This document shows positions 1 through 64,000 of a stretch of DNA of 64,000 bases, piece by piece. Each line of letters opens with the position of its first letter. Position 1 is the stretch's first letter. Location of the stretch: contig NZ_JAMGSI010000001.1 in the NCBI RefSeq assembly GCF_023516715.1, positions 868,001 to 932,000 of the forward strand, written 5' to 3'. Position numbers and translations under genes: made by a program. This DNA is from Akkermansia massiliensis. GTDB lineage: Bacteria > Verrucomicrobiota > Verrucomicrobiia > Verrucomicrobiales > Akkermansiaceae. The notes below the pieces were generated by a model. It did no database searches and was not told the origin of the DNA. It saw only the letters and a list, made by a program, of their open reading frames with translations.

Positions 1-362
1 TGGACCACGTTGCCGCTGGTGTAGTTGGAGCCCTTGCTGAGGGAGCCGGAATAATCCGCCCACGGGAAGAGCGGGGCTTCCGTGATGGTGATGTACTGGC
101 GGGCCTTTTCCACGCGCGCCATGGTGGCCTTCAGGTCACGGTTGTTTTGGTAGGTATCCGTCAGGAGGTCCTGGAGATCCTTGTTCTTGAAAACTTTCCA
201 CCAGGGCAGGTCCGCAATGGACTCCGTGGCCGCGGAGGCTCCTCTGAACGCCGTGGGCATGGGCATGTCCACCGGCTTGAAGTCGGGACCCATCATGCAG
301 GAGGAAGCCGTGATGGCCGTGCCCAGCAGGATGGCGCGTGTGATGTATTGGTTCGGTCGCAT
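1..362 (-). CDS. RND efflux outer-membrane lipoprotein (TolC/OprM family), partial
   Basis: Only the first 120 or so codons are inside the window; the gene continues past the left edge. The start is the ATG at 362, which begins MRPNQYITRAILLGTAITAS and continues SCMMGPDF. This is a lipoprotein signal peptide with lipobox TASSC (Cys22), followed by the GPDFKPV sequence typical of NodT/OprM outer-membrane factors. The visible part also has the usual WWKVFKNKDLQDLL segment and the start of the first long helix. It lies 42 nt downstream of the permease gene on the same strand, so it is the third gene of an adaptor-permease-channel operon. It would form the outer-membrane exit duct. Family assignment is firm; substrate is unknown. 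Confidence 0.9.
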   Translation of the reverse strand, partial: MRPNQYITRAILLGTAITASSCMMGPDFKPVDMPMPTAFRGASAATESIADLPWWKVFKNKDLQDLLTDTYQNNRDLKATMARVEKARQYITITEAPLFPWADYSGSLSKGSNYTSGNVV

Positions 363-404
363 AATGGCGTTTTGTCTGTTTTTAAATGGTTTCAAGGGCG
401 GTTT

Positions 405-3400
405 TTACCCTTTCAGTGATTCATGGGCTTCATGGAAGAGGTGCTTCCGGGCGATGATTTCATCCGGATCCTCCGTTTCCACCGTCTTCCGGGCGATGCG
501 GACACGGAAAAGCTTCATGATGAAGTAGAAGGAGCACGGGATCAGGAAGACGCCCACTACCGTCGCCATCGTCATCCCGGCAATCACCACAATACCGATG
601 ATGTTGCGGGAGTAGGCGCCGGAACCGGAGGCCAGGGCCAGCGGAACGCAGCCCAGGATGAAGGCGAAGGAGGTCATCAGGATGGGGCGCAGACGGATTC
701 TGGCCGCGGAGAGCGTGGCTTCCATCAGCGTCTTGCCGCGTTCCATTTCAATGACGGCGAATTCCACGATCAGGATGGCGTTCTTGGCCGCCAGGCCGAT
801 GAGCATCACCAGGCCGATCTGCGCGTACAGGTTCAGTTCATACCCGAACCAGTACAGGCCCAGGAAAGCGCCCAGGGCCGCGATGGGCACCGTCATGAAG
901 ATGCTGAGCGGCAGGGACCACCGTTCATACAGGGCCGCCAGGATCAGGAAGACGAAGACGGAGGAGAGCAGGAAGATCTGCACGATGCCGATGCCGTTCT
1001 GGATCTTTTGTTCCTGATAGCTCATGTCTGCGTAGCTGTAGCCCATGTCCGTGGGCATGCTGGCCTCAAAGGTCTGTTCCAGCGCTTCCATGGCCTGGGA
1101 GTTGGAGTAGCCCTGGGCCGGGGTGACCATGAGCTTGGAGGAGTTGTACAGGTTCTGGCGCAGCAGGAATTCCGGACCCTTGATGTCCGTGATCTTCACG
1201 AGGGTGGAGAGGGGGACGGAACTGCCCGAGTCATTCTTCACATAGAAGTTCTTGAGCATGTCCGTTCCGGTGCGGTCGCTGCCCTGCGCCTGGATGTACA
1301 CCTGCCATTGCTGGCCGTACAGGGTGATGTAGTTGATGAACAGGGAGCCCATGTAGGCCTGGAGCAGGCTGTTGGCCTCACTGATGCTGACGCCCAGCGT
1401 GGCGCACTTTTCTTCATCCAGCCGCACGTCCTTCTGCTCCACGGCAAAGGACATCACGCTGCGCACGCCGCCGTTCTTCTGCGGGTCGAATATCGGGAGC
1501 TTGCTTGCTTCCTTGACAAAGATGTCCGTTTGTTCCGCCAGGTATTCCGTGCCCTTGCCGTCGCGGTCTTCCAGCATGAAGGTGACGCCGTTGGCGGAGC
1601 CCACCCCTGCAATGGCCGGGGGCTGGAAGCACATGGGGATGCCTTCCGGAACCTTGGTGCTCAGCAGGGCGTTGAGCTGGGCGGTGACCGCCTTGGCGCT
1701 CTGGTCCGGATTGGGGCGTTCCTCCCAGGGCTTCAGCATGACGAAGAAGAAGGCGTTGTTCGTGCTCTGCACCCCGGTCAGCAGGCTGAAGCCGGAAATG
1801 GCGATCACGTCCTTCACGTTCGGGTTCTGGCGGATGAGGTCTGAAACCTTGTCCGCGGCGGCCGTTGTCAGCTGGAGGGAGCGGGCTTCCGGCATGATCA
1901 GGGCGGAGAACAGGTAACCCTGGTCTTCGTCCGGCAGGAAGCCGTTGGGAATCTGCTTGGCTACGGGCAGGATGGCGTACGCGATCAGGGCCAGCAGGGG
2001 AATGGAGATGATGAGCTTGCGGGTCAGGAAGTGGCACACCTTGGTGTAGCCGCTGGCCGTAGCGTCATAACCGCGGTTGAAAATGCGGTAGAAGAATTTC
2101 AGCGGGCCGCCCTTGTTCGGGTCCTTGGGCTTGAGCAGGATGGCGGAGAGGGCCGGGGACAGCGTTAGCGCGTTGAACGCGGAAATCAGCATGGAAATGG
2201 CGATGGTCACGGCAAACTGCTGGAACAGCGTGCCCGTAATGCCCGGCAGCAGCAGGGAGGGAAGGAACACCGCCGCCAGCACCAGGGCGATGGCGATGAC
2301 GGGGCCGGACACTTCCTCCATGGCGGCGAAGGCCGCCTGGCGCGGAGTCAGCCCGCGTTCCATGTGGGATTCAACGGCTTCCACCACCACGATGGCGTCA
2401 TCCACCACCAGGCCGATGGCCAGCACCATGCCCATCAAACAGATGGTATTCAGGGTGAAGCCCAGGAGCGGGAACAGCGCGAAGGTGGCGATGATGGAGA
2501 CCGGCACGGCAATGGCCGGAATCAGCGTGGCGCGCCAGCCCTGGAGGAAGACGAACACCACCAGCACCACCAGCAGGAGGGCTTCCACCAGCGTGTGCTC
2601 GATTTCCTCAATGGAGGCGCGCACGGCCAGCGTGGTGTCCAGCGTCACGTTGTACTCCATCCCGGCGGGGAAGCTGCGGGCGCGGTCTTCAAAAAGCTTC
2701 ACCAGGGCGTCCACCGTATTGATGGCGTTGGAGCCGGGGGCGGCATACACGGCGATGGCGCCTGAATCCCTGCCGTTGTATTTACTGGATACGTTGTAGG
2801 TCTGGGAACCCAGTTCCACCTTGGCGATGTCTTTCAGGTAAAGGAGCTTGTTCCCGTCCGCACGGATGATGATGTTGCCGAATTCCTCCGCAGTCTGGAG
2901 GCGGCCCTTGGTCTGGATGCTGTACGTGAATTCCGTTCCGGGAGGGGCCGGTTCCGCGCCGATCTGGCCGCCGGGAATCACGGTGTTCTGCGCCCGGATG
3001 GCGGACTGGACTTCTCCCACGGAGATGTTCTGGGCGGCCATCTTGGTGGTGTCCAGCCAGATGCGCATGGCGTAGCGTCCTGCGCCGAACACCTGCACGT
3101 CGCCCACGCCGGGAACGCGCTTCACGGGGTCCACCAGGCTCACGTACGCATAGTTGCTCAGGAAGATGGCGTTCAGGCTGTCATCCGGGGAATACAGGTT
3201 GATTACGGCCAGCGGGCTGCCCGTGGACTGGGTGATGGTGATGCCCATCTGGGAGACTTCCGCAGGGATCTGGGCGGTGGCCTGCCCGTAGCGCATGTAG
3301 GCCAGCGTCTGGTCCATGTTGGGGTCCGTGCCCACTTCAAAGACGATGCTCAGGGAGCAGATGCCGTTGTTGGCGTTGGTGGAAGTCATGTAGTCCATCC

Positions 3401-3620
3401 CCACGACGCCGGAAATGGATTGCTCAATGGGGGAGGCCACGGAGTTGGCCACCGTCTCCGCATTGGCGCCCGGATAGGTCGCCTGCATCTTGATGGTGGG
3501 CGGGACGATGTTCGGGTACTGCTCAATGGGGAGCCCCATCAGGGACAGTCCGCCGAGCAGGATCATCACGATCGAGATGACGATGGCGATGGTCGGGTGT
3601 TTGATGAAGAAGCTGGACAT
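405..3620 (-). CDS. RND (HAE1/AcrB-type) multidrug efflux permease
   Basis: 1071 residues, the usual length of an inner-membrane RND proton-drug antiporter. The N-terminus MSSFFIKHPTIAIVISIVMI is the first transmembrane segment, followed by the periplasmic pore domain containing SPIEQSISGV. The proton-relay Asp pair is in GLVVDDAIVVVEA (about residues 406-407), and the partner Lys is in LIGLAAKNAILIVEF (about residue 945). Two large periplasmic loops alternate with twelve predicted membrane segments. It sits between its adaptor gene upstream and outer-membrane factor gene downstream, so the operon encodes a complete tripartite pump. HAE1 pumps export amphipathic drugs, bile salts or dyes; which of these this one handles cannot be read from sequence. 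Confidence 0.96.
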   Translation of the reverse strand: MSSFFIKHPTIAIVISIVMILLGGLSLMGLPIEQYPNIVPPTIKMQATYPGANAETVANSVASPIEQSISGVVGMDYMTSTNANNGICSLSIVFEVGTDPNMDQTLAYMRYGQATAQIPAEVSQMGITITQSTGSPLAVINLYSPDDSLNAIFLSNYAYVSLVDPVKRVPGVGDVQVFGAGRYAMRIWLDTTKMAAQNISVGEVQSAIRAQNTVIPGGQIGAEPAPPGTEFTYSIQTKGRLQTAEEFGNIIIRADGNKLLYLKDIAKVELGSQTYNVSSKYNGRDSGAIAVYAAPGSNAINTVDALVKLFEDRARSFPAGMEYNVTLDTTLAVRASIEEIEHTLVEALLLVVLVVFVFLQGWRATLIPAIAVPVSIIATFALFPLLGFTLNTICLMGMVLAIGLVVDDAIVVVEAVESHMERGLTPRQAAFAAMEEVSGPVIAIALVLAAVFLPSLLLPGITGTLFQQFAVTIAISMLISAFNALTLSPALSAILLKPKDPNKGGPLKFFYRIFNRGYDATASGYTKVCHFLTRKLIISIPLLALIAYAILPVAKQIPNGFLPDEDQGYLFSALIMPEARSLQLTTAAADKVSDLIRQNPNVKDVIAISGFSLLTGVQSTNNAFFFVMLKPWEERPNPDQSAKAVTAQLNALLSTKVPEGIPMCFQPPAIAGVGSANGVTFMLEDRDGKGTEYLAEQTDIFVKEASKLPIFDPQKNGGVRSVMSFAVEQKDVRLDEEKCATLGVSISEANSLLQAYMGSLFINYITLYGQQWQVYIQAQGSDRTGTDMLKNFYVKNDSGSSVPLSTLVKITDIKGPEFLLRQNLYNSSKLMVTPAQGYSNSQAMEALEQTFEASMPTDMGYSYADMSYQEQKIQNGIGIVQIFLLSSVFVFLILAALYERWSLPLSIFMTVPIAALGAFLGLYWFGYELNLYAQIGLVMLIGLAAKNAILIVEFAVIEMERGKTLMEATLSAARIRLRPILMTSFAFILGCVPLALASGSGAYSRNIIGIVVIAGMTMATVVGVFLIPCSFYFIMKLFRVRIARKTVETEDPDEIIARKHLFHEAHESLKG

Positions 3621-3684
3621 GGTATTAAATCATGAGAGTGCGCGGGAAAGGCGGGGAGGGGAGGGCTCCCAGGAGAGGGGGGGA

Positions 3685-4944
3685 TTATTTGGCGGCGGGC
3701 TGGGCTTCGTCGTGCTTCATGCCTTCGGGCGTCTTGGCCTTTTCAAAGGACTGCGCTCCTACGGAAGGCATGACGGGCTGGGAAACGACAGGCTTGTAGG
3801 GCAGGGGCTTCACGGGGGACTGTCCCTGGAGCTTGGCCGCCTGCATGATTCCTTCCACTACGATGGGGCTGTCCTTCGTGAAGGAGGAGTGCGGCATGGG
3901 AACGATGTTGATCACCTGCATGCCGTCCACCACGGGCCCGAGGTTCACCACCTGCATGTGGGGAACGTTCTTGTCATCCAGATAAATGATGAATTTGGCG
4001 CTCTGGGCGGAGAGGATGGCGCGCGGGGGAACCAGCGTGGCGTTTTCCAAAGTCTTCACCGTGGCGCGGACGCGGACGAACATGCCGGGACGGAGCGTCA
4101 GGTTCGGATTGGGAATATGGCCCACGATGTTGATCGTGCCGGTCTGGGCGTCCACGTTTCTGTCAATGGCTACGGGTTCGCCCTGCATGGGGAATTCCGT
4201 GCCGTTGGCCAGAATGACGTCAAACTTGAGGTGCTTCTCCTTGGCCAGGTTGCTGTCCATGGAGTTCAGGAAGTCCTGTTCACTCACGGAGAAGTCCACG
4301 CGGATGGGGTCAATGGCGGAAATGGTGGTCAGCGGATTGGGGCTGGAGGGCGTCAGCAGGTTGCCGATGGAAGGAGTTGCCAGGCCCGCCAGACCGGAAA
4401 TGGGGGCCGTGATGGTGGTGAATTTAAGATTGATTTTCGCTTCGTCCACCTGGGCCTTTGCCGTGGCGATGGCAGCCTCCGTTTCCTGGACCTGCTGCAG
4501 GGCGTCATCCAGCTGCTTGCGGCTGACGGAGCCGGTCTTTACCAGCGGCGTGTAGCGTTCCACGTCCAGCTTGTATTTCTTCAGCGTGGCTTCATACTGT
4601 TCCAGGCGCCCCTGGGCCTGGTCCAGCGTTGCCTGGAACGGGCGGGGATCAATCTGGAAAAGCACTTGGCCTTTCTTCACATAGGCGCCGTCCTTGTAAT
4701 CCTTGGAAAGAAGGTATCCCGTCACCTGGGAGCGGATTTCAGCATCTTCCGTACCGCGCAGGGTGCCCACCCACTCCTGCCTGATGGGAACGTCCCTGGT
4801 TACCAGCTTGGTCACCTGCACTTCGGGAACGAGCGCCGGCATCTGGCCTGCTGAATCCTTTTTCCCTTCACAGGAAGTTAAAATCATCACCGGAGAGCAC
4901 AGGAGCAGAGTTGTGGCGGCAATCGTCAAAGGCTTGTTGTACAT
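3685..4944 (-). CDS. RND efflux periplasmic adaptor lipoprotein (AcrA/MexA family)
   Basis: 419 residues from the ATG at 4944. An upstream in-frame start would add 18 residues, but only the 4944 start puts a lipoprotein signal at the terminus: MYNKPLTIAATTLLLCSPVM then ILTSC, with Cys25 as the lipidated residue. Then follow a biotinyl-lipoyl half motif (GYLLSKDYKDGAYVKKGQVL), an alpha-helical hairpin (about residues 95-165), the second lipoyl half (ITAPISGLAGL) and beta-barrel and membrane-proximal domains. It ends 64 nt before the permease start. The protein would bridge the permease and the TolC-like channel. It is the first gene of the operon; no dedicated regulator gene is adjacent. Confidence 0.94.
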   Translation of the reverse strand: MYNKPLTIAATTLLLCSPVMILTSCEGKKDSAGQMPALVPEVQVTKLVTRDVPIRQEWVGTLRGTEDAEIRSQVTGYLLSKDYKDGAYVKKGQVLFQIDPRPFQATLDQAQGRLEQYEATLKKYKLDVERYTPLVKTGSVSRKQLDDALQQVQETEAAIATAKAQVDEAKINLKFTTITAPISGLAGLATPSIGNLLTPSSPNPLTTISAIDPIRVDFSVSEQDFLNSMDSNLAKEKHLKFDVILANGTEFPMQGEPVAIDRNVDAQTGTINIVGHIPNPNLTLRPGMFVRVRATVKTLENATLVPPRAILSAQSAKFIIYLDDKNVPHMQVVNLGPVVDGMQVINIVPMPHSSFTKDSPIVVEGIMQAAKLQGQSPVKPLPYKPVVSQPVMPSVGAQSFEKAKTPEGMKHDEAQPAAK

Positions 4945-5168
4945 AAATGGATGCGGTTGGTTGCAAGCTGGTGCCGGAAGATGCGGCAGAGCGAGCAAAT
5001 TTTGCTTCTTTTTCTCATAAAGTCAACGCAAAGATGTGTTCTGATTCTTGTGAAATATCCGTAACCTTTGCATATTGAAGGGATAATTTAATTAAACAAA
5101 TGTATAATATGTTGACTCCTCCATGCTCCTCTGCGGAGGCGGAACGGCGCTCCTCTCCGCGCCTTCGT

Positions 5169-7313
5169 TCAGGAGGCCAGCCGCCTCTTGCGGAGCATGG
5201 CGTCCATGCGTGGTTTTCTGCCCATGAAATCCATGAACTGCTGCATGGGCGGGACCGTATATCCCTTTTCCAGAATGGCCTTACGGAATTTCCGGGCGGT
5301 TTCCCTGTCCGGTCCTCCGGCCCGTTCAAAAGCTTCGAAAATGTCCTTGTCCAGAACTTCCGCCCAGCGGTAGGCGAAGTAAAAGGAGGCATAACCCGCC
5401 GGGGAGGAAAACAAATGGCGCGCCGTGCGCAGCTTGCCGGTTCGTTTGAAATCCTTGAAATAATCCATGTCTCCGGCTACGGCGGCGTCCACCTCGTCCA
5501 GGGGGCCGGCGGCGAAGCGTTCCGGGTCCGTGTGCACGGCCAGGTCCATTTTTGCGTACAGGAGCTGCCCGGCCAGGGCGAGGGCGGGCGTATTGCCGCG
5601 GGAAGCGTCCAGGGAGCGCAGCATTTCCTCCGGAATGGGGAGCCCCGTTTTTTCATGGCGCGCGAAGCTTTTCAGCACGTCCGGATGCCAGCACCAGTTC
5701 TCCATGAACTGGGAGGGAACCTCCACAAAATCCCGCGGCACGCTGGTCCCCGCCAGGGAGGGGGTGGAAACCCGGGTGAACATCAGGTGCAGCAAATGGC
5801 CGAATTCATGGAACAGAATCCTGGTCTCCTGATGTGAAAGAAGCACCGCGGCTCCTTCTGCGGAGGGATGAAGGTTCAGGCAGACCATGCCCAGGCGGGG
5901 CTTGCCCGGGTTTTCCCGCGTGGCCGGGCTCCCCGTGTCCAGCGCGTTCATCCATGCTCCGGCCCTTTTGCTTTTGCGGGAAAAGAGGTCCAGGTAAAAG
6001 GATCCCAGGCGGTTGCCCCTGACGTCCTCAATGGTGAAAAAGCGCACGTCCGGATGCCAGGTCCCCACGGCTCCTGCGCCTTCCCCTGCCGGAACCTCCG
6101 CCACGCGGATGCCGTATAACTGCTCCGCCAGGGAAAACAGGCCGTCCAGCACGCGGGGAAGGGGGAAGTAACGGCGCAGTTCCTCCTGGTCCAGCCGGAA
6201 CTGTTCCTTTGCCTGGAGGCTGGTGTAATACGCCACGTCCCAGGGATTCAGACGGGCGTTTTCCTGTCTCGTGAGACGGGCCTTGAGTCGGCGCAGCGCT
6301 TCCATTTCACGGAAAAAGGGGGCTTTTACCTTGTCCAGCAGCTCATTCACGAACTTCATGGCGTTTTCCCCGTTTCCCGCCATGCTCTCCCGCAGGGCGT
6401 AATCCGGATACGTTCCATACCCGCACAAATGCGCCTTTTCACGGCGCAGGGAAAGAATCTCCCGGATGACGGGTTCCGTATCGCATGCTCCCGTGGCGAC
6501 GGTCTGGAGATGTTCCCATAAATCCTTCCGGCATTCTTCGCGGTGCGCCTTCTCCATCACCCGGGCGGAAGCCGCGGAATCCAGCGTAAACGTCCAGCCC
6601 GGGCCGGAATGGCCTGGGCTGCGTGACTGGAACTCCTCCCGCGCCTGTTGAAGAGCGTTGTTGTCTATCCCTTCCAGAAAGGCGGCGTCCCGCACCGTCC
6701 AGGTCCAGGACTTCCGCGCGTCCATGTACAGATTGTTGAAACGCTGTGAGGCGAGAGTCAATTCCCTGTCAATTACCTCAAGCCGCGCGCGCTTGTCCGG
6801 CGGCAGGTCCGCCCCGTTGTCCCGGAAGCTCTGCATGGTCAGCTCCATGTACCGTTTCTGTTCCGGGCCCGGATTGGTCTGCCGCAGGCGTTCCTCAGCG
6901 ATTTTCAGGACGTTCCACAGGGCCTGGTCCTTCGTGACGGAGGAAAGGAAGGCGGACACGCGGGGCGCAACCGAATCCATGGCCTTGCGCAGTTCCGCGC
7001 TGTCGCACAGGCTTTTCAGGACATAGGCCTTGCGCATGCCTTCCATGAGGAGGTCATTGCTGCATTCCAGGGCGCCGAACGTGTTTTCATACGTCATTTC
7101 CTCCGGTTGGAGACGGCTGATCTCTTCCACGGCGGACCGGGTGAGGCGCATCGCTTCCCGGATGTCCGGTTCCAGCCTGTCCGGGGTCAGGCGGTTCCAG
7201 CAAATGGGGCGGCTCTTGTCCAGAAAAGGGTGGGTGGAAGAATCCGCCGGAGAGGGAAGGGCCGCGGAAAGAAAAAGGAGAAGGAGATGGAAAAACTGCC
7301 TGGGTAACCGCAT
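5169..7313 (-). CDS. M3 family zinc oligopeptidase (peptidyl-dipeptidase/oligopeptidase A type), exported
   Basis: 714 residues from the ATG at 7313. The longer frame starting at 7445 would overlap the divergent cimA gene and place 44 Arg-rich residues before a clear signal peptide, so I reject it. The start MRLPRQFFHLLLLFLSAALP is a Sec signal, pointing to a periplasmic enzyme. The zinc site is ILFHEFGHLLHLMF, with HEFGH at residues 502-506, followed by the third ligand region FVEVPSQFMENW, which is typical of family M3. Such enzymes cut small peptides. Most characterised M3 peptidases are cytosolic, so the signal peptide is a difference worth noting. Divergent from cimA with about 120 nt between start codons. 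Confidence 0.9.
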   Translation of the reverse strand: MRLPRQFFHLLLLFLSAALPSPADSSTHPFLDKSRPICWNRLTPDRLEPDIREAMRLTRSAVEEISRLQPEEMTYENTFGALECSNDLLMEGMRKAYVLKSLCDSAELRKAMDSVAPRVSAFLSSVTKDQALWNVLKIAEERLRQTNPGPEQKRYMELTMQSFRDNGADLPPDKRARLEVIDRELTLASQRFNNLYMDARKSWTWTVRDAAFLEGIDNNALQQAREEFQSRSPGHSGPGWTFTLDSAASARVMEKAHREECRKDLWEHLQTVATGACDTEPVIREILSLRREKAHLCGYGTYPDYALRESMAGNGENAMKFVNELLDKVKAPFFREMEALRRLKARLTRQENARLNPWDVAYYTSLQAKEQFRLDQEELRRYFPLPRVLDGLFSLAEQLYGIRVAEVPAGEGAGAVGTWHPDVRFFTIEDVRGNRLGSFYLDLFSRKSKRAGAWMNALDTGSPATRENPGKPRLGMVCLNLHPSAEGAAVLLSHQETRILFHEFGHLLHLMFTRVSTPSLAGTSVPRDFVEVPSQFMENWCWHPDVLKSFARHEKTGLPIPEEMLRSLDASRGNTPALALAGQLLYAKMDLAVHTDPERFAAGPLDEVDAAVAGDMDYFKDFKRTGKLRTARHLFSSPAGYASFYFAYRWAEVLDKDIFEAFERAGGPDRETARKFRKAILEKGYTVPPMQQFMDFMGRKPRMDAMLRKRRLAS

Positions 7314-7434
7314 GGCGGCTATCCTACCGGAAGCCCTCTCCCCCTTCAAGCCTTGTGCTTTTCGTGTCTGCATCCGGGGAAAAACCGGGCCCCGGTCTTG
7401 AACGGAACCGCGTTTGCATGTATGAACAAAGGCG

Positions 7435-9069
7435 ATGTCCACCAAAATTTTCCTCTATGATACCACGCTGCGCGATGGAGCGCAGAGTGAAGACGTCAAC
7501 TTGAGTGCGACGGACAAGGTCCGCATCGCCCGGCAGCTGGATTATCTGGGCATGGACTACATTGAGGGCGGCTGGCCCGGCGCCAACCCGGTGGAGACGG
7601 AATTTTTCAAGGCCATGAAGGACGTGGAGCTCAGGAATGCGAAGCTGGCCGCCTTCGGCAGCACGCACCATCCGTCCAGTACGCCGGAGACGGACCCCAC
7701 GCTGAACGCCCTGGTTTCCAGCGGCGCGCGGGTGGCCGCCATCTTCGGGAAATCCTGCCCCCGCCATGTGGAAGTGGCGCTGGCCATCTCCCGGGAACGC
7801 AATCTGGAAATCATCGGCAACTCCATCTCCTTCCTTAAAAAGAATTTGGAAGAAGCTTTTTTTGACGCGGAACACTTTTTTGACGGCTTCAAGCGGGACC
7901 CGGAATACGCCCTGGCCGTGCTCCGCGCCGCCCATGAGCACGGCGCGGACTGCCTGGTCCTGTGCGATACCAACGGAGGCACCATGCCGGAGGAAATCGG
8001 TTCCATCATCCGGACGGTCAGGGAACGCCTTCCGCATGCCGCCCTGGGCATCCACGCCCACAATGACTGCGAGCTGGCCGTCGCCAACAGCCTGGCCGCC
8101 GTGAACAGCGGGGCCGTCCAGGTGCAGGGCACCGTGAACGGCATCGGGGAACGCTGCGGAAACGCCAACTTGTGCTCCGTCATTCCCAACCTTCAGTTGA
8201 AGATGGAGGGCTTTTCCTGCCTCAGTGACGCCTCCCTGACGCGCCTCAAATCCACCGCCGCCTTCGTTTCGGAAGTGTCCAACCTGGCCCCCTTCCGGCG
8301 GCAGCCCTTTGTGGGGAACGCCGCCTTCGCCCACAAGGGGGGCGTGCATGTGAGCGCCATCATGAAGGACTCCGCCCTGTACGAGCACATTGACCCCTCC
8401 CTGGTGGGGAACGCCCAGCGCGTGCTGATGACGGAGCAGGGAGGCAAAAGCAACATCCTTTCCCTGTCCCGTACCTTGGGCTTTGAACTGGAGAAAGGGG
8501 ACCCGCTTCTGGACGTGCTCTCCGCCGCCGTGAAAAAAAACGCTGCGCTGGGGTATGACTACGTGGCCGCCCCGGCCAGCGCGGAACTGCTCTTCCTGCG
8601 GCACATGCCGGACAGCGCGCTGAAGCCGTACTTCAACATCCTGCGCACCGTGGTGCTTACCTCCCGCCATGAAATGGATCCGGACATGATGGTGGAAGCC
8701 TCCCTCAAGCTGGACGTCCACGGCAACGTGGAGCACACCGCCGCCGGAGGCTTCGGCCCCGTGCATGCGCTGGACCGCGCCCTGCGCCGCGCCCTGACGC
8801 GCTGGTACCCGGAACTGGAACAAATGCACCTGATTGACTACAAGGTGCGCGTGCTCTCCCCCACCCGGACGAACATTCCGGACGCGGCGGAGGAAAATGG
8901 CACCGGCTCCAATGTGCGCGTGCTCATTGAATCCTCGGACGGCGTCGCCACCTGGACCACAGTGGGCGTCTCCTACAACATCATTGAGGCCAGCCTGGAA
9001 GCCCTGGCGGACGCCGTCACGTACAAGCTCTACAAGACGGAGCAGGCCAGATGGCGCGCGGAATGCTGA
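7435..9069 (+). CDS. cimA: (R)-citramalate synthase
   Basis: 544 residues. It belongs to the isopropylmalate/homocitrate synthase family. The N-terminus has YDTTLRDGAQSEDVNLS (metal and pyruvate binding), then EGGWPGANPVETEFF, HAHNDCELAVANSLAAV and GTVNGIGERCGNANL, followed by a C-terminal LeuA allosteric/dimer domain of about 150 residues. The length and the EGGWPG signature match the CimA clade rather than LeuA. It would condense pyruvate with acetyl-CoA to citramalate, the first step of the threonine-independent isoleucine route. It stands alone, divergent from the M3 peptidase gene. Regulation by isoleucine through the C-terminal domain is expected from the family. Confidence 0.9.
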   Translation: MSTKIFLYDTTLRDGAQSEDVNLSATDKVRIARQLDYLGMDYIEGGWPGANPVETEFFKAMKDVELRNAKLAAFGSTHHPSSTPETDPTLNALVSSGARVAAIFGKSCPRHVEVALAISRERNLEIIGNSISFLKKNLEEAFFDAEHFFDGFKRDPEYALAVLRAAHEHGADCLVLCDTNGGTMPEEIGSIIRTVRERLPHAALGIHAHNDCELAVANSLAAVNSGAVQVQGTVNGIGERCGNANLCSVIPNLQLKMEGFSCLSDASLTRLKSTAAFVSEVSNLAPFRRQPFVGNAAFAHKGGVHVSAIMKDSALYEHIDPSLVGNAQRVLMTEQGGKSNILSLSRTLGFELEKGDPLLDVLSAAVKKNAALGYDYVAAPASAELLFLRHMPDSALKPYFNILRTVVLTSRHEMDPDMMVEASLKLDVHGNVEHTAAGGFGPVHALDRALRRALTRWYPELEQMHLIDYKVRVLSPTRTNIPDAAEENGTGSNVRVLIESSDGVATWTTVGVSYNIIEASLEALADAVTYKLYKTEQARWRAEC

Positions 9070-9169
9070 TGGACAGGCTCCCTGGAAGCTGACTGCCTGA
9101 CGATCTTATATTCTCTCTGAAGCGCACGGCGGCTTCCGGCAGGGAGAGAAGGCGCGCTCCGGATAAAAT

Positions 9170-9976
9170 TCATTTGAATTTTACTTCCTCCGGTGTTGGC
9201 ATATCTTCCGGCAGGTCAAAAGGAAGGACTACAGGACAGTTGTAATCAAGTATACCGGGCTCCTGCTTCATGGTCAGGGGACGGCTTTCAGGTTTAAAAT
9301 GAAATACCTGGGCATTACTTGGGAATTCAGTTGCATAACGATGATGTTCTACATCATACATCAATGTCCAGTTAACGGCGGAAAAAATGCCGTACCGTTT
9401 ATTCGTTCCATGCTGATCCCTTCTGGTGTATTCGCCCAGCAGGGCGATTCCCTGGACAACCACGCATAAATAAGGGTAGCTTCCCAGGTTTGCGGATTGT
9501 TGCCGTCCATTGCGGAAAATGAGTTCCTGACTGAATGGAATGATCAGCACTGGAAGCTATCCTTTGGAACCGGGCCATTCCGGGAATGCAGATAAATACC
9601 TCCATTCCCGCTGTATGACCGGCAGTTGATTTCTCATGACCGTCCATAAATAATTAAGGCAAAGAGGCTGGTTTAACATCATCCATAATAGATGGGGAGG
9701 CATCGTATTGCGGTTGTAGGCCTCTACAAATTCCTCGCCGCAGCTGCGTACAAAACTCAATTCCCAAAGCTGGGAGGTCAAGTTAAAGCTTCGTTCCATT
9801 TCACACCATTCCACCAGCCGCCGATAGCTGTAAATGTGGCTGACCTCCTCCCGGTTAATTTCCACCAATACCATCTTGTTGTTTGAAGACGGCATAGAGA
9901 GCAAATTGGCGTCGGCATGGATCGGTTGGGCTAGTATCAACCCAAAAAAATGCAACAAATGAACACAACGAAACAA
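9170..9976 (-). pseudogene. Hypothetical exported protein interrupted by one in-frame amber codon
   Basis: Two reading frames, 9557-9976 and 9170-9550, lie in the same frame. They are separated only by a TAG at 9559-9557, then CTT CCA and a GTG. Read through, they give one uninterrupted protein of about 268 residues: ...EWPGSKG (stop) LPVLIIPFSQEL.... The first part could start at a TTG at 9976 with a signal-like stretch (VHLLHFFGLILAQPIHADA) or at an ATG at 9895. I do not recognise the family. Either a single point mutation killed the gene, or the two halves are translated as separate, almost touching ORFs with the second using GTG. The former is more likely because no Shine-Dalgarno precedes the GTG. 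It lies downstream of the Rhs locus on the same strand. Confidence 0.55.
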
Positions 9977-10484
9977 TTAACAAATATCCTTTTCATTTTT
10001 CCTTCTTGGAAAATCTTATTATAATGTAAATCAATAAATATGTCCGTTCATTATTGCAATTGAATTTAAAAATCTTCCACTTGATAATGTATTTTATGTA
10101 GAGAAACTCTTTCTTTGAAATGGTTATATTTTTCTTTTTCTGGATTGCATCAATCTTTGTTGAAATCTTGTTTCACGAGAATTTTTTTATTACCGTTTTC
10201 AAGGATTAAAAAAACGGGAATTGACTAAAAGTTCGACTTTTTATTTTCCAATAGGATTCTGATTTCTTCCGTTTCCTCATCCTGTACCTGTTCTGTCATC
10301 CCTCTGTTTTTGCCAAGATCCATGAAATAGTAAATAACTTTTTGTAAATCAGATGGAATCTCATTAAACGCGAACCAGGGATAGGAAGAAGAGAATCGAA
10401 ATTAAGTAATAATTAATGGAATATATTCCATTAATATTTTATGATTGCATTTGTGTCTACAATAAAAAAGAATCCTATATTTTT
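9977..10484. other. AT-rich spacer with a coding remnant
   Basis: About 500 bases between the broken gene and the putative immunity gene. It is much more AT-rich than the housekeeping genes. Apart from the open frame at 10225-10401 (separate entry) I see only A/T runs, with no convincing gene, promoter or RNA. Confidence 0.5.
10225..10401 (-). pseudogene. C-terminal coding remnant of an unidentified protein
   Basis: On the minus strand an open frame of 58 codons begins right after a TAA (10404-10402) and ends at TAG (10227-10225). It reads FRFSSSYPWFAFNEIPSDLQ then KVIYYFMDLG, KNRGMTEQVQ and an acidic, charged end finishing ENKKSNF. It has no start codon near its beginning; the only Met codons are mid-frame. 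Composition resembles a real soluble protein C-terminus (balanced Glu/Asp/Lys, aromatic residues). It is probably the tail of a deleted gene, and its position just past the toxin-immunity pair suggests a displaced immunity gene, but that is inference. Confidence 0.4.
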
Positions 10485-10928
10485 CTATTTCGAAAGAATA
10501 AGTTTAATGTATGGTTTGATGATTTCTTTTATTGTTTTTTTCCTATCCTCAGAAAGATCAATTGGCATATATTCCGGAATATCGCCCATTGGAGTAATAT
10601 CAATGGAGTATTCTCCTTCCTTTTTGCTAATAATATTTAATGATAAAGAATAGGAAGGATATACATGGACACCTTTATTTATTAATGGTTTTTTATAAGA
10701 AACAGTTGTCAGTAGATTAGCTATACGTTCTTTATCGTTATTTTTTAACTCCAGTTCTCTTTTTCCTTCGTCGTCGGAATAATATAACTTAATGCTGCTA
10801 CAACATTTAGATATTTTTACTATTTCTTTGAAGGTGTTTTTTTGCATTTCAATTATATCTTTATCTTCCCCATGAGAAATCGAGGTAATTAAAAATAATA
10901 TAGATAATACTATAGAATATTTTTTCAT
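10485..10928 (-). CDS. Putative periplasmic immunity protein for the Rhs toxin
   Basis: 147 residues, starting MKKYSIVLSILFLITSISHG with cleavage expected near SHG/ED, so exported to the periplasm. The mature part is about 125 residues, Lys/Glu-rich, with a CCSS pair and a motif YPSYSLSLNIISKKEGEYSI. I do not recognise a named family. The ATG lies 3 nt after the TAG of the giant Rhs gene, and it shares that gene's unusually AT-rich 3' end. This is the standard arrangement of toxin tip plus cognate immunity gene in polymorphic toxin loci. The signal peptide implies protection in the cell envelope, consistent with a Cys-rich metallopeptidase tip that would act outside the cytoplasm. Immunity function is inferred from position only. 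Confidence 0.65.
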   Translation of the reverse strand: MKKYSIVLSILFLITSISHGEDKDIIEMQKNTFKEIVKISKCCSSIKLYYSDDEGKRELELKNNDKERIANLLTTVSYKKPLINKGVHVYPSYSLSLNIISKKEGEYSIDITPMGDIPEYMPIDLSEDRKKTIKEIIKPYIKLILSK

Positions 10929-10931
10929 AAA

Positions 10932-13900
10932 CTATATTTTTATTTGAGGATAAATCTCATCTACTACTTTTCTTGCAGATGTTTCTCCACCACAGGAAGG
11001 AGCTGCAGACCTTGTTGCACCTTTTTTAACACATTCGTCAAAATTAGGAATTGTATTATGCAAAACCTTACATCTACCATCATATTTATATGCTACTATT
11101 TCTCTCTTTACCATTTCTCTACATCCTGTCTTGCCAGGCCTTTCGCATTCCTGATATGCATGAATATATTCATGTGTTAAAATTTGCTCTAATGTTGTTT
11201 TGTTTTTAATTTTATTGTAATAAATATTTATGATATTTTTTATTGCATAATAAACACCTAAAAATGTAGACTTTTTATTCAGATTGCACATACATATCGT
11301 TGAAGGCAATGCACATTTTTTATTACTTTTTATAGCTTTAATTGAAGCTTTTAGATATCCGGAAGGATTATTCAATAAATATTGAACTTCTTTAGTGCAT
11401 TCTTGGTAGGTTATTTTTCCTAATAAATCAAAATCAATAATAGAATTATTTCTTACAAACCCATACAAATTCCGCCCACCCTGTTCCGAGATAGGATCCC
11501 TGCTAATCCATCTTCCGTCTGTGGGATTGAGATAACGGTAATTATAATACACAAGTCCCAGTTCGTCGTCTACATATTCACAGGAAAAACGAAACTTGTT
11601 TTCCTGAGCCATGTCTCCTTCAGTAGCCAGCAGATCACCAAAGGATGCATATTCATAGAGAGCCCTTCTCGTCTGCTGTCCGTCGAAGATGGAAGTAACA
11701 TTTTTAATGGCATCGTATATGAAGTAAAAATGTTTATCAATTTCCTTACCGCTGTTCTTCCAATAGTTCACTGCCAAAAGGCGTGTGGCCATGGGTTCCG
11801 TCGGGTCCCACAGGTAGCTCTTTACCAGCAAAGGTTCGGGATGCGTCAAATCCAGTTCAGCTACCTGCAGGTAGTCCCGGTACAGGAACCGGCAATGGCT
11901 GGATACTGCCCCATTGACGGAGACCTTCTTCTCGAAGCGCCTTCCTCGGTAGTCGTAGCCGCAGGTGATGGTTGTTCTGCCATCCTGGCTGGTGAAGACG
12001 ATGGGGCGGTCGTTGGCGTCGTAACTGATTTCCCAGATACCTGTCGAGGTCCTGATGCGGGTCTGGTTGCCGTCGGCGTCGTAGACGGGGGTAAAATGTT
12101 CTTCTCTCCCGGCAATCTCCGCGTACTGGTTAAGACAGTTGGCATCGTAGGATACTTCCTCTTCCAGTTCCCGAGCGGTTTTGCGGTTGCCGATGTTGTC
12201 GTATCGGTAGCTGAAGCATCCTCCCCGGCTGATCCGGTCTTCCACCAGCTCGCTGCGGCCATTGTAGGTAAAATCTCTTAGCGCGGCAGGAGTGGCGACA
12301 TCCCAGGAATCACGTCGCTGAATGGGACGCCCCAGGGCGTCGTAGTCGTATTCGTGGCCGGCTGCCAATTCGCCGTCCGCTCCCTTCCTGTAACCGATGG
12401 CGGTTACGAGGTTGAGCCTGGGATGGTAGGTATTGCAGCGGGCCATGCCGTTGGGGTAGGTGAGATAGTTGAGGAAGCCGCTGGTTGGATCGTACTGCCA
12501 GGTAAAGGGATACTCCAGTCCTTCCAGATTCATCCCGATGATGGCACCTTTGGAATCGTAGTCAAGATGAGAGTGCTGCACCGTGCGTGTGCCGACCATC
12601 AGGCGGCAGCCGGCCGAACGGCCAAAGGGATCGTATTCTTCCTGAAGAGAGCTTTCCACGGTTCCAAAGGAAGTGTCCTGAATCATGTTGCCGTAAACAT
12701 CGTAGGAGCATTCCCTGATGCCGGAGGCGTCCCGGACGTAGGTCATTTGTCCGAGGTGGTTGCAGGAGAACTCCCATCCTGGCGTACCGTCACTGTGGGA
12801 GACGGAGACGAGTTCCCCGGTGAGAGGAGCATAGGCGTAGGTGGTGGTGATTCCTCTGGCCTTGGTCAATGTCTCCAGACGGTTGAGAGTGTCGTAGGTT
12901 TTCGAGACACAGGACCCGTCTGCATAGGTCTTCTTGAGTTCAAGCCCCGTAGCCTCGTCATGGAGCCACGCGGTGGTGTCTCCGTCAGTACGGCCGCAAG
13001 GATCGGAAGTGATGTCTCCCTCATCTGCCCGGAAGGTAGTCAGGGAGACCATGTGATCGGCTTCGTCGTAGGCGAAGCAGGCCGGCTGGGTGGCGGTGCC
13101 GTACTTGGCCGTCTTTCTGCCGCGTATGTCATAAGAATAGCAAACTGTTCCCCCCAGGGCGTCGATGATGCAGGCGGGATTGTCACAGCAGGGCGAGTAG
13201 CTAGTGGTAGTCACGTTTCCTGCAGAATCGGTAGTTTTGACAGGACGTCCCGCAAGGTCGGTTTCAGTCGTCGCGGCATTGCCTCTGGAGTCCGTCTGCT
13301 TGAGAACCATGCCCGTGGAGGCGTAGGAGCGGGTTTGTGAGGAACGGATTCCGGAGTGGTCGGTCTGGCTTACGGTAAAGCCGTCCACGACAAGAGACTC
13401 GGCTACCATGTTTGAAGTGGGAATGCGGCTGAACCGGGTGCGCCTGGTAGGAGCGGTGTACTCCGTCCACTCGACGCTCTGCTGTCCGTAGACGTCCGTG
13501 GAAATGGTCTTGCTTTCCAGGAGGGGATCGAGCAGGGAAACCATATTCTCCGTGATTTGAGTAAGGGGGAGACCGTCGGCATTGTAGGTGGTGGAAGTCT
13601 GCACCTGGCAGACGCCGTCTTCCCGGAACCGGTAACAGGAGGAGTGCTCAGTGATTCTGTTTTTAGCAGGGTTATCAGGATGTAACTCGTCCAGCAGGAC
13701 GGTTTTCTTCATGGCCTGCCCCAGTTGGTTGTATTCTGTGATAGTAGGAGCAAGGTTCTCCGTTTGAGATCGGATCAATTGTCCCTTGTCATTGTATGTA
13801 TTACTGGTGACGATGAACCCTCCCTTCGTATTGGGCTGTTCCTGCCGGACGGTCTGTCCAAAGCCGTTTTCCAGAGACCTCGACAGCACAACTCCCTTGG

Positions 13901-16900
13901 ACAAGGTCGTGGTCAGGATGCCTTCTTCGGTTAGTTCCAGCTGGGTCTCCATCTCTCTTTGCCCTGTTCCTCCTTGTAAGGTGGTTGTGCCGTCGTAGTA
14001 GGTTCGAGTGACCAGGGTAGCCCCTGCAGGAGTGGTGACGGTGGTGGTGAGTCCGTCTTCGCCGTACTCGGTTCGGGTGGTGCGTCCCAGTAGGTCTATG
14101 GAGGAAACGACCCGTCCCTGATCGTCGTACTCCGTCCTTTCCGTCGTCGTCATCGGACCCACGTCGCGCCGCACGGCGATCGTCCTTCCCGCCGCATCAT
14201 AGCTGTAGGAGGTAATCATTTCAGGGGTGGTTTCTGTCGCCGAGCGGATGGTTTCCACCAGCTGCTTGGCCGTGTTGTAGCCGTAGCTGGTGGTGATGCC
14301 GTCTTCGTCGGTTTCCCTCAACGGGCCGCAGCACATCCACTCAGTCGTACTGACTCTGCCGTTGCCCTTCGTCGTCTTGACGAGCCTCTGTTCGTCATCA
14401 TATTCATAGTCCTCCGAGGCAATCAGCGACCAGCCTTCTCCGGTGTGAACGTATTGTTCTTTCCTGGTAGTGGTGCCGTTTTCAGCGATGTATTGCACGT
14501 TTCGTGTACTTTGTCCCGGAACGATGCTTCCGTTGGCCTGCACGGTCTCCGTCACCTTGTGGACGGCCCCGTATTCCGCGGTGGCTTCGTAAGTATAAAC
14601 GGTTTGCACCCCGTCAATACTCTGGCTCATCTTCCGCCTGCCCCGGGCGTAGGGATACTCCGCTGCCTCCCCATAAGTCTCTTCCACGCGGGTATGAACC
14701 TGGTCGCTTCCCAGCGCGGTTTCCGTCACGGTCGTGCGGCTGGCCTGCGGACTGTCTTCATAGGTATAAGTGCGTTTGAGAAGCGCCGTTTCTTCTCCAT
14801 TCTCGGCAATAATTACTTCGGTTTCCGTGGCGGGCCTGAAGTCGTTGAAGCGCAAGTCGGCGTAAGTCGTGCGTGTCCCCTTTTCGCCGCCTCCGGCCCA
14901 GGGAGCAGCGGAAAGCACGGTTCTGCCCTGGTCATCGTACTCGTAGCGCGTGTACCCTCCATCGGGCTTGATCTCCAGGGACACCCGGAACTGGTCGTTG
15001 TAGGTGTAAAGCGTAGTCTGGGCCAGAGGGGTGTTGTAGCCCTGGGTGCTGCTGATGGTCAGCCAGCCTCCCTCGGTGTACTTCTTGACTGTACGCGTGC
15101 AGGAAGAAGGTGTTTCCTCGTTGATGCCCTGAATAGTTTCAATGCGCTCCCACTTGGAACCGGGCAGCACGTTTTTCTCCACCGTTCGCACGGTGCGCTC
15201 ATCCCCCTCTCCCTGAATGGTCGTCACCTTGTTGCCTTCCGTCCTTCGCTGCGTCCGGAAGACAGGCATCCCCTCCCTCTGTTCGGCGATATCCATCACC
15301 TGCACGCCCTGGTCGTCACTCAGTTCATAGCTGACCGTCTTGTAGGGAGTTCCGGTGCCGGCAAAGCCGCGCGCATTCTTGCTCACCTGGCCGGGAGCGT
15401 ACCATTCCAGAGTGAGCCTGTTGCCTTCCGGAACCGCCTGGAGCAGTCCCCGGGACTTGGACCAGATGCTTTGGATGGCTCCCGTGGAAGGATGGCGGTT
15501 CACCTTCATCTGCCGGGAATAAGCTTCCGCCGTGGTTTCCACGCCGGAGGCGGAAACCATGGAGACGACCTTTCCGGTGGCTGCCGAGAAGCGCAGGGTG
15601 CGCCCATTGCTCTGGACCATGTCCAGATAGGCGGGAGAGCCGCCGGTGCAGGGAGACTTGTCGGCATTCAGCTTCCGAACCTTGTAGTTCAACTTGCGCG
15701 AACTTCCTGAGACGGAGGCTCCGGCATGGCCGTCAGAACTCTGGAAGGAGATGGAACTGCCCGTGGGTCGTTTGACGGAGATCTGTCCGGTTTCGGGATT
15801 GCAGGAGGCGCTCCATTCGAGGGGATGCTTGTAGCGCAGGGTGATGGAAGAGAGGGCGGAAGGTTCGGCAAGGGTGCGGAGAAGCGTGGGATTACCTCCT
15901 TCACTTCCGCCTCCGGAATCGCCCTCGCCCACTTCAAGCAATCCTTCGCAGTCGTCGGCTCCATCCGGGTTGCCGCCGAAGAAATGGGAGGTGTTCTTGC
16001 TGCAATCGGACTGTTCGACGTCTTCGTCACAATCACAGGAACAGGGACATGGACAACCTCCTTCCTCCGGCTCGCTGGAGGAAGAAGAGAGGGAACTTGA
16101 ACTGCTGCTGGAAGAAGAGCTGGAGCTGGAAGAACTCGATGAACTTGACGAGGACCATGAAGAACTGCTTGACGAGGAAGAGCTGGAGCTACTCAAGGAA
16201 CTTGAAGACGAAGAACTCGAACTGCTGGAGGACGACGAACTGGAAGAAGAACTGCTGGAACTGCTGGAACTGCTGGAACTGCTGGAACTGCTGGAACTGC
16301 TCGAGGAAGAGCTGGAAGACGGAGCGCTGCTGGAGGAATCCGGCTCCTGGGGCACCAAGGAACTGCTGTGGAAACTGGAAGACGACCAGCTGCTCGAGGA
16401 ACTGGACGAGGAAGAACTGGAGCTGCTGGATAGAGACGAACTGGAAGAAGAATCCGGAAGCTCGGGAGCCGAAGAACTCTGCTGGGAGCTGGAAGACGAG
16501 CTGTTGGACGAGGAAGAACTCGAACTGCTGGAAGAGGAACTGGAGCTGCTGCTTGACTTGGGGTCAAACTCAAAGGAATCTCCTCCCCCTGCCGAGGAAC
16601 TGCTCGACGAGTTCCCTTCCTCCTCTTCCTGGTACAGGTTGACCAGGGTTAGCACGGTTTCTCCTTGCCTGCTGGGAGGCGTGTTTTCCGCCAGCAGGTA
16701 ATAATCCAGGTCGGGCTCGCCTTCCTTGTCGCACATTAAGGCAATGCAGAACTCGGCTTCCGACCCCTGGTCGGGCTGGTGTTGATGGACGATGTGGCAC
16801 CAGTAATATCCCTGGTCGAACTGGATCTGGCGGCGGAGAGGGGTGGAAGGACCCGGCTCCGTGGAGAGTTCCAGATCCTTGGCGGGAATGGAAAGGGAGA

Positions 16901-17123
16901 TGGAAGAGTGGGCGTGGAGATGGAGAAAACAGGTGGAGGGAGCCATGACCTTGAGGTATCCGAACCATTCGTGCCGGGTGTTGTTGGAAGCAGTTCGTTT
17001 GGGGATAAGGACGGGAGCGGAGAGGCCGTTGACCTGGAAGTCGCCCTGGGGCTGTCCGTTGGGGTACATGGGAATGAAGGGATAGACGGTGTCCATGGCA
17101 CCGATGTTGAAAGTGTTGTTCAT
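10932..17123 (-). CDS. Giant YD-repeat/Rhs polymorphic toxin with Atp23-like (M76) metallopeptidase tip
   Basis: 2063 residues from ATG 17123; the frame also reaches a TTG at 17147, but the ATG (MNNTFNIGAMDTVYPFIP) is preferred. There is no Sec signal. In order: a beta-rich N-terminal domain (1-170); a serine tract of about 175 residues (about 172-350); a Cys-rich patch CPCPCSCDCD; then a long YD-repeat shell (about 480-1870; e.g. YEYDDQGRTV, YDALGRPIQRRDS, YDANDRPIV). The shell ends in the Rhs core boundary LVYYNYRYLNPTDGRWISRD and LYGFVRNNSIIDFDLLG. The last about 180 residues are a different, AT-rich module with LTHEYIHAYQEC (HExxH at 1984-1988) and nine cysteines. The pattern C-x2-MVKREIVAYKYDGRC and CVKKGATRS...ARKVVDEIY parallels mitochondrial Atp23. 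An immunity candidate follows 3 nt later. The shell would encapsulate the toxin; the export route is unknown. Confidence 0.88.
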   Translation of the reverse strand: MNNTFNIGAMDTVYPFIPMYPNGQPQGDFQVNGLSAPVLIPKRTASNNTRHEWFGYLKVMAPSTCFLHLHAHSSISLSIPAKDLELSTEPGPSTPLRRQIQFDQGYYWCHIVHQHQPDQGSEAEFCIALMCDKEGEPDLDYYLLAENTPPSRQGETVLTLVNLYQEEEEGNSSSSSSAGGGDSFEFDPKSSSSSSSSSSSSSSSSSNSSSSSSQQSSSAPELPDSSSSSSLSSSSSSSSSSSSSSWSSSSFHSSSLVPQEPDSSSSAPSSSSSSSSSSSSSSSSSSSSSSSSSSSSSSSSSSSSSSSSSLSSSSSSSSSSSSWSSSSSSSSSSSSSSSSSSSSSLSSSSSEPEEGGCPCPCSCDCDEDVEQSDCSKNTSHFFGGNPDGADDCEGLLEVGEGDSGGGSEGGNPTLLRTLAEPSALSSITLRYKHPLEWSASCNPETGQISVKRPTGSSISFQSSDGHAGASVSGSSRKLNYKVRKLNADKSPCTGGSPAYLDMVQSNGRTLRFSAATGKVVSMVSASGVETTAEAYSRQMKVNRHPSTGAIQSIWSKSRGLLQAVPEGNRLTLEWYAPGQVSKNARGFAGTGTPYKTVSYELSDDQGVQVMDIAEQREGMPVFRTQRRTEGNKVTTIQGEGDERTVRTVEKNVLPGSKWERIETIQGINEETPSSCTRTVKKYTEGGWLTISSTQGYNTPLAQTTLYTYNDQFRVSLEIKPDGGYTRYEYDDQGRTVLSAAPWAGGGEKGTRTTYADLRFNDFRPATETEVIIAENGEETALLKRTYTYEDSPQASRTTVTETALGSDQVHTRVEETYGEAAEYPYARGRRKMSQSIDGVQTVYTYEATAEYGAVHKVTETVQANGSIVPGQSTRNVQYIAENGTTTRKEQYVHTGEGWSLIASEDYEYDDEQRLVKTTKGNGRVSTTEWMCCGPLRETDEDGITTSYGYNTAKQLVETIRSATETTPEMITSYSYDAAGRTIAVRRDVGPMTTTERTEYDDQGRVVSSIDLLGRTTRTEYGEDGLTTTVTTPAGATLVTRTYYDGTTTLQGGTGQREMETQLELTEEGILTTTLSKGVVLSRSLENGFGQTVRQEQPNTKGGFIVTSNTYNDKGQLIRSQTENLAPTITEYNQLGQAMKKTVLLDELHPDNPAKNRITEHSSCYRFREDGVCQVQTSTTYNADGLPLTQITENMVSLLDPLLESKTISTDVYGQQSVEWTEYTAPTRRTRFSRIPTSNMVAESLVVDGFTVSQTDHSGIRSSQTRSYASTGMVLKQTDSRGNAATTETDLAGRPVKTTDSAGNVTTTSYSPCCDNPACIIDALGGTVCYSYDIRGRKTAKYGTATQPACFAYDEADHMVSLTTFRADEGDITSDPCGRTDGDTTAWLHDEATGLELKKTYADGSCVSKTYDTLNRLETLTKARGITTTYAYAPLTGELVSVSHSDGTPGWEFSCNHLGQMTYVRDASGIRECSYDVYGNMIQDTSFGTVESSLQEEYDPFGRSAGCRLMVGTRTVQHSHLDYDSKGAIIGMNLEGLEYPFTWQYDPTSGFLNYLTYPNGMARCNTYHPRLNLVTAIGYRKGADGELAAGHEYDYDALGRPIQRRDSWDVATPAALRDFTYNGRSELVEDRISRGGCFSYRYDNIGNRKTARELEEEVSYDANCLNQYAEIAGREEHFTPVYDADGNQTRIRTSTGIWEISYDANDRPIVFTSQDGRTTITCGYDYRGRRFEKKVSVNGAVSSHCRFLYRDYLQVAELDLTHPEPLLVKSYLWDPTEPMATRLLAVNYWKNSGKEIDKHFYFIYDAIKNVTSIFDGQQTRRALYEYASFGDLLATEGDMAQENKFRFSCEYVDDELGLVYYNYRYLNPTDGRWISRDPISEQGGRNLYGFVRNNSIIDFDLLGKITYQECTKEVQYLLNNPSGYLKASIKAIKSNKKCALPSTICMCNLNKKSTFLGVYYAIKNIINIYYNKIKNKTTLEQILTHEYIHAYQECERPGKTGCREMVKREIVAYKYDGRCKVLHNTIPNFDECVKKGATRSAAPSCGGETSARKVVDEIYPQIKI
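16074..16610 (-). repeat. Poly-serine tract within the Rhs protein
   Basis: About 175 codons that are nearly all serine, broken by short islands such as QQSSSAPELPD, LVPQEPD and APSSSS. Ser is encoded by a mixture of AGC, AGT, TCC, TCT, TCG and TCA, so the run is not a simple DNA repeat. It separates the N-terminal domain from the Cys-rich patch and YD-repeat shell, probably as a flexible or glycosylated linker. The DNA is still repetitive (several short blocks of CAGCAGTTC-like sequence around 16255-16300), which could promote length variation. Confidence 0.85.
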
Positions 17124-17355
17124 GGTAATGAAATGATGTTTGTTCAATGGTTGCGACTACCATGAATCAAAAACTAACAACGTAAACACGTCGGGAACGT
17201 TACCTCTAAATATTAAAGTTTATGAGGGAAAATTTGACTCCTTTTCAATCACTTTCGATCGAAATTTGGATATCTGAAAAGAGGTATAAATGAGGAAACA
17301 TGGCGAATGAAAGAGGGATATAAAAATTTGTTGAAAGAGAGAACCCGGGGATTCC

Positions 17356-17646
17356 ATGGCAAATAAAACATTGACCCGCCGAGAGGGAAACTCTATCCTG
17401 AAAGCCTCATTCAACCGGAGGAAGATTACAGCCGTGGAGGACGATATTATTTGTACAGAAAAAATCATTGCGGAACGCAAGACGTTCTTTCTTGATCTCA
17501 AACAGAATGCGCGCGGCAAAGTGGTGCGTATTACGGAAAAGGTGAGCTCCAACCGGGACCGGATTATGGTGCCTGCGGAAATTTTGGATGATTTCATCGC
17601 CGCTCTCCAGGATATCCGGGAGACCCTGAAGCAGCAGGGGGAATAA
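17356..17646 (+). CDS. PUR-domain single-stranded nucleic-acid binding protein
   Basis: 96 residues: MANKTLTRREGNSILKASFN, then ERKTFFLDLKQNARGKVVRI and VPAEILDDFIAALQDI. This is the beta-beta-beta-beta-alpha PUR repeat with the FFLDLKQN.RG core seen in bacterial PUR-alpha/DUF3276 proteins. The family binds single-stranded purine-rich DNA or RNA. It stands alone, divergent from the Rhs gene and upstream of mrp. Length is typical of the bacterial one-repeat form. Its role in this organism is unknown. Confidence 0.8.
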   Translation: MANKTLTRREGNSILKASFNRRKITAVEDDIICTEKIIAERKTFFLDLKQNARGKVVRITEKVSSNRDRIMVPAEILDDFIAALQDIRETLKQQGE

Positions 17647-17769
17647 ATTTTCCCCCTCCCTCCTGTTCTTTATTTCACCAATAGCGGGGCTGCGGCCGTC
17701 CCGCCATTTCTTAGTATCCGGGGCATTGCAAATCCGGCGGGCAAAAAGCCGTTTTGTCTGAATTAGGCG

Positions 17770-17797
17770 TTGTCAAAAATAAAAAAGGGAGTATTTT
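17770..17797 (+). promoter_or_regulatory. Candidate sigma-70-type promoter for mrp
   Basis: TTGTCA at 17770-17775, a 16-nt spacer and TATTTT at 17792-17797, about 100 nt upstream of the mrp start in an otherwise gene-free 253-nt stretch. Assigned by eye. Confidence 0.4.
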
Positions 17798-17899
17798 TAC
17801 TTCCCGGTTTTGCCGTCCCCTTTTTTCATATTCCGGAGCATTCTGCATTCCGGAGGCGCGGGGCCGGAATGTTGATGCAACCATGAATATTTCAGAGAT

Positions 17900-18976
17900 A
17901 TGACGACACAACAGGAATTGACTCCGGAATTGATACGGGCTGCGCTGACCACGGTAAAATTTCCGGGGTTCAGCCGCGACATCGTATCTTTCGGGCTGGT
18001 GAAAAAGATTGACATTGACGCTGAAAACAACGTCACGATTGATTTGGTGATTGAGAGCAAAAATGCGGATATTCCCCGTTACATTTTTGAAGGCGTTCAC
18101 GGCGTGATGAAGCATTTGCCCGGCGTGAAGCACTGCGACGTCAATATCGAGCATAAGGCTCCGGAAGCCAAAAAAGGAATCAATGACGATCCCTCTACCT
18201 GGAAATCCTCCGTTCCCGGCGCCAAGCACGTCATTGCCGTGGCTTCCGGCAAGGGCGGGGTGGGCAAATCCACCGTTTCCGCGAACCTGGCGGTGGCCCT
18301 GAGCAAGCTGGGGTATTCCGTCGGTCTGGTGGACCTGGATATTTACGGCCCTTCCATGTCCCTGATGTTCGGCACCAAGGAACGCCCCGGAGCCAATGAG
18401 AATGACGAATTTATCCCGGTAACGGCCCATGGCGTGAAACTTCTTTCCATGGGGCTGCTGATTAATGAATCCGATCCTGTAGCGGTGCGCGGTCCTCTGG
18501 CGACACGCTACGTCCAGCAGTTCCTGCGCAACGTGGCATGGGGGGATGTGGATTTTCTGATTCTGGACCTGCCTCCCGGCACCGGAGACATTCAGCTGAC
18601 CATTGTCCAGACGGCCGAACTGGACGGCGTGGTGGTGGTGACCACCCCGCAGGAAGTGGCGCTGATTGACGCCCGCAAGGCGATCGGCCTCTTTGAACGG
18701 GTGGAAACCCCCATTCTGGGCATAATTGAAAACATGAGTTATTTCCAGTGCCCCTCCGACGGCAAGATTTACCATATCTTTGGCGAAGGAGGCGGCGAAC
18801 GGGAAGCGGCCAAACTGGGAGTGCCCCTGCTCGGCAAGATTCCGCTGGATATTTCCACCCGCTCCGGCGGGGACGAAGGCCGCCCCGTGGCCCTGGAAGA
18901 TCCCGGGCAAAATCCGGTTTCCGCCGCGTTCCGCCAGGTGGCTGAACAATGTGCCCGCGTGGTGCTTGACCGCTGA
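17900..18976 (+). CDS. mrp: Mrp/ApbC (NBP35-type) iron-sulfur cluster carrier ATPase
   Basis: 358 residues. The N-terminal about 90 residues are a MIP18/DUF59 domain (LTPELIRAALTTVKFPGFSR). The P-loop ATPase follows with the deviant Walker A GKGGVGKSTVSANLA (about residue 118), then GLVDLDIYGPSMSLMFG, the Walker B-like LILDLPPGTGDIQLTI and the bridging-cysteine region NMSYFQCPSDGKIYHIFG. The usual C-x2-C that bridges a cluster in dimers is reduced: I see only a single Cys in SYFQCPSD. It would load and transfer Fe-S clusters in the cytosol. A strong hairpin follows at 19028-19062. Confidence 0.92.
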   Translation: MTTQQELTPELIRAALTTVKFPGFSRDIVSFGLVKKIDIDAENNVTIDLVIESKNADIPRYIFEGVHGVMKHLPGVKHCDVNIEHKAPEAKKGINDDPSTWKSSVPGAKHVIAVASGKGGVGKSTVSANLAVALSKLGYSVGLVDLDIYGPSMSLMFGTKERPGANENDEFIPVTAHGVKLLSMGLLINESDPVAVRGPLATRYVQQFLRNVAWGDVDFLILDLPPGTGDIQLTIVQTAELDGVVVVTTPQEVALIDARKAIGLFERVETPILGIIENMSYFQCPSDGKIYHIFGEGGGEREAAKLGVPLLGKIPLDISTRSGGDEGRPVALEDPGQNPVSAAFRQVAEQCARVVLDR

Positions 18977-19027
18977 ATGTCCCGGACGGGGCGGAAGGCC
19001 CGGTACGGTTGGTAACCCTTAAATTTG

Positions 19028-19062
19028 AAGCCGGATTGGAGCCTGCCGCTCCGGTCCGGCTT
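19028..19062 (+). terminator. Terminator-like hairpin after mrp
   Basis: AAGCCGGA ... TCCGGCTT outer stem (8 bp) with an inner GGAGC/GCTCC stem, followed by TTGTTTG, which is only a weak U-run. It lies between mrp and the MATE gene. Confidence 0.5.
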
Positions 19063-19118
19063 GTTTGCCGGCATGTTCCGGCTCCTTTGAATGAGGAATG
19101 CATGGAAGGAAATAAAAA

Positions 19119-20495
19119 ATGAATAAGACGTGGAATTTGAAGGAAATGAAAAAGTTGATACCGCTGGCCCTTCCGGTGCTGGTGGTCAACCTCTCCATTG
19201 TGGGCATGGGGGCGGTGGACGCTATTGTGGCCGGGCGCGCCGGCGTGACGGACATGGCCGCCGTGGCCCTGGGGTCTTCCGTGTACCTGCCCGTGGCTCT
19301 CTTCGCCTGCGGCGTGCTGATGATCATCGGCCCCGTGATTGCCAACATGCGGGGGAAAAGCCATGAAAGCCGCGTGGGCTACATGACCAACCACGGCCTG
19401 TGGCTGGCGTTGATGCTCAGCCTGGTTTCCATGCCGGTCATTTATGTGTTGAGAAATGTATTCGGCTGGATTTCCGATGACGCCGCCATGTGCCGGATGG
19501 CTTCCGCCTACATGTTCGCCATTATGTGGGGCCTTCCCGCCAACCTGGGATTCGTGGCCCTGAAGAGCCTGAACGAAGGCTCCAACATGACGCGTCCCGC
19601 CATGTACGTGGGATTGTGCGGCCTGCTGCTCAACATTCCCCTGAACTACATGTTCGTCTTCGGCATGTACGGTTTTCCCCGCATGGGCGGAGCGGGGTGC
19701 GGCGCGGCCACGGCAGTCATTTTCTACATTGAATTCCTGCTAATGTTCCTGCTGGTTTACTTCAATCCCAAGCACAGGCCGTACCGCAGGCAAATCATTT
19801 CCTGGCGGCGGCCTACGCCTTCCGTCATCACGCACCTGGTGCGTCTGGGCGTGCCGATAGGCGTTTCCCAGCTGTGCGAGGTGATGCTCTTCTGCGCGGC
19901 GGCTCTGGTGCTGGCTCCGCTGGGAGAGACGCAGGTGGCGAGCCACCAGATTGCCGGGAACGTGGGAGGCCTGGTGTTCATGCTCCCGCTCTCCGTAGGG
20001 CTGGCGGCTTCCATCCGCGTGGCGTACCATCACGGCAGGAATGACCTGGCAGGCACCAGATCCGCCATTCTGTCTTCCTATGTGCTGGTGCTCACCATCT
20101 GTCTGTGCACCTTTGGAGGCATCACCCTGTTCCGCGAGCAGATTGTGCACCTGTACAATGACTCGGAGCTGATTGTCAGCACGGCTTCCGTCCTGCTGGT
20201 TCTGGCGGCGGCCTACCAGCTTCCGGACTGTTTGCAGGTGCTTTCCGTCGGGGTTCTGAGAGGATTCCGGGACACGGCGTCCATTACCTTCATTACGTTT
20301 TTCTCTTATTGGATGGTAGGATTTCCGGCGTGCTACATCCTCGCCCGTACGGACTGGATTGTCCCGGCCATGGGAGCGCGCGGCATCTGGACGGGATTCA
20401 TCATCGGCCTGTCCGTAGCGGCGGTGCTGTTGCTCTGGCGCGTCGTCCGTACCGTTAAACGGGAGTTTAAGATGATGCGGTTCCATGAACAGTAA
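19119..20495 (+). CDS. MATE family multidrug/metabolite exporter
   Basis: 458 residues with 12 predicted transmembrane segments. The N-terminus LIPLALPVLVVNLSIVGMGA followed by VDAIVAGRAGVTDMAAVALG is the characteristic NorM-type MatE start. The second half repeats the pattern (LVRLGVPIGVSQLCEVMLFC, ASHQIAGNVGGLVFMLPLSV, GLAASIRV). It would export cationic compounds using a Na+ or H+ gradient. It begins 142 nt after mrp, beyond a hairpin, so it may have its own transcript. Substrate unknown. Confidence 0.92.
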   Translation: MNKTWNLKEMKKLIPLALPVLVVNLSIVGMGAVDAIVAGRAGVTDMAAVALGSSVYLPVALFACGVLMIIGPVIANMRGKSHESRVGYMTNHGLWLALMLSLVSMPVIYVLRNVFGWISDDAAMCRMASAYMFAIMWGLPANLGFVALKSLNEGSNMTRPAMYVGLCGLLLNIPLNYMFVFGMYGFPRMGGAGCGAATAVIFYIEFLLMFLLVYFNPKHRPYRRQIISWRRPTPSVITHLVRLGVPIGVSQLCEVMLFCAAALVLAPLGETQVASHQIAGNVGGLVFMLPLSVGLAASIRVAYHHGRNDLAGTRSAILSSYVLVLTICLCTFGGITLFREQIVHLYNDSELIVSTASVLLVLAAAYQLPDCLQVLSVGVLRGFRDTASITFITFFSYWMVGFPACYILARTDWIVPAMGARGIWTGFIIGLSVAAVLLLWRVVRTVKREFKMMRFHEQ

Positions 20496-20525
20496 GGGAC
20501 GCTCCCTCCTGTTTTTATGGAGAGG

Positions 20526-23384
20526 TTAATTCCCCTCTTTTTCCGGGATTGCCTTCTCAGCAGGAATGAGTTTCCCTTGTTCCAGGCTTCGCGGGTAGGG
20601 GAAGAGTTTTTTCTCTTCGCCAAATTTTACGGTCATTCGGCCGGAGGATTCGTCCAACTTTACTACAATGCCCGTGCCGTATTCCCGGTGGGTAAGGAAC
20701 GTCCCTTTACGAATACGCACGTTCGGAGCAGGCGGAGGTTCCTCTTCTTCCTCTTCCGGACGGCAGGCGATGCGGTCATCCGCCGTTGGGGAGGGAAGGG
20801 CTTTTTCCTCTACAGCGCCGGCCATGGAATCCTGCTGGGCCCCGGCCATCATTTCATAGTCTTCCCGGCTCAGGACGGTAGCGTACAGCCCCACGTTTTC
20901 CTCCGCGTGGCGATTGATACCCGTATAAACAAGACTGGCGTCTTCATACCGTTTGAACTTGTACACGGCATCATTCATCAGAGCTTCATTAAAGACGTTC
21001 AGGCTGACGAGCAGTTCAAAATCTTTTTCCGTCAGCCCGGTTACTTTCCGGAACAGATGCGGCTCCAGTTGGGTGATCACATCTTTCAGGCAGTATTCCC
21101 GGAAGTCTGACAGATACATGAAGATGGGGATTCTGGCGGCAAATTTGATCAGTTTCTGCTGTATCTGCCTGCGCAGGGATTTGATTTCCTTTTCTTCCTG
21201 TGAGAGGTCTTTTTTTTCCTTAGGGGTCAGATCGTCTTTTCCTTTGCGCATTCCTTTGACGGCATCTGATTTGTTGATAATGGTCTCAAGATCACTGTTC
21301 AGATTGCGGAAGCCTTCAATGCTCATCAGGGCATCCATGGCTTCCCGGCTGGCAAGCAGGCGCTGCAGGGTGACGTTATCCACATTGACCAGCAGGGCGC
21401 TTTCCCAGCGTCTGGCCAGCAGGGTGGCGCTGGTTCCCGCCATGGCCATATCCAGTATTTCCGCAGCTTCCACCTGTTTCATGGCGCTGCCGTCGTAGGC
21501 CAGCACGGGAAGAAAGCTGATGAACTCCTTCACCTTGGTTTCCGGATTGCCCGGGTTGGCGTTCAGGCGGCAGCTGTAGTCAGCTATTTGCTTAAGGGCG
21601 CGGTCCAGGGCAAAGTCAAAGACGTAGCAGTTGGGTTTGACGATTTCTTTTTTCCCCGGCTGATCACTGTCCACCGTCCACGGGCTTTGCACCCGGAAGG
21701 CTGCCTGGAAGTAAGTTTCCGGGCTGGAGAGATTGCGCAGCATGAAGATGCCGGCCCAGGGCTTGACGGTAACGCCCGTGGTCAATTTGCCGCAGGAGAG
21801 CGTAATGGTTTTACTTTCCAGCGGATTGCCGCCCATGGCCTTCAACACGGGCGGCAGGGCGTTCGCCCCCGTGCCGGCTTCCGGTCCGGCGCAGACGATG
21901 ACCTGATAGTCGTGGTAAAAGGTATTCTGACGTTGTTGCAGCAGGTTGTTCATGGCGTGGCAGGAAGCCACATCCGGCAGAAACCACAGGGTATGGTTGA
22001 GCAAACTCATCAGCCGGGTATCCGAGTAAGGCATGGGGGGCTTTTTGCCGCCCAGCTTCAGCTCATCCGTCGCCGCGGCATGATGGGAGCCGCGGATCAG
22101 ATCCAGCCATTTCTGGACGTATTCTTCATGAATAAAACGGGCTTTATTCCCTTTCCCTTCCGCCTGGAAGAAGACGTTCAGGTCAAATTCGTTGAACTCT
22201 CCCCCCAGAGCGATTTGCCGGATGTCCTCCGGCACGCGGTAGGTAAGCAGCACCATGCGCGGCAGGGCGGCATACGGGTTATTTTCCCCCTGCCAGGCAG
22301 CCTTGGCGCGCTGTTCATCGGAATACGTCCAGCTGTAAATTTGTTCTTCAATAAACTCGCCGGAGTTCAGGGCGCGGAACGGCGTTCCGGAAAGGTACAG
22401 GTAGTGGTCCGCAGTGATGGGCAGATCCTGTTCATCGCAGACATTGCCGGTGTTGGTTTCCGGGGGCGCGGTGTTGTATTCTTCTTCCTCATCCTCCATC
22501 AGGAACAGAGCTTTGGCGTTTTCCTTCCACGCCCCAAAGTGGTATTCGTCAAAGATAACCAGATCCCAGTTGATTTCCCGCACCCATTCATGCTGGGGCT
22601 TGATGCCGCCCGTTTCCTTATTCACCCCCAGAAAGTCCTGAAAAGAGCCGAAGCACACAATAGGCTGTCCGGCGTCCGCCTGCCGGTATTGCTCGTCAAT
22701 GGGCTGGGCGTCCGGCCCTTGTTCCCGGCAGATGAATTGCCAGCCTTCAAAGTCCAGGTGCGTTTCCAGGTCTTCCTTCCACGCCGTCTGCACCGCCGGC
22801 TTGAAGGTCAGGATGAGCGCCCGGCGCGCGTTCAACCGCCGTGCCAGCTGGTAAGCGGCAAAGGTTTTGCCAAAGCGCATTTTGGCGTTCCACAGAAAAC
22901 GCGGCGTGCGTCCATCCGCGCGTTCCGCTTTAAAGTAGTTCAGCGTCCGCTCCACGGCTTCCGCCTGTTCCGGGCGCATGGTAAAATCCCTGGTGCGGTT
23001 TTCCATGTTGGCCGTCCGGGTGCGCACCGCCAGCCATGCCGCCCTGATTTCTTTCTCCGTACAGCGGAACCATTCCCCGCCCACTCCCTCCACGCCTTTT
23101 TTCTCCAGCATCCGGTGTACGGCATGGTCCGTAAAGCTGCTTCCGTCTTCATACAGAGCCGGTTCCGCGAAGATAACCCGGTAGGGTTTCTTCCCTTCCG
23201 GCCTCAAGGTAGGGTACTGCTGCGCTACGCGTTTTTCCACATCCACCGCCGTGTACCCCACTTTCAGACAACCGGGATAGCTGGCGTCCTCATAGGCATA
23301 AATCATTGGCCGCGCATTCGTTCTTTGTTTAAAGAAACGATCGCTGTTTTCCATAGTTCTTTGTGTAAAAAACTCAATTGCCAC
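20526..23384 (-). CDS. GIY-YIG nuclease-superfamily 2 helicase fusion (restriction subunit)
   Basis: 952 residues starting with GTG at 23384; GGAGGG lies 8 nt upstream, supporting this start. Residues 26-112 are a GIY-YIG domain of the T5orf172 type (MIYAYEDASYPGCLKVGYTA, ...DHAVHRMLEKKG, GEWFRCTEKE). From about 135 an SF2 helicase follows: motif I RFGKT (170-174), motif II FDEYHF (278-283), motif III YLSGTPF, and the motif VI region TYFQAAFRVQSPW. The last about 60 residues (GTFLTHREYGTGIVVKL...) look like a small SH3/tudor-like barrel. It starts 5 nt after the second methylase gene. The helicase would translocate on DNA and the GIY-YIG domain would cut, so this is a restriction effector, unusual in not using a PD-(D/E)xK nuclease. 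Confidence 0.85.
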   Translation of the reverse strand: MAIEFFTQRTMENSDRFFKQRTNARPMIYAYEDASYPGCLKVGYTAVDVEKRVAQQYPTLRPEGKKPYRVIFAEPALYEDGSSFTDHAVHRMLEKKGVEGVGGEWFRCTEKEIRAAWLAVRTRTANMENRTRDFTMRPEQAEAVERTLNYFKAERADGRTPRFLWNAKMRFGKTFAAYQLARRLNARRALILTFKPAVQTAWKEDLETHLDFEGWQFICREQGPDAQPIDEQYRQADAGQPIVCFGSFQDFLGVNKETGGIKPQHEWVREINWDLVIFDEYHFGAWKENAKALFLMEDEEEEYNTAPPETNTGNVCDEQDLPITADHYLYLSGTPFRALNSGEFIEEQIYSWTYSDEQRAKAAWQGENNPYAALPRMVLLTYRVPEDIRQIALGGEFNEFDLNVFFQAEGKGNKARFIHEEYVQKWLDLIRGSHHAAATDELKLGGKKPPMPYSDTRLMSLLNHTLWFLPDVASCHAMNNLLQQRQNTFYHDYQVIVCAGPEAGTGANALPPVLKAMGGNPLESKTITLSCGKLTTGVTVKPWAGIFMLRNLSSPETYFQAAFRVQSPWTVDSDQPGKKEIVKPNCYVFDFALDRALKQIADYSCRLNANPGNPETKVKEFISFLPVLAYDGSAMKQVEAAEILDMAMAGTSATLLARRWESALLVNVDNVTLQRLLASREAMDALMSIEGFRNLNSDLETIINKSDAVKGMRKGKDDLTPKEKKDLSQEEKEIKSLRRQIQQKLIKFAARIPIFMYLSDFREYCLKDVITQLEPHLFRKVTGLTEKDFELLVSLNVFNEALMNDAVYKFKRYEDASLVYTGINRHAEENVGLYATVLSREDYEMMAGAQQDSMAGAVEEKALPSPTADDRIACRPEEEEEEPPPAPNVRIRKGTFLTHREYGTGIVVKLDESSGRMTVKFGEEKKLFPYPRSLEQGKLIPAEKAIPEKEGN

Positions 23385-23389
23385 GTGGG

Positions 23390-24907
23390 TTACCCTCCAA
23401 TCTCCATAGGTTTAATCAATTTCTCAATATAGTCTATTTCTTCGCTTTTTAGAGAATACTTCGAATATAGCATTTCATCTGTCCAAGGTTTTTCAAAACC
23501 GACATAAGGGACAAAACAGAATTTATCTTTTGTTATATGAATGGACGAAAGAGCCTGTAACAGCAGGAAACGAGCAAATTTACTGGACATGAAAGAAACA
23601 AGGTTTTCTGCTTCCTGCTTTTTCTCAAACACATCCAAAATAAGGTATGTTTCAGTACAGGCTTCTTTTGGGTTGAGAATGCGTAATGAAGATAATATTT
23701 GATAATTCCCTTCGGATGTAGGCTTATTACCACCAGACATGGCATAGGTGATAATGACTTTATATTTATCAAGGATACTTTCCTTATCTGTCACAGTATT
23801 TTTGTGCAGATAGATGAACCCTTTGGAGGTAAGAATTTTAATAGTATTAATCCCGAATTCATTAGAACCACTAACAGTAGTTGGTAGATTGAAATAATTA
23901 CGAGAGTAAACGACTTTGTTCATAAGTTTATCTTTACTTGCTAGAACCTTTCTAATGATCGTTAATGCAAGGTTGCTACGAACAAAGTAATCAAACTCAT
24001 CCAAGGAGCGAATATTCTCTGAAGTGCATTCTCCCTCCTTTATGTTAACAACGGCACAGTCTCCCGAATAAGTGTTATCCCAAAGAAAATAGCAGATTCC
24101 TCCTGCAATATTTACACCAGGGAAGCAGTCTGCACTATTGGTAACATCTACAAGTTTTCTTATATGTTTTTGACCGAGCATAGTTGCTCGGAAGTCATCC
24201 AAACCCTTTCCTCCAGCATACCATCTTGCAGGGATGACCATAGACAAATATTTCGGTTTAAGTTTCATCGTTTGCTCAACAAATAAATGATATAATGGCT
24301 TGGCACTTGCTCCGTTGCCTCCATCATCAAGTTGATAAGGGGGATTGCCGATGATGACATCAAAGTTCATAGGAAACAGGTTATTCGGATTGTTGGCGTG
24401 GATGAATTCGTAAGCGTGGCTTTCCAGCCCCTCTTTTCGTGCCTGCTCTCCATAGGCGGCTTGAGAGGCACCGCAAAAGACGCATTTGCCGCCCCTCCAG
24501 GTGTGTGTGATGTGTTTGTAGCGGATGTTGCCGTCAGCATTGTCAAAACGAACGACGGAGTAAGGCCCATTGGGGTATTTGGAACAATACACTCCGCGGC
24601 GGGCGAGAAGGGATGTCAGCTCCGTAATGGCGATGCCGAAGAGCTGATTTCTGAAAATGTGTTCCAGGCGCTCCTCCCGGTTTGGGAGGTGAGCTTCCAG
24701 CCCCTTGTTGAGCCTTTTGGCAATCTCCCTCAGAAAGACGCCGCTCTTGCAGCAGGGGTCCAGAAAGGTAACGGAAGGGTCGGAAAAAAGCTCCTGCGGG
24801 AGCAAATCCAGCATGGCGTTGGCAATCTCCGGCGGCGTGAACACCTCGTCACTGGAAAGATTGGCCAGGCAGCTCAATACGTCAGGGTTATGGATGTTAT
24901 TGTTCAT
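23390..24907 (-). CDS. N6-adenine DNA methyltransferase with target recognition domain (Eco57I-like)
   Basis: 505 residues. Motif I for SAM binding is FLDPCCKSGVFL (residues 48-59; the usual DPxCGSG has Lys in place of Gly). The catalytic motif is NPPY at 188-191 (FDVIIGNPPYQLDDGG). A Cys pair, KCVFCGA (141-147), lies between them. The C-terminal half (from about residue 200) should recognise the target sequence. Its DNA is clearly more AT-rich than the N-terminal half, suggesting exchange of the specificity part. The ATG overlaps the stop of the upstream methylase gene (ATGA at 24904-24907), and the nuclease-helicase starts 5 nt after its end, so translation of the three is coupled. Confidence 0.88.
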   Translation of the reverse strand: MNNNIHNPDVLSCLANLSSDEVFTPPEIANAMLDLLPQELFSDPSVTFLDPCCKSGVFLREIAKRLNKGLEAHLPNREERLEHIFRNQLFGIAITELTSLLARRGVYCSKYPNGPYSVVRFDNADGNIRYKHITHTWRGGKCVFCGASQAAYGEQARKEGLESHAYEFIHANNPNNLFPMNFDVIIGNPPYQLDDGGNGASAKPLYHLFVEQTMKLKPKYLSMVIPARWYAGGKGLDDFRATMLGQKHIRKLVDVTNSADCFPGVNIAGGICYFLWDNTYSGDCAVVNIKEGECTSENIRSLDEFDYFVRSNLALTIIRKVLASKDKLMNKVVYSRNYFNLPTTVSGSNEFGINTIKILTSKGFIYLHKNTVTDKESILDKYKVIITYAMSGGNKPTSEGNYQILSSLRILNPKEACTETYLILDVFEKKQEAENLVSFMSSKFARFLLLQALSSIHITKDKFCFVPYVGFEKPWTDEMLYSKYSLKSEEIDYIEKLIKPMEIGG

Positions 24908-25593
24908 GATTCCGCTTCCGGCAGTTTGCGGTAATCCATGGGGGGGAACTCACGTACCGGGTATTTGGGTACGTATTCCAGAGGAAGTTCCCCTTCCGCC
25001 TGTTCCAGGGAAGTCCGGGCGTTTTGATCACGCAGGAGTTCATCTTGCCGGAAGTCCCGGCGTTTGATGAGGGCGCCGCCCACGGCGGACCATTCGGAAA
25101 AGAGGATAGGCTCCTGAGTATCATGGGCGGAAGCATCTACTTTTTTCATGCTCAGGGCGTTGCCGTTAAGAATGTTGCGTTCCAGGACAAAGTGGACGGT
25201 TTTCTGGCATTCCGCGGAGGGCGGACGTTTTAAACGCCGTTCATATTCCGCCAGCCACAGGGTCTGCAGACGTTCCCGGCAGGCGCGGACGTTATCCGCC
25301 AGCAGTTCCACCCCATAGATAGACATGAGAGCCAGCACGGCGCGGAACTCATAATCCGCCGGGGAACTGCCGTATTGCCGGCGGACGGTTGCCAGCTTCC
25401 TCAACAGGATAGGGGCCAGAAAGGCGCCTTCTCCGCATGCCGGTTCCAGAAAGCGGCTGTCAATGCGTTCCGCTTCATGCGCCACCAGATTGAGCATGTC
25501 ATTCACCAGCCAGTCAGGGGTGAATACTTCTCCGTGATCCATTACCCGTTTACGGGATTTAATCTGAGAAGGAGTTTGAGGATTGGGCGACAT
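24904..25593 (-). CDS. Second, N-terminal-type N6-methylase subunit (SAM-binding domain only)
   Basis: 229 residues from ATG 25593, chosen because AGAGAGG lies 5 nt upstream; the open frame extends to a TTG at 25674. It starts MSPNPQTPSQIKSRKRVMDH then GEVFTPDWLVNDMLNLV and has SAM motif I FLEPACGEGAFLAPILL and YGVELLADNVRACRERL. No NPPY/DPPY catalytic motif is visible. It may therefore be a partner subunit that cannot methylate alone, or a gene fragment retained as a subunit. Its TPDWLVNDML opening closely parallels TPPEIANAML of the next gene, so the two are paralogous at their N-termini. First gene of the operon. Confidence 0.8.
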   Translation of the reverse strand: MSPNPQTPSQIKSRKRVMDHGEVFTPDWLVNDMLNLVAHEAERIDSRFLEPACGEGAFLAPILLRKLATVRRQYGSSPADYEFRAVLALMSIYGVELLADNVRACRERLQTLWLAEYERRLKRPPSAECQKTVHFVLERNILNGNALSMKKVDASAHDTQEPILFSEWSAVGGALIKRRDFRQDELLRDQNARTSLEQAEGELPLEYVPKYPVREFPPMDYRKLPEAES

Positions 25594-25610
25594 GACGCCT
25601 CTCTTTTCGC

Positions 25611-25628
25611 ACGGATAGGCTATCCGCA
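25611..25628 (+). repeat. Left copy of 18-bp inverted repeat (palindromic operator or recombination site)
   Basis: ACGGATAGGCTATCCGCA at 25611-25628 is the exact reverse complement of 25764-25781. The inner CGGATAG-G-CTATCCG (25612-25626) is itself a perfect 7-1-7 palindrome. It lies just upstream of the methylase operon start. Confidence 0.85.
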
Positions 25629-25763
25629 AGATTTGTATAGATTGATTTTCTTTGGAGAAAGAGCAAAGGCGCAAGTATTTGTGTACTTAGTCAATGAATG
25701 AGTATTGCCGTTACGTTTTTGTTTCCTTATCTTTTTTTATTGCTCTGACCGTTTTATACTTGA
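25629..25763. promoter_or_regulatory. Divergent promoter region bracketed by inverted repeats
   Basis: 135 bp of AT-rich DNA between the two 18-bp inverted copies. It must hold or abut the promoters for the minus-strand restriction operon and the plus-strand recombinase. I cannot assign -35/-10 boxes with confidence. If the repeats are recombination sites the segment could invert; if operators, they would bind a dimeric regulator on both sides. Confidence 0.5.
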
Positions 25764-25781
25764 TGCGGATAGCCTATCCGT
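25764..25781 (-). repeat. Right copy of 18-bp inverted repeat
   Basis: Plus-strand TGCGGATAGCCTATCCGT, the exact inverse of 25611-25628. It contains the palindrome CGGATAG-C-CTATCCG (25766-25780), centred 154 bp from the left copy. It ends 17 nt before the preferred recombinase ATG (25799) and overlaps an alternative ATG at 25763. Confidence 0.85.
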
Positions 25782-25798
25782 TTTCCTATCTTTTCTTC

Positions 25799-26812
25799 AT
25801 GACTCAACAGGAATTGATGGAAGAAGAAGCCCTGCTCATTTGCTGGATGCGTAAAAAACGCGTGCAGGCTGCGGAAATAATGGTCATGGCGCGGTTGCTC
25901 CGGGGTGTTTCAACCGGGATGTCCGGGCGGCTGCAATGCGTGGAGCTGGGGATTAAGGAATGGAAAGCGATGAAAAAGACGGTCAGTTTTTCCGTTTGCG
26001 TGGCGGAGTCCCTGAAAGCCCGGGCGCATCGGCGGCGACGCACGCTGGAAGAAATCCGGTACGTTACGGCGCGGATGGTGAAGGCGTGGCCGGACCTGAG
26101 ACATAAGATGATGCGGAGCCTGAGGCGGGAAGATTGCCAGCGCATCCTGAATATATTCCCGACGGCCAGCGGACGGCGTAAGGCTCGCATCATCCTACAC
26201 GGAATATGTGCTTTTGCCTGCCGCAGGGGATGGGCGGGGAAGAACCCGGCAGCGGAGACGCCGTGTCCGCATGTGAAGGAAAGAAGAGTGCCTGTGCTGA
26301 CGCCGGAGGAGTGCCGGAGGCTGATGACGGCAGCACAGGAGGTGTGCGGTGGCGAGTGTCTGCCAGCAGCTGCGCTGATGCTGTATGCCGGAGTGCGTCC
26401 GCAGGAGGTCAGAAGACTCCAATTCCGGCATATCAGGCTGGAAGAAAAAGCGGCGCTCATTCCGGCACGGCATTCCAAGACGGGAGGGGCGCGGCGGGTG
26501 ACCCTTCGGCCGGTAGCGTTGCAGTATTTGCGGGCTTTCCGGAATCATTCCGGGGAAGAACCATTGTGCCCGGCAGGATGGGAACGCAAGTGGCGGCTGG
26601 TGCGTGCCCGCGCCGGCTGGAATAACTGCCGGCCATGGGTGCAGGATATATTAAGACACACGTTTGCCAGTTACCACGCGCTGGAATTCCGGGATTATGC
26701 CGGATTGCAATGGGAGATGGGGCACCAAAACGCCCATTTATTGAAAACCAGATATCTGAATATGGATGAAATCAGAAGGCAGGATGCCCGCGCCTTCTGG
26801 CTGGCGGCGTAA
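25799..26812 (+). CDS. Tyrosine recombinase (phage-integrase family)
   Basis: 337 residues from ATG 25799; an in-frame ATG at 25763 would start inside the right inverted repeat. The N-terminal half is Arg/Lys-rich and helical (core-binding domain). The catalytic half has LMLYAGVRPQEVRRLQF (Arg I), LRHTFASYH (Arg II), the GHQ that follows, and the nucleophile in LLKTRYLNM (Tyr319). In the HxLR box the first His is replaced: the sequence reads DILRHT. It is divergent from the restriction operon and shares the inverted-repeat intergenic region. It could move the island, invert the intergenic segment, or be domesticated as a repressor. A weak hairpin follows at 26870-26903. Confidence 0.85.
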   Translation: MTQQELMEEEALLICWMRKKRVQAAEIMVMARLLRGVSTGMSGRLQCVELGIKEWKAMKKTVSFSVCVAESLKARAHRRRRTLEEIRYVTARMVKAWPDLRHKMMRSLRREDCQRILNIFPTASGRRKARIILHGICAFACRRGWAGKNPAAETPCPHVKERRVPVLTPEECRRLMTAAQEVCGGECLPAAALMLYAGVRPQEVRRLQFRHIRLEEKAALIPARHSKTGGARRVTLRPVALQYLRAFRNHSGEEPLCPAGWERKWRLVRARAGWNNCRPWVQDILRHTFASYHALEFRDYAGLQWEMGHQNAHLLKTRYLNMDEIRRQDARAFWLAA

Positions 26813-26869
26813 GCCCTTCTTCTCGGGAAAACAGAGAGGTTGAATAAGAAGCAGGGACGTTCATGCAAA

Positions 26870-26903
26870 GCGGGCGGTCCCCTCCATGAAGGGAACTGCC
26901 CGC
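26870..26903. terminator. Convergent hairpin between recombinase and carboxyltransferase genes
   Basis: GCGGGC at 26870-26875 pairs with GCCCGC at 26898-26903, with further imperfect pairing (TCCC/GGGA) inside. It lies between two converging genes. No clear T-run on either side. Confidence 0.4.
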
Positions 26904-26932
26904 AAACGGTTTGAGCAGATGCTTCGGAGATT

Positions 26933-28453
26933 TTAGCCGATGCGTTCCACTTTCACGGAGTGGGACTGGCCGTTGATGATGATGGTCAGGTCACGGGAAC
27001 CGGAGGGGCCGCTCACCCGGGCGGTGATGCCGTTGTCAATGACGGTCATGGACGGCGCGGCCGCCGGAGCCGCGGCGGGAGCGGTGTTCACCTGCACGGG
27101 GGCTTCTTCCTTAGGTTCCGGCTTTTTGTAGAAGTCTTCCACCTGCTGCGGGAACATGGCGTAGATGACGCAGTGTTCGTCGTCCGTGGGGAGCCCCTTT
27201 TCCGCAAGCTTCCTGCGCAGGTCTTCCATGCCGGGCTTGATCAGGTCCGCCGGACGGCAGGTGATTGGTTCCTTGCCCATCTTTTCCGCGCAGAGTTTCT
27301 GCACTTCCGGGTCCACGGGAGCCGAGGTGCGGCCGTAGTAGCCCAGGGCAATGTCCGCCGCCTGGGGGGTGATGTTCTTCCAACGGCCGAACTTGACGTT
27401 CAGCATCGCCTGCACGCCTACGATCTGGGAGGTGGGGGTCACCAGCGGAATCCAGCCCAGGGCCTTGCGGACTACCGGGATTTCCGCGAATACTTCCTCA
27501 AATTTGTCTTCCATGCCCTGTTCCTTGAGCTGGGTGCGGAAGTTGGAAAGCATGCCGCCGGGCACCTGGTAACGGAGCGTGTCGGAGTCCACCACTTCGT
27601 TGCGGTGGGAGGCGAATTTGCCCAGGCTTTCATAAACGGGCTTGAGCATTTCGGACACCTCAATGAGCTTGTCCGCATCGTAATCCGGCTTGCGGGGATT
27701 GCCGTTCAGCAGGGCGAGCATGCGCAGGCAGTCCGGCTGGCCCGTGCCGTTGGCGAAGGGGGAGATGGAGACGTCGCACGCGTCCACCCCGGCGTCAATG
27801 GCGCTGAGGTAGGTGGAGGCGCCGAGGCCCGAGGTGTCATGCGTGTGGATCCAGACGGGGATATTCAGGTCCTTCTTCAGGGCACTAACCAGTTCATGGG
27901 TCACATAAGGGGGGATGAGGCCGGCCATGTCCTTGATGACGATGGCGTCCGCCCCCATGTCCGCCAGCTCTCGGCCCATGTCCACGAAGCTCTGCGTGGT
28001 GTGCACGGGGGAAGTGGTGTAGCAGATGGTGCCGTGGGCCTGGGCTCCGGCCTTCTTGGCGGCGCGAATGGAGGTCTCCATGTTGCGCGGATCGTTCACG
28101 CAGTCGAAAATGCGGAAAATGTTCATGCCGTGCTTGGCGCTCATGGCGACGAAGGCTTCCACCACGTCGTCCGCGTAGTTGGTGTAGCCCACGATGTTCT
28201 GGCCGCGCAGGAGCATCATGTGCGGCGTCTTGGGGGCGGCCTTCTTCAGGGCGTCCAGGCGGTCAAAGGGCCACTCCTTCAAAAAGCGCAGTCCGGCGTC
28301 GATGGTGGCGCCGCCCCAGGTTTCCAGGGCGCTGAAGCCCATGGAGTCCAGAATGGGGGCGATGGGCAGCATGTCTTCCGTCTTCATGCGGGTAGCTGCC
28401 AGGGACTGGTGCCCGTCGCGCAAAACGGTACAATTGAATGTAACAGGATTCAT
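26933..28453 (-). CDS. Carboxyltransferase subunit of pyruvate carboxylase / oxaloacetate decarboxylase (biotin domain lacking)
   Basis: 506 residues. The N-terminal TIM barrel begins FNCTVLRDGHQSLAATRMKT (DGHQS metal/substrate site) and has IVIKDMAGLIPPYVTHELVS (the carbamylated-Lys region; Lys in IKDMAG) and VWIHTHDTSGLGASTYLSAI (His ligands), followed by the PYC-OADA dimer domain. The C-terminus has an Ala/Pro linker (APAAAPAAAP) and then about 40 residues ending QSHSVKVERIG, without the MKM biotinylation motif. So biotin must be carried by a separate protein, or this is a transcarboxylase-type 5S subunit. It would move CO2 between biotin and pyruvate/oxaloacetate, relevant to propionate formation. 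It is monocistronic here. Confidence 0.88.
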   Translation of the reverse strand: MNPVTFNCTVLRDGHQSLAATRMKTEDMLPIAPILDSMGFSALETWGGATIDAGLRFLKEWPFDRLDALKKAAPKTPHMMLLRGQNIVGYTNYADDVVEAFVAMSAKHGMNIFRIFDCVNDPRNMETSIRAAKKAGAQAHGTICYTTSPVHTTQSFVDMGRELADMGADAIVIKDMAGLIPPYVTHELVSALKKDLNIPVWIHTHDTSGLGASTYLSAIDAGVDACDVSISPFANGTGQPDCLRMLALLNGNPRKPDYDADKLIEVSEMLKPVYESLGKFASHRNEVVDSDTLRYQVPGGMLSNFRTQLKEQGMEDKFEEVFAEIPVVRKALGWIPLVTPTSQIVGVQAMLNVKFGRWKNITPQAADIALGYYGRTSAPVDPEVQKLCAEKMGKEPITCRPADLIKPGMEDLRRKLAEKGLPTDDEHCVIYAMFPQQVEDFYKKPEPKEEAPVQVNTAPAAAPAAAPSMTVIDNGITARVSGPSGSRDLTIIINGQSHSVKVERIG

Positions 28454-28559
28454 TATTTAGTTAACTATTGTTAAAAATTGAAGAGGTGGCTTCTTGAGGA
28501 TGATTTTCTCACAGCCTCTCTTTCAGGTCAAGCGTACAACAACGGATTCACCGTAAGAA

Positions 28560-30014
28560 CTACTGCACGGGAGCCATCAGCCGCGCCAGGTTGCAGAGCA
28601 TCTTGAAGCCCAGGGATTTGTTGTTGTAATCCTCCAGGGATTCCTTTTTGGAGGAGGCAAAATCCTTCTCCAGCATCTCCTTCACCTCCGCGCAGACGGC
28701 GGGGGAGTGGATGACGGCGGTGATTTCAAAATTCAGGGCCAGGGAGCGGTTGTCCAGGTTGGCGGTGCCCACAGTGGCGATGTCGTCGTCCATCAGGATC
28801 ACCTTCTGGTGCAGGAACCCTTTCTGATAGGCCCAGACCTGGATGCCGTACGTGTCCAGGTCACGGAGGAAGGTGAAGGAGGACAGCTTCACCAGAATGT
28901 GGTCCGCCCGTTCCGGACGCAGGATGCGCACATCCACGTTCCGCAGGGCCGCGGCCTGGAGGGCGGCCATTACCCCTTCGTCCGGGACGAAGTAGGGGGT
29001 GGCTATCCAGAGCCTTTCCCGGGCTCTGTTCGCCAGGGCAATGATCGCGGTTTTCCAGGCGGGGATGACGTCCGCCGGGCCTGAAGGAAGCATCAGCACG
29101 GTTTCATCCTCCCGCTGGGGCGTAATTTCCCAGCACAGGCAGGGCAGGGAGGAGGGACCGGATTTCAGCATGGCCCAGTTCCAGTCTTCCAGGAAGCTGA
29201 TTTGCGTCTGCTGGACGGAGGGGCCTTCCAGCTGCACAAACGTGTCCCGCCAGTAGCCCAGGGCTCCCTTGCCCAGATACTCCCGTCCGATGTTCATGCC
29301 GCCGATGAAGGCAGTGGCCCCGTCCACAACCACCAGTTTCCGGTGGTTGCGGAAGTTCAGCCGCAGGATGTTGCTCAGGAAGTGGCGTTTTCCGTTGAAA
29401 GGCTCAATGTTCACGCCCTCCTTCCGCAGGGCGGAGATGTAGCCGGGGGGAAGCTTGTGGGAGCCGATTTCATCATACAGCATGTAGATGCGGATGCCGG
29501 CCCTGGCGCGTTCAATCAGCAGGTCTTTCAGGTTCTGCCCCACGGAATCGTTCTTAATGATGAAGAATTCGATCAGAATATAGTGCTCCGCGTTCTTGAT
29601 GGCGTCGTAAATGCGCGGGAAGGCGTGGTCCGCGTCAATGAGCAGGCGGCAGGAATTGCCGCGGCAGACGGGCAGGCGCACGATGTTGGAAAGCGTGTGC
29701 ATGATCTTTCCCACCGTATCGGAGGACTGGACGGCATACGGGGCCATGCAGTTCGTGATTTTATCCGTCAGTTCCCCCCAGGAGGATTCCGGATCCGTCT
29801 GGCGGCGGCGCGTTTCCACATATCCGCTGAACCTGCGCCGCCCCAGAATCAGGTAAAAAGGCACCGCAATGTACGGAAAGGCCAGCAGGGAGATGAGCCA
29901 CGCGATGGTTCCCTGCGGCGTCCGCGTGTGGAGCAGGGCCGGAATGAGGCAGAAGGCGCCTGCTATGTGGCAGAGGGCGGCAAATCCCAAATATGGCTCT
30001 TCAGGGATGATCAT
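28560..30014 (-). CDS. cls: Cardiolipin synthase (phospholipase D superfamily)
   Basis: 484 residues. Two N-terminal membrane segments (LGFAALCHIAGAFCLIPALL and TIAWLISLLAFPYIAVPFYL, the latter leading into ILGRRRFSGY) are followed by two HKD catalytic motifs. These are NHRKLVVVDGATAFIGGMNI and LHQKVILMDDDIATVGTANL (then DNRSL). This is the layout of bacterial ClsA: it condenses two phosphatidylglycerols to cardiolipin at the inner membrane. Neighbours are unrelated (carboxyltransferase upstream, thyA divergent). Confidence 0.92.
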   Translation of the reverse strand: MIIPEEPYLGFAALCHIAGAFCLIPALLHTRTPQGTIAWLISLLAFPYIAVPFYLILGRRRFSGYVETRRRQTDPESSWGELTDKITNCMAPYAVQSSDTVGKIMHTLSNIVRLPVCRGNSCRLLIDADHAFPRIYDAIKNAEHYILIEFFIIKNDSVGQNLKDLLIERARAGIRIYMLYDEIGSHKLPPGYISALRKEGVNIEPFNGKRHFLSNILRLNFRNHRKLVVVDGATAFIGGMNIGREYLGKGALGYWRDTFVQLEGPSVQQTQISFLEDWNWAMLKSGPSSLPCLCWEITPQREDETVLMLPSGPADVIPAWKTAIIALANRARERLWIATPYFVPDEGVMAALQAAALRNVDVRILRPERADHILVKLSSFTFLRDLDTYGIQVWAYQKGFLHQKVILMDDDIATVGTANLDNRSLALNFEITAVIHSPAVCAEVKEMLEKDFASSKKESLEDYNNKSLGFKMLCNLARLMAPVQ

Positions 30015-30157
30015 GGAACGGAAACCGGAAAAGATGCTGAGGGGGAAAACGGCGGGAAGCGGTGAAAAGGCTGGCTTTTGAGGCTGGAGATGGTACTAAA
30101 GTGGCGCATGCTCATATTATCACGGGTCCAGGGATTAGAAAAGCGTAAATTAAGGGA

Positions 30158-30973
30158 ATGAAACAGTATTTGGCACTTTTGGAGGATGTCCTGACCAACG
30201 GGGTGGGGAGGGAAGACCGTACCGGAACGGGCACCATCGGCGTGTTCGGGCGGCAGAGCAGGTATGACCTGCGCGACGGTTTTCCGTGCCTGACCACCAA
30301 GAAGCTCCATCTGCGCTCCATTATTTACGAACTGCTCTGGTTCCTGAAAGGGGAGACTAATGTCAAGTTCCTGAAAGACAACGGCGTTACCATCTGGGAT
30401 GAATGGGCTGATGAAAACGGGGAGCTTGGCCCCGTGTACGGCGCGCAGTGGCGCTGCTGGCCGGGGAACGACGGCAAGCCCATTGACCAGATTGCCAGGC
30501 TGATTGACGGCCTTAAGAACAATCCGTGGTCCCGCCGGCACATCGTCAGCGCATGGAACGTGGCCCTGGTGGATGACATGGCGCTCCCTCCGTGTCATTC
30601 CCTGTTCCAGTTCTGCGTGATTCCCGCCCAGCCGGGGGAAGGGAAGCACGGGCTTTCCCTCCAGCTTTACCAGCGCAGCGCGGACCTGTTCCTGGGAGTT
30701 CCCTTCAACATAGCCTCCTACGCTTTGCTTTTGCTCATGGTGGCGCAGGTATGCGGGTATGAGGCGCGGGAATTCATCCATACCTTCGGAGACCTGCACC
30801 TGTACCGGAACCATCTGGACCAGGCGAGGGAACAGCTCTCCCGCACGCCGCGCCCTCTGCCGGTCATGAAGCTCAACCCGGAGGTGAAAACCATTGACGG
30901 GTTCCGGTATGAAGACTTTGAACTCGTGGGGTACGATCCCCTGCCGCACATCAAGGCGCCCGTTTCCGTTTAG
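30158..30973 (+). CDS. thyA: Thymidylate synthase
   Basis: 271 residues, close to the 264 of E. coli ThyA. Landmarks: [54 protein letters not shown], and the nucleophile Cys146 in [10 protein letters not shown], then [20 protein letters not shown]. It methylates dUMP using methylene-tetrahydrofolate, producing dihydrofolate. folA starts 21 nt downstream, so the two form an operon that recycles the folate product. Confidence 0.97.
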
Positions 30974-30994
30974 AATTCCACCCCTTGATCCATC

Positions 30995-31465
30995 ATGTCA
31001 CAGCCCGTTACTTATACAGGAGTAGTCGCCATGGCCTCCGGCCGCGGCATCGGCTACCGGGGAGCCTTGCCCTGGCGCCTGCCGGACGACCTCAAGACTT
31101 TCAAGCGCATCACGACGGGACATCCCGTGCTGATGGGCCGCAAGACTTATGAGAGCATCGGGAAGCCGCTCCCCAACAGGCAGAACATTGTGCTCACCCG
31201 TGACCCCGCCTGGACGGCGGAAGGGGTGCAGGTGATCCATTCCGTGGAGGAACTGGAACGTCTGGAACTGATGGACCCGGAGGTCATGGTCATCGGCGGG
31301 GCGGAAATCTTTTCCCTGATGATGCCGTTCATGTCCCGCATGTGGGTCTCCAAAGTGAAGGGGGAATATCCGGCGGATACGTTCCTCCCTCCGTTTGAGG
31401 ACAAGCTTGGCCATGCCTCCCTGAAGGAACGGTTTGAAGGCTTTGACCTGTACTTGTACGAGTAG
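30995..31465 (+). CDS. folA: Dihydrofolate reductase
   Basis: 156 residues. Landmarks: VAMASGRGIGYRGALPWRLP (substrate loop), DDLKTFKRITTGHPVLMGRK and TYESIGKPLPNRQNIVLTRD (NADPH binding), VMVIGGAEIFSLMMPF. The acidic active-site residue is the Asp in WRLPDDLK. It reduces dihydrofolate produced by the neighbouring thyA product. A hairpin terminator shared with the convergent RND operon follows at 31521. Confidence 0.96.
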   Translation: MSQPVTYTGVVAMASGRGIGYRGALPWRLPDDLKTFKRITTGHPVLMGRKTYESIGKPLPNRQNIVLTRDPAWTAEGVQVIHSVEELERLELMDPEVMVIGGAEIFSLMMPFMSRMWVSKVKGEYPADTFLPPFEDKLGHASLKERFEGFDLYLYE

Positions 31466-31515
31466 GGGAAGGGACGGCTTCTTTTCCGCATTCTCCCCGG
31501 ATATGGGATGAAGCG

Positions 31516-31549
31516 CAAAAAAGACGGAGCGGCAAAGCCGCCCCGTCTT
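31516..31549 (-). terminator. Rho-independent terminator of the second RND operon
   Basis: Stem AAGACGG-GCGGC / GCCGC-CCGTCTT (31521-31549) with an AAA loop and one mismatch, followed on the minus strand by a run of six T. It may also slow plus-strand readthrough from folA, but no T-run follows on that side. Confidence 0.85.
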
Positions 31550-31572
31550 CCAAATAGGGATTTTTTCTCCCG

Positions 31573-34500
31573 TTATTGCGCCTTTCCGGTGAACAGGGCC
31601 TTCACCCATTCACGGTAGCGCTGGAACATGGCGTACAGCGCCGGAATGAACAGGATGCCCACCACGGTGGCAAGAATCATGCCGTAGAAGGTGGAGATGC
31701 CGATGGCCTTGCGGCTTGCCGCGCCCGCGCCGGAGGCGATCACCATGGGGAACACCCCGATGATGAAGGAAATGGCCGTCATCATCACGGCGCGGAAACG
31801 CTGCCGGGCTCCTTCCAGAGCCGCCTCCTGGATAGGCACGCCGCGTTCCCGCTCCATCTTGGAGAACTCCACCATCAGGATGGCGTTCTTCCCGGCCAGG
31901 CCCACCAGCATCACCAGCCCGAGCTGGGCGTAAATGCTCAGGGGAGTGTTGCAGATGATCAGGCCCAGCAGGGCGCCCAGCAGGGCCACGGAGACGGAGA
32001 CGATGACGGAAATGGGGACCGTCCAGCTCTCATACTGCGCCACCAGGAACAGGTAGCCGAAGAGCAGGGCCATGCCCATCAGCAGCACGATCTTGCCGTC
32101 ATTCTGCCGTTCCTGGTAGCTCATGTCCGTCCAGGTGATGGAATAATTTTCCGGCAGCGGCAGGGCCTCAATCTGGTTCATCAGCTCTCCGCTACTGACG
32201 CCTGGCTTGGCCTGGGCGGTCACTTCCGCGGACATGAGCTGGTTGAAGCGGGATATCTGCCGCGGTCCGACCATGTAGGACAGAGTGGCTACGGAGCTGA
32301 GCGGCACCATCTGGCCCTGGTCGTTCTGGATGTAGGTGTTCATGATGTCGTTGATGCTGGTGCGGTCTTCCGCCGCGGACTGCATCTTCACCTTGAACGT
32401 GTAGCCGATCAGGTTGAAATCATTGATGTACATGGAGGCCAGCTTGCTCTGGAGCGTCGTGAAAATGCGGTTTACGGGCACGTGCATGCTCTGCGCCTTT
32501 TCACGGTCGATGTTCAGGAAAAGCTGGGGCGTGTTCGCCTCATACGCGCTGCGGGCGTACATGGCCCCCGGCAGCTTGTTGATCTTGTCCAGCAGTTCGT
32601 TCGTCACGCGTTCCAGGTCCTTGGGAGTTTCCTCGCCACTGGCCTGGAGCATGAAGGAGACGCCGCCCGTCAGGCCCAGGCCCATGATGGCGGGTGGGCT
32701 GAACACGGTGGCCTTGGCCGCCGGAATCTCGTCGCACAGGATGGAAGCCTTCTGCATGATGGAATCCAGGGAAAGCTCCGGAGTCTTGCGCTTGTCCCAG
32801 GAGTCAAGCTGGGCGATGCACATGCCCAGGTTTTCCCCGTTGCCGCCCATGAAGCTGAACCCGGAGGTGGAGGAAACCTGGCGCACGCCGGGAATGCTCA
32901 TGAGCTTCTGCTCCGCGCTGCGCATGGCCTGTTCCGTACGGCCCAGCGTAGCGCCCGGAGCCAGCTGGATGTCGCAGAAGACGGTGCCCTTGTCTTCCGG
33001 GGGAAGGAAGGACTTGGGAACGGTTTCAAACAGCTTCCAGTTGCCGAGCAGCACGGCGGCCAGCAGAATCAGCGTGAGCCAGGCGCGGCGCACCATGATG
33101 CCGGCGCACTTGATATAGCTCTTGCGCGCCCATTCCAGCGTGGCGTTGAAGGGGCGGAAGGGGCTGAACCTGCTCTGCTTCCTTTTCTTCTTCTTCAGCA
33201 GCAGCACGCACAGGGCGGGGCTGAGCGTCAAGGAATTGATGGCGGAAAGGCAGAGGGCCACGCACATGGTCACGGAGAACTGCATGTAAATGTTCCCCAC
33301 CATGCCGCCGAAAAAGGCGATGGGCACGTAAATGGCCACCGTCACCAGCGTGGTGGCGATGATGGCCCCCGTAATCTGGTGCATGCTCTTCTTGGTGGCT
33401 TCTTCCGGGGTCAGGTCTTCCGTTTCCAGAATGCGCATGGTATTCTCCACCACGATGATGCCGTCGTCCACCAGGGAGCCGATCACCAGAATCAGGCCGA
33501 ACATGGTCAGCACGTTGATGGAAAAGCCCAGCGGCAGCAGGATGGCGAAGGTGCCAATCAGGGAAACGGGAATGGCGAGCGCCGGAATGAGGGTGGCGCG
33601 CCAGTCCTGAAGGAACACGTACGTGATGCCCACCACCAGAATCAGGGCGATAATCAGCGTTTCCACGATTTCCGCCATGGTGGCGGAAATATATTGCGTG
33701 GGGTCGTAACTGACGACATAGCTTACGCCGTCCGGAAAGCGTTCCTGCAATTTGACCAACGTATCCTTCACGCCGTTCATGGCTTCCAGGGCATTGGCGT
33801 CATCCAGGCGGTACACGGCCATGTTCACGGAATCCTCCCCGTTGTTGCGGCTGCTGCCCGTGTAGGTCTCCGCGCCCAGCTCAATGCGGGCGATGTCGTC
33901 CAGCCGGGTGACGTGGCCGTCCTGTCCGGTGCGGACGATAATCTTGCTGAACTCCTCCACCGTTTGAAGCCGCCCGGTGACGTTCACCTTGTACTGGATG
34001 AAATTGTTTTCCCCTTCCGAGCCGATGGAACCGGCGGCGGCCTGCACGTTCTGCGCCTTGATGGCGTTGGAAACGTCATCCGGCGTGATGTTCAGGGCGG
34101 ACATGCGCAGGGCGTCCAGCCAGATGCGCATGCTGTAATTCTTTTCCGGCATCAGGTTGACGGCGGAGATGCCCGGCACGCGGGCGATCTCATCCTTCAC
34201 CCTGGACTTGACGAAGTTGTTCAGCTCCAGGGAACTCATGCTGGTGGACCGGAAGGCGAAGAACCCCAGGATGTCCGAGGAGCGCTTCCGTATCTTGATG
34301 CCCTGGTCCGTCACTTCCTTGGGCAGCTTGTACTCCACGCGCTTCAAGGCGTTCTGGACGTTCACCATGTTGATGTCCGAGTCCGTGCCGCTCTTGAACG
34401 TCAGGGAAAGAGAATAACCGCCGGTGTTGTCCGACTTGGAGGAGAAATAAAGCAGGTTTTCCAGCCCGTTGAGTTCCTCCTCAATGGGGGAGGCCAGCGT

Positions 34501-34680
34501 CTCCATCACCACCTGGGCGCTCGCGCCCGTGTAAGTGGCCTGCACGTTGATGCTGGTGGGCGCGATTTCCGGATACTCCGCAATGGGCAGCTGCTTCAGG
34601 CAGATGCCGCCCGCCAGAATCATCAGGATGGCGATGACGATGGCGAATTTGGGGCGTTTGATAAACAGGTCCGCAATCAT
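31573..34680 (-). CDS. RND (HAE1/AcrB-type) efflux permease, second system
   Basis: 1035 residues. N-terminus MIADLFIKRPKFAIVIAILM is the first membrane segment. The proton relay has Asp in VIGSLVDDGIIVVENTMRIL and Lys in MLVGLAGKNAILMVEFSKME. Periplasmic loops contain SPIEEELNGLENLLY and the Phe-rich SGFSFMGGNGENLG. It belongs to the same family as the permease at 405-3620 but is clearly divergent. It starts 7 nt after its adaptor gene, and no outer-membrane factor gene follows, so it must share a channel with another system, for example the one at the left edge. Regulated presumably by the MarR gene at the operon head. Confidence 0.95.
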   Translation of the reverse strand: MIADLFIKRPKFAIVIAILMILAGGICLKQLPIAEYPEIAPTSINVQATYTGASAQVVMETLASPIEEELNGLENLLYFSSKSDNTGGYSLSLTFKSGTDSDINMVNVQNALKRVEYKLPKEVTDQGIKIRKRSSDILGFFAFRSTSMSSLELNNFVKSRVKDEIARVPGISAVNLMPEKNYSMRIWLDALRMSALNITPDDVSNAIKAQNVQAAAGSIGSEGENNFIQYKVNVTGRLQTVEEFSKIIVRTGQDGHVTRLDDIARIELGAETYTGSSRNNGEDSVNMAVYRLDDANALEAMNGVKDTLVKLQERFPDGVSYVVSYDPTQYISATMAEIVETLIIALILVVGITYVFLQDWRATLIPALAIPVSLIGTFAILLPLGFSINVLTMFGLILVIGSLVDDGIIVVENTMRILETEDLTPEEATKKSMHQITGAIIATTLVTVAIYVPIAFFGGMVGNIYMQFSVTMCVALCLSAINSLTLSPALCVLLLKKKKRKQSRFSPFRPFNATLEWARKSYIKCAGIMVRRAWLTLILLAAVLLGNWKLFETVPKSFLPPEDKGTVFCDIQLAPGATLGRTEQAMRSAEQKLMSIPGVRQVSSTSGFSFMGGNGENLGMCIAQLDSWDKRKTPELSLDSIMQKASILCDEIPAAKATVFSPPAIMGLGLTGGVSFMLQASGEETPKDLERVTNELLDKINKLPGAMYARSAYEANTPQLFLNIDREKAQSMHVPVNRIFTTLQSKLASMYINDFNLIGYTFKVKMQSAAEDRTSINDIMNTYIQNDQGQMVPLSSVATLSYMVGPRQISRFNQLMSAEVTAQAKPGVSSGELMNQIEALPLPENYSITWTDMSYQERQNDGKIVLLMGMALLFGYLFLVAQYESWTVPISVIVSVSVALLGALLGLIICNTPLSIYAQLGLVMLVGLAGKNAILMVEFSKMERERGVPIQEAALEGARQRFRAVMMTAISFIIGVFPMVIASGAGAASRKAIGISTFYGMILATVVGILFIPALYAMFQRYREWVKALFTGKAQ

Positions 34681-34687
34681 GGGAGGA

Positions 34688-35821
34688 TCAGTTTTGAGCG
34701 GAATACACGGGATTCACCTTGGCGCCGGGGCGCACTTTGTGCATGCCGTCGATGATGATGACTTCCCCTTCCTTCACGCCGGAGCTGAAGCACTGTTCAT
34801 TATTGACCGTGTTGCCCAGCGTGACGTCGCGGCGCTCCACCACGCCCTGGTCGTTCACCACGTAAACGTAGCTCTTGTAGGCGTCGTGCATCACGGAGGA
34901 AATATTGGCCGCCGGGAAGCGGTCCACGTTCTTCTTGGAAAGATTCACCGTGACCACGCCGCCGGGCGTCAGTACGTCTTCCGGATTGGGGAACCTGGCC
35001 CAGACGTTCAGGGTGTCCGTAGTCGGCTGGACGGTATTGTCCGTCATGAAAATCTTGCCCGGCTGGTCATACGCCTTGCCGTTGGCGAGGTTGACGGACA
35101 CGAGGGCGTCCTTCTTCATCTTCTCCTGGGTGCCGAACAGGGAAAGAAAATCGCGTTCGCTGATGGGGAACTTCACGTACACCTCGTCAATGCCCGTGAT
35201 GGTCACCAGGGAACCGGAGGTGGGCGTGATGTAATTGCCCGTGGAAAAAGTGACGCGTCCCGTGCGTCCCGTGATGGGGGCCGTCAGTTTGGTGTAATTG
35301 AGGTCATCCTTCGCTACCGTGATGGCGGCGTCTGCGGACTGGATCTCCGCTTCCAGGGCGTGCATGGTGCTCTTGGCGTTTTCCACCGTATCCATGGAGA
35401 CGGACTTGGAGGCCAGCAGCCTGTTATAGCGTTCAAAGCTGTTCTTGGCGTAAAGCAGCTTGGCTTCAAGCTGGGCCTTCTTGGCCACCGCTTCCTCCAC
35501 GGCCGCCTTGTAGCGCGTGTCTTCTATCTCGAAAAGGAGGTCTCCCTTCTTCACCACCTTGCCTTCCCGGAAGCGGGTGGCCACGATGTTGCCGGAAACG
35601 CGGGGCTGTACGGTTACCCGGTCAATGGCTTCCACCTGGCCGATGTATTTCTTGTTCACCGCGCTGTCGATGGCGGTCGCTTTCTCGACGAGTACGGTAC
35701 TGGGCTTGGCGGCCCCTCCCGGCGCTCCCTGGGAATAACCCGGAACAAGCAGAGAGAAAAGCAGGCCGGATCCGGCCAGCAGGCGGAGGGGAACCTTCCG
35801 TTGGTGCGTATGTTTTTTCAT
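34688..35821 (-). CDS. RND efflux periplasmic adaptor, second system
   Basis: 377 residues with a Sec signal (MKKHTHQRKVPLRLLAGSGL then LFSLLVPGYSQG) rather than a lipobox. Lipoyl halves are around GNIVATRFREGKVVKKGDLL and LTAPITGRTGRVTFSTGNYI, with the helical hairpin between. It is 6 nt after the MarR gene and 7 nt before the permease gene. It couples the inner-membrane pump to the outer-membrane channel. Confidence 0.93.
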   Translation of the reverse strand: MKKHTHQRKVPLRLLAGSGLLFSLLVPGYSQGAPGGAAKPSTVLVEKATAIDSAVNKKYIGQVEAIDRVTVQPRVSGNIVATRFREGKVVKKGDLLFEIEDTRYKAAVEEAVAKKAQLEAKLLYAKNSFERYNRLLASKSVSMDTVENAKSTMHALEAEIQSADAAITVAKDDLNYTKLTAPITGRTGRVTFSTGNYITPTSGSLVTITGIDEVYVKFPISERDFLSLFGTQEKMKKDALVSVNLANGKAYDQPGKIFMTDNTVQPTTDTLNVWARFPNPEDVLTPGGVVTVNLSKKNVDRFPAANISSVMHDAYKSYVYVVNDQGVVERRDVTLGNTVNNEQCFSSGVKEGEVIIIDGMHKVRPGAKVNPVYSAQN

Positions 35822-35827
35822 ATGGTA

Positions 35828-36298
35828 TTATTTACTGTAAACGTGGTTGTAAAGGGTATCCACAATGCGGCAGAAATTCTCCTTGTCCTCCTCCGCCAGG
35901 GTGCTGAACAGGGTGTCCAGCCGTTGCTTCATGCCGTTGTAAAGCAGCTGGAACCTGGACTCCCCTTCCTCGGAAAGGCGGATGCACAGGGAACGCCTGT
36001 CGCGCGGGTTCTCCTTGCGGTCAAACAGGCCCTTCTTCACCATGCTGTCCACCAGCAGGGACGTGGAGGGAATGCTCATGCGGAGATGGTGGGCGAGCGT
36101 CTTCAGGGGAATGCCTTCATGGCGGTTGGTCATCAACCGGTTCAGGGCGCCCAGGGCATTCATCTGCCGGACGGAGAGCCCCATGATCTTCTGATAGTGG
36201 CTCTGGTCCACTTCATTCAAGTTATCTCTTTTAAACTGGTAAAGAATGGTCTCGAACTTGTGAACGGAGGTAGTGATATCCACGGCAGGTTGAAGCAT
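35828..36298 (-). CDS. MarR family transcriptional regulator of the second RND operon
   Basis: 156 residues with the MarR winged helix: LKTLAHHLRMSIPSTSLLVD (recognition helix) and the wing FDRKENPRDRRSLCIRLSEEG, where DRR is the family signature. Helices at both ends would form the dimer. It is the first gene of the marR-adaptor-permease operon with a 6-nt gap, so autoregulation and ligand-induced derepression are expected from the family. Upstream (36306-36334) lie two TTGACA-like hexamers on the minus strand separated by the palindrome AACCGGTT (36315-36322), a possible operator. Confidence 0.9.
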   Translation of the reverse strand: MLQPAVDITTSVHKFETILYQFKRDNLNEVDQSHYQKIMGLSVRQMNALGALNRLMTNRHEGIPLKTLAHHLRMSIPSTSLLVDSMVKKGLFDRKENPRDRRSLCIRLSEEGESRFQLLYNGMKQRLDTLFSTLAEEDKENFCRIVDTLYNHVYSK

Positions 36299-36305
36299 GG
36301 GGCTG

Positions 36306-36334
36306 TTATGTCAAAACCGGTTAATTGTTGTCAA
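36306..36334 (-). promoter_or_regulatory. Candidate promoter/operator of the MarR-RND operon
   Basis: On the minus strand TTGACA (36334-36329) is followed by a spacer containing the palindrome AACCGGTT (36322-36315) and a second TTGACA (36314-36309). A weak CATAAC follows. The palindrome would suit a MarR dimer. Weak, assigned by eye. Confidence 0.35.
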
Positions 36335-36459
36335 ACTAAAACAAATAAAGTTGAGAATTTGTTGCCGTGTCGAAATAAATCGGAAAAATGAAAAATCACG
36401 GCTCCTTCACCATACAAACCGCCGGAGGTTGCGGAAGTTTCAAAAAAAGTCTTTTTTTC

Positions 36460-36489
36460 TTGTCACTGGGGTATAAAGGCGTGTATAAG
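36460..36489 (+). promoter_or_regulatory. Candidate promoter for tRNA-Asp
   Basis: TTGTCA at 36460-36465, 18-nt spacer, TATAAG at 36484-36489, about 45 nt before the mature tRNA 5' end. Confidence 0.5.
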
Positions 36490-36533
36490 CCTCCACGTCC
36501 TCGCCGCAAGGCAGGAACAACATTCAAGGTCAT

Positions 36534-36611
36534 GGAGCGGTAGCTCAGTTCGGTTAGAGCGCCAGCCTGTCACGCTGGAGGTCGCGGGTTCGAGCCCCGT
36601 CCGCTTCGCCA
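36534..36611 (+). tRNA. tRNA-Asp (anticodon GTC)
   Basis: A full cloverleaf. Acceptor GGAGCGG pairs with CCGCTTC (one G-U). The D arm is GCTC...GAGC, and the anticodon stem CCAGC/GCTGG closes the loop CTGTCAC, giving anticodon GTC. The T arm is GCGGG-TTCGAGC-CCCGT. Discriminator G and an encoded CCA follow. A terminator follows at 36633. Confidence 0.96.
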
Positions 36612-36632
36612 CCTTGTTTCAAAGAAGAAACG

Positions 36633-36654
36633 GCCGCCTCCGGGCGGCTTTTTT
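36633..36654 (+). terminator. Rho-independent terminator of tRNA-Asp
   Basis: Perfect 6-bp stem GCCGCC-TCCG-GGCGGC followed by TTTTTT. Confidence 0.93.
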
Positions 36655-36887
36655 GTGCCCTGGGATTGTCCGGTTCTCCGGCACCTGTTCGTTTGCCTGT
36701 TTTTTCCCAAGACGCATCCCGGCAGGGAGTGGAGCCTTTGCATAAATCCCCACGGTTTGAATGAAAGGCATCCAACCGGGAGCGGAGGCTCTTATTCCCC
36801 CTTCTCCTTCTCTCCGCCAAACCCCTCCTTTCCGCGGAGCAGGGGACCATGCTTGATTTCGCCACAATCTTCCCCCATGATACCCGC

Positions 36888-37889
36888 ATGATTCTGGAAC
36901 TGCACTCCCCGCTGGACATGCATCTTCACCTGAGGGACGGCGACATGCTGAAACTGGTCGCACCCCTGAGCTCCGCCTCCTTTGCCGGGGCGGTCATCAT
37001 GCCCAACCTGGTGCCCCCTGTGGCGGATGCGGATGCGGTGCAGGCCTACCGGCAGCGGGTGCTGGACGCTTGCGGGGGAGACGTCTTCCAGCCGTACATG
37101 ACGGCGTTCTTCCGCTCCTATTCCGAAAAGGAACTGGCTACGCTCAAGGAACTGGTATTCGGCATCAAGCTGTACCCGGCGGGAGCAACCACGAACAGCG
37201 AAGGAGGCGTAAGGGCCATGAAGGATGCGGAGGGCACCATGTCCCTCATGCAGGAAATGGGCATTCCGCTGCTGGTTCACGGTGAAAGCCACGGATTCGT
37301 GATGGACCGGGAAGCCGAATTCCTGGACGTTTACCGTGATCTGGCCACCCGCTTCCCCCGGCTGACCATCTGCATGGAACACATCACCACGGCCTCCGCC
37401 GTGCGGCTGCTGGATGAATTTGAAAACCTCGCGGCTACCGTAACCCTCCAGCACCTTCTTATCACGCTGGACGACGTGGCCGGGGGCATGCTGCGCCCCC
37501 ACCTCTTCTGCAAGCCGATCGCCAAAAGGCCGGAAGACCGGGAAGCGCTGTTGAAAGCTGCCTTATCCGGACATCCGCGCCTCATGTTCGGCAGTGACTC
37601 CGCCCCCCATCCCGTCCACGCCAAGGAAGCGTGCGGCTGCGCCGCCGGCGTGTTCACCGCTCCCATCGCCCTGCCGCGCCTGGCGGCCCTGTTTGACGGA
37701 CACGGCGCCCTGGACCGGTTGCAGGGCTTCGTTTCCGGCCATGCCTGTTCCCTGTACGGACTGAAGCCTCCTGCCAGGACGGTGCGCCTGCAGCGGCGGA
37801 AAATGCTGGTGCCGGACGCCTACGAGGGGCATGGACAGAAAGTGGTGCCGATGGAGGCCGGAAGCGTCATTCCCTGGAGCTTGGTGTGA
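36888..37889 (+). CDS. pyrC: Dihydroorotase (PyrC type)
   Basis: 333 residues from ATG 36888 ([20 protein letters not shown]); the frame also has an ATG at 36849 that would add 13 residues before the core. Metal ligands are in HLHLRD, the carbamylated Lys in [20 protein letters not shown], His in LLVHGES and MEHITT, and Asp in FGSDSAPHP. It cyclises carbamoyl-aspartate in pyrimidine synthesis. Length and motifs fit the single-domain PyrC of E. coli type. It stands alone after tRNA-Asp. Confidence 0.92.
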
Positions 37890-37980
37890 CGGCCACCCCC
37901 GCGGGAAGATGACAGAAAGCAATTGAAGGAAACCGTCTTTATACTGGATATTCCGGACGATCTCACTACAATCCCTGCTC

Positions 37981-38610
37981 ATGGATCGGATTCGCGTTTA
38001 TACGGGTGGAGTAGCTTCCTGTAATGGTTATCTCTTCAAGACGAAGGATAACTCTTACGTGGCGGTGGACGCTCCGTCCGGCTTCGCGGACTGGATATAC
38101 TCCAAAAAGCCCGATATCATCATCACGGACCTTCTCATCACGCACCAGCACTTTGACCACGTGGAGGACGCCTGCCGCATGCGCCAGATCTTCGGCTGCC
38201 GCATTCACGCCGGACAGCCTTACACTGAAGACTTGACGCTGGAAAAAATGGCGCGCGACGCCTGGGGGCTTCCCCTCAACGTACAGCCGTTTGTGGTGGA
38301 TGAAATACTCACGCCGGACATCCACACGGCAAACTGGGGCGGCCTGCTGTGGCATCTGCACCAGGTGCCGGGACACTCTCCGGACAGCATCGTTTACGAC
38401 CTGCCGGACGAGGGAATCATGTTCACGGGAGACGTTATCTTTGCCGGTTCCATCGGACGGACGGACCTTCCGGGAGGGAACCTGCGCCTGCTGAAACAGG
38501 GCATAGAAAAGAAAGTGCTCAACCAGCCCGCCACGACCATGATTTTCCCGGGACACGGACCGTACACCACCGTGAAGAATGAACTGCTGACCAATCCGTT
38601 CATCTCCTGA
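37981..38610 (+). CDS. Metallo-beta-lactamase-fold hydrolase (glyoxalase II-like)
   Basis: 209 residues. The zinc motif is LITHQHFDHVEDACRMRQIF (HxHxDH), further ligands are in HQVPGHSPDSIVY and MFTGDVIFAGSIGRTDLPGG, and it ends with FPGHGPYTTVKNELLTNPFI. The GSIGRTDLPGG segment is typical of the glyoxalase II/YcbL subgroup that hydrolyses thioesters such as S-lactoylglutathione. No signal peptide, so cytosolic. Exact substrate unknown. It is followed 61 nt later by the RNA helicase gene. Confidence 0.88.
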   Translation: MDRIRVYTGGVASCNGYLFKTKDNSYVAVDAPSGFADWIYSKKPDIIITDLLITHQHFDHVEDACRMRQIFGCRIHAGQPYTEDLTLEKMARDAWGLPLNVQPFVVDEILTPDIHTANWGGLLWHLHQVPGHSPDSIVYDLPDEGIMFTGDVIFAGSIGRTDLPGGNLRLLKQGIEKKVLNQPATTMIFPGHGPYTTVKNELLTNPFIS

Positions 38611-38671
38611 CCACGCTTCCCGCGCCGCTGCGCGGGGACGTGCTCCACTCTTTAGCAAGCATACAAGATCA

Positions 38672-39874
38672 ATGTTATTTTCAGAATTAGGTTTATCGGA
38701 ACCCGTCTTGAAGGCGGTGGAAAAATGCGGTTATGAACATCCCACCCCCATTCAGGAGCAGGCCATTCCCATCATTCTGGAGGGCCGGGACCTCATTGGG
38801 GCCTCCCAGACGGGAACGGGAAAAACCGCCGCTTTTGCCCTCCCCCTGCTGACAAAGCTTCAGCCCATCGGCAAGCCCCAGATACTGGTGCTGGAACCCA
38901 CCCGCGAACTGGCGGACCAGGTGGCGGAAGCCTTTGCCGAATACGGCGAATTCACCGGGCTGAAAGTGGCCCTGCTGTACGGCGGCGTGGGCTACGGGAA
39001 GCAGACGGAAGACCTGAAAAACGGAGCGGACATCGTGGTGGCAACGCCCGGCCGCCTGGTGGACCACTTCTACCGCGGCACCATGCGCTTCGGAGAAGTC
39101 AAGGCCCTGGTGCTGGATGAGGTGGACCGCATGCTGGACATGGGCTTTCTCCCCATCGTCCGTAAAATCGTCAACCTCTGCCCGTGGGAAGGCAGGCAGA
39201 CCCTCTTCTTCTCCGCCACCATGCCCCCGGTCATCGCCGGATTTGCCAAATGGTGCCTGACGGACCCGGCGGAAGTCACCATCGCCCGGCGCGAAGTGGC
39301 CGCCACCATCAGCCATGCCTTTTACCCGGTGGCGCTGGACCAGCGGGACGAACTGCTGCTGGCCTTGCTCAAGGGGACGGACTTCCATTCCGTCATGATC
39401 TTCACCCGTACCCGCAAGGAGGCGGACGCCGTGTGCGGCATGCTCAAGCAGCATGGCTACCGCGGGGAAGTGGCCGTCATGCACTCCGACATTCCCCAGA
39501 AGGAACGCATGGAAGCGCTCAAGGGCTTCAAAAGCGGCAAATATGATATTCTGGTGGCTACGGACGTGGCGGCGCGCGGCATTGACATCAGCGGCGTGAC
39601 CCACGTCATCAACTACCGGGTGCCGGAAAATGCGGAAGACTACGTGCACCGCATCGGCCGTACCGGCCGTGCCGAAGCCTCCGGAGACGCCTTCACGATC
39701 ATGACGGCGGATGAAGTGGACTTTGCCACGGCTGTGGAAAACTTCATCGGAAAGCCCATTGAACGCAAAAAGCTGGACGGCTTTGACTACACGTACACCG
39801 CCCTGCTGGAAGACAAGCCCGTTAAATCCGTCCGCAAGTCCAAACCCGCCGGACCCAAGCGCCGCAGACGCTAA
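38672..39874 (+). CDS. DEAD-box RNA helicase (RhlE type) with DEVD motif II
   Basis: 400 residues. Q motif (GYEHPTPIQEQAIP), motif I ASQTGTGKTAAFALPLL, motif Ia LEPTRELADQV, motif II VLDEVDRMLDMGF (DEVD instead of the usual DEAD), motif III FSATMP, then ATDVAARGIDI and HRIGRTGRAEA. A short basic tail (SVRKSKPAGPKRRRR) ends the protein. It would unwind structured RNA, e.g. in ribosome assembly or mRNA decay. ruvC follows 44 nt later on the same strand. Confidence 0.93.
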   Translation: MLFSELGLSEPVLKAVEKCGYEHPTPIQEQAIPIILEGRDLIGASQTGTGKTAAFALPLLTKLQPIGKPQILVLEPTRELADQVAEAFAEYGEFTGLKVALLYGGVGYGKQTEDLKNGADIVVATPGRLVDHFYRGTMRFGEVKALVLDEVDRMLDMGFLPIVRKIVNLCPWEGRQTLFFSATMPPVIAGFAKWCLTDPAEVTIARREVAATISHAFYPVALDQRDELLLALLKGTDFHSVMIFTRTRKEADAVCGMLKQHGYRGEVAVMHSDIPQKERMEALKGFKSGKYDILVATDVAARGIDISGVTHVINYRVPENAEDYVHRIGRTGRAEASGDAFTIMTADEVDFATAVENFIGKPIERKKLDGFDYTYTALLEDKPVKSVRKSKPAGPKRRRR

Positions 39875-39918
39875 GGGGGAGCTGACAAGGTTCTCTCTGC
39901 GGGAATGAATATCATCCC

Positions 39919-40422
39919 ATGCGCATCCTTGCCATAGACCCGGCCATCCGCAACACGGGCTATGCCGTGGTGGAGGGCGACCATCGCCGGGCGTGCGCGC
40001 TGGACTACGGAACGCTCTCCATTCCCCGGAGTGTGTCCCAGTCCGGCTGCCTGCTTGCCATCAAGCAGCACCTGGGCAACCTCATTGACAAATGGGAACC
40101 GGATGAAATGGCGGTGGAACGCATCATCTACGTCCAGTCCCATCAGACGGCCATCACGATGGGCGCGGCCAAGGCGGCCGTGGTCATTGCCGCGGCGGAA
40201 GCCGGACTGCGGATCATGGAATACTCTCCCAAAAGCGTGAAACTCTCCGTTGTAGGGCGGGGGGCCGCTCAAAAAGCGCAGGTCGCCTTCATGGTGCGCG
40301 CCCTGCTGGAACTCCGGGAAACGCCGGAATCCGATGCCGCGGACGCCCTGGCGATCGGCCTCACGCACCTCTTCTCCGCGGACCCCTTGAAGGCCCACAT
40401 GATGGAGAGGAAATACATTTAA
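39919..40422 (+). CDS. ruvC: Holliday-junction resolvase RuvC
   Basis: 167 residues. The acidic catalytic residues are Asp7 (ILAIDPAIRNTGYA), Glu67 (MAVERIIYVQ), and Asp139/Asp142 (ESDAADALAIGLTH). The basic stretch is VVGRGAAQKAQVAFMV. It resolves Holliday junctions with RuvAB. No ruvA or ruvB is adjacent. An inverted-repeat element begins 2 nt after the stop. Confidence 0.93.
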   Translation: MRILAIDPAIRNTGYAVVEGDHRRACALDYGTLSIPRSVSQSGCLLAIKQHLGNLIDKWEPDEMAVERIIYVQSHQTAITMGAAKAAVVIAAAEAGLRIMEYSPKSVKLSVVGRGAAQKAQVAFMVRALLELRETPESDAADALAIGLTHLFSADPLKAHMMERKYI

Positions 40423-40423
40423 C

Positions 40424-40521
40424 AGTGATGAGAGTTTAGAGATGAGAGTTTAGTGTAAAAAATCCGGACTTGCAGTCCGCGAATTTAAAATCTAATCACT
40501 ACTCTCTAAACTCTCATCACT
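40424..40521. repeat. 98-bp element with perfect 19-bp terminal inverted repeats
   Basis: Left arm 40424-40442 AGTGATGAGAGTTTAGAGA is the exact reverse complement of 40503-40521. Inside, GATGAGAGTTTAG is repeated directly (40428-40440 and 40441-40453) and CGGACTTGCAGTCCG (40465-40479) is a palindrome. It has no ORF. It could be a MITE or REP-like element, or simply a bidirectional terminator-like hairpin between ruvC and the minus-strand gene. Confidence 0.7.
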
Positions 40522-40525
40522 ACCT

Positions 40526-41047
40526 TCAAGGCTTGAAGGTCCTTCCTTTCCCGTCCTGCCACGCCTTGAGCAGGGAGGCGTACATCTTGTTGAGCTGTTC
40601 CAGAGTGGCTACGCGGAACTCGACGGTATTTGTATTCGGGTAAGCCTTGGCGACGGTGGTATCCGGATCAATGCTTCCTCCCGTCGCCCGGTTGACGGCG
40701 CCGGAACCGAGTTCCTTCGCCCGGTCGGTCACATTCTTGATGGCATTGATGCCGGAATTCTGCCCCAGCGTCTCCAGATAATAAAACTTGGTGGGCGTAT
40801 TCCCCATGGTGACCAACGTCACTTCATACACCATGCACGCGTTGTCCAGAATATACTTGTGCTGCGCCACAGCTACAATCCGGCTGAGATGCACCACATA
40901 CTGCCCCTCCGGAAAATTGCCGATCCAGAACTGGCTCTGGTTGTAATCATCCGTAGACTGGGTAGGAGCCCCCGTTTTGGACTGGGCGGAAAGGGGTACA
41001 GCTGTGAAAATACAAACCGCTAAAGTAAAAAAGAAGAGATTTTTCAT
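40526..41047 (-). CDS. Hypothetical exported protein
   Basis: 173 residues from ATG 41047, preferred over the TTG at 41059. It starts MKNLFFFTLAVCIFTAVPLS with cleavage likely after SAQ. The mature protein has QFWIGNFPEGQYVVHLSRIV, then MVYEVTLVTMGNTPTKFYYL, and a Gly/Ala segment ELGSGAVNRATGGSID. I recognise no family. It sits between the inverted-repeat element and the restriction cassette, and its GC content is like the host's rather than like the AT-rich cassette. Confidence 0.75.
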   Translation of the reverse strand: MKNLFFFTLAVCIFTAVPLSAQSKTGAPTQSTDDYNQSQFWIGNFPEGQYVVHLSRIVAVAQHKYILDNACMVYEVTLVTMGNTPTKFYYLETLGQNSGINAIKNVTDRAKELGSGAVNRATGGSIDPDTTVAKAYPNTNTVEFRVATLEQLNKMYASLLKAWQDGKGRTFKP

Positions 41048-41140
41048 ATTCTTATACAAACATTCGCATTTAGGTGAGATGAAGAGAAATTATTAAAAAC
41101 ACTTATTATTAAGTACTGCAATCAAACAGGAGAAATAAAA

Positions 41141-41395
41141 TTAATGGTAAGAATCCTCCACTCCTTTTTGATAACCAAGTGCATAGGCAGCATGAGGACT
41201 TTTATGCCTTACTGCACCTGCTTGGCTTTCAGGTAACGAATTCAAATCTATATTTAATTTTTCTTTACGGCGTAATCCATCTTTGTAGCCTCTGTCATAA
41301 GCACATCCAGCGCAACGGTGCCTCCCAGCTCCTCCTTGATCGTCTGGTAAATTGTTAAATTGAAGATCGTAACGATGTTCTTTTTTACAAGTCAT
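41141..41395 (-). CDS. Small two-repeat protein of the restriction cassette
   Basis: 84 residues from ATG 41395 (a longer frame starts with TTG at 41425, inside the endonuclease gene). It consists of two copies of one unit: FNNLPDDQGGAGRHRCAGCA-YDRGYKDGL and LNSLPESQAGAVRHKSPHAA-YALGYQKGV. The first copy has CAGC, a possible metal-binding pair; the second has replaced the cysteines (SPHA). It starts 19 nt after the endonuclease gene, in the same AT-rich block, so it may be an accessory or control protein. Function unknown. Confidence 0.7.
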   Translation of the reverse strand: MTCKKEHRYDLQFNNLPDDQGGAGRHRCAGCAYDRGYKDGLRRKEKLNIDLNSLPESQAGAVRHKSPHAAYALGYQKGVEDSYH

Positions 41396-41414
41396 AAAAT
41401 TAATAGTATCTAAA

Positions 41415-42701
41415 TTATTCTTCAATTAAACCAAGTATCCAATTTGACCATGAAATAATAGTGGATGCTCTGCGTTTGTAAGTTTCATTTGAACTAATAT
41501 TATATAAATTAGATTTTTTCATGATTTCGACAATTTCGTTTTTTGATGGAGTATTCCCTTTTTTTAAATATAATTTTAATGATTCTTTAAAAATTTTATG
41601 CGATAATATGAGCTTTACAAATTCAAGTTGTCTGTCTGTAATAGATTTATTAAACATGCCCAAGCCTGTTTCAGTGAGAACATATTTTATATTATTATTA
41701 TCATATTTTTTATCGACCAAACCTAAATATTTTGCAGCATTAAAATAATATTCTGTTTGTCGGGCATCAAAATCATAATTCTGCGTAATTTCTTCCTTGC
41801 TAAGGAATAATTTTTGTTTTAATAATTCACACAGATTGATTATGCGTTCAAAGCTGTCAGCTTGAGGAAAGGGAATCGATGGTTCTGATACAGTTTTTGT
41901 GTTTTCTAAAATATTTTGTATAGCTTCAATATTAATAGATCCTTCTTGAATTGCATATTTTTTATGCTTAATCAAACGAATAGAGTTATAAAATTTAGCA
42001 TCTGTAAATTCATATTCACGAATATGAAAAATACCATTTGAATATGTTAAAAATATCGGACGTATTTGTTTATTCACCTTCTCTTTCCATAAACGGTAAG
42101 GATAATATAGCTGACGGATTAAAAAGTCATCAGAAATATAATTTTTGGCTTCTATCAATATTAATGAATCATTTCCTTCATAACCTCCATCTATTTCTAT
42201 TTGAGAATTATTTACTTTTACTTCAAATTGTTTTTGGTCTTCGGAAGAATTAATTTTGAAATCAAATAAAGAGGAACTCATTCGTCCGCTTATTGTCGGA
42301 AACAAATTGTCTTCACCTGTAAAGTCATGCAATATTTTTGAAACAAAAATACAATTAATTGAAGTTGCTTCGCTTGTTATATCTTTATAATCCATACTTT
42401 CTAGAAAAGTAGGAAAATCAATGAATGTTATATCTATTTCTTCTTTTTTAAAAGTACAAAAAGTTTCAAAAGTACTGATTTCATAAGTGCCTCTGGATGT
42501 AGGTAGAATTGATAAGTTATTTTCAGAGAATAAATGGGGGAGCTGGGAACGATGATCAAATTTTGTCATCAAGCGTGCTTCTCTGAACTCATTAATATCT
42601 GTGGAGGATATTGTTACCCGTCCTTTCGATTTTATTGCATCTAAGATACGGTGTTTTTCAAAAATTTGTTCCCACGCTATATCGTTTTTATATCTATTCA
42701 T
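41415..42701 (-). CDS. Type II restriction endonuclease (PD-(D/E)xK type)
   Basis: 428 residues. The central nuclease core is EIDGGYEGNDSLILIEAKNY (D-x9-10-EAK, the PD-ExK pattern, about residues 171-190). The N-terminal 90 residues contain a helix-turn-helix-like start (ILDAIKSKGRVTIS), and the C-terminal third (KEEITQNYDFDARQTEYYFN) looks like a winged helix. Its start overlaps the stop of the adenine methylase gene by 8 nt, the usual tight linkage of a type II pair. The DNA is far more AT-rich than the neighbours. Recognition sequence cannot be deduced; the Dam-like partner makes a GATC-type site a guess only. Confidence 0.8.
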   Translation of the reverse strand: MNRYKNDIAWEQIFEKHRILDAIKSKGRVTISSTDINEFREARLMTKFDHRSQLPHLFSENNLSILPTSRGTYEISTFETFCTFKKEEIDITFIDFPTFLESMDYKDITSEATSINCIFVSKILHDFTGEDNLFPTISGRMSSSLFDFKINSSEDQKQFEVKVNNSQIEIDGGYEGNDSLILIEAKNYISDDFLIRQLYYPYRLWKEKVNKQIRPIFLTYSNGIFHIREYEFTDAKFYNSIRLIKHKKYAIQEGSINIEAIQNILENTKTVSEPSIPFPQADSFERIINLCELLKQKLFLSKEEITQNYDFDARQTEYYFNAAKYLGLVDKKYDNNNIKYVLTETGLGMFNKSITDRQLEFVKLILSHKIFKESLKLYLKKGNTPSKNEIVEIMKKSNLYNISSNETYKRRASTIISWSNWILGLIEE

Positions 42702-43533
42702 AATTGCGTATTAAAACTTCATCTACTTCTCCCCGTTTTTCCGCATTCGCGTTAATTGAACGGATCGCCCTGACAGTGCTAATGTGATATTCCTTATACT
42801 GTTCTTTAATGAAATTAGACGAGGAATTAGATAATAAAAATTTTATGCCTCTTTTTGTCAAGTCGTCACAAGCCTCACGCAATTTTATTTGATCAAGAAT
42901 ATTCCATCCACCCTGAACGTAACCAGTGAAATTAGAACTATCTGAAATAGGATGATAGGGAGGATCCAGATATACAAATGAGTTCTTTTCCAAATTTTTC
43001 AAAATATCATTATAATCTCTATTATAAATTTTTATATTGTTGGAATTTAGATATAGAGAAACTGCTCTTAAAACTGGTTCGTTGACGATATTTGGATTTT
43101 TATATTTGCCAAATGGAGAATTAAATTCTCCAGAATTGTTTACACGATATAATCCATTATAACAAGTCTTATTTAAATATATCAGCCTGGAAGCTCGCCG
43201 TACCTCTCCTATTTTTTTAAAATCAGATGATCGATCTAGACTTCGTATTTCATAAAAATATTTGGATTCGTTTTTATGAGTTTTTAAATCTATAATAAGT
43301 TCATTTAAATTATTTTTAATTACATTATAGACATTTATTAATTCAGAGTTGAAGTCATTAATAATTGCTTTTTTAGGTTGGAGATGAAAAAATACAGCTC
43401 CTCCTCCAATAAATGGTTCTACATAAGTATGATTTTTTATATTTTTCGGTATGAATTCTATTATAGAATTTATAAGTTGCCTCTTGCCGCCAACCCACTT
43501 TACAAACGGGGTAACTAATTTGTTTTTTATCAT
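42694..43533 (-). CDS. Dam-type (D12 class) N6-adenine DNA methyltransferase
   Basis: 279 residues. N-terminus FVKWVGGKRQLINSI then YVEPFIGGGAVFFHL (SAM motif I), IINDFNSELINVYNVI, LIYLNKTCYNGLYRVNNSGE-FNSPFG, and the catalytic motif VYLDPPYHP (DPPY). These are the landmarks of the Dam/DpnM/M.EcoRV family, usually methylating adenine in GATC or a related site. It is the first gene of the AT-rich cassette, with the endonuclease gene overlapping its end by 8 nt. No control gene precedes it. Confidence 0.92.
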   Translation of the reverse strand: MIKNKLVTPFVKWVGGKRQLINSIIEFIPKNIKNHTYVEPFIGGGAVFFHLQPKKAIINDFNSELINVYNVIKNNLNELIIDLKTHKNESKYFYEIRSLDRSSDFKKIGEVRRASRLIYLNKTCYNGLYRVNNSGEFNSPFGKYKNPNIVNEPVLRAVSLYLNSNNIKIYNRDYNDILKNLEKNSFVYLDPPYHPISDSSNFTGYVQGGWNILDQIKLREACDDLTKRGIKFLLSNSSSNFIKEQYKEYHISTVRAIRSINANAEKRGEVDEVLIRNYE

Positions 43534-44259
43534 TATAAAATCTATTTTTATATTATTTTTATTTTTATAGGAAAAACTATGATCCTATTTTTATTAGTTA
43601 TTTTTCTGCCCCGACTAGATTTTCCTTACAGTTTTCTTAGTCGATTGTCAATCATAATTTGAATGATTTTTATGGATGTCTTTTGTATAAGGGAAATTTA
43701 TTATAAATTTATATTTATAATTATATTTTTTATTTTTAATAAATTATTAAGATATTATTATGCCATTTTAAAAATTTGTTAAAAAATAAAATGATTTTTA
43801 TTATTTAATATGAAACATTGATGGTGATTTCTAGGAAGTTGCTTTATAGAAAAAGATATGTAGAGATGATATCATCTAACAAAAATTGTTGATTTTCAAA
43901 TTTTTAGAAAGAAATAATATTAGTGTTTTCGTAGAAAGAAATTAATACGAGAGAAATGGCTTGGTGGGCTGGACGACAGGAAGATTTATTATGGAGAACT
44001 TTGAACGAGTTCATGCCGAAACCTAGGAAGAAAATGTATACAAAGATATGGTACCGTTTCTTAATGTCGCAGTTGAAAAAAGATAGTAACTCTTGATGAA
44101 TTATTTGGATAAGGATACGGTAATGGGTCGATTGATATACTAAATTTTAATAATAACGATACAAAGAGATAAGGATTTTGGTATATTCACTAAAATTGCA
44201 GGCTATGGCGAAATGATGCTAACATAGAGGGGGAGAGCCTCACTCTGCGTGGGAACATA
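43534..44259. other. AT-rich gene-free stretch with a possible decayed ORF
   Basis: About 725 bases upstream of the restriction cassette, very rich in A and T. Around 43990-44140 the plus strand shows broken frames (MENFERVHAET-stop-EENVYKDMVPFLNVAVEKR-stops) that look like a dead gene. Otherwise only A/T runs. No RNA gene seen. Confidence 0.4.
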
Positions 44260-44264
44260 TGAAA

Positions 44265-44299
44265 AAACCGCTTTCCCCAAGTGCCGGGAAAAGCGGTTT
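44265..44299 (-). terminator. Rho-independent terminator of the alkyl sulfatase gene
   Basis: Stem AAACCGCTTT / AAAGCGGTTT around a partly paired loop; on the minus strand it is followed by a T-run (44267-44262). Confidence 0.88.
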
Positions 44300-44321
44300 C
44301 GTTAAAAATAACAATGAAAGG

Positions 44322-46310
44322 TCAGGGTTCTATGATGTTGAAGTTTCCATTGAACTTGTCCATGCATCCGATCAGCTCCTGGAACTTGTCTGCATTGCCT
44401 TCGATCTTGATCATGCCTTTGTCCAGGGCTTCCTTCAAGGGCATGGCCTGCATGGCAATAAGGGTGAAGTTGAGCTTGTCTCCGGTAATTACTGCATCAG
44501 GATGATCGACCGGTTTTCCTTCTCGGTACATCAGTACTTCGTCCTCAACCCAGAAGCCGTATGGTTTTCCGTTTTGGTCTATCCAGTTGAAAGCGAGCTT
44601 TTTCCCTTTGGATTTCTCGGCATTGAGACTGATGCCCATGTAGTCAAACAGCATTTCCGGCGTGAGGTTGGACAGAATATCCTTGGATACAAGATCCAGA
44701 GGGTTCTGAAGCAGGCCGTTTCTCAGTTCGTAGGCACCGACGAGAAATTCATTGCGCCAGGGGCCGGATTCCGCCTGGTAGCCGAGCTGTTCAAGCGCGT
44801 CCGCCGCCAGATTTCTTGCCTTGCTGTTTTGCGGATCGGCAAAAACCACGTGCTTTAATACTTCGGCGGTCCAGCGGTAGTCTCCTTTGTCAAAGGCTTT
44901 TTGGGCGTTGTCTATCATCTTGTCGGCCCCTCCTGCCAGTTCAACATAGCGCTTGGCCGCTTCCACGGGCGGCAGGGCATACAGGTTTGCCGGGTTGCCG
45001 TCATACCAGCCCATGTACCGTTGATAAATGGCTTTGGCGTTGTGGTTCAGCGTGCCGTAATAACCCCGGAAGTACCATTCCTTGTCGATTTCCGGCGGCA
45101 GCTTGATCATTTCCGCAATTTCTACAGGCGTATATCCCTTGTTAATCAGGTTCAACGTCCGGTCGTGCATGTATTTGTAGCCGTTGCGTTCCTTGGCCAG
45201 GAACTGGCTGATGCGTTCTTTCCCCCATCTCGGCCAGTGGTGCTGTGCGAATAAGACTTCCGTTTTGTCTCCATAACGCTGGATGGCTTCATCAAGAGCC
45301 TTCCACCAGTTGCTTGCGTCCCGAACCTTGGCTCCTCTCAGGGTATAAAGGTTATGCATGGTGTGGGTCGCGTCCTCCGCACTGCAAAGCGCCTTGAATT
45401 GAGGGAGATACATCAGCATTTCAGAAGGGGCTTCTGTTCCAGGGGCCATCATGAATTCCATCTCCACTCCGTCTATCGTTCTTGTTTCACCCGTTTTGGT
45501 GATTGTATCGGTAGGCGGAATGACTGTAATGGTTCCGCTGGAGCTGGCGGTGCCCAGGCCGGAGCCTACGGTACCCTCCGGCCCCTTGTTAAAGGGCGCC
45601 GCATACATGTACGTGGAGCGCCTCCCCATGGCATTGCCGGCATAGACGTTTTCGGAAACGGCTTCTTTCAGGAATCCCTCCGGCGCCAGTATCTGCGTTT
45701 TACCGGATTTGACGTCTTGCTCCGATGTTACTCCCTTGACTCCGCCAAAGTGGTCGACATGGGAGTGCGTGTATACAACTGCCTTGACCGGACGTTTCCC
45801 AGTCTCCGGCTGTTCCACTTCCCGATAGTAGAGGTCAAGCCCCGCTTTTGCGGTTTCTTCCGAGATGAGGGGGTCAATGATGATGAGGCCTTCCTTTCCT
45901 TCGATGATGGTCATGTTAGAAAGATCAAACCCGCGAATCTGGTAGATGCCGTCCATGACCTTGAACAGCCCGCTTTTGGCATTGAGCTGGGAAACGCGCC
46001 ATAAACTCGGGTTCACCGTATCAGGGGCCGGTTTGTCCTTGGTAAAGTCAAAGGCAGAGATGTCAAAGACCGTCCTCCCCTCCTTGTTTTTAATGTTCGG
46101 GTCCTTGAGGGTTGCCATGAATCCCTTTTCAGCATCCTGAAAGTCTTGCTTGTCGTTCTCGTCCAGGCCATGAGCACCGAGAAATTTTTGGTTGTATTCA
46201 ATAGTATGGCTTGTCGCCTTTTTAGGCTGCTCTGCGCCCTGGGCGCCTATGCCTCCCCCTGCGAACATTGCCAGCAACATGGCAGCGAAATAATTGATTT
46301 TTATTTTCAT
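44322..46310 (-). CDS. Alkyl sulfatase (SdsA1/BDS1 family), exported
   Basis: 662 residues with a Sec signal (MKIKINYFAAMLLAMFAGGG then IGAQG). The metallo-beta-lactamase core has VVYTHSHVDHFGGVKGVTSE (HxHxDH) and GTEAPSEMLMYLPQFKALCS with AEDATHTMHNLYTLRGAKV. This is followed by the helical dimerisation domain (about 400-530) and a C-terminal SCP2-like domain (GKPYGFWVEDEVLMYREGKP). All three domains are those of SDS hydrolases, which cleave primary alkyl sulfates. For a mucus-associated bacterium the natural substrate might be another sulfated lipid or detergent-like compound; this is inference. It is monocistronic with its own terminator. Confidence 0.92.
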   Translation of the reverse strand: MKIKINYFAAMLLAMFAGGGIGAQGAEQPKKATSHTIEYNQKFLGAHGLDENDKQDFQDAEKGFMATLKDPNIKNKEGRTVFDISAFDFTKDKPAPDTVNPSLWRVSQLNAKSGLFKVMDGIYQIRGFDLSNMTIIEGKEGLIIIDPLISEETAKAGLDLYYREVEQPETGKRPVKAVVYTHSHVDHFGGVKGVTSEQDVKSGKTQILAPEGFLKEAVSENVYAGNAMGRRSTYMYAAPFNKGPEGTVGSGLGTASSSGTITVIPPTDTITKTGETRTIDGVEMEFMMAPGTEAPSEMLMYLPQFKALCSAEDATHTMHNLYTLRGAKVRDASNWWKALDEAIQRYGDKTEVLFAQHHWPRWGKERISQFLAKERNGYKYMHDRTLNLINKGYTPVEIAEMIKLPPEIDKEWYFRGYYGTLNHNAKAIYQRYMGWYDGNPANLYALPPVEAAKRYVELAGGADKMIDNAQKAFDKGDYRWTAEVLKHVVFADPQNSKARNLAADALEQLGYQAESGPWRNEFLVGAYELRNGLLQNPLDLVSKDILSNLTPEMLFDYMGISLNAEKSKGKKLAFNWIDQNGKPYGFWVEDEVLMYREGKPVDHPDAVITGDKLNFTLIAMQAMPLKEALDKGMIKIEGNADKFQELIGCMDKFNGNFNIIEP

Positions 46311-46658
46311 GATCAGTTTTTATTAACGGGACGTGAAAAGTAAAAGAGCGGCCAGTCAGCCAGTTTTCACCTTGCAGGAAAATAGACTTGCCGTTAAAGA
46401 ACAATGTTCGGAAAATGGCAGTATGTTAATGTTTGACTACCAGAGTTTTCTGGATATTTAACAGGAAATTCCACAACCAGGGAGGGTGTCTTTTGTTTTT
46501 TTATATTACTTATCCTGCTGATGGGTTGTGATTTATATCCGGAGTTGTTTGGCGGGGAGAATAAAGTGTCTGTATCCGAGTCATTTTTACATGCCTGTAG
46601 CAAATTTGTGGAAGAACATGGCTGGAAATGCAGGGAATGTTGTGCTAGGTAAGAAGGC
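46311..46658. promoter_or_regulatory. Intergenic region with candidate promoter for the Nudix gene
   Basis: 348 gene-free bases. On the plus strand TTGACT (46433-46438), 16 nt, TATTTA (46455-46460) could drive the Nudix gene, leaving a leader of about 190 nt. Minus-strand promoter for the sulfatase not identified. Confidence 0.35.
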
Positions 46659-47135
46659 ATGGAAAGATTGTATCGTCCCAATGTGGCGGGGCTGTTGGTC
46701 CGGGAGGACGGAAAGCTGCTGGTTTGCGAACGTTCCAGGCAGAAAGGGGCCTGGCAGTTCCCTCAGGGGGGGATTGATCCGGGAGAAACTGCCACGGAGG
46801 CAGTGAAGCGGGAAGTCCGGGAGGAAGTGGGGTTCCTGCCGTCCCAGTATGATGTTGTGGAATCCCGGGGCGGCTATCGTTACGATTATCCGCCGGAGGT
46901 GCTGGAGTATGTCCGCGAAAAGCGGCAGCAGCCTTTTGTGGGGCAGGAGCAGGAGTATTTCCTGTGCCGGCTGCGTGCGGACGCTCCGGAGCCCAGCCTG
47001 GACCACCGGGAGTTCTGCGCCTACAGGTGGATAGCCCCGGCCCGGTTCAGGCTGGAGTGGCTGCCGGAGTTCAAGAAGGAGGTGTACGCCAGGGTGCTGG
47101 CGGATTTCTTCAATGTCCGGGCACGGGATAAGTGA
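46659..47135 (+). CDS. RppH-like Nudix RNA pyrophosphohydrolase
   Basis: 158 residues. The Nudix box is GGIDPGETATEAVKREVREEVG preceded by RQKGAWQFPQ. Then SRGGYRYDYP, and QPFVGQEQEYFLCRLR, which matches RppH (the KxxxG(Q)xQKWFLLR segment). It would remove pyrophosphate from mRNA 5' ends or hydrolyse dinucleoside polyphosphates. It ends 26 nt inside the 3' end of the convergent meaB gene, so the two transcripts overlap antisense. Confidence 0.85.
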   Translation: MERLYRPNVAGLLVREDGKLLVCERSRQKGAWQFPQGGIDPGETATEAVKREVREEVGFLPSQYDVVESRGGYRYDYPPEVLEYVREKRQQPFVGQEQEYFLCRLRADAPEPSLDHREFCAYRWIAPARFRLEWLPEFKKEVYARVLADFFNVRARDK

Positions 47136-48129
47136 AGTGGCTCAGCAGGTCGTGCGCGGCGGAGACGGGGTCCATCTTGTCCCCGGCCACCATGTTTTCC
47201 AGAACGGGCATGCGGGACGCCACGGCGGGATGCTGTTCAAAGGCGGTGAGCAGGGCTTCATGCACCAGGGCCTGAACCCATGAGAGGGACTGGTTCCGGC
47301 GGCGGTTGTACCAGAAGCCGGATTCCTTCATGCTGTCCCGGAAGCGGAAGAGCGTTTCTTCAATAGTGTCCAGTCCGCGCCCTTCCAGGGAGGAACAGGT
47401 GAGGACGGAGGGCGTCCAGCCGGGGGTGGGGCTTTGCAGGTAGTGGAGCACCATTTTCAGTTCCTGGCAGTGGGCCGCCGCCCGCTGGCGGTTGTCGCCG
47501 TCGTCCTTGGTGACTACCAGGATGTCCGCCAGCTCCATGATGCCGCGCTTGATGCCCTGGAGGTCGTCTCCGGCTCCGGTGATGAGCAGGAGCATGAAGA
47601 TGTCCACCATGGAACGGACGGTGGTTTCCGACTGGCCGACGCCGACGGTTTCAATGAGGATAATGTCAAAGCCCGCGGCTTCGCACGCGATCATGGTTTC
47701 ACGCGTTTTTCTGGCTACGCCGCCCAGGGAGCCGCCGGAGGGGGAAGGGCGGATGAAGGCGTTTTCCTCCCCGGAGAGTTCTTCCATGCGGGTTTTGTCC
47801 CCCATGATGGAACCGCGGGAAACGGAAGAGGACGGGTCAATGGCCAGCACGGCCACCTTGAAGCCTTTTTTGCACAGGTAGGTGCCGAAGGCTTCAATGA
47901 AGGAGGATTTGCCCGCGCCGGGAACGCCCGTGATGCCGATGCGGACGGCATTGCCCGAATGGGGCAGGAGCTTGGAGATGAGCGCCCGTGAGGCTTCCTG
48001 GTCTTTAGCGGCGTTGCTTTCTACCAGGGTGATGGCCCTCCCCAGCAGGGCGCGGTTCCCGGCCAGGACTCCCTGGGCCAGTTCTTCTACGGAGGGGCGG
48101 TGCGGACGTGCAAATTTAGTGCTGCTCAT
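47110..48129 (-). CDS. meaB: Methylmalonyl-CoA mutase-associated GTPase (MeaB/ArgK family)
   Basis: 339 residues from ATG 48129; the open frame to 48210 runs into the upstream GH20 gene. P-loop GITGVPGAGKSSFIEAFGTY, then LAIDPSSSVSRGSIMGDKTR and IRPSPSGGSLGGVARKTRET, IILIETVGVGQSETTVRSMV, and the base-specificity motif LVVTKDDGDN. It protects adenosylcobalamin-dependent methylmalonyl-CoA mutase, so it belongs with propionate metabolism (and the carboxyltransferase at 26933). The mutase genes are not in the window. It starts 16 nt after the GH20 stop, so it may be co-transcribed with it. Confidence 0.92.
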   Translation of the reverse strand: MSSTKFARPHRPSVEELAQGVLAGNRALLGRAITLVESNAAKDQEASRALISKLLPHSGNAVRIGITGVPGAGKSSFIEAFGTYLCKKGFKVAVLAIDPSSSVSRGSIMGDKTRMEELSGEENAFIRPSPSGGSLGGVARKTRETMIACEAAGFDIILIETVGVGQSETTVRSMVDIFMLLLITGAGDDLQGIKRGIMELADILVVTKDDGDNRQRAAAHCQELKMVLHYLQSPTPGWTPSVLTCSSLEGRGLDTIEETLFRFRDSMKESGFWYNRRRNQSLSWVQALVHEALLTAFEQHPAVASRMPVLENMVAGDKMDPVSAAHDLLSHFTYPVPGH

Positions 48130-48145
48130 GGATAGAGAATGCGGA

Positions 48146-49627
48146 TTATTTGAAAGGGGGTTCGTTTTCCTTGGTGCGCTCCATATCGTAGTTGAAACGT
48201 TTGAGGACAAATTGGCGCTGATCGGCCAGCTTGCGCTGGAAGTTTTCCCAGGAACGCACGTTCATTGGTGACCAGCCCGCTTCCGCAATGGCGCAGGCGC
48301 GGGGGTAGGTGCGGTAAAGCAGGTGGTTCAGGGTGGGGAGCTGTTCCGCCCACATGGTAGCCTGAACGCCGATGATATGGTCTGTTTCCTGCTCCGGCCT
48401 GCCGTAGGCGGGGTTCAGCTTGTAGCTTTGCTCCAGCGTAGTGGTGGGCATCCAGCCCCGGTTGTCCTGGCCGGGAATCTGGGGGTAGTCCAGATAGCAG
48501 TGTTCCCCGGCGGCGATGATGAGGGGAAGGCCCTGCTTTTTCGTTTCCGTGATGGTGGAGGGCGTCAAGCCCATGCGCCAGGTGAAGACGGTGTCTCCCT
48601 TGCGGTAAACGCTGGCCTGGGCCCACGGCTTTTCATACCAGAAGATGGGCTTTTTGCCGCGCGCGGCGAGCATGGAGGCCATTTTCGCTTCAAATTCCTT
48701 CAGTTCCTCGTGGACGTCCTTCATTCCCTTCTGCTGGCGGTATTTGACGCTGAGAGGGCATTTTTCCCAGGTTTTTTCCAGCGGGGCTTCGTCGCCGCCC
48801 AGGTGAACCATGGTGGACGGAAAGATGTCCCTGAGCTCGTCAAAGACGGCGGCATAGAATTTCCATATTTCCGGCTTGTGGGGGCATACCAGGTACAAGC
48901 CCACACCGCCGGTCGTGCTGACTTTCGTGTTGTGGTCTGGAAAGCAGAAGAATTCCGGATAGGCGGCGGCCAACGCCTGGTTGTGGCCCGGCATGTCTAT
49001 TTCCGGGATGACCTCAATGCCGCGCGCGGCGCAGTACGCCACCAGGTCTTTCAGTTCCTGCCTGGTGTACATTCCTTCGTGGGGAGTGCCGTTGCCGAAG
49101 CTTTCCGCCCGTTTGGAAGAGATGCTTTTCAGTTTGGGATAGCCCGGCACAGGCAGGCGCCAGCCCTGGTCGTCCGTCAGGTGGAGCTGGAGCTTGTTGA
49201 ATTTATAGTAGGCCATCAGGTCCACGAATTTCTTCAGGTCCTTGATGGGGATGAAGTGGCGCGCAGGGTCCACCATCATGCCGCGCCACGGGTAGCGCGG
49301 CTTGTCCTTGATGACTCCGCAGGGAATGCCTTCCGGATGCGCCGCCAGCTGGTCCTGGAGCTGCTGGAGAGTGACCAGTCCGTAGATACGGCCCTCTTTC
49401 CCGCCGGAAGAGAGGTGCACTCCCTGCGGGGTGACGGTGAGCTGATAGGCGTCCTTGCCCAGGGCAGGAGAGGTTTTGTCGGAAAGAAGCTTCAAGGTCC
49501 TGGTGGCGTTCCGCTTCAGCTCCGTTTTCTCCGGCTCCGGAATAATACTGTATTTTTCTGCTGGTGCGGCACACGCCATGGATGCAGAGAAGGCTGTGCA
49601 GGCCAGGAGGTAGATCAGTTTAAACAT
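48146..49627 (-). CDS. Secreted GH20 beta-N-acetylhexosaminidase (copy A)
   Basis: 493 residues from ATG 49627 (MFKLIYLLACTAFSASMACA signal); an upstream ATG at 49660 is less likely. The N-terminal GH20b domain is followed by the catalytic barrel: GMMVDPARHFIPIKDLKKFV, DDQGWRLPVPGYPKL, EVIPEIDMPGHNQALAAAYP, and the catalytic pair Asp279-Glu280 in VHLGGDEAPLE. Such enzymes release terminal GlcNAc/GalNAc by substrate-assisted catalysis, here probably from mucin glycans in the periplasm or outside. It is a tandem paralogue of the gene at 49695; the two are nearly identical in long stretches. Confidence 0.94.
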   Translation of the reverse strand: MFKLIYLLACTAFSASMACAAPAEKYSIIPEPEKTELKRNATRTLKLLSDKTSPALGKDAYQLTVTPQGVHLSSGGKEGRIYGLVTLQQLQDQLAAHPEGIPCGVIKDKPRYPWRGMMVDPARHFIPIKDLKKFVDLMAYYKFNKLQLHLTDDQGWRLPVPGYPKLKSISSKRAESFGNGTPHEGMYTRQELKDLVAYCAARGIEVIPEIDMPGHNQALAAAYPEFFCFPDHNTKVSTTGGVGLYLVCPHKPEIWKFYAAVFDELRDIFPSTMVHLGGDEAPLEKTWEKCPLSVKYRQQKGMKDVHEELKEFEAKMASMLAARGKKPIFWYEKPWAQASVYRKGDTVFTWRMGLTPSTITETKKQGLPLIIAAGEHCYLDYPQIPGQDNRGWMPTTTLEQSYKLNPAYGRPEQETDHIIGVQATMWAEQLPTLNHLLYRTYPRACAIAEAGWSPMNVRSWENFQRKLADQRQFVLKRFNYDMERTKENEPPFK

Positions 49628-49694
49628 GACGGAGGGCTTTTTCAGAAGAGATTCTATCATGGAGAATCAGGAGTGATAAGGAAAAACGGCGGAA

Positions 49695-51176
49695 TTACTT
49701 TTTGTTTTCCCACCGGAAGGGTGGCTCATTGTCCTTCGTGCGTTTCAAGTCGTAATTAAAGCGCTTGAGGACAAAGGGGCGGTGGTCGGCCACTTTCCTC
49801 TGGAAGTTTTCCCAGGAACGCACCTCCATGGGAGACCATCCCGCTTCCGCCAGGGCCATGGCGCGGGGATAGACGCGGTAAAGCAGGTGGTTCAGGTCCG
49901 GAAGGTGTTCCGCCCACACGGGAGCGTGCACGCCCCGGATGTGGCCTGCTTCCGCGGTGGATTTGCCGAAGGCCGGATCCAGTTCATAACATTTCTGCAA
50001 GGTCGTGGTTTGCATCCATCCCCAGTTGTATTGTCCCGGGAATTGAGGGAAATCCAGATAACAATATTCATTGGATGCCATAATCAGGTTCAGCCCGGCC
50101 TTTTTTGTTTTCTCAATGGCTTGGCGCGCCTGGTCCTGCCGCCACGCGTAAACTGTTTCGCCCGGGTGGTAGATGTCGGCGTTCCCTTCATACCAGAATT
50201 GCGGCGTTTGCCCGTTTTTGTCGAGCAGGGCTGTCATTTTGGCGAAGAAAGCCCTCATTTGTTCCTGTTCGTCTTTCATGCCTGCCTTGGTCCGGGCTTC
50301 CCGGCACAGGGGGCATTTTTTCCAGAGTTCCGTGGGGGCTTCGTCGCCGCCCAGGTGAACGGTATTGGACGGGAAGATGTCCTTGAGTTCCTTGAAGACG
50401 GCGGCGTAGAATTTCCAGACCTCCGGCTTCTGGGGACATACCAGTTCCTTGCTGTTGCCGGCCACTGTCCGTACCTTCATGTCCGGTTTGGGGAAGCAGA
50501 AGAATTCGGGGTAGGCGGCGGCCAACGCCTGGTTGTGGCCCGGCACGTCTATCTCCGGGATGACTTCAATGCCGCGCGCCGCACAGTAGGCCACCAGGTC
50601 TTTCAGCTCCTGTCTGGTGTACATTCCTTCATGGGGAATGCCGTCTCCGAAGCTTTCCTCCCGCTTGGAGGCGACGCTTTTCAGTCTGGGATAGCCCGGC
50701 ACGGGCAGGCGCCAGCCCTGGTTGTCCGTCAGGTGCACATGGAGCTTGTTGAATTTGTAGTAGGCCATCAGGTCCACGAATTTCTTCAGGTCCTTGATGG
50801 GGATGAAGTGGCGGGCGGGGTCCACCATCATGCCGCGCCACGGGTAGCGCGGCTTGTCCGTGATGACGCCGCAGGGGATGCCCTCCGGCTGTGCCGCCAG
50901 CTGGTCCTGGAGCTGCTGGAGGGTGACCAGGCCGTACATCCTGCCCTCCCTGCCGCCGGAGGCAAGGTGGACGCCCTGCGGGGTGACGGCGAGGCGGTAG
51001 GCGTCCTTGCCCAGGGCAGGAGAGGTTTTGTCGGAGAGGAGCTTCAAGGTCCTGGTGGCGTTCCGCTTCAGCTCCGTTTTCTCCGGCTCCGGAATAATGC
51101 TGTATTTTTCTGCTGCTTCAGTTTGAAATACCGGGAACAGCAGCAATCCGGCCAGGAGTGGAAAAAGCCTTGTCAT
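49695..51176 (-). CDS. Secreted GH20 beta-N-acetylhexosaminidase (copy B)
   Basis: 493 residues from ATG 51176 (MTRLFPLLAGLLLFPVFQTE signal); the frame runs up to 51236. Same layout as copy A: GMMVDPARHFIPIKDLKKFV, DNQGWRLPVPGYPRL, EVIPEIDVPGHNQALA, and Asp278-Glu279 in VHLGGDEAPTE. It has a CPLCREARTKAG loop after the catalytic residues where copy A reads CPLSVKYRQQKG. Copies differ most after the catalytic Glu (about residues 285-400), which may alter substrate choice. Copy B is 5' and ends 67 nt before copy A begins. Confidence 0.94.
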   Translation of the reverse strand: MTRLFPLLAGLLLFPVFQTEAAEKYSIIPEPEKTELKRNATRTLKLLSDKTSPALGKDAYRLAVTPQGVHLASGGREGRMYGLVTLQQLQDQLAAQPEGIPCGVITDKPRYPWRGMMVDPARHFIPIKDLKKFVDLMAYYKFNKLHVHLTDNQGWRLPVPGYPRLKSVASKREESFGDGIPHEGMYTRQELKDLVAYCAARGIEVIPEIDVPGHNQALAAAYPEFFCFPKPDMKVRTVAGNSKELVCPQKPEVWKFYAAVFKELKDIFPSNTVHLGGDEAPTELWKKCPLCREARTKAGMKDEQEQMRAFFAKMTALLDKNGQTPQFWYEGNADIYHPGETVYAWRQDQARQAIEKTKKAGLNLIMASNEYCYLDFPQFPGQYNWGWMQTTTLQKCYELDPAFGKSTAEAGHIRGVHAPVWAEHLPDLNHLLYRVYPRAMALAEAGWSPMEVRSWENFQRKVADHRPFVLKRFNYDLKRTKDNEPPFRWENKK

Positions 51177-52057
51177 GTTTTCAGTATAAGCCGTGCCGGG
51201 AGAGAATCTTTCAAAAATTTGCTCCTTCATGAGCACGCGGCGGAATATGCTTCATGCCCGCTGAAAGGATATGGTGGACCCTTTGACAAAATGTTTCTCA
51301 GGAATTACCGGGGCTGGCATCCCGGCGGTCCGGACACAAGTTCCTTTCAGGGAAAGAGGAAGGGCCGGAAAGAGGGAAGGCCTTTTGTCTTTTTCCCATG
51401 GTCCGTCTGGCGCTGTTAGCGGCTATTTGACCGTTTTTCCAGGTCCGGGAATATTCCCTTACGGTTGAGGATGGAGAAAATGTGCATTTGCGTTCTTACT
51501 GTCCGTGTCCTCAGATCAACAGAAGGATTATTTGGAAAGGTGCCGTCCACGCTTTGAAGGGCTCCGCAGTTGCTGGAAAGTTCCGGACTTTTTCCTGGTC
51601 CAGAGGAACGTTAAAAGTAAAAAAGACCGCCTCCGGAGAGACGGCCTTTTTCTTAAAGGTGGTAGCCCTATGAGGACTTATAGCATTTATATACAATGAT
51701 ATATTTTTTAGTGTGTTCATAATTGTGATAATGTTGAGCACATGAGAGGGGATAACGATTGCGTGATATACTGGACACGCAGAGAGCGGGAGAACTGCAA
51801 TGTAGTCCATTGGTGGGGGATATGGGGGAATGTCATTAAAGCGGTGCATAATGGGCCGGAATGAGCTGGAAATAGACCGAAAAAGGGAGTCTCCTTGAGC
51901 TTGGAGCCCCGAACTGGGTCATGGGTCATCTGTGTTTTTGCATGCATGGAGTTGAAAAATTTCATGCAACTATTCCAACAATGCAACGGGAAAAGTATAG
52001 GTTCAGGTGAAAGCCTGCGTGTCTTCCGTAGAGGAAACGCAACGGGGCCGCATTTGT
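51177..52057. other. Gene-poor stretch at the host-prophage junction
   Basis: About 880 bases between the GH20 gene and the first recognisable phage gene. It holds a terminator-like hairpin (51619-51652) and, further right, AT-rich DNA (51670-51745) followed by a 40-codon frame at 51742-51864 that I do not trust. The prophage edge probably lies here but I cannot point to an attachment site. No terminase remnant is recognisable. Confidence 0.5.
51619..51652. terminator. Terminator-like hairpin upstream of the prophage block
   Basis: AAAAAAGACCGCCTCC pairs imperfectly with GGAGAGACGGCCTTTTT; A-run on one side and T-run on the other, so it could act in both directions. Confidence 0.6.
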
Positions 52058-52336
52058 ATGTTACGGATTGCAAAAGCTCTTTATGCCTGGGGAGCGGTGG
52101 ACATTGATGAACGCATACCCCGTTTGAAAGAAGCTTTGGATAAGGCTGTTGAAGATATCATTGAAAACCAGGGAAAGGAAATCACTCAAGGGAACGTGGG
52201 GGACAGTTCATTCCAGTTCGCGCCAGGTTCCATGACTATTGATTTATGGGTGGAAGCTTTGGGGATGGCTATTCGTTCTCTTGAGCATGGCCGGTTTGAA
52301 GGAGGGAATAACGTTGCAAGGATAGTGTTTCGATGA
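52058..52336 (+). CDS. gpW-like phage head-tail joining protein
   Basis: 92 residues from ATG 52058 (MLRIAKALYAWGAVDIDERI); a longer frame begins at 52007. It has an N-terminal helix, a short polar turn (GKEITQGNVGDSSFQFAPGS) and a C-terminal helix (IDLWVEALGMAIRSLEHGRF), the helix-hairpin-helix pattern of lambda gpW. Its stop overlaps the portal start (52333), and it holds the gpW position. Assignment rests on position and pattern rather than on sequence identity. Confidence 0.5.
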   Translation: MLRIAKALYAWGAVDIDERIPRLKEALDKAVEDIIENQGKEITQGNVGDSSFQFAPGSMTIDLWVEALGMAIRSLEHGRFEGGNNVARIVFR

Positions 52337-53733
52337 AAGCAGGAAATGTCCAGATTTTGGATCAGTTCGGCCGGCCGTTTTCAAGCCGCCCCATTTACAA
52401 GAGCGGCAGTTATGATGACGGGCTGCAGCGGCTTCCGAATTATCTCAAAGAACCGGAACAGCTTTCCGGGAGTCTTACCCGGAAGAACCTTATTTCCGCG
52501 TCCCGTCTGTTGTACAAGAACAACGGCGTTGTAAAAGGTGCCGTGAACATGAAGGCTGAATACTCTATCGGGAAAGCGTTTCTGTTCAAATCTCTGTGCA
52601 AGAATCCGGAAGTTGCGGCGAAGTATGACGAGTACATCAAGGCGTTTTACAAAGTTGCATGCGTGAACGGAAAGAATTTTCACTCGCTCCTGTATCTGAT
52701 CTCCACCGCCATCGACATTGATGGGGATTGCTTTGTAATGTTGACGGAAAGCAAGACGGGGTTTCCTCAACTGCAATTTATCCGGGCAAACCGTGTTTGC
52801 TCTCCTAAAAATGGCCTTATTGACTCTGGAAAATATAAGGGATTGAACGTGCTGCACGGCGTCATAACCAATCGCATGGGACGTGAAATCGCTTATTGGC
52901 TGGACGGCGACGAACCAGGGGGAGGTGAAATCATCCCGGCATCCTCAATACTTCATATCGTGGATGACGACTTTCTTTCCTCCTGCCGGGGCGAGCCTCT
53001 CTTCTCTCATGGCCTCAAGGAATTCCGATACATTGATGATATCAATACAGCCGAACTTGGGGCCATGAAGATTGCGTCACAAATTGCCCTGGTAAAAAAG
53101 AACGAAACGGGAGAAGTTGACATAACGCAGGCTTATGCCAAACCGTCCAATAATGGGGAGGTGCTCATCCGGAATACTGGTGATAAGCAAATTGTATTTT
53201 TGAAGTCTGAAGATTCCCTTGACTCCCTGAAGATTGAGCGCCCCTCTCCGAACTACATGAGTTTTTCAGAACGGCTTCTGAAGGGCGTTTTATCCGGGGT
53301 GGGTGTGCCCTATGATATCGTGGTCAATCCGGATTCAAGCGGCGTTGGGAACAGAATGTCTCTGTCCAAATTTGACAATACCACGCGAGATCGGGCCACG
53401 CTGCTTGAAGATGCTGCCAGACTGCTTGTACAGTATATCTTGGCCGTAGGTATCCAGCGGGAGGACATCCCGCACGCGGAAGGCTGGTGGAACATGATGT
53501 TCAGCCGCGCCAAGCGTCCAAGCGTAGACATGGGCCGCGACTCCAACAGCCAATTGAAAGAGTACAATGCCGGTATTAAAAACCTCACAGAAATCTGTGA
53601 GGAAAACGGAACGCAGGTTGAGGACCATTTGAGAATACGTGCCAGGGAAGCCGCCATTGCGGAGAAGTTGCGCCGTGAAGCTGAAGCAGAATTTGGAGTA
53701 GAAATCTCTCCGGATTATATCAGGAAGTTTTAA
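52333..53733 (+). CDS. Phage portal protein (lambda gpB type)
   Basis: 466 residues. The portal core is visible: RKNLISASRLLYKNNGVVKG-AVNMKAEYSIGKAF, STAIDIDGDCFVMLTES, QLQFIRANRVCSPKNG, ILHIVDDDFLSSCRGEPLFS, and a C-terminal charged tail. This matches the lambda-family portal. Twelve copies would form the ring through which DNA enters and leaves the head. It overlaps the gpW-like gene by 4 nt and is followed 1 nt later by the protease gene. Confidence 0.88.
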   Translation: MKAGNVQILDQFGRPFSSRPIYKSGSYDDGLQRLPNYLKEPEQLSGSLTRKNLISASRLLYKNNGVVKGAVNMKAEYSIGKAFLFKSLCKNPEVAAKYDEYIKAFYKVACVNGKNFHSLLYLISTAIDIDGDCFVMLTESKTGFPQLQFIRANRVCSPKNGLIDSGKYKGLNVLHGVITNRMGREIAYWLDGDEPGGGEIIPASSILHIVDDDFLSSCRGEPLFSHGLKEFRYIDDINTAELGAMKIASQIALVKKNETGEVDITQAYAKPSNNGEVLIRNTGDKQIVFLKSEDSLDSLKIERPSPNYMSFSERLLKGVLSGVGVPYDIVVNPDSSGVGNRMSLSKFDNTTRDRATLLEDAARLLVQYILAVGIQREDIPHAEGWWNMMFSRAKRPSVDMGRDSNSQLKEYNAGIKNLTEICEENGTQVEDHLRIRAREAAIAEKLRREAEAEFGVEISPDYIRKF

Positions 53734-53734
53734 T

Positions 53735-54481
53735 GTGATGAAACCGTTATATTGTGAAGAAACTGCATGGCTGACGAAGATTCGCCAGCGGAAGAGCCTG
53801 GAACCGAAAGCCGCAGGGAATCCGGATTTTGACTTCTCATTTTTCATCCAGACACGCCAAAAAGCGCGGGTAATTGGGTCATCCTTGGTGATTGACGTGA
53901 TTGGGCCTCTATACGGTGACGGCGTGCCGTTGAATGAAGTCCTGGGCGGCACGAATTATCAGTCCATCGTGAAGGAAATAAAGGGTGCTGCCGGGAACAT
54001 TGATGAAGTTGTTTTCATTTTTGACTCTCCGGGAGGTGACGTGCAAGGCTGTCATGAAACAGCAGAATTGATTAAATCTCTGCCAGTGGAAACAGTGGCT
54101 TATGTCAAAGGCATGTGCTGCTCTGCCGCCTATTATTTGGCTTCCGCTTGTGATCAAGTGGTCGTGACGGAAACGGCGCTGGTTGGCAGTATCGGGACGG
54201 TCATCAGCCTGTGGAATGCCAAGAGTGAGGAAATATTGACCATCACGAATGATGATGCTGTTTTCAAGCATCCGGAAACCCCGATGAATACGGAGGCAAT
54301 CGCCTATTACAGGGATTTGTGCAACAAGATCGCCGGGCGGTTTCAGGAATTTGTGGCTTCAGGACGTCCCGGTTTATCTGCGGATGCGTTTTCCGGCAAG
54401 GTTTTTGTGGCGGAAGATGCTGTTTCCCTAGGCCTGATTGATGATGTAATACCCTGGGTCGATTTTCCTGGAGTGGTATGA
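53735..54481 (+). CDS. Phage prohead protease (S49/ClpP-like, lambda gpC type)
   Basis: 248 residues. SppA-type core: VVFIFDSPGGDVQGCHETAE (oxyanion region), GMCCSAAYYLASACDQVVVT (nucleophile Ser in CCSAAYY), ETALVGSIGTVISLWN, then FSGKVFVAEDAVSLGLIDDV. It would cut scaffold during head maturation. In lambda the same position carries the C/Nu3 nested genes; the small coiled-coil protein downstream here is separate. Confidence 0.86.
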   Translation: MMKPLYCEETAWLTKIRQRKSLEPKAAGNPDFDFSFFIQTRQKARVIGSSLVIDVIGPLYGDGVPLNEVLGGTNYQSIVKEIKGAAGNIDEVVFIFDSPGGDVQGCHETAELIKSLPVETVAYVKGMCCSAAYYLASACDQVVVTETALVGSIGTVISLWNAKSEEILTITNDDAVFKHPETPMNTEAIAYYRDLCNKIAGRFQEFVASGRPGLSADAFSGKVFVAEDAVSLGLIDDVIPWVDFPGVV

Positions 54482-54505
54482 AAACGCAACGGTTTTGCCA
54501 TAAGT

Positions 54506-54895
54506 ATGGCACTATTCAAGTCTGATCAAAATATCGTTGATGCGCTCAAACAAGAGCTTGCCTCTTTTGGGGCAGAAATAAAGGATGGGATTAAAGAAAT
54601 CCAATCCTCTATTAAAGCTCTTTGTGAGCGTGTCGAAGCCCTGGAAAAGGAGAATGTCAAGCTCCACGCATCCGTTGCCCTCAAGAAAAACCAGCTTGAG
54701 GAAGAAGCCGATACGAAGGCGAGCCAGAAGGCCGCTGAAATGGTGGCTGGTATGGGACATAAAGCCGTAGTGGATAAGCCGGAAGACGGTGAAGAAAACT
54801 CCTCTATCCTGGAGCAGTACTCAGCTCTTTCCGGAGAGGAACAGAGGAAGTTTTATGCTGCTCATAAGGATGAGTTGGTAAAACTTTGCAAGTAA
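54506..54895 (+). CDS. Phage scaffold-like coiled-coil protein
   Basis: 129 residues starting MALFKSDQNIVDALKQELAS. A long Lys/Glu-rich coiled coil (about residues 5-70) leads into a charged C-terminal part with SGEEQRKFYAAHKDELVKLC. It lies between protease and capsid, where scaffolding or head-decoration proteins are found. No family recognised; scaffolding is inferred. Confidence 0.6.
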   Translation: MALFKSDQNIVDALKQELASFGAEIKDGIKEIQSSIKALCERVEALEKENVKLHASVALKKNQLEEEADTKASQKAAEMVAGMGHKAVVDKPEDGEENSSILEQYSALSGEEQRKFYAAHKDELVKLCK

Positions 54896-54935
54896 TCAAT
54901 AACAATATTAACGATTAAAACCATTTTTTAGAATT

Positions 54936-55772
54936 ATGGCTCTTTCAGATGCTCACAAGATAGTTATTCACAGTGAAGTCATTTCTTCTTTGCGTAAGGC
55001 TCTGGCTCCGCTGGAATACTTTAAGAAGGATTTCCGAATGGAGTATGCTTCCGAGATTAAATTCAAGAATGTAAAAGCCGCCGGAAATATTACTGAAAAC
55101 CCTTCTGATTACCAGATGGATAAAGAAAATGAAGGGGATTTAATCCCCCTGTCACTTACTGAACTCCATCAACCCTGGCGCATTACGCCCGCCGAAAAGC
55201 GGAATGGGTGGAAATTGGCGGATTTGGCAAAAACGAACGCTACGGCGTTTGCCAATAACTTGAACAAGCGCATACTTTCCCTTGTTACAGCGGATGGAGC
55301 CAAGGTTATCGGTACGGCTGACGCTTTCACAAAGCGTAAGTGCATCAACCTCAGCGGAGACGTAGAATCCGACGAACCTCGCCTTTTGCTGGCGCCTGAT
55401 TATTACCGAGCTATTCTTCCGGAAAATACGACGGAATTCCGGCTTGATGGAGGCGCTTACGGATTTGATTCCATCCATAAGGTCAAGACCTCCGTCTTTG
55501 CTGATAACGTAGTCGGTATTTCCTATGATGGAGGTGCGGTTGCTGTTGGTTCCGCCCTTCCGGAGATCGACGAGGCTTTCAAGGATGATATCCATTCCGA
55601 GGTCATTCAGGTGGAAGGTCTTGCTGGTCTTTCTATCCTGTTTTGCACTTGGCTTGATTTGAAAACTCGCGCGGAATGGGCTTCTCTGGGCCTGATGTTC
55701 GGGGCAAAGATTCTCGAGGCTGACAAGGTGAAAGGATACGTTGCCGCTGCTGTTGCGTCAGATGAAGGCTGA
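54936..55772 (+). CDS. Phage major capsid protein
   Basis: 278 residues. It lies directly after protease and coiled-coil gene. It has an N-terminal helical region (HKIVIHSEVISSLRKALAPL), an E-loop-like segment (ENPSDYQMDKENEGDLIPLS) and a globular part with LLLAPDYYRAILPENTTEFR. No identity to a named capsid is claimed; size and position fit an HK97-fold capsid of a small siphophage. A strong terminator follows at 55800, unusual within a morphogenesis operon. Confidence 0.7.
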   Translation: MALSDAHKIVIHSEVISSLRKALAPLEYFKKDFRMEYASEIKFKNVKAAGNITENPSDYQMDKENEGDLIPLSLTELHQPWRITPAEKRNGWKLADLAKTNATAFANNLNKRILSLVTADGAKVIGTADAFTKRKCINLSGDVESDEPRLLLAPDYYRAILPENTTEFRLDGGAYGFDSIHKVKTSVFADNVVGISYDGGAVAVGSALPEIDEAFKDDIHSEVIQVEGLAGLSILFCTWLDLKTRAEWASLGLMFGAKILEADKVKGYVAAAVASDEG

Positions 55773-55799
55773 TTTTCTTTGTATTCATGCTGGTGTTTA

Positions 55800-55829
55800 C
55801 CGTCCCGGATTTGTCCGGGGCGGTTTTTT
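55800..55829 (+). terminator. Terminator after the capsid gene
   Basis: CCGTCCCGGA-TTTG-TCCGGGGCGG (10 bp with one T-G pair) followed by TTTTTT. It sits between capsid and connector genes. Confidence 0.88.
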
Positions 55830-55850
55830 GTGCAACGCACCGCCATTTGT

Positions 55851-56150
55851 ATGAGATTCACAGAGGCTGCCAACGTTGCTCACCGGAGTATTAACCGGGT
55901 ATTGCCACAGACAGAAATTGTCTACAATGGCCAGACGTACCGGGGGTACATGAATTCCCGGGACATAACCATTGAACGCCAGGAAGGAGGGTATTGCAAC
56001 CAGCGGGACCGCATCATTCACATCCAGACAGGGGACGCTTTTCAGATTGGGGGGCGTGTGGGGTGCGAAGGGATGAAATTCAAGATTACCGCCGTCACAA
56101 GTAATTGTGTTTACAAGGTATTAACTTTATCAGCCGATTTATATGAGTAG
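55851..56150 (+). CDS. Phage head-tail connector (gpFII-position)
   Basis: 99 residues from ATG 55851 (MRFTEAANVAHRSINRVLPQ). It is a small beta-rich protein with VYNGQTYRGYMNSRDITIER and IHIQTGDAFQIGGRVGCEGM. Position after capsid and before a gpZ-like gene suggests a head completion/tail attachment protein like lambda gpFII. The next gene overlaps its end by 8 nt. Confidence 0.55.
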   Translation: MRFTEAANVAHRSINRVLPQTEIVYNGQTYRGYMNSRDITIERQEGGYCNQRDRIIHIQTGDAFQIGGRVGCEGMKFKITAVTSNCVYKVLTLSADLYE

Positions 56151-56898
56151 CATGGAAGTCCGGATAGATGTGAAAGGAATGGATAGCGCCTTGAAAAAGG
56201 CGAAAACGAATATTGAGCGTTTCGGAAATTTATATACTACGTTGCTTGCCTACAATACCGCTAGCGGGATGTGCTTTAACGCCACTCTTCCGCTGGGAAA
56301 AAATCGCAAATCAAAGGTTTCCGGAAGAAAATCCGGGGAAGGGGCTGTCAGCCGGGACGTTTCCCGCGCCGGGCGCGGTGTTGGATCGTTTATCAACCAA
56401 CTAAAGGAAAGAGACATAAAAAGGGCAAGACAGGTTGCCGGCATGCTTTCTTTAAAGGCAGATCCTCAAAAGGCTGCCGAAGTGGCGACGGATGTTTTTG
56501 GGCAGGTTGTGCGCTTTTATCAGAGTTACAGCCCGGAATTTCATACTTCTGCCCGGAAGAATGGTCGTGTGTCCTCCTTTACTGGGAATGTCGTGCTCAA
56601 TAGAAAGAGTACGGAGAACTATAAGAATAAGGTATTCAAGCATATCGGGAAGGCAAAATCAGGGTGGCTGATTAATACTTCTTATGGATGGGCTGCTCGT
56701 GCGCCTCAATGGATTGCGCGGCATGGGAAAAACGGGACAATCAAGAAGTTGCCTGATGGAGGTATCGAAATTGAAAATAATCTGTCTTATGCCTCGGAGG
56801 CTATGCTTAAGGCGCTTGTACCGTTTGTCCAAACCAAGGCATTGCAGGCCACGAACTTGAAATTGCACCATGAGTGGCAAAGGAGAAACAGGGTATGA
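56143..56898 (+). CDS. Phage tail-completion protein (gpZ/gp10-like)
   Basis: 251 residues. It begins MSSMEVRIDVKGMDSALKKA, a pattern common in HK97-gp10/gpZ proteins (V-G-x-x-x-A-L-x-x). Basic middle (KNRKSKVSGRKSGEGAVSR) and SGWLINTSYGWAARAPQWIA near the end. Stop overlaps the next start (ATGA). Confidence 0.6.
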   Translation: MSSMEVRIDVKGMDSALKKAKTNIERFGNLYTTLLAYNTASGMCFNATLPLGKNRKSKVSGRKSGEGAVSRDVSRAGRGVGSFINQLKERDIKRARQVAGMLSLKADPQKAAEVATDVFGQVVRFYQSYSPEFHTSARKNGRVSSFTGNVVLNRKSTENYKNKVFKHIGKAKSGWLINTSYGWAARAPQWIARHGKNGTIKKLPDGGIEIENNLSYASEAMLKALVPFVQTKALQATNLKLHHEWQRRNRV

Positions 56899-57230
56899 TT
56901 ATGGATCGTGTCATCAGTCATTTGAGGAATTCCGGGTTTACTGTCTACAAAGCCGGGAGTAACAGCGACATAGAACGGAAGCCCTGCGTCGTCATAGGCA
57001 TGGCCGGGTATACTCAGCCTTGGGCGCCTTTGCCCGCCAGGGAATATACGCTTTCCATGATTCTGATCAATAACCGGTCTGATTCGGAAATGGAAAGAAC
57101 CCTTGTGGAGACGTTATTCCGGCTGGATTGTGGTGAACAGTGTGATTTTTTCAATATTACGGATTATTCGGCTACGCTGGATGATGATGACTGGGTAACT
57201 ACTTGGACATTGCGTTATATTGAAAGATAG
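56895..57230 (+). CDS. Phage tail terminator-like protein (gpU-position)
   Basis: 111 residues from ATG 56895, chosen because it overlaps the preceding TGA (ATGA). MIMDRVISHLRNSGFTVYKA then REYTLSMILINNRSDSEMER. Small alpha/beta protein preceding the tail-tube gene, the gpU position of lambda. Sequence identity to gpU is not claimed. Confidence 0.55.
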   Translation: MIMDRVISHLRNSGFTVYKAGSNSDIERKPCVVIGMAGYTQPWAPLPAREYTLSMILINNRSDSEMERTLVETLFRLDCGEQCDFFNITDYSATLDDDDWVTTWTLRYIER

Positions 57231-57285
57231 TTTTATACTATTTTGATAATCAATCTAATATATAAAATTTATCCGTAGAAATATA

Positions 57286-57314
57286 TTGCAAAAAGATACG
57301 GATTTCTGTATTAT
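57286..57314 (+). promoter_or_regulatory. Strong sigma-70-type promoter inside the tail operon
   Basis: TTGCAA (57286-57291), exactly 17 nt, TATTAT (57309-57314). It lies in AT-rich DNA and starts a short transcript at about 57321. The first transcribed bases form the hairpin CCGGG-TTGGT-CCCGG (57322-57336). Confidence 0.7.
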
Positions 57315-57358
57315 GCACGTGCCGGGTTGGTCCCGGATTAAAAAAGGAGGTGTAATAT

Positions 57359-57418
57359 GTGAGACAACAGGAACTAATACAACGGTTGATTGAACTTCTG
57401 ATAGTTCTGTTCAACTAA
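57359..57418 (+). CDS. 19-residue micro-peptide MRQQELIQRLIELLIVLFN
   Basis: GTG-started ORF of 19 codons ending TAA. The Shine-Dalgarno AAGGAGG (57344-57350) is the best in the window, 8 nt before the GTG. An overlapping ATG (57357) is followed at once by TGA, a start-stop. The peptide is amphipathic: polar MRQQELIQR followed by hydrophobic LIELLIVLF. It has its own promoter (57286) and terminator (57424). It may be a membrane-active micro-peptide, a leader peptide for attenuation, or a translated small RNA. Its first bases and the ELI stretch echo the start of the tail-tube gene 114 nt downstream. Confidence 0.55.
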   Translation: MRQQELIQRLIELLIVLFN

Positions 57419-57423
57419 AGGAA

Positions 57424-57460
57424 AAACCCCTCGGAGCAGCCACTCCGGGGGGTTTGATTT
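57424..57460 (+). terminator. Terminator of the micro-gene, upstream of the tail-tube gene
   Basis: AAACCCC-T-CGGAG pairs with CTCCG-G-GGGGTTT (13 bp with one T-G) around CAGCCA, followed by TTTGATTT. It ends the micro-gene transcript or attenuates transcription into the tail-tube gene. Confidence 0.88.
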
Positions 57461-57472
57461 AGAGGTGAACAT

Positions 57473-58015
57473 GTGAATTGTTCGGAACTAATACGCCTTC
57501 AATATGCCTCATTCTGCGATTTTGTCAAGCGGGAAATGGTGGTGGAGCAGCCGGAAGCGCAACGCACGGCCATTTGTATGGCAAAAGCATCTGATTTTAT
57601 CCAGCACGGAGAAGGTATTTTCGGGCTCAATTATTCCGGTGAACAGGAATTCGGAGCAATCATTTCTTCCGTTAGTTATTCATGGTCGGCCAAAGGTGAT
57701 GTAGAACTTACTGGGGACAAGGGATTGATGGAGGGGAACACGCTTTATGATTCCCGCTGTGAAATTACCTGGGAAGCCTATATGAGAAAGACTGGCACGG
57801 AAGTGCCCCACATTGGCGATATTGTTGATGTGCATGCTGATGTCTTGAATCTCTGCATCAAGAATTCCGGTGAAGAAATTCCGGCAAAGGTGACTAAGGC
57901 CATTTGCAAGAGCGTGGATGTGAAGATGGAGACGCAGAATTATAGGAGTTTCACGGTTAAAGCTACTTATGGTCCTAATATCGTTGCTCTGAATCCGGAT
58001 ATTGCTTCCGAATGA
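57473..58015 (+). CDS. Phage major tail tube protein
   Basis: 180 residues from GTG 57473, with GAGG 7 nt upstream; an ATG at 57536 is an alternative. It contains GIFGLNYSGEQEFGAIISSV, SWSAKGDVELTGDKGLMEGN and KMETQNYRSFTVKATYGPNI. Position (after gpU-like, before chaperones and tape measure) and size match a siphophage tube protein. Initiation shares ATGTGA and GGAACTAATAC with the micro-gene upstream. A GC-rich hairpin follows its stop at 58025. Confidence 0.72.
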   Translation: MNCSELIRLQYASFCDFVKREMVVEQPEAQRTAICMAKASDFIQHGEGIFGLNYSGEQEFGAIISSVSYSWSAKGDVELTGDKGLMEGNTLYDSRCEITWEAYMRKTGTEVPHIGDIVDVHADVLNLCIKNSGEEIPAKVTKAICKSVDVKMETQNYRSFTVKATYGPNIVALNPDIASE

Positions 58016-58024
58016 CAAATTTAA

Positions 58025-58049
58025 GGGGAGGTGAGCTTCACGCCTCCCC
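58025..58049 (+). terminator. GC-rich hairpin after the tail-tube gene
   Basis: GGGGAGG at 58025-58031 pairs with CCTCCCC at 58043-58049 (7 bp) around TGAGCTTCACG. No T-run follows, so it may stabilise the 3' end or attenuate weakly. Confidence 0.5.
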
Positions 58050-58084
58050 TCCCCTCAAACAAAAAATAATATAATAGACAGAAC

Positions 58085-58459
58085 ATGAATAATATAATCA
58101 ATATTGAAGATATTAATCTCGCCAGCGCTTTGCTCGCTGCTACAGCCCCTATCGCCAAGCGGGCGGAGATAATCATTACAGACCGGGGAGAACGGAAGGT
58201 TTTTTATTTTACGGATACCCTGGAGACGCGGGAAATGATCAGGAAGTGGAAGGATCCTGATTTTGTGAAGAACAATCCGGAAGATCCGTTTGCCCTGGTC
58301 AAGGCGGCCTTTGATTGCCGCCGCGGCATTCTGTCTGGCCTTTCCCGATTCCGGAAAATAGCCTGTATCCGTTCCAGGGATGGGGAGAAGGTCGCCTTAA
58401 TTCCGGAGAATTGTCCGGAAGAGGATAAAATGGAAATCATGGGGCGTTTGAACTCTTGA
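58085..58459 (+). CDS. Phage tail protein of unknown function
   Basis: 124 residues. It begins MNNIINIEDINLASALLAAT and has RKVFYFTDTLETREMIRKWK, DPFALVKAAFDCRRGILSGL. No family recognised. It lies between tube and chaperone genes and may itself be a chaperone or a DUF-type tail protein. Confidence 0.6.
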   Translation: MNNIINIEDINLASALLAATAPIAKRAEIIITDRGERKVFYFTDTLETREMIRKWKDPDFVKNNPEDPFALVKAAFDCRRGILSGLSRFRKIACIRSRDGEKVALIPENCPEEDKMEIMGRLNS

Positions 58460-58469
58460 GTGTTGGAAT

Positions 58470-58853
58470 ATGATGAAAGATGAGGAAAAAGCCTTGAAGC
58501 TCCGTCCCCTGTCTATTGGGAGCATGGAGCTGATGCAGCGGTTTAACTGTGGATTCATGGACGGGAGCATGAATCTGGGCTGCATTGTGGAATATATTTA
58601 TATTCATACGGAGGATATTGAAACGCTTGAGTCCATGAGCCTTGATGCGTTTAAGGAAGCCGTCCGAAGATTCAAATATGAATTAAGCCCTGATGAAATG
58701 CAGCGTATTTCATCCCTGGTAGGTATGCAGGCGCAGCAGGTTGATGAAGCCGCTTTTACTGTTGAGGACTCCAAAAAAAAACGGGAGGGGACAGGCCGGA
58801 CTATTTTATCCAGGTGGTTTGGGCGATTGCGTCGAAAACGGGCTATCCCTTAA
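58470..58853 (+). CDS. Tail assembly chaperone (gpG-type), zero-frame product
   Basis: 127 residues, starting MMKDEEKALKLRPLSIGSME and FNCGFMDGSMNLGCIVEYIY. Near the end the codons TCC AAA AAA AAA CGG (58770-58784) include an A9 run. After that the zero frame gives a basic tail (GRTILSRWFGRLRRKRAIP) that looks unlike real coding sequence. It is the G protein of a G/GT pair that chaperones the tape measure. Confidence 0.75.
   Translation: MMKDEEKALKLRPLSIGSMELMQRFNCGFMDGSMNLGCIVEYIYIHTEDIETLESMSLDAFKEAVRRFKYELSPDEMQRISSLVGMQAQQVDEAAFTVEDSKKKREGTGRTILSRWFGRLRRKRAIP
58773..58781 (+). promoter_or_regulatory. A9 slippery site for -1 programmed frameshift
   Basis: Nine A residues in frame as AAA AAA AAA. 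Slippage by -1 leads into an open frame that runs to 59020. The A AAA AAA heptamer is a known class of bacterial slippery sequence. Confidence 0.72.
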
Positions 58854-59020
58854 ATTACATTAAATATGATATTCCCTACAGCATGATCCTGCAGTTCCTA
58901 ATGAGCGAATGTGTTGCAAATGGCGTAAGCTGTTATTACACCCATGCCCGGAAGGTGGATCATGCTGATTTGGAGCGTTTGGACGCTCTGTTTAACAAGC
59001 CTGTTGATGTTGAAGAATGA
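58781..59020 (+). CDS. Frameshift extension (T part) of the tail chaperone G-T
   Basis: Open frame -1 relative to the G gene. From the slippery site it reads TGGDRPDYFIQVVWAIASKT then GYPLNYIKYDIPYSMILQFL, MSECVANGVSCYYTHARKVD and the end DALFNKPVDVEE. It has a good ATG only at 58814 and no Shine-Dalgarno there, so it is probably made as a fusion of 104 G residues and 79 T residues (183 in total). Its stop overlaps the tape-measure start by 4 nt. In lambda the GT protein binds the tape measure through T. Confidence 0.72.
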   Translation, partial: TGGDRPDYFIQVVWAIASKTGYPLNYIKYDIPYSMILQFLMSECVANGVSCYYTHARKVDHADLERLDALFNKPVDVEE

Positions 59021-61170
59021 GTGCCGTAAAGTTTAAATTCTCCGGAGATTCTTCGGAATTGCTCAAAGAACTGGAGAACATTAAGGAAAAGATCCGCGAG
59101 ACCTCGGGGCAGGCGGCAAATATGCGTGTTGCTAAGGGCGGTAAGGCTGACGTAGAGGGATTGGGGGCGTCTTTCAAGAAGTTATTGCCTGCAATTACGG
59201 CTGCCGGCGCTGCCGCGGCAGGATTTGGGGCGGCATGGAGCGCTGTCAAAACAGGAATCAATGACGCGATGGATGATGAATACATGGCGGTACAGTTATC
59301 TTCCTATACAAAAAATATTGAGTCGGCCAGGGATTTGCAGTCCCAGCTTGATCATCTGGCGGCAAATGGCGTTGTTAGCCTGGACGATTTAGGGAAAGCC
59401 GCTCAAAACCTGGCCATGCATTTTCGGACAAATAATACGGCTATCATGAGCTGGTCGGAAGTTTTTGCAGATATTGCCGCGTCCGGAAAGATTTCTGCAG
59501 AGCAGCTTTCCAATTCATGGGCGAAGGTGATGGCAAACGGATTTGCCGACTCACGGGCCATTAACCAGCTGCAGAATCAGGGCATTCCCATTATCAAGGC
59601 TTTGGCGGAAGAAATGGGCGTGGCGGAAAGACAGGTTGTTGAGCTCGCCAAGAAGCGGGAAATTTCCGCTGATCAGTACGTGAACGCCATGAAGAGAATG
59701 CGTGACGCGGAATTTTCCGGGAAGAATTCCGCATTGTCTAATACGACCATCGGTTCATGGGAAACGCTCAAGGCTACTTTTGAAAATGCTATGGGGGATC
59801 TGATGAGTGATAAAGTACTCAACTTGGCAGATTCTTTTCAAGTTTTAACGGCAAAGATAGAAGCTGCTTCTGCAGCTAATTTCAGGTTTTATTCTGTAAA
59901 TGAAAAAAATCTTTCTTCCTCGGAAAAGGTAGTAGGGGGATTTCAATATATAATTGAGCAGTATATTCATTCTATTAGAGCTATCCGAGACGGGCGGGAT
60001 TGGAAGGAGAGTATTGCAGATGTGAACGAGTATGAGATGAGGTTAAAAAAGCTTTCTGAATTTTCACAACCTTTTGAGGCTTCATTAGACGCTGTTACTA
60101 CTGCAAAAAGCAGGGAAGATATTGATGCTGTCTTAGAACAGTTGGAAAGTGAAAGAAAAGAGCTTGTGAATCAAATTGGAGCAGCTCAACGTTATCTTTC
60201 TGCTACGGGAGGAAAAGGGAAGCATGGAGGTCAAGAAGTCGGAGAGAGAATAGAAGCATTGAAAGAAGAATTGACCCTCAGAGATGACTTACTTTATCAA
60301 ATCAGAAGAGGGGTTATTTTACTTGGCGACGAGGAGGATGCCATTGATGAAATTATTGAAAAAAACAGAAAGGAGGCAAAAGCTACAGCAGATTTGAGTG
60401 ATGCAATAGATAAGCTTAATGCCGCAAGGGATAAAGTACATAAGCAGAAGCCAAAAAAGAAACAAGATGATTTATCAGTCGATGGTCTAAAGAAACAGCT
60501 TGAAGACGAATTAGCCGCTGTTCAACATATTTCCTTGGATGATTTGGAAGAGGAATTGAAATTACTTGAAAAAGAATTCCAAGCAGGAGCTTTAGATTTT
60601 AATGCAGCCACGAGATATGAAAAGCTGTTATCCGTGGCTGACTCCATCCGGGAAATTAACGCTCAATTAAATAAAAAGAACAGAGCCGTTAATGATTTGA
60701 GACAGGATGCGCAGGAAGAAATTGCCATCATGCAGGCCGAGCTCGCTGGGGAAAAGGAGAAGCTGCGTGAGCTTGAAAAGCAGCGGGATGTGCGGAAGGA
60801 AATGCAATCCCTCGTGAAAAGCGGCATGAATGAGCATGACGCCCTGGGGCTGGCGGAACAGAAGGTTTCTCTGACATACAAGATTGAGGACAAAAGGGAA
60901 AGGGAGAAAAAGGAAAAAGAGGATTCCAGGGCGCGGGCGCAGGAAATATCCGATGCGTTTAAAACACGGTTTGACGCAGTACAGCAGACGCTTTCAAGCG
61001 TATCCCGTGTGGGGTCTGGTTTCGGTTCCCTCTTTAGCCTGGTGGGAAAGGGGGATGCCGGCCTTTCCGCTGCCGTGGACTCCCTCACAAAGGAAGTGCA
61101 GACTTCCAACGGATACCTCAGGACGATTGCGGAAAAGGCCGAGAAAGGCGGTGTTGCCCTCTTTAGCTGA
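59017..61170 (+). CDS. Phage tape measure protein
   Basis: 717 residues. N-terminus MSAVKFKFSGDSSELLKELE, then a hydrophobic Ala/Gly stretch (LPAITAAGAAAAGFGAAWSA), and the tape-measure domain LDDLGKAAQNLAMHF, ISAEQLSNSWAKVMANGFAD, GIPIIKALAEEMGVAERQVV. The long C-terminal part is coiled coil (LAGEKEKLRELEKQRDVRKE). The middle (about 59880-60660) is noticeably AT-richer than both ends, pointing to mosaic exchange. Length predicts a tail on the order of 100 nm by the usual rule of 1.5 angstrom per residue. Confidence 0.9.
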   Translation: MSAVKFKFSGDSSELLKELENIKEKIRETSGQAANMRVAKGGKADVEGLGASFKKLLPAITAAGAAAAGFGAAWSAVKTGINDAMDDEYMAVQLSSYTKNIESARDLQSQLDHLAANGVVSLDDLGKAAQNLAMHFRTNNTAIMSWSEVFADIAASGKISAEQLSNSWAKVMANGFADSRAINQLQNQGIPIIKALAEEMGVAERQVVELAKKREISADQYVNAMKRMRDAEFSGKNSALSNTTIGSWETLKATFENAMGDLMSDKVLNLADSFQVLTAKIEAASAANFRFYSVNEKNLSSSEKVVGGFQYIIEQYIHSIRAIRDGRDWKESIADVNEYEMRLKKLSEFSQPFEASLDAVTTAKSREDIDAVLEQLESERKELVNQIGAAQRYLSATGGKGKHGGQEVGERIEALKEELTLRDDLLYQIRRGVILLGDEEDAIDEIIEKNRKEAKATADLSDAIDKLNAARDKVHKQKPKKKQDDLSVDGLKKQLEDELAAVQHISLDDLEEELKLLEKEFQAGALDFNAATRYEKLLSVADSIREINAQLNKKNRAVNDLRQDAQEEIAIMQAELAGEKEKLRELEKQRDVRKEMQSLVKSGMNEHDALGLAEQKVSLTYKIEDKREREKKEKEDSRARAQEISDAFKTRFDAVQQTLSSVSRVGSGFGSLFSLVGKGDAGLSAAVDSLTKEVQTSNGYLRTIAEKAEKGGVALFS

Positions 61171-61171
61171 C

Positions 61172-61948
61172 ATGAACAAGGATATTAAACACACAGGCGG
61201 GTACGGATGGCAAGGCGATTTTGATGCGTCCATGTCTGATGATGGGGCATGGTCGGCAAGTGTTTCTTACGTGGCGCCCCCTGGGGAAAAATTCACGCCT
61301 CCTTACACCCTGCATTGCCATGTTCCCGGTTTTACGGATTTGATCTTATCCAACTATGAGCACTCGCAGATTGCTGACTTGTGGAAAACGGTCTGTACCT
61401 TCAAAAAAGAAGCCCCTCAAGAAGATGATCCGGATAATCCAGACCCGGACCCTGATGACCCGGACCCCTTTGATTTTGACCCCAAGGATACAAAAACCAC
61501 TTGGGAATTTACGGCTGGCGTAACGAGCAAGAGCATTTTTGACCACCCGGATTTCAAGCCCATGTTTCAGAACAATCCGGACCTGCGGAAAGCCTATGAA
61601 GCGATCATGTCGGGCCGTGTGGATATTGAATCCCTGAAAATTGACTCCAAGCTGAAAAGGAAAGACCCGTATGATTTCGGCCTGGGGGGCGTGAAGTACT
61701 CAAAGGAACTTTCTGACCTGTTCAACAAAGTAATAAATAAAGGAATAACTGACTACTATAAAAGGTGTTGTTCCTATTCTATCACGACCACGGAAGGGAA
61801 GGGCCCGGATGCCGCCCTTCAGTCATTGATTTCCGCGGGCGGTGGCAATTTTGTGAAGATGGGAGAGGATAACAACCCCTACGGGAGAAAGACGGAAACC
61901 ACGCAATCTTTTTCCCAGGTTTTGGAAGAAGGCGTTTTGATTATTTGA
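61172..61948 (+). CDS. Phage tail-tip protein with Asp-Pro linker (unknown)
   Basis: 258 residues from ATG 61172, 1 nt after the tape-measure stop. MNKDIKHTGGYGWQGDFDAS then FTDLILSNYEHSQIADLWKT, followed by an Asp-Pro-rich linker (DDPDNPDPDPDDPDPFDFDP) and a C-terminal domain with LKRKDPYDFGLGGVKYSKEL. No family recognised; position fits a distal-tail or minor tail protein. Ends adjacent to the next ATG. Confidence 0.6.
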   Translation: MNKDIKHTGGYGWQGDFDASMSDDGAWSASVSYVAPPGEKFTPPYTLHCHVPGFTDLILSNYEHSQIADLWKTVCTFKKEAPQEDDPDNPDPDPDDPDPFDFDPKDTKTTWEFTAGVTSKSIFDHPDFKPMFQNNPDLRKAYEAIMSGRVDIESLKIDSKLKRKDPYDFGLGGVKYSKELSDLFNKVINKGITDYYKRCCSYSITTTEGKGPDAALQSLISAGGGNFVKMGEDNNPYGRKTETTQSFSQVLEEGVLII

Positions 61949-62794
61949 ATGATGACCTGGACAAACGATTTACGAATCAGGGCGGACGTTGCGCCGAGTG
62001 CTGCTAGCCAGCAGGGCGCTGTAGCGTACAGAGTCAACCGCACCGTTTCACAATCCCAAATTGTACCCATTGCAGGGTTCCAGCGCCCCAAGTGGGCGGC
62101 CATGGCGACCAATCCCAATGCCCCCGGCATGATGGCGACGGGTTACAAGATCGCCTTGCATTCCGCAACGCATTACAAGGTGACGGTAACGTACTCTTAC
62201 CCGTCCGGAGATACCAATGAGGATGAAGACGGCAACCCCATCAATCCAGACAACCCGGATAATCCCGACGACGCGAAGGAAAAGTACAAGGTCAAGATCA
62301 GCGACCGCTCGAACATGACGCTTGAGCCCATATTGAGCTATTACAAGTTGCGGGACACGAACGGGAACAATAAATATTCAGAGGATGATATGAGAACTCT
62401 GGCCGTTTACCTGTCCGGGGGGCTTGTCTTGTGCAGCAACGGCCAGTACCGGCTTAAATGCGAGAAAGACGAAACGCCGGGGCATATTCAACTCCCCGTT
62501 ACCCCGATTACCCCATATATCACACTCGGTTACAAAAAAATTTCGCAGAACAATACGGTCATCACGAAAACCTATACAGCGCGCCGCGTGGATCCGTCCA
62601 AGGTGGAGCGCGTGGGAAAGATTGTCCAGGGCAGCGAGTTTGGAGGCGCAACGGAAGTACAAGGGTATAAGCTCAATTATCTCTTTACCCGGTACTCCAT
62701 CCACAAGGTAGGTAACAGGGAATACGAGATCACGGAAGAATATACGCAATCCAATCCCGGAGGCTGGTCAACGGACCTATACAAAAATGGATAA
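61949..62794 (+). CDS. Phage tail-tip protein (unknown)
   Basis: 281 residues starting MMTWTNDLRIRADVAPSAAS, immediately after the previous stop. It has a second Asp-Pro-rich linker (DGNPINPDNPDNPDDAKEKY) and beta-rich parts (IQLPVTPITPYITLGYKKIS). No recognised family. Its end overlaps the next start (62787). Confidence 0.6.
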   Translation: MMTWTNDLRIRADVAPSAASQQGAVAYRVNRTVSQSQIVPIAGFQRPKWAAMATNPNAPGMMATGYKIALHSATHYKVTVTYSYPSGDTNEDEDGNPINPDNPDNPDDAKEKYKVKISDRSNMTLEPILSYYKLRDTNGNNKYSEDDMRTLAVYLSGGLVLCSNGQYRLKCEKDETPGHIQLPVTPITPYITLGYKKISQNNTVITKTYTARRVDPSKVERVGKIVQGSEFGGATEVQGYKLNYLFTRYSIHKVGNREYEITEEYTQSNPGGWSTDLYKNG

Positions 62795-64000
62795 CATCAC
62801 TAAGGGAGACCCTATCAAGGCGGATTGGGCCAACGCCCTTACAAACGCCCTCAATGCTGCTACGCATGGCAAAACGTCCATGCGCGGCGGTGGCGGCCAG
62901 AACGTTTCCATTGCCCCTTATCAGCGCGGTTCACGCCCCCTGGCCTTTGATTTGGTGGAAATCACGGATGACGCGGAGGCATCCCTTTCCGGCAAGGTCT
63001 CTGGAGGGCTCCTTTTGAATGCCTATAAAGAGGAACAAGATACTGATAATGAGGAAGAAAAGAAGATACTGCTGAAAAATGAAGATATAGAGATCAGCGA
63101 GTATGAAGCCTCTTTTAAGGCAGGGGAAAAAGTGTGGGTGCATGTTACGTATGACACGGACACCTGGGAGGCATATACCGCTATCCTGGAAAAGGGGAAT
63201 GAGGTTCCAGAGCCGGAAGACGGGGAAGCTTACATTGTCGTAGGTGAGTTTGAGGAACGTGATAAATCCATTATTTACAAGCACAAAGGCATTACCTTCA
63301 TCAACTGGGATGTAATCAAATGGGAATTCAAAAAATACAAGCTTAAGACGGACCCCTTATGCGCCTTGGAACTCAAGGAAGTCGAAGAGGAAAACGAACT
63401 GACACTAAACATTGAATCATCCAGCGAAGAAGAAAACATTGATGCTGATAGCAATCTGAAAGTGTGGCTTGTCCAGAAAAAGGGGAAAGGGCAGGGCGGC
63501 GCGGAGGAAGGGCCGGTTAGGCTTGGCGTGAGAATCAAGGATGAACGCCCCGACTATACGGGGCAAGACCCCATTGAAATCACCGGCAGGAGCGTATCTC
63601 TCAAGCTGGACCAAACGGAACATGAAACGTCCAACGGCATCAAGTACAAATTAACCAAGACGGGAGGACAGCTTGATATAAGCTTGAACGCGGATTCCTT
63701 GGCTGTTGGCGAGAATTTAAAATTTGAAAAACCATTGCGGAAAACCAGTAGTGGCTATGTCGTTTTTGATTACGACCGGAATTGGAGCGAGCCCGCAAAC
63801 GGGGTAAAGGCCCATTTTGTAATGGTGGGAGATGCGCTTTCCGTTGAACTCCATGCAGATACGACTAGCGACGGCTCCGACGGTCTTATCAGTGATTCAT
63901 GGACTGTGCTTGCGTGTGATAGTGATCACGCATTGCGTTTAAAGAGAAACGATAATGAAAAAATCTATATCCAACAAGGAGAATGGAATAAATCTTCAAA
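62787..64000 (+). CDS. Phage tail fibre/structural protein, partial
   Basis: Open from ATG 62787 to the right edge without a stop (at least 404 codons). It starts MDNITKGDPIKADWANALTN then ALNAATHGKTSMRGGGGQNV, a pattern common at the N-terminus of phage tail proteins that attach to the tip. Acidic, Lys/Glu-rich segments follow (YKEEQDTDNEEEKKILLKNE) and later beta-rich repeats. It probably continues as a long receptor-binding or structural protein. Confidence 0.7.
   Translation, partial: MDNITKGDPIKADWANALTNALNAATHGKTSMRGGGGQNVSIAPYQRGSRPLAFDLVEITDDAEASLSGKVSGGLLLNAYKEEQDTDNEEEKKILLKNEDIEISEYEASFKAGEKVWVHVTYDTDTWEAYTAILEKGNEVPEPEDGEAYIVVGEFEERDKSIIYKHKGITFINWDVIKWEFKKYKLKTDPLCALELKEVEEENELTLNIESSSEEENIDADSNLKVWLVQKKGKGQGGAEEGPVRLGVRIKDERPDYTGQDPIEITGRSVSLKLDQTEHETSNGIKYKLTKTGGQLDISLNADSLAVGENLKFEKPLRKTSSGYVVFDYDRNWSEPANGVKAHFVMVGDALSVELHADTTSDGSDGLISDSWTVLACDSDHALRLKRNDNEKIYIQQGEWNKSS

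What the first reader, a model, noticed from the sequence alone, without database searches (positions are those of the whole stretch)
57286..57460. Self-contained micro-gene embedded in a phage tail operon
Within 175 bases: a near-consensus promoter (TTGCAA-17-TATTAT), a 5' stabilising hairpin, the strongest Shine-Dalgarno in the window, a 19-codon ORF (MRQQELIQRLIELLIVLFN) and a perfect terminator. The amphipathic peptide resembles small membrane-active peptides or type I toxins in size. Alternatively the unit is a leader-peptide attenuator controlling tail-tube dosage.
Basis: partly seen in the sequence, partly recalled or inferred. Interest (0 to 1): 0.82.

Follow-up and report, generated by a model that had tools for sequence, protein, structure and literature searches.

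The report
Phage toxin–antisense RNA antitoxin module
A tiny gene inside a dormant virus of an Akkermansia gut bacterium looks like one half of a poison-and-antidote pair, in which a 19-residue peptide is held silent by a small RNA read from the opposite strand; nobody has yet tested whether it really works that way.

Summary
The micro-gene is real and conserved, but the finding covers only half of the unit. Just beyond it, on the opposite strand, a conserved promoter (57528-57501) reads back into the same terminator. Two direct repeats flank that terminator, so the predicted RNA II is complementary to the ribosome-binding site and start of the micro-ORF. This is the layout of the par (Fst) type I toxin-antitoxin locus of pAD1, with an unrelated peptide. 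The toxin core occurs in 7 of 76 Akkermansia genomes (nine loci, three in the host); the module is in 17 viral contigs. Its neighbours vary, so it does not belong to the tail gene. I sorted it into eight repeat classes: the two repeats match within a class but differ between classes, and correct pairing is the unique best of 40,320 assignments. Toxin loss with antitoxin kept is seen; the reverse was not. In all eight classes the best-placed AUG opens a one- or two-codon ORF whose stop overlaps or abuts the toxin start, suggesting termination-reinitiation. Transcription, RNA pairing and toxicity are inferred, not shown. My searches of open-access papers found no type I system in Verrucomicrobiota.

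The parts
57286..57314 (+). P1, toxin promoter: -35 TTGCAA (57286-57291), 17 nt, -10 TATTAT (57309-57314); predicted RNA I start about 57321
   Evidence: a -35/-10 pair is recognisable by eye at the same place in the relatives printed
57322..57336 (+). 5'-terminal hairpin CCGGG-UUGGU-CCCGG; loop UUGRU in all eight classes (by eye)
   Evidence: one stem pair changes G-C to C-G with pairing kept
57344..57352 (+). Shine-Dalgarno AAGGAGGTG
57347..57380 (+). direct repeat DR1, covering the SD, start-stop and first toxin codons (target of the antitoxin RNA)
57357..57362 (+). start-stop mini-ORF AUG-UGA; the AUG lies 14 nt from the aligned 16S 3' end (E. coli-type 3' end assumed)
57359..57418 (+). 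toxin ORF, GTG start overlapping the UGA: MRQQELIQRLIELLIVLFN, stop TAA
   Evidence: core of 11 codons pN/pS 0.20
57424..57455 (.). shared bidirectional terminator hairpin, 13-bp stem on the + strand, loop CAGCCA; U-run good on the - strand, modest on the + strand
   Evidence: covariation (measured on 7 relatives, window row left out)
57462..57494 (.). direct repeat DR2; its - strand copy is the 5' part of RNA II
57423..57494 (-). predicted antitoxin RNA II, about 72 nt
   Evidence: fold z -4.20
57501..57528 (-). P2, antitoxin promoter: TTGACA (57528-57523), 16 nt, CATATT (57506-57501); best-scoring promoter-like site (10 of 12) of the scan of 50000-64000
57473..57577 (+). probably spurious N-terminal extension of the downstream tail ORF (it is DR2 and P2)
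   Evidence: ATG at 57578 is the likelier start (by eye)

Best explanation
The locus is a type I toxin-antitoxin module with the par (Fst) layout. P1 makes RNA I (about 140 nt), which encodes a small hydrophobic peptide, the presumed toxin. P2, on the other strand, makes RNA II (about 70 nt) that ends at the same hairpin. [quoted passage not shown] RNA I, with a hairpin at its 5' end, should outlive RNA II. If the prophage is lost, the antitoxin decays, the peptide is made and the cell suffers; the module thus stabilises its carrier. The toxin start codon is probably reached by termination-reinitiation: the ribosome starts at AUG, stops at once at UGA, and restarts at the overlapping GUG. Shown from sequence: both promoters as conserved motifs, the shared covarying hairpin, class-specific repeat matching, coding conservation, toxin loss with antitoxin kept. 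Inferred: transcription, RNA pairing, toxicity, RNA lifetimes, post-segregational killing and start-stop coupling.
For: Repeat test: for eight DR classes the true RNA I-RNA II assignment is the unique best of 40,320 by duplex energy, and also by an alignment of hand-cut specificity parts, where 8 of 8 rows are best with their own partner (seven classes gave 1 of 5,040). P2: 18 of 18 distinct toxin-bearing sequence versions have a TTGAC-16-nt promoter at this place; in a scan with spacing left free it is the sole best site in 11 and tied for best in 7. In a pattern-free alignment of eight class representatives the -35 and most of the -10 are near-invariant while the spacer is not. Hairpins: 6 of 16 pairs with changes on both sides, 100% of cells paired, 0 of 500 shuffles as high (7 sequences). 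Coding constraint in the toxin core: 185 synonymous against 107 nonsynonymous pairwise differences, pN/pS 0.20. Antitoxin without toxin: G010 at two loci (L043, L053), the second unit in L013-L015; L022 has a stop inside the toxin ORF. Class C site: 4 genomes intact, 1 toxin lost and antitoxin kept, 3 without module. The start-stop AUG sits at aligned spacing 13-14 in 8 of 8 classes; PMC9841429 (passages) shows RF2-dependent restart at AUGUGA, strongest at spacing 14/16, in E. coli. Akkermansia TSS have sequence bias at -35 and a TATAAT-like box (PMC4782308, passages).
Against: No transcript, translation or toxicity data. The + strand U-tract is weak in most classes (by eye), so RNA I may read through. 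RNA I of class C pairs better in silico with class G RNA II (-33.8) than with its own (-29.8), and class H better with class E (-34.0 against -29.5), so orthogonality is imperfect. On the - strand the terminator stems of A and B carry an A-C mismatch (by eye). The conserved part of the peptide is short for a membrane span. No library models a related peptide. Unlike par of pAD1, the SD is unpaired in the predicted fold of RNA I. The position inside a late operon (classes A, G) is odd for an addiction module. Most genomes of the genus (69 of 76) lack the toxin core.
Confidence: 0.88

Rival explanations
1. Leader-peptide attenuator: translation of the micro-ORF governs termination at the hairpin and so the dose of tail-tube protein.
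For: In the window and in L013-L017 the unit lies directly before the tail gene, and the + strand terminator could be leaky.
Against: The same unit lies after endolysin genes or remnants and between chromosomal-looking genes. It has its own promoter. The conserved antisense promoter and class-specific repeats have no role in attenuation.
Confidence: 0.04
2. Two small peptides: the downstream repeat is a second ORF rather than an antisense gene, making a two-peptide bacteriocin- or lysis-like pair.
For: In the window DR2 runs into an open frame, and in Moulinsart an annotated 108-nt CDS starts near there.
Against: Reading frame and length downstream of DR2 differ between classes (sequences, read by eye), whereas the - strand promoter is constant and DR2 tracks DR1.
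Confidence: 0.03
3. An RNA-regulated small peptide with a physiological, not toxic, role (for example timing of lysis or exclusion of other phages), built with the same antisense circuit.
For: Classes D and E sit right after an endolysin gene and B after an endolysin-like remnant; no toxicity has been measured; copies at chromosomal-looking sites exist.
Against: Toxin loss with antitoxin retention is what a toxic product predicts.
Confidence: 0.12

Closest known systems
par locus of Enterococcus plasmid pAD1 (Fst/RNA II; Fst/Ldr superfamily), PMC7472228 (passages read)
   Same: Convergent promoters, shared bidirectional terminator, direct repeats read in opposite directions so that RNA II covers the SD and a GUG start, a 5' helix on the toxin mRNA, presence on phages and chromosomes.
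   Different: Peptide unrelated: 18-20 aa against 33, no PXXXG motif, no charged tail. No YUNR in the window's terminator loop (a YUNR-type loop sits in the 5' hairpin instead). No predicted SD-sequestering stem. A start-stop mini-ORF before the toxin. Found in Akkermansia (Verrucomicrobiota); the review places Fst in Firmicutes and Ldr in enterobacteria.
Ibs/Sib of E. coli (recalled, no call)
   Same: Very short hydrophobic toxin (18-19 aa) silenced by an antisense RNA.
   Different: Sib overlaps the ibs gene directly; here the antisense RNA arises from a second repeat beyond the terminator.
hok/sok (recalled, no call)
   Same: Toxin translation coupled to an upstream overlapping reading frame; antisense RNA antitoxin.
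   Different: The coupled frame mok is a long ORF; here it is one or two codons. Layout and peptide differ.
msoT1/msoA1 of Microcystis, PMC12390103 (passages)
   Same: Type I-like module proposed outside the classic phyla.
   Different: Its antisense RNA is said to bind the toxin 3' end and 3'-UTR; no direct-repeat logic of this kind was seen in the passages read.

Membership tests
Type I toxin-antitoxin (general) | small hydrophobic peptide encoded beside an antisense RNA gene | tested here: met
   peptide and coding constraint; antisense promoter and complementarity (in silico only; no transcript seen)
Type I toxin-antitoxin (general) | peptide is toxic and RNA II neutralises it | not testable with these tools
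   needs expression tests; indirect sign: toxin lost and antitoxin kept
par/Fst layout | convergent promoters and shared bidirectional terminator | tested here: met
   in silico:
par/Fst layout | direct repeats DRa/DRb giving complementarity at the toxin start | tested here: met
   unique best of 5,040 and of 40,320 assignments
par/Fst layout | 5' helix at the end of RNA I | tested here: met
   (RNA I start is predicted, not mapped)
par/Fst layout | stem sequestering the SD | tested here: not met
   SD unpaired in both structures shown (window only)
par/Fst layout | YUNR U-turn in the terminator loop of RNA I | tested here: not met
   window loop CAGCCA (read by eye); the review says not all homologues have one
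Fst/Ldr toxin family | PXXXG(C) hydrophobic domain with charged C-terminal tail | tested here: not met
   peptides hold no such motif and end in N or S; no Pfam or NCBIfam toxin model hit among the 20-aa forms sent
Leader-peptide attenuator | constant position before the gene it controls | tested here: not met

The most novel reading that the evidence does not exclude
A family of RNA-silenced phage toxins in Verrucomicrobiota in which the direct repeats act as interchangeable specificity tags. Coexisting modules diverge so that each antitoxin serves its own toxin; prophages and hosts keep orphan antitoxins (in a tandem array in L013-L015, alone in G010) as immunity against addiction by rival phages; and the toxin is translated only by restart after a one- or two-codon start-stop frame.
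Probability: 0.3. Interest if true: 0.85.

Novelty: new variant of a known kind. Interest (0 to 1): 0.73.

Why it matters
A 2025 paper states that type I systems were known only from Proteobacteria, Firmicutes and Tenericutes, adds a cyanobacterial case, and says the narrow range is thought to reflect searches that start from known loci (PMC12390103, passages). This module, recognised in Akkermansia from its repeat logic, suggests that the antisense direct-repeat circuit exists in a further phylum with an unrelated peptide. It gives a way to look for more without knowing the toxin: paired repeats on both sides of a covarying terminator. The start-stop frame is a natural candidate for the AUGUGA restart mechanism studied with E. 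coli reporters. The orphan antitoxins make the question whether cells keep antitoxins against addiction directly testable in a gut commensal.

Tried and rejected
Attenuator of the tail gene: rejected because the unit occurs with different neighbours. Contexts of class F (L009) and class H (L093) were not worked out, and the host-like look of the class C neighbours is by eye. Second small ORF at DR2: rejected because frames differ between classes while the antisense promoter is constant. Known RNA family: the only Rfam match in the window at gathering threshold is a tRNA at 36534. Known peptide family: Pfam 1 weak match among 3 peptides (MotB_plug, E 0.053, below cut-off), NCBIfam 1 weak among 4 (MotB, E 0.16), PHROGs 0 of 2; only 20-aa forms were sent because of the length minimum, so the window's own 19-mer was not. 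Plasmids: no match. Wider spread: 17 of 288 genomes of the order matched at E 0.01 or less and 7 of 387 of the phylum at 1e-5 or less (both samples of a larger group); strong full-length matches (over 80 bits) all lie in the same genus. Of the matches under 45 bits I printed 16 loci; for 14 of them the printed slice covered the match, for L046 and L047 it did not. L043 and L053 are the toxin-less remnants; the other 12 looked like unrelated terminators. L068-L070 were not looked at. In the genus search 16 of 76 genomes matched at E 0.01 or less; I count 7 of 76 as holding the toxin (one mismatch allowed), plus G010 with remnants. In one search eight of 76 matched, one of them (G004) only by 25 nt of flank. 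The 5'-loop UUGRU as a target of RNA II: complement found by eye in class A RNA II but not in B or D; dropped. An inverted repeat around the window's -35 is not kept in L013; dropped. Model R1 leaves out the window, L013 and L008 rows because their terminator or leader misaligned.

In one search, 6 of 7 class rows had their own partner best. In one search duplex energies gave 6 of 8 rows and 8 of 8 columns. The DR strings of the alignment test were cut out by hand, and the RNA II ends of classes A, B and H were set by hand. In one search another site ties for best in 7 of 18 versions (in two of these, L016 and L017, it is the same -35 with a shifted -10). The script reports the class G toxin start in frame with the mini-ORF AUG (position 14); reading its sequence, the AUG after UAA lies at 20.

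Full report
What was claimed. Each part is there. Taken alone, neither the promoter count (16 found, 16.9 in shuffles) nor the 9-nt SD (a second copy at 47076) proves anything; relatives do.

Where it is. The window is G000:C1:868001-932000. The genus is Akkermansia: contigs of the same length as G006:C151, G044:C41 and G008:C46 carry Akkermansia titles in the named collection. Of 10 neighbouring window proteins, 3 have PHROGs matches: portal, head maturation protease and tape measure. It is a prophage or its remnant.

A repeated element. The own genome holds three copies; the other two match at 77% and 73% identity. The toxin-core pattern, one mismatch allowed, hits 7 of 76 genus genomes, nine loci, with none for the reversed control pattern. 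IMG/VR gives 14 stretches with the leader pattern and 16 with the core pattern, 17 contigs in all, one (L022) with the toxin ORF interrupted. The named-genome collection gives 4 stretches. One record of the phage collection matches, Akkermansia phage Moulinsart ON453896.1, with the module after its annotated endolysin; plasmids give none. With a covariance model, strong full-length matches among 288 genomes of the order and 387 of the phylum are confined to the genus.

Neighbours. A 230-aa endolysin homologue (94-96% identical to Moulinsart's) precedes the module in L004, L008, L018, L020 and L027; in L002 only a remnant is left (54% over 52 aa). In the window and in L013-L017 it lies before a tail-gene homologue. 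In L003 and L005 it lies between ORFs that look chromosomal (by eye).

The second half. Beyond the terminator, on the - strand, 18 of 18 distinct toxin-bearing versions have a TTGAC(A/T), 16 nt, -10-like site at the same place; with spacing left free it is the sole best in 11 and tied in 7 (an earlier scan, covered 15 loci). A pattern-free alignment of eight class representatives shows the -35 and most of the -10 near-invariant and the spacer not. In the window it is the best promoter-like site of the scan (10 of 12). It reads back into the hairpin, whose - strand side ends in a good U-run. The predicted 72-nt RNA folds with z -4.20. On the + strand the two hairpins covary: 6 of 16 pairs changed on both sides, none of 500 shuffles as good (7 sequences; the window row was left out).

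Direct repeats. The stretch 57347-57380 (SD, start, first codons) and the stretch 57462-57494 are repeats. I grouped the elements by repeat sequence into eight classes, A to H; class A is the window. For each class I computed the duplex of its RNA I with every RNA II. The true assignment is the unique best of 40,320 (sum -286.8 kcal/mol), with 6 of 8 rows and 8 of 8 columns best with their own partner; the exceptions are class C (better with G) and class H (better with E). Using only hand-cut parts beyond the start codon, the true assignment is again unique best, and 8 of 8 rows are right. The N-terminal half of the peptide varies with the repeat, while the C-terminal core RLIELLIV(L/M)F(N/S) is constant except in class B.

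The peptide. The core has 185 synonymous against 107 nonsynonymous pairwise differences over 11 codons in 10 sequences (eight classes plus two variants), pN/pS 0.20; variable columns by codon position are 6, 2 and 9 of 11. This is the mark of a selected coding sequence. No library tried holds a relative.

Start-stop. Aligning the SD as in PMC9841429, and assuming a 16S 3' end of the E. coli type, the AUG at optimal spacing (13 or 14 nt) in 8 of 8 classes opens a frame of one codon (AUG-UGA in A, B, C, D, F; AUG-UAA in G) or two codons (AUG-ACU-UGA in E and H). The toxin start is GUG at 16 (five classes), UUG at 18 (E, H), or, read from the sequence, AUG at 20 (G). That paper shows in E. coli that at spacing 14/16 an AUGUGA site initiates almost only at AUG and that the GUG frame then depends strongly on RF2, that is on termination and restart (passages). 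The same route here is an inference.

Loss and gain. At the class C site the module is intact in G000, G007, G008 and G009; in G010 the toxin is deleted while P2, repeat and terminator are kept; in G004, G005 and G006 the same flanks stand about 105-140 nt apart with no module. G010 has a second toxin-less remnant, of class F, whose -10 looks decayed (by eye). L013, L014 and L015 carry a full class A module followed by a class G antitoxin unit without its toxin. The window's P2 and downstream DNA resemble that class G unit (94 of 113 aligned positions) and not L013's class A unit (39 of 62), so the window may be a collapsed array. L022 has a stop inside the toxin ORF with the antitoxin intact. 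No toxin without P2 was seen among the 18 versions.

Reading. This is the logic of par of pAD1 as described in PMC7472228 (passages), with an unrelated toxin. I file it under type I toxin-antitoxin, par-like layout, not under the Fst/Ldr toxin family, whose motif is absent. Two lesser features of par, an SD-sequestering stem and a U-turn in the terminator loop, were looked for in the window and not met.

Literature. Searches: Akkermansia with 'type I toxin-antitoxin' (2 papers; 1 with whole words; passages of PMC7354421 show only a reference-list and a table mention, and PMC10690783 was seen as listing only); 'type I toxin', 'antisense RNA', 'Verrucomicrobia' (0); 'type I TA', 'Verrucomicrobi', 'antisense' (0); Akkermansia with prophage, toxin-antitoxin and small protein, any three (181 papers, 12 listed and seen as listing). 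The library holds open-access papers only, so the absence is provisional. PMC12390103 (passages) says type I systems were known from three phyla before its cyanobacterial case.

Limits. No RNA, protein or growth data were available. The + strand U-tract is weak, so the 3' end of RNA I is uncertain. Why the module sits inside a late operon in classes A and G is unexplained, as is the invariant UUGRU loop of the 5' hairpin.

Noticed in passing
L013 5060-5180 (also L014, L015): A class G antitoxin unit (terminator, repeat, promoter) without its toxin stands right behind a full class A module: a tandem antitoxin array.
   Followed up: partly
L016 against L017; L004 against L020 (terminator loops): Terminator loops are exact reverse complements of each other (CTTCAC/GTGAAG; CTGGAA/TTCCAG): the hairpin seems to have flipped, in two classes.
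   Followed up: no
window 57327-57331 and all classes: The pentaloop UUGRU of the 5' hairpin is invariant although one stem pair changes; its partner is unknown.
   Followed up: partly
L092 (Akkermansia phage Moulinsart) 2893-3868: Next to the module the record annotates a 'transcriptional repressor' and a 'toxin', perhaps a protein-based TA pair; two hypothetical CDS called there (2893-2982, 3142-3249) overlap the module and are probably spurious.
   Followed up: no
L032 (JAJBVF010000317.1): Contig of a MAG titled Clostridiales is 99.3% identical over 3.1 kb to the class B locus of the window's genome: probably a misbinned Akkermansia contig.
   Followed up: yes
window 57473-58015: The tail ORF is probably over-extended; its likely start is ATG 57578.
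   Followed up: partly
window 48146-49660 and 49695-51236 (-): Two neighbouring, very similar ORFs of 504 and 513 aa (beta-hexosaminidase-like; label from memory) look like a tandem duplication.
   Followed up: no
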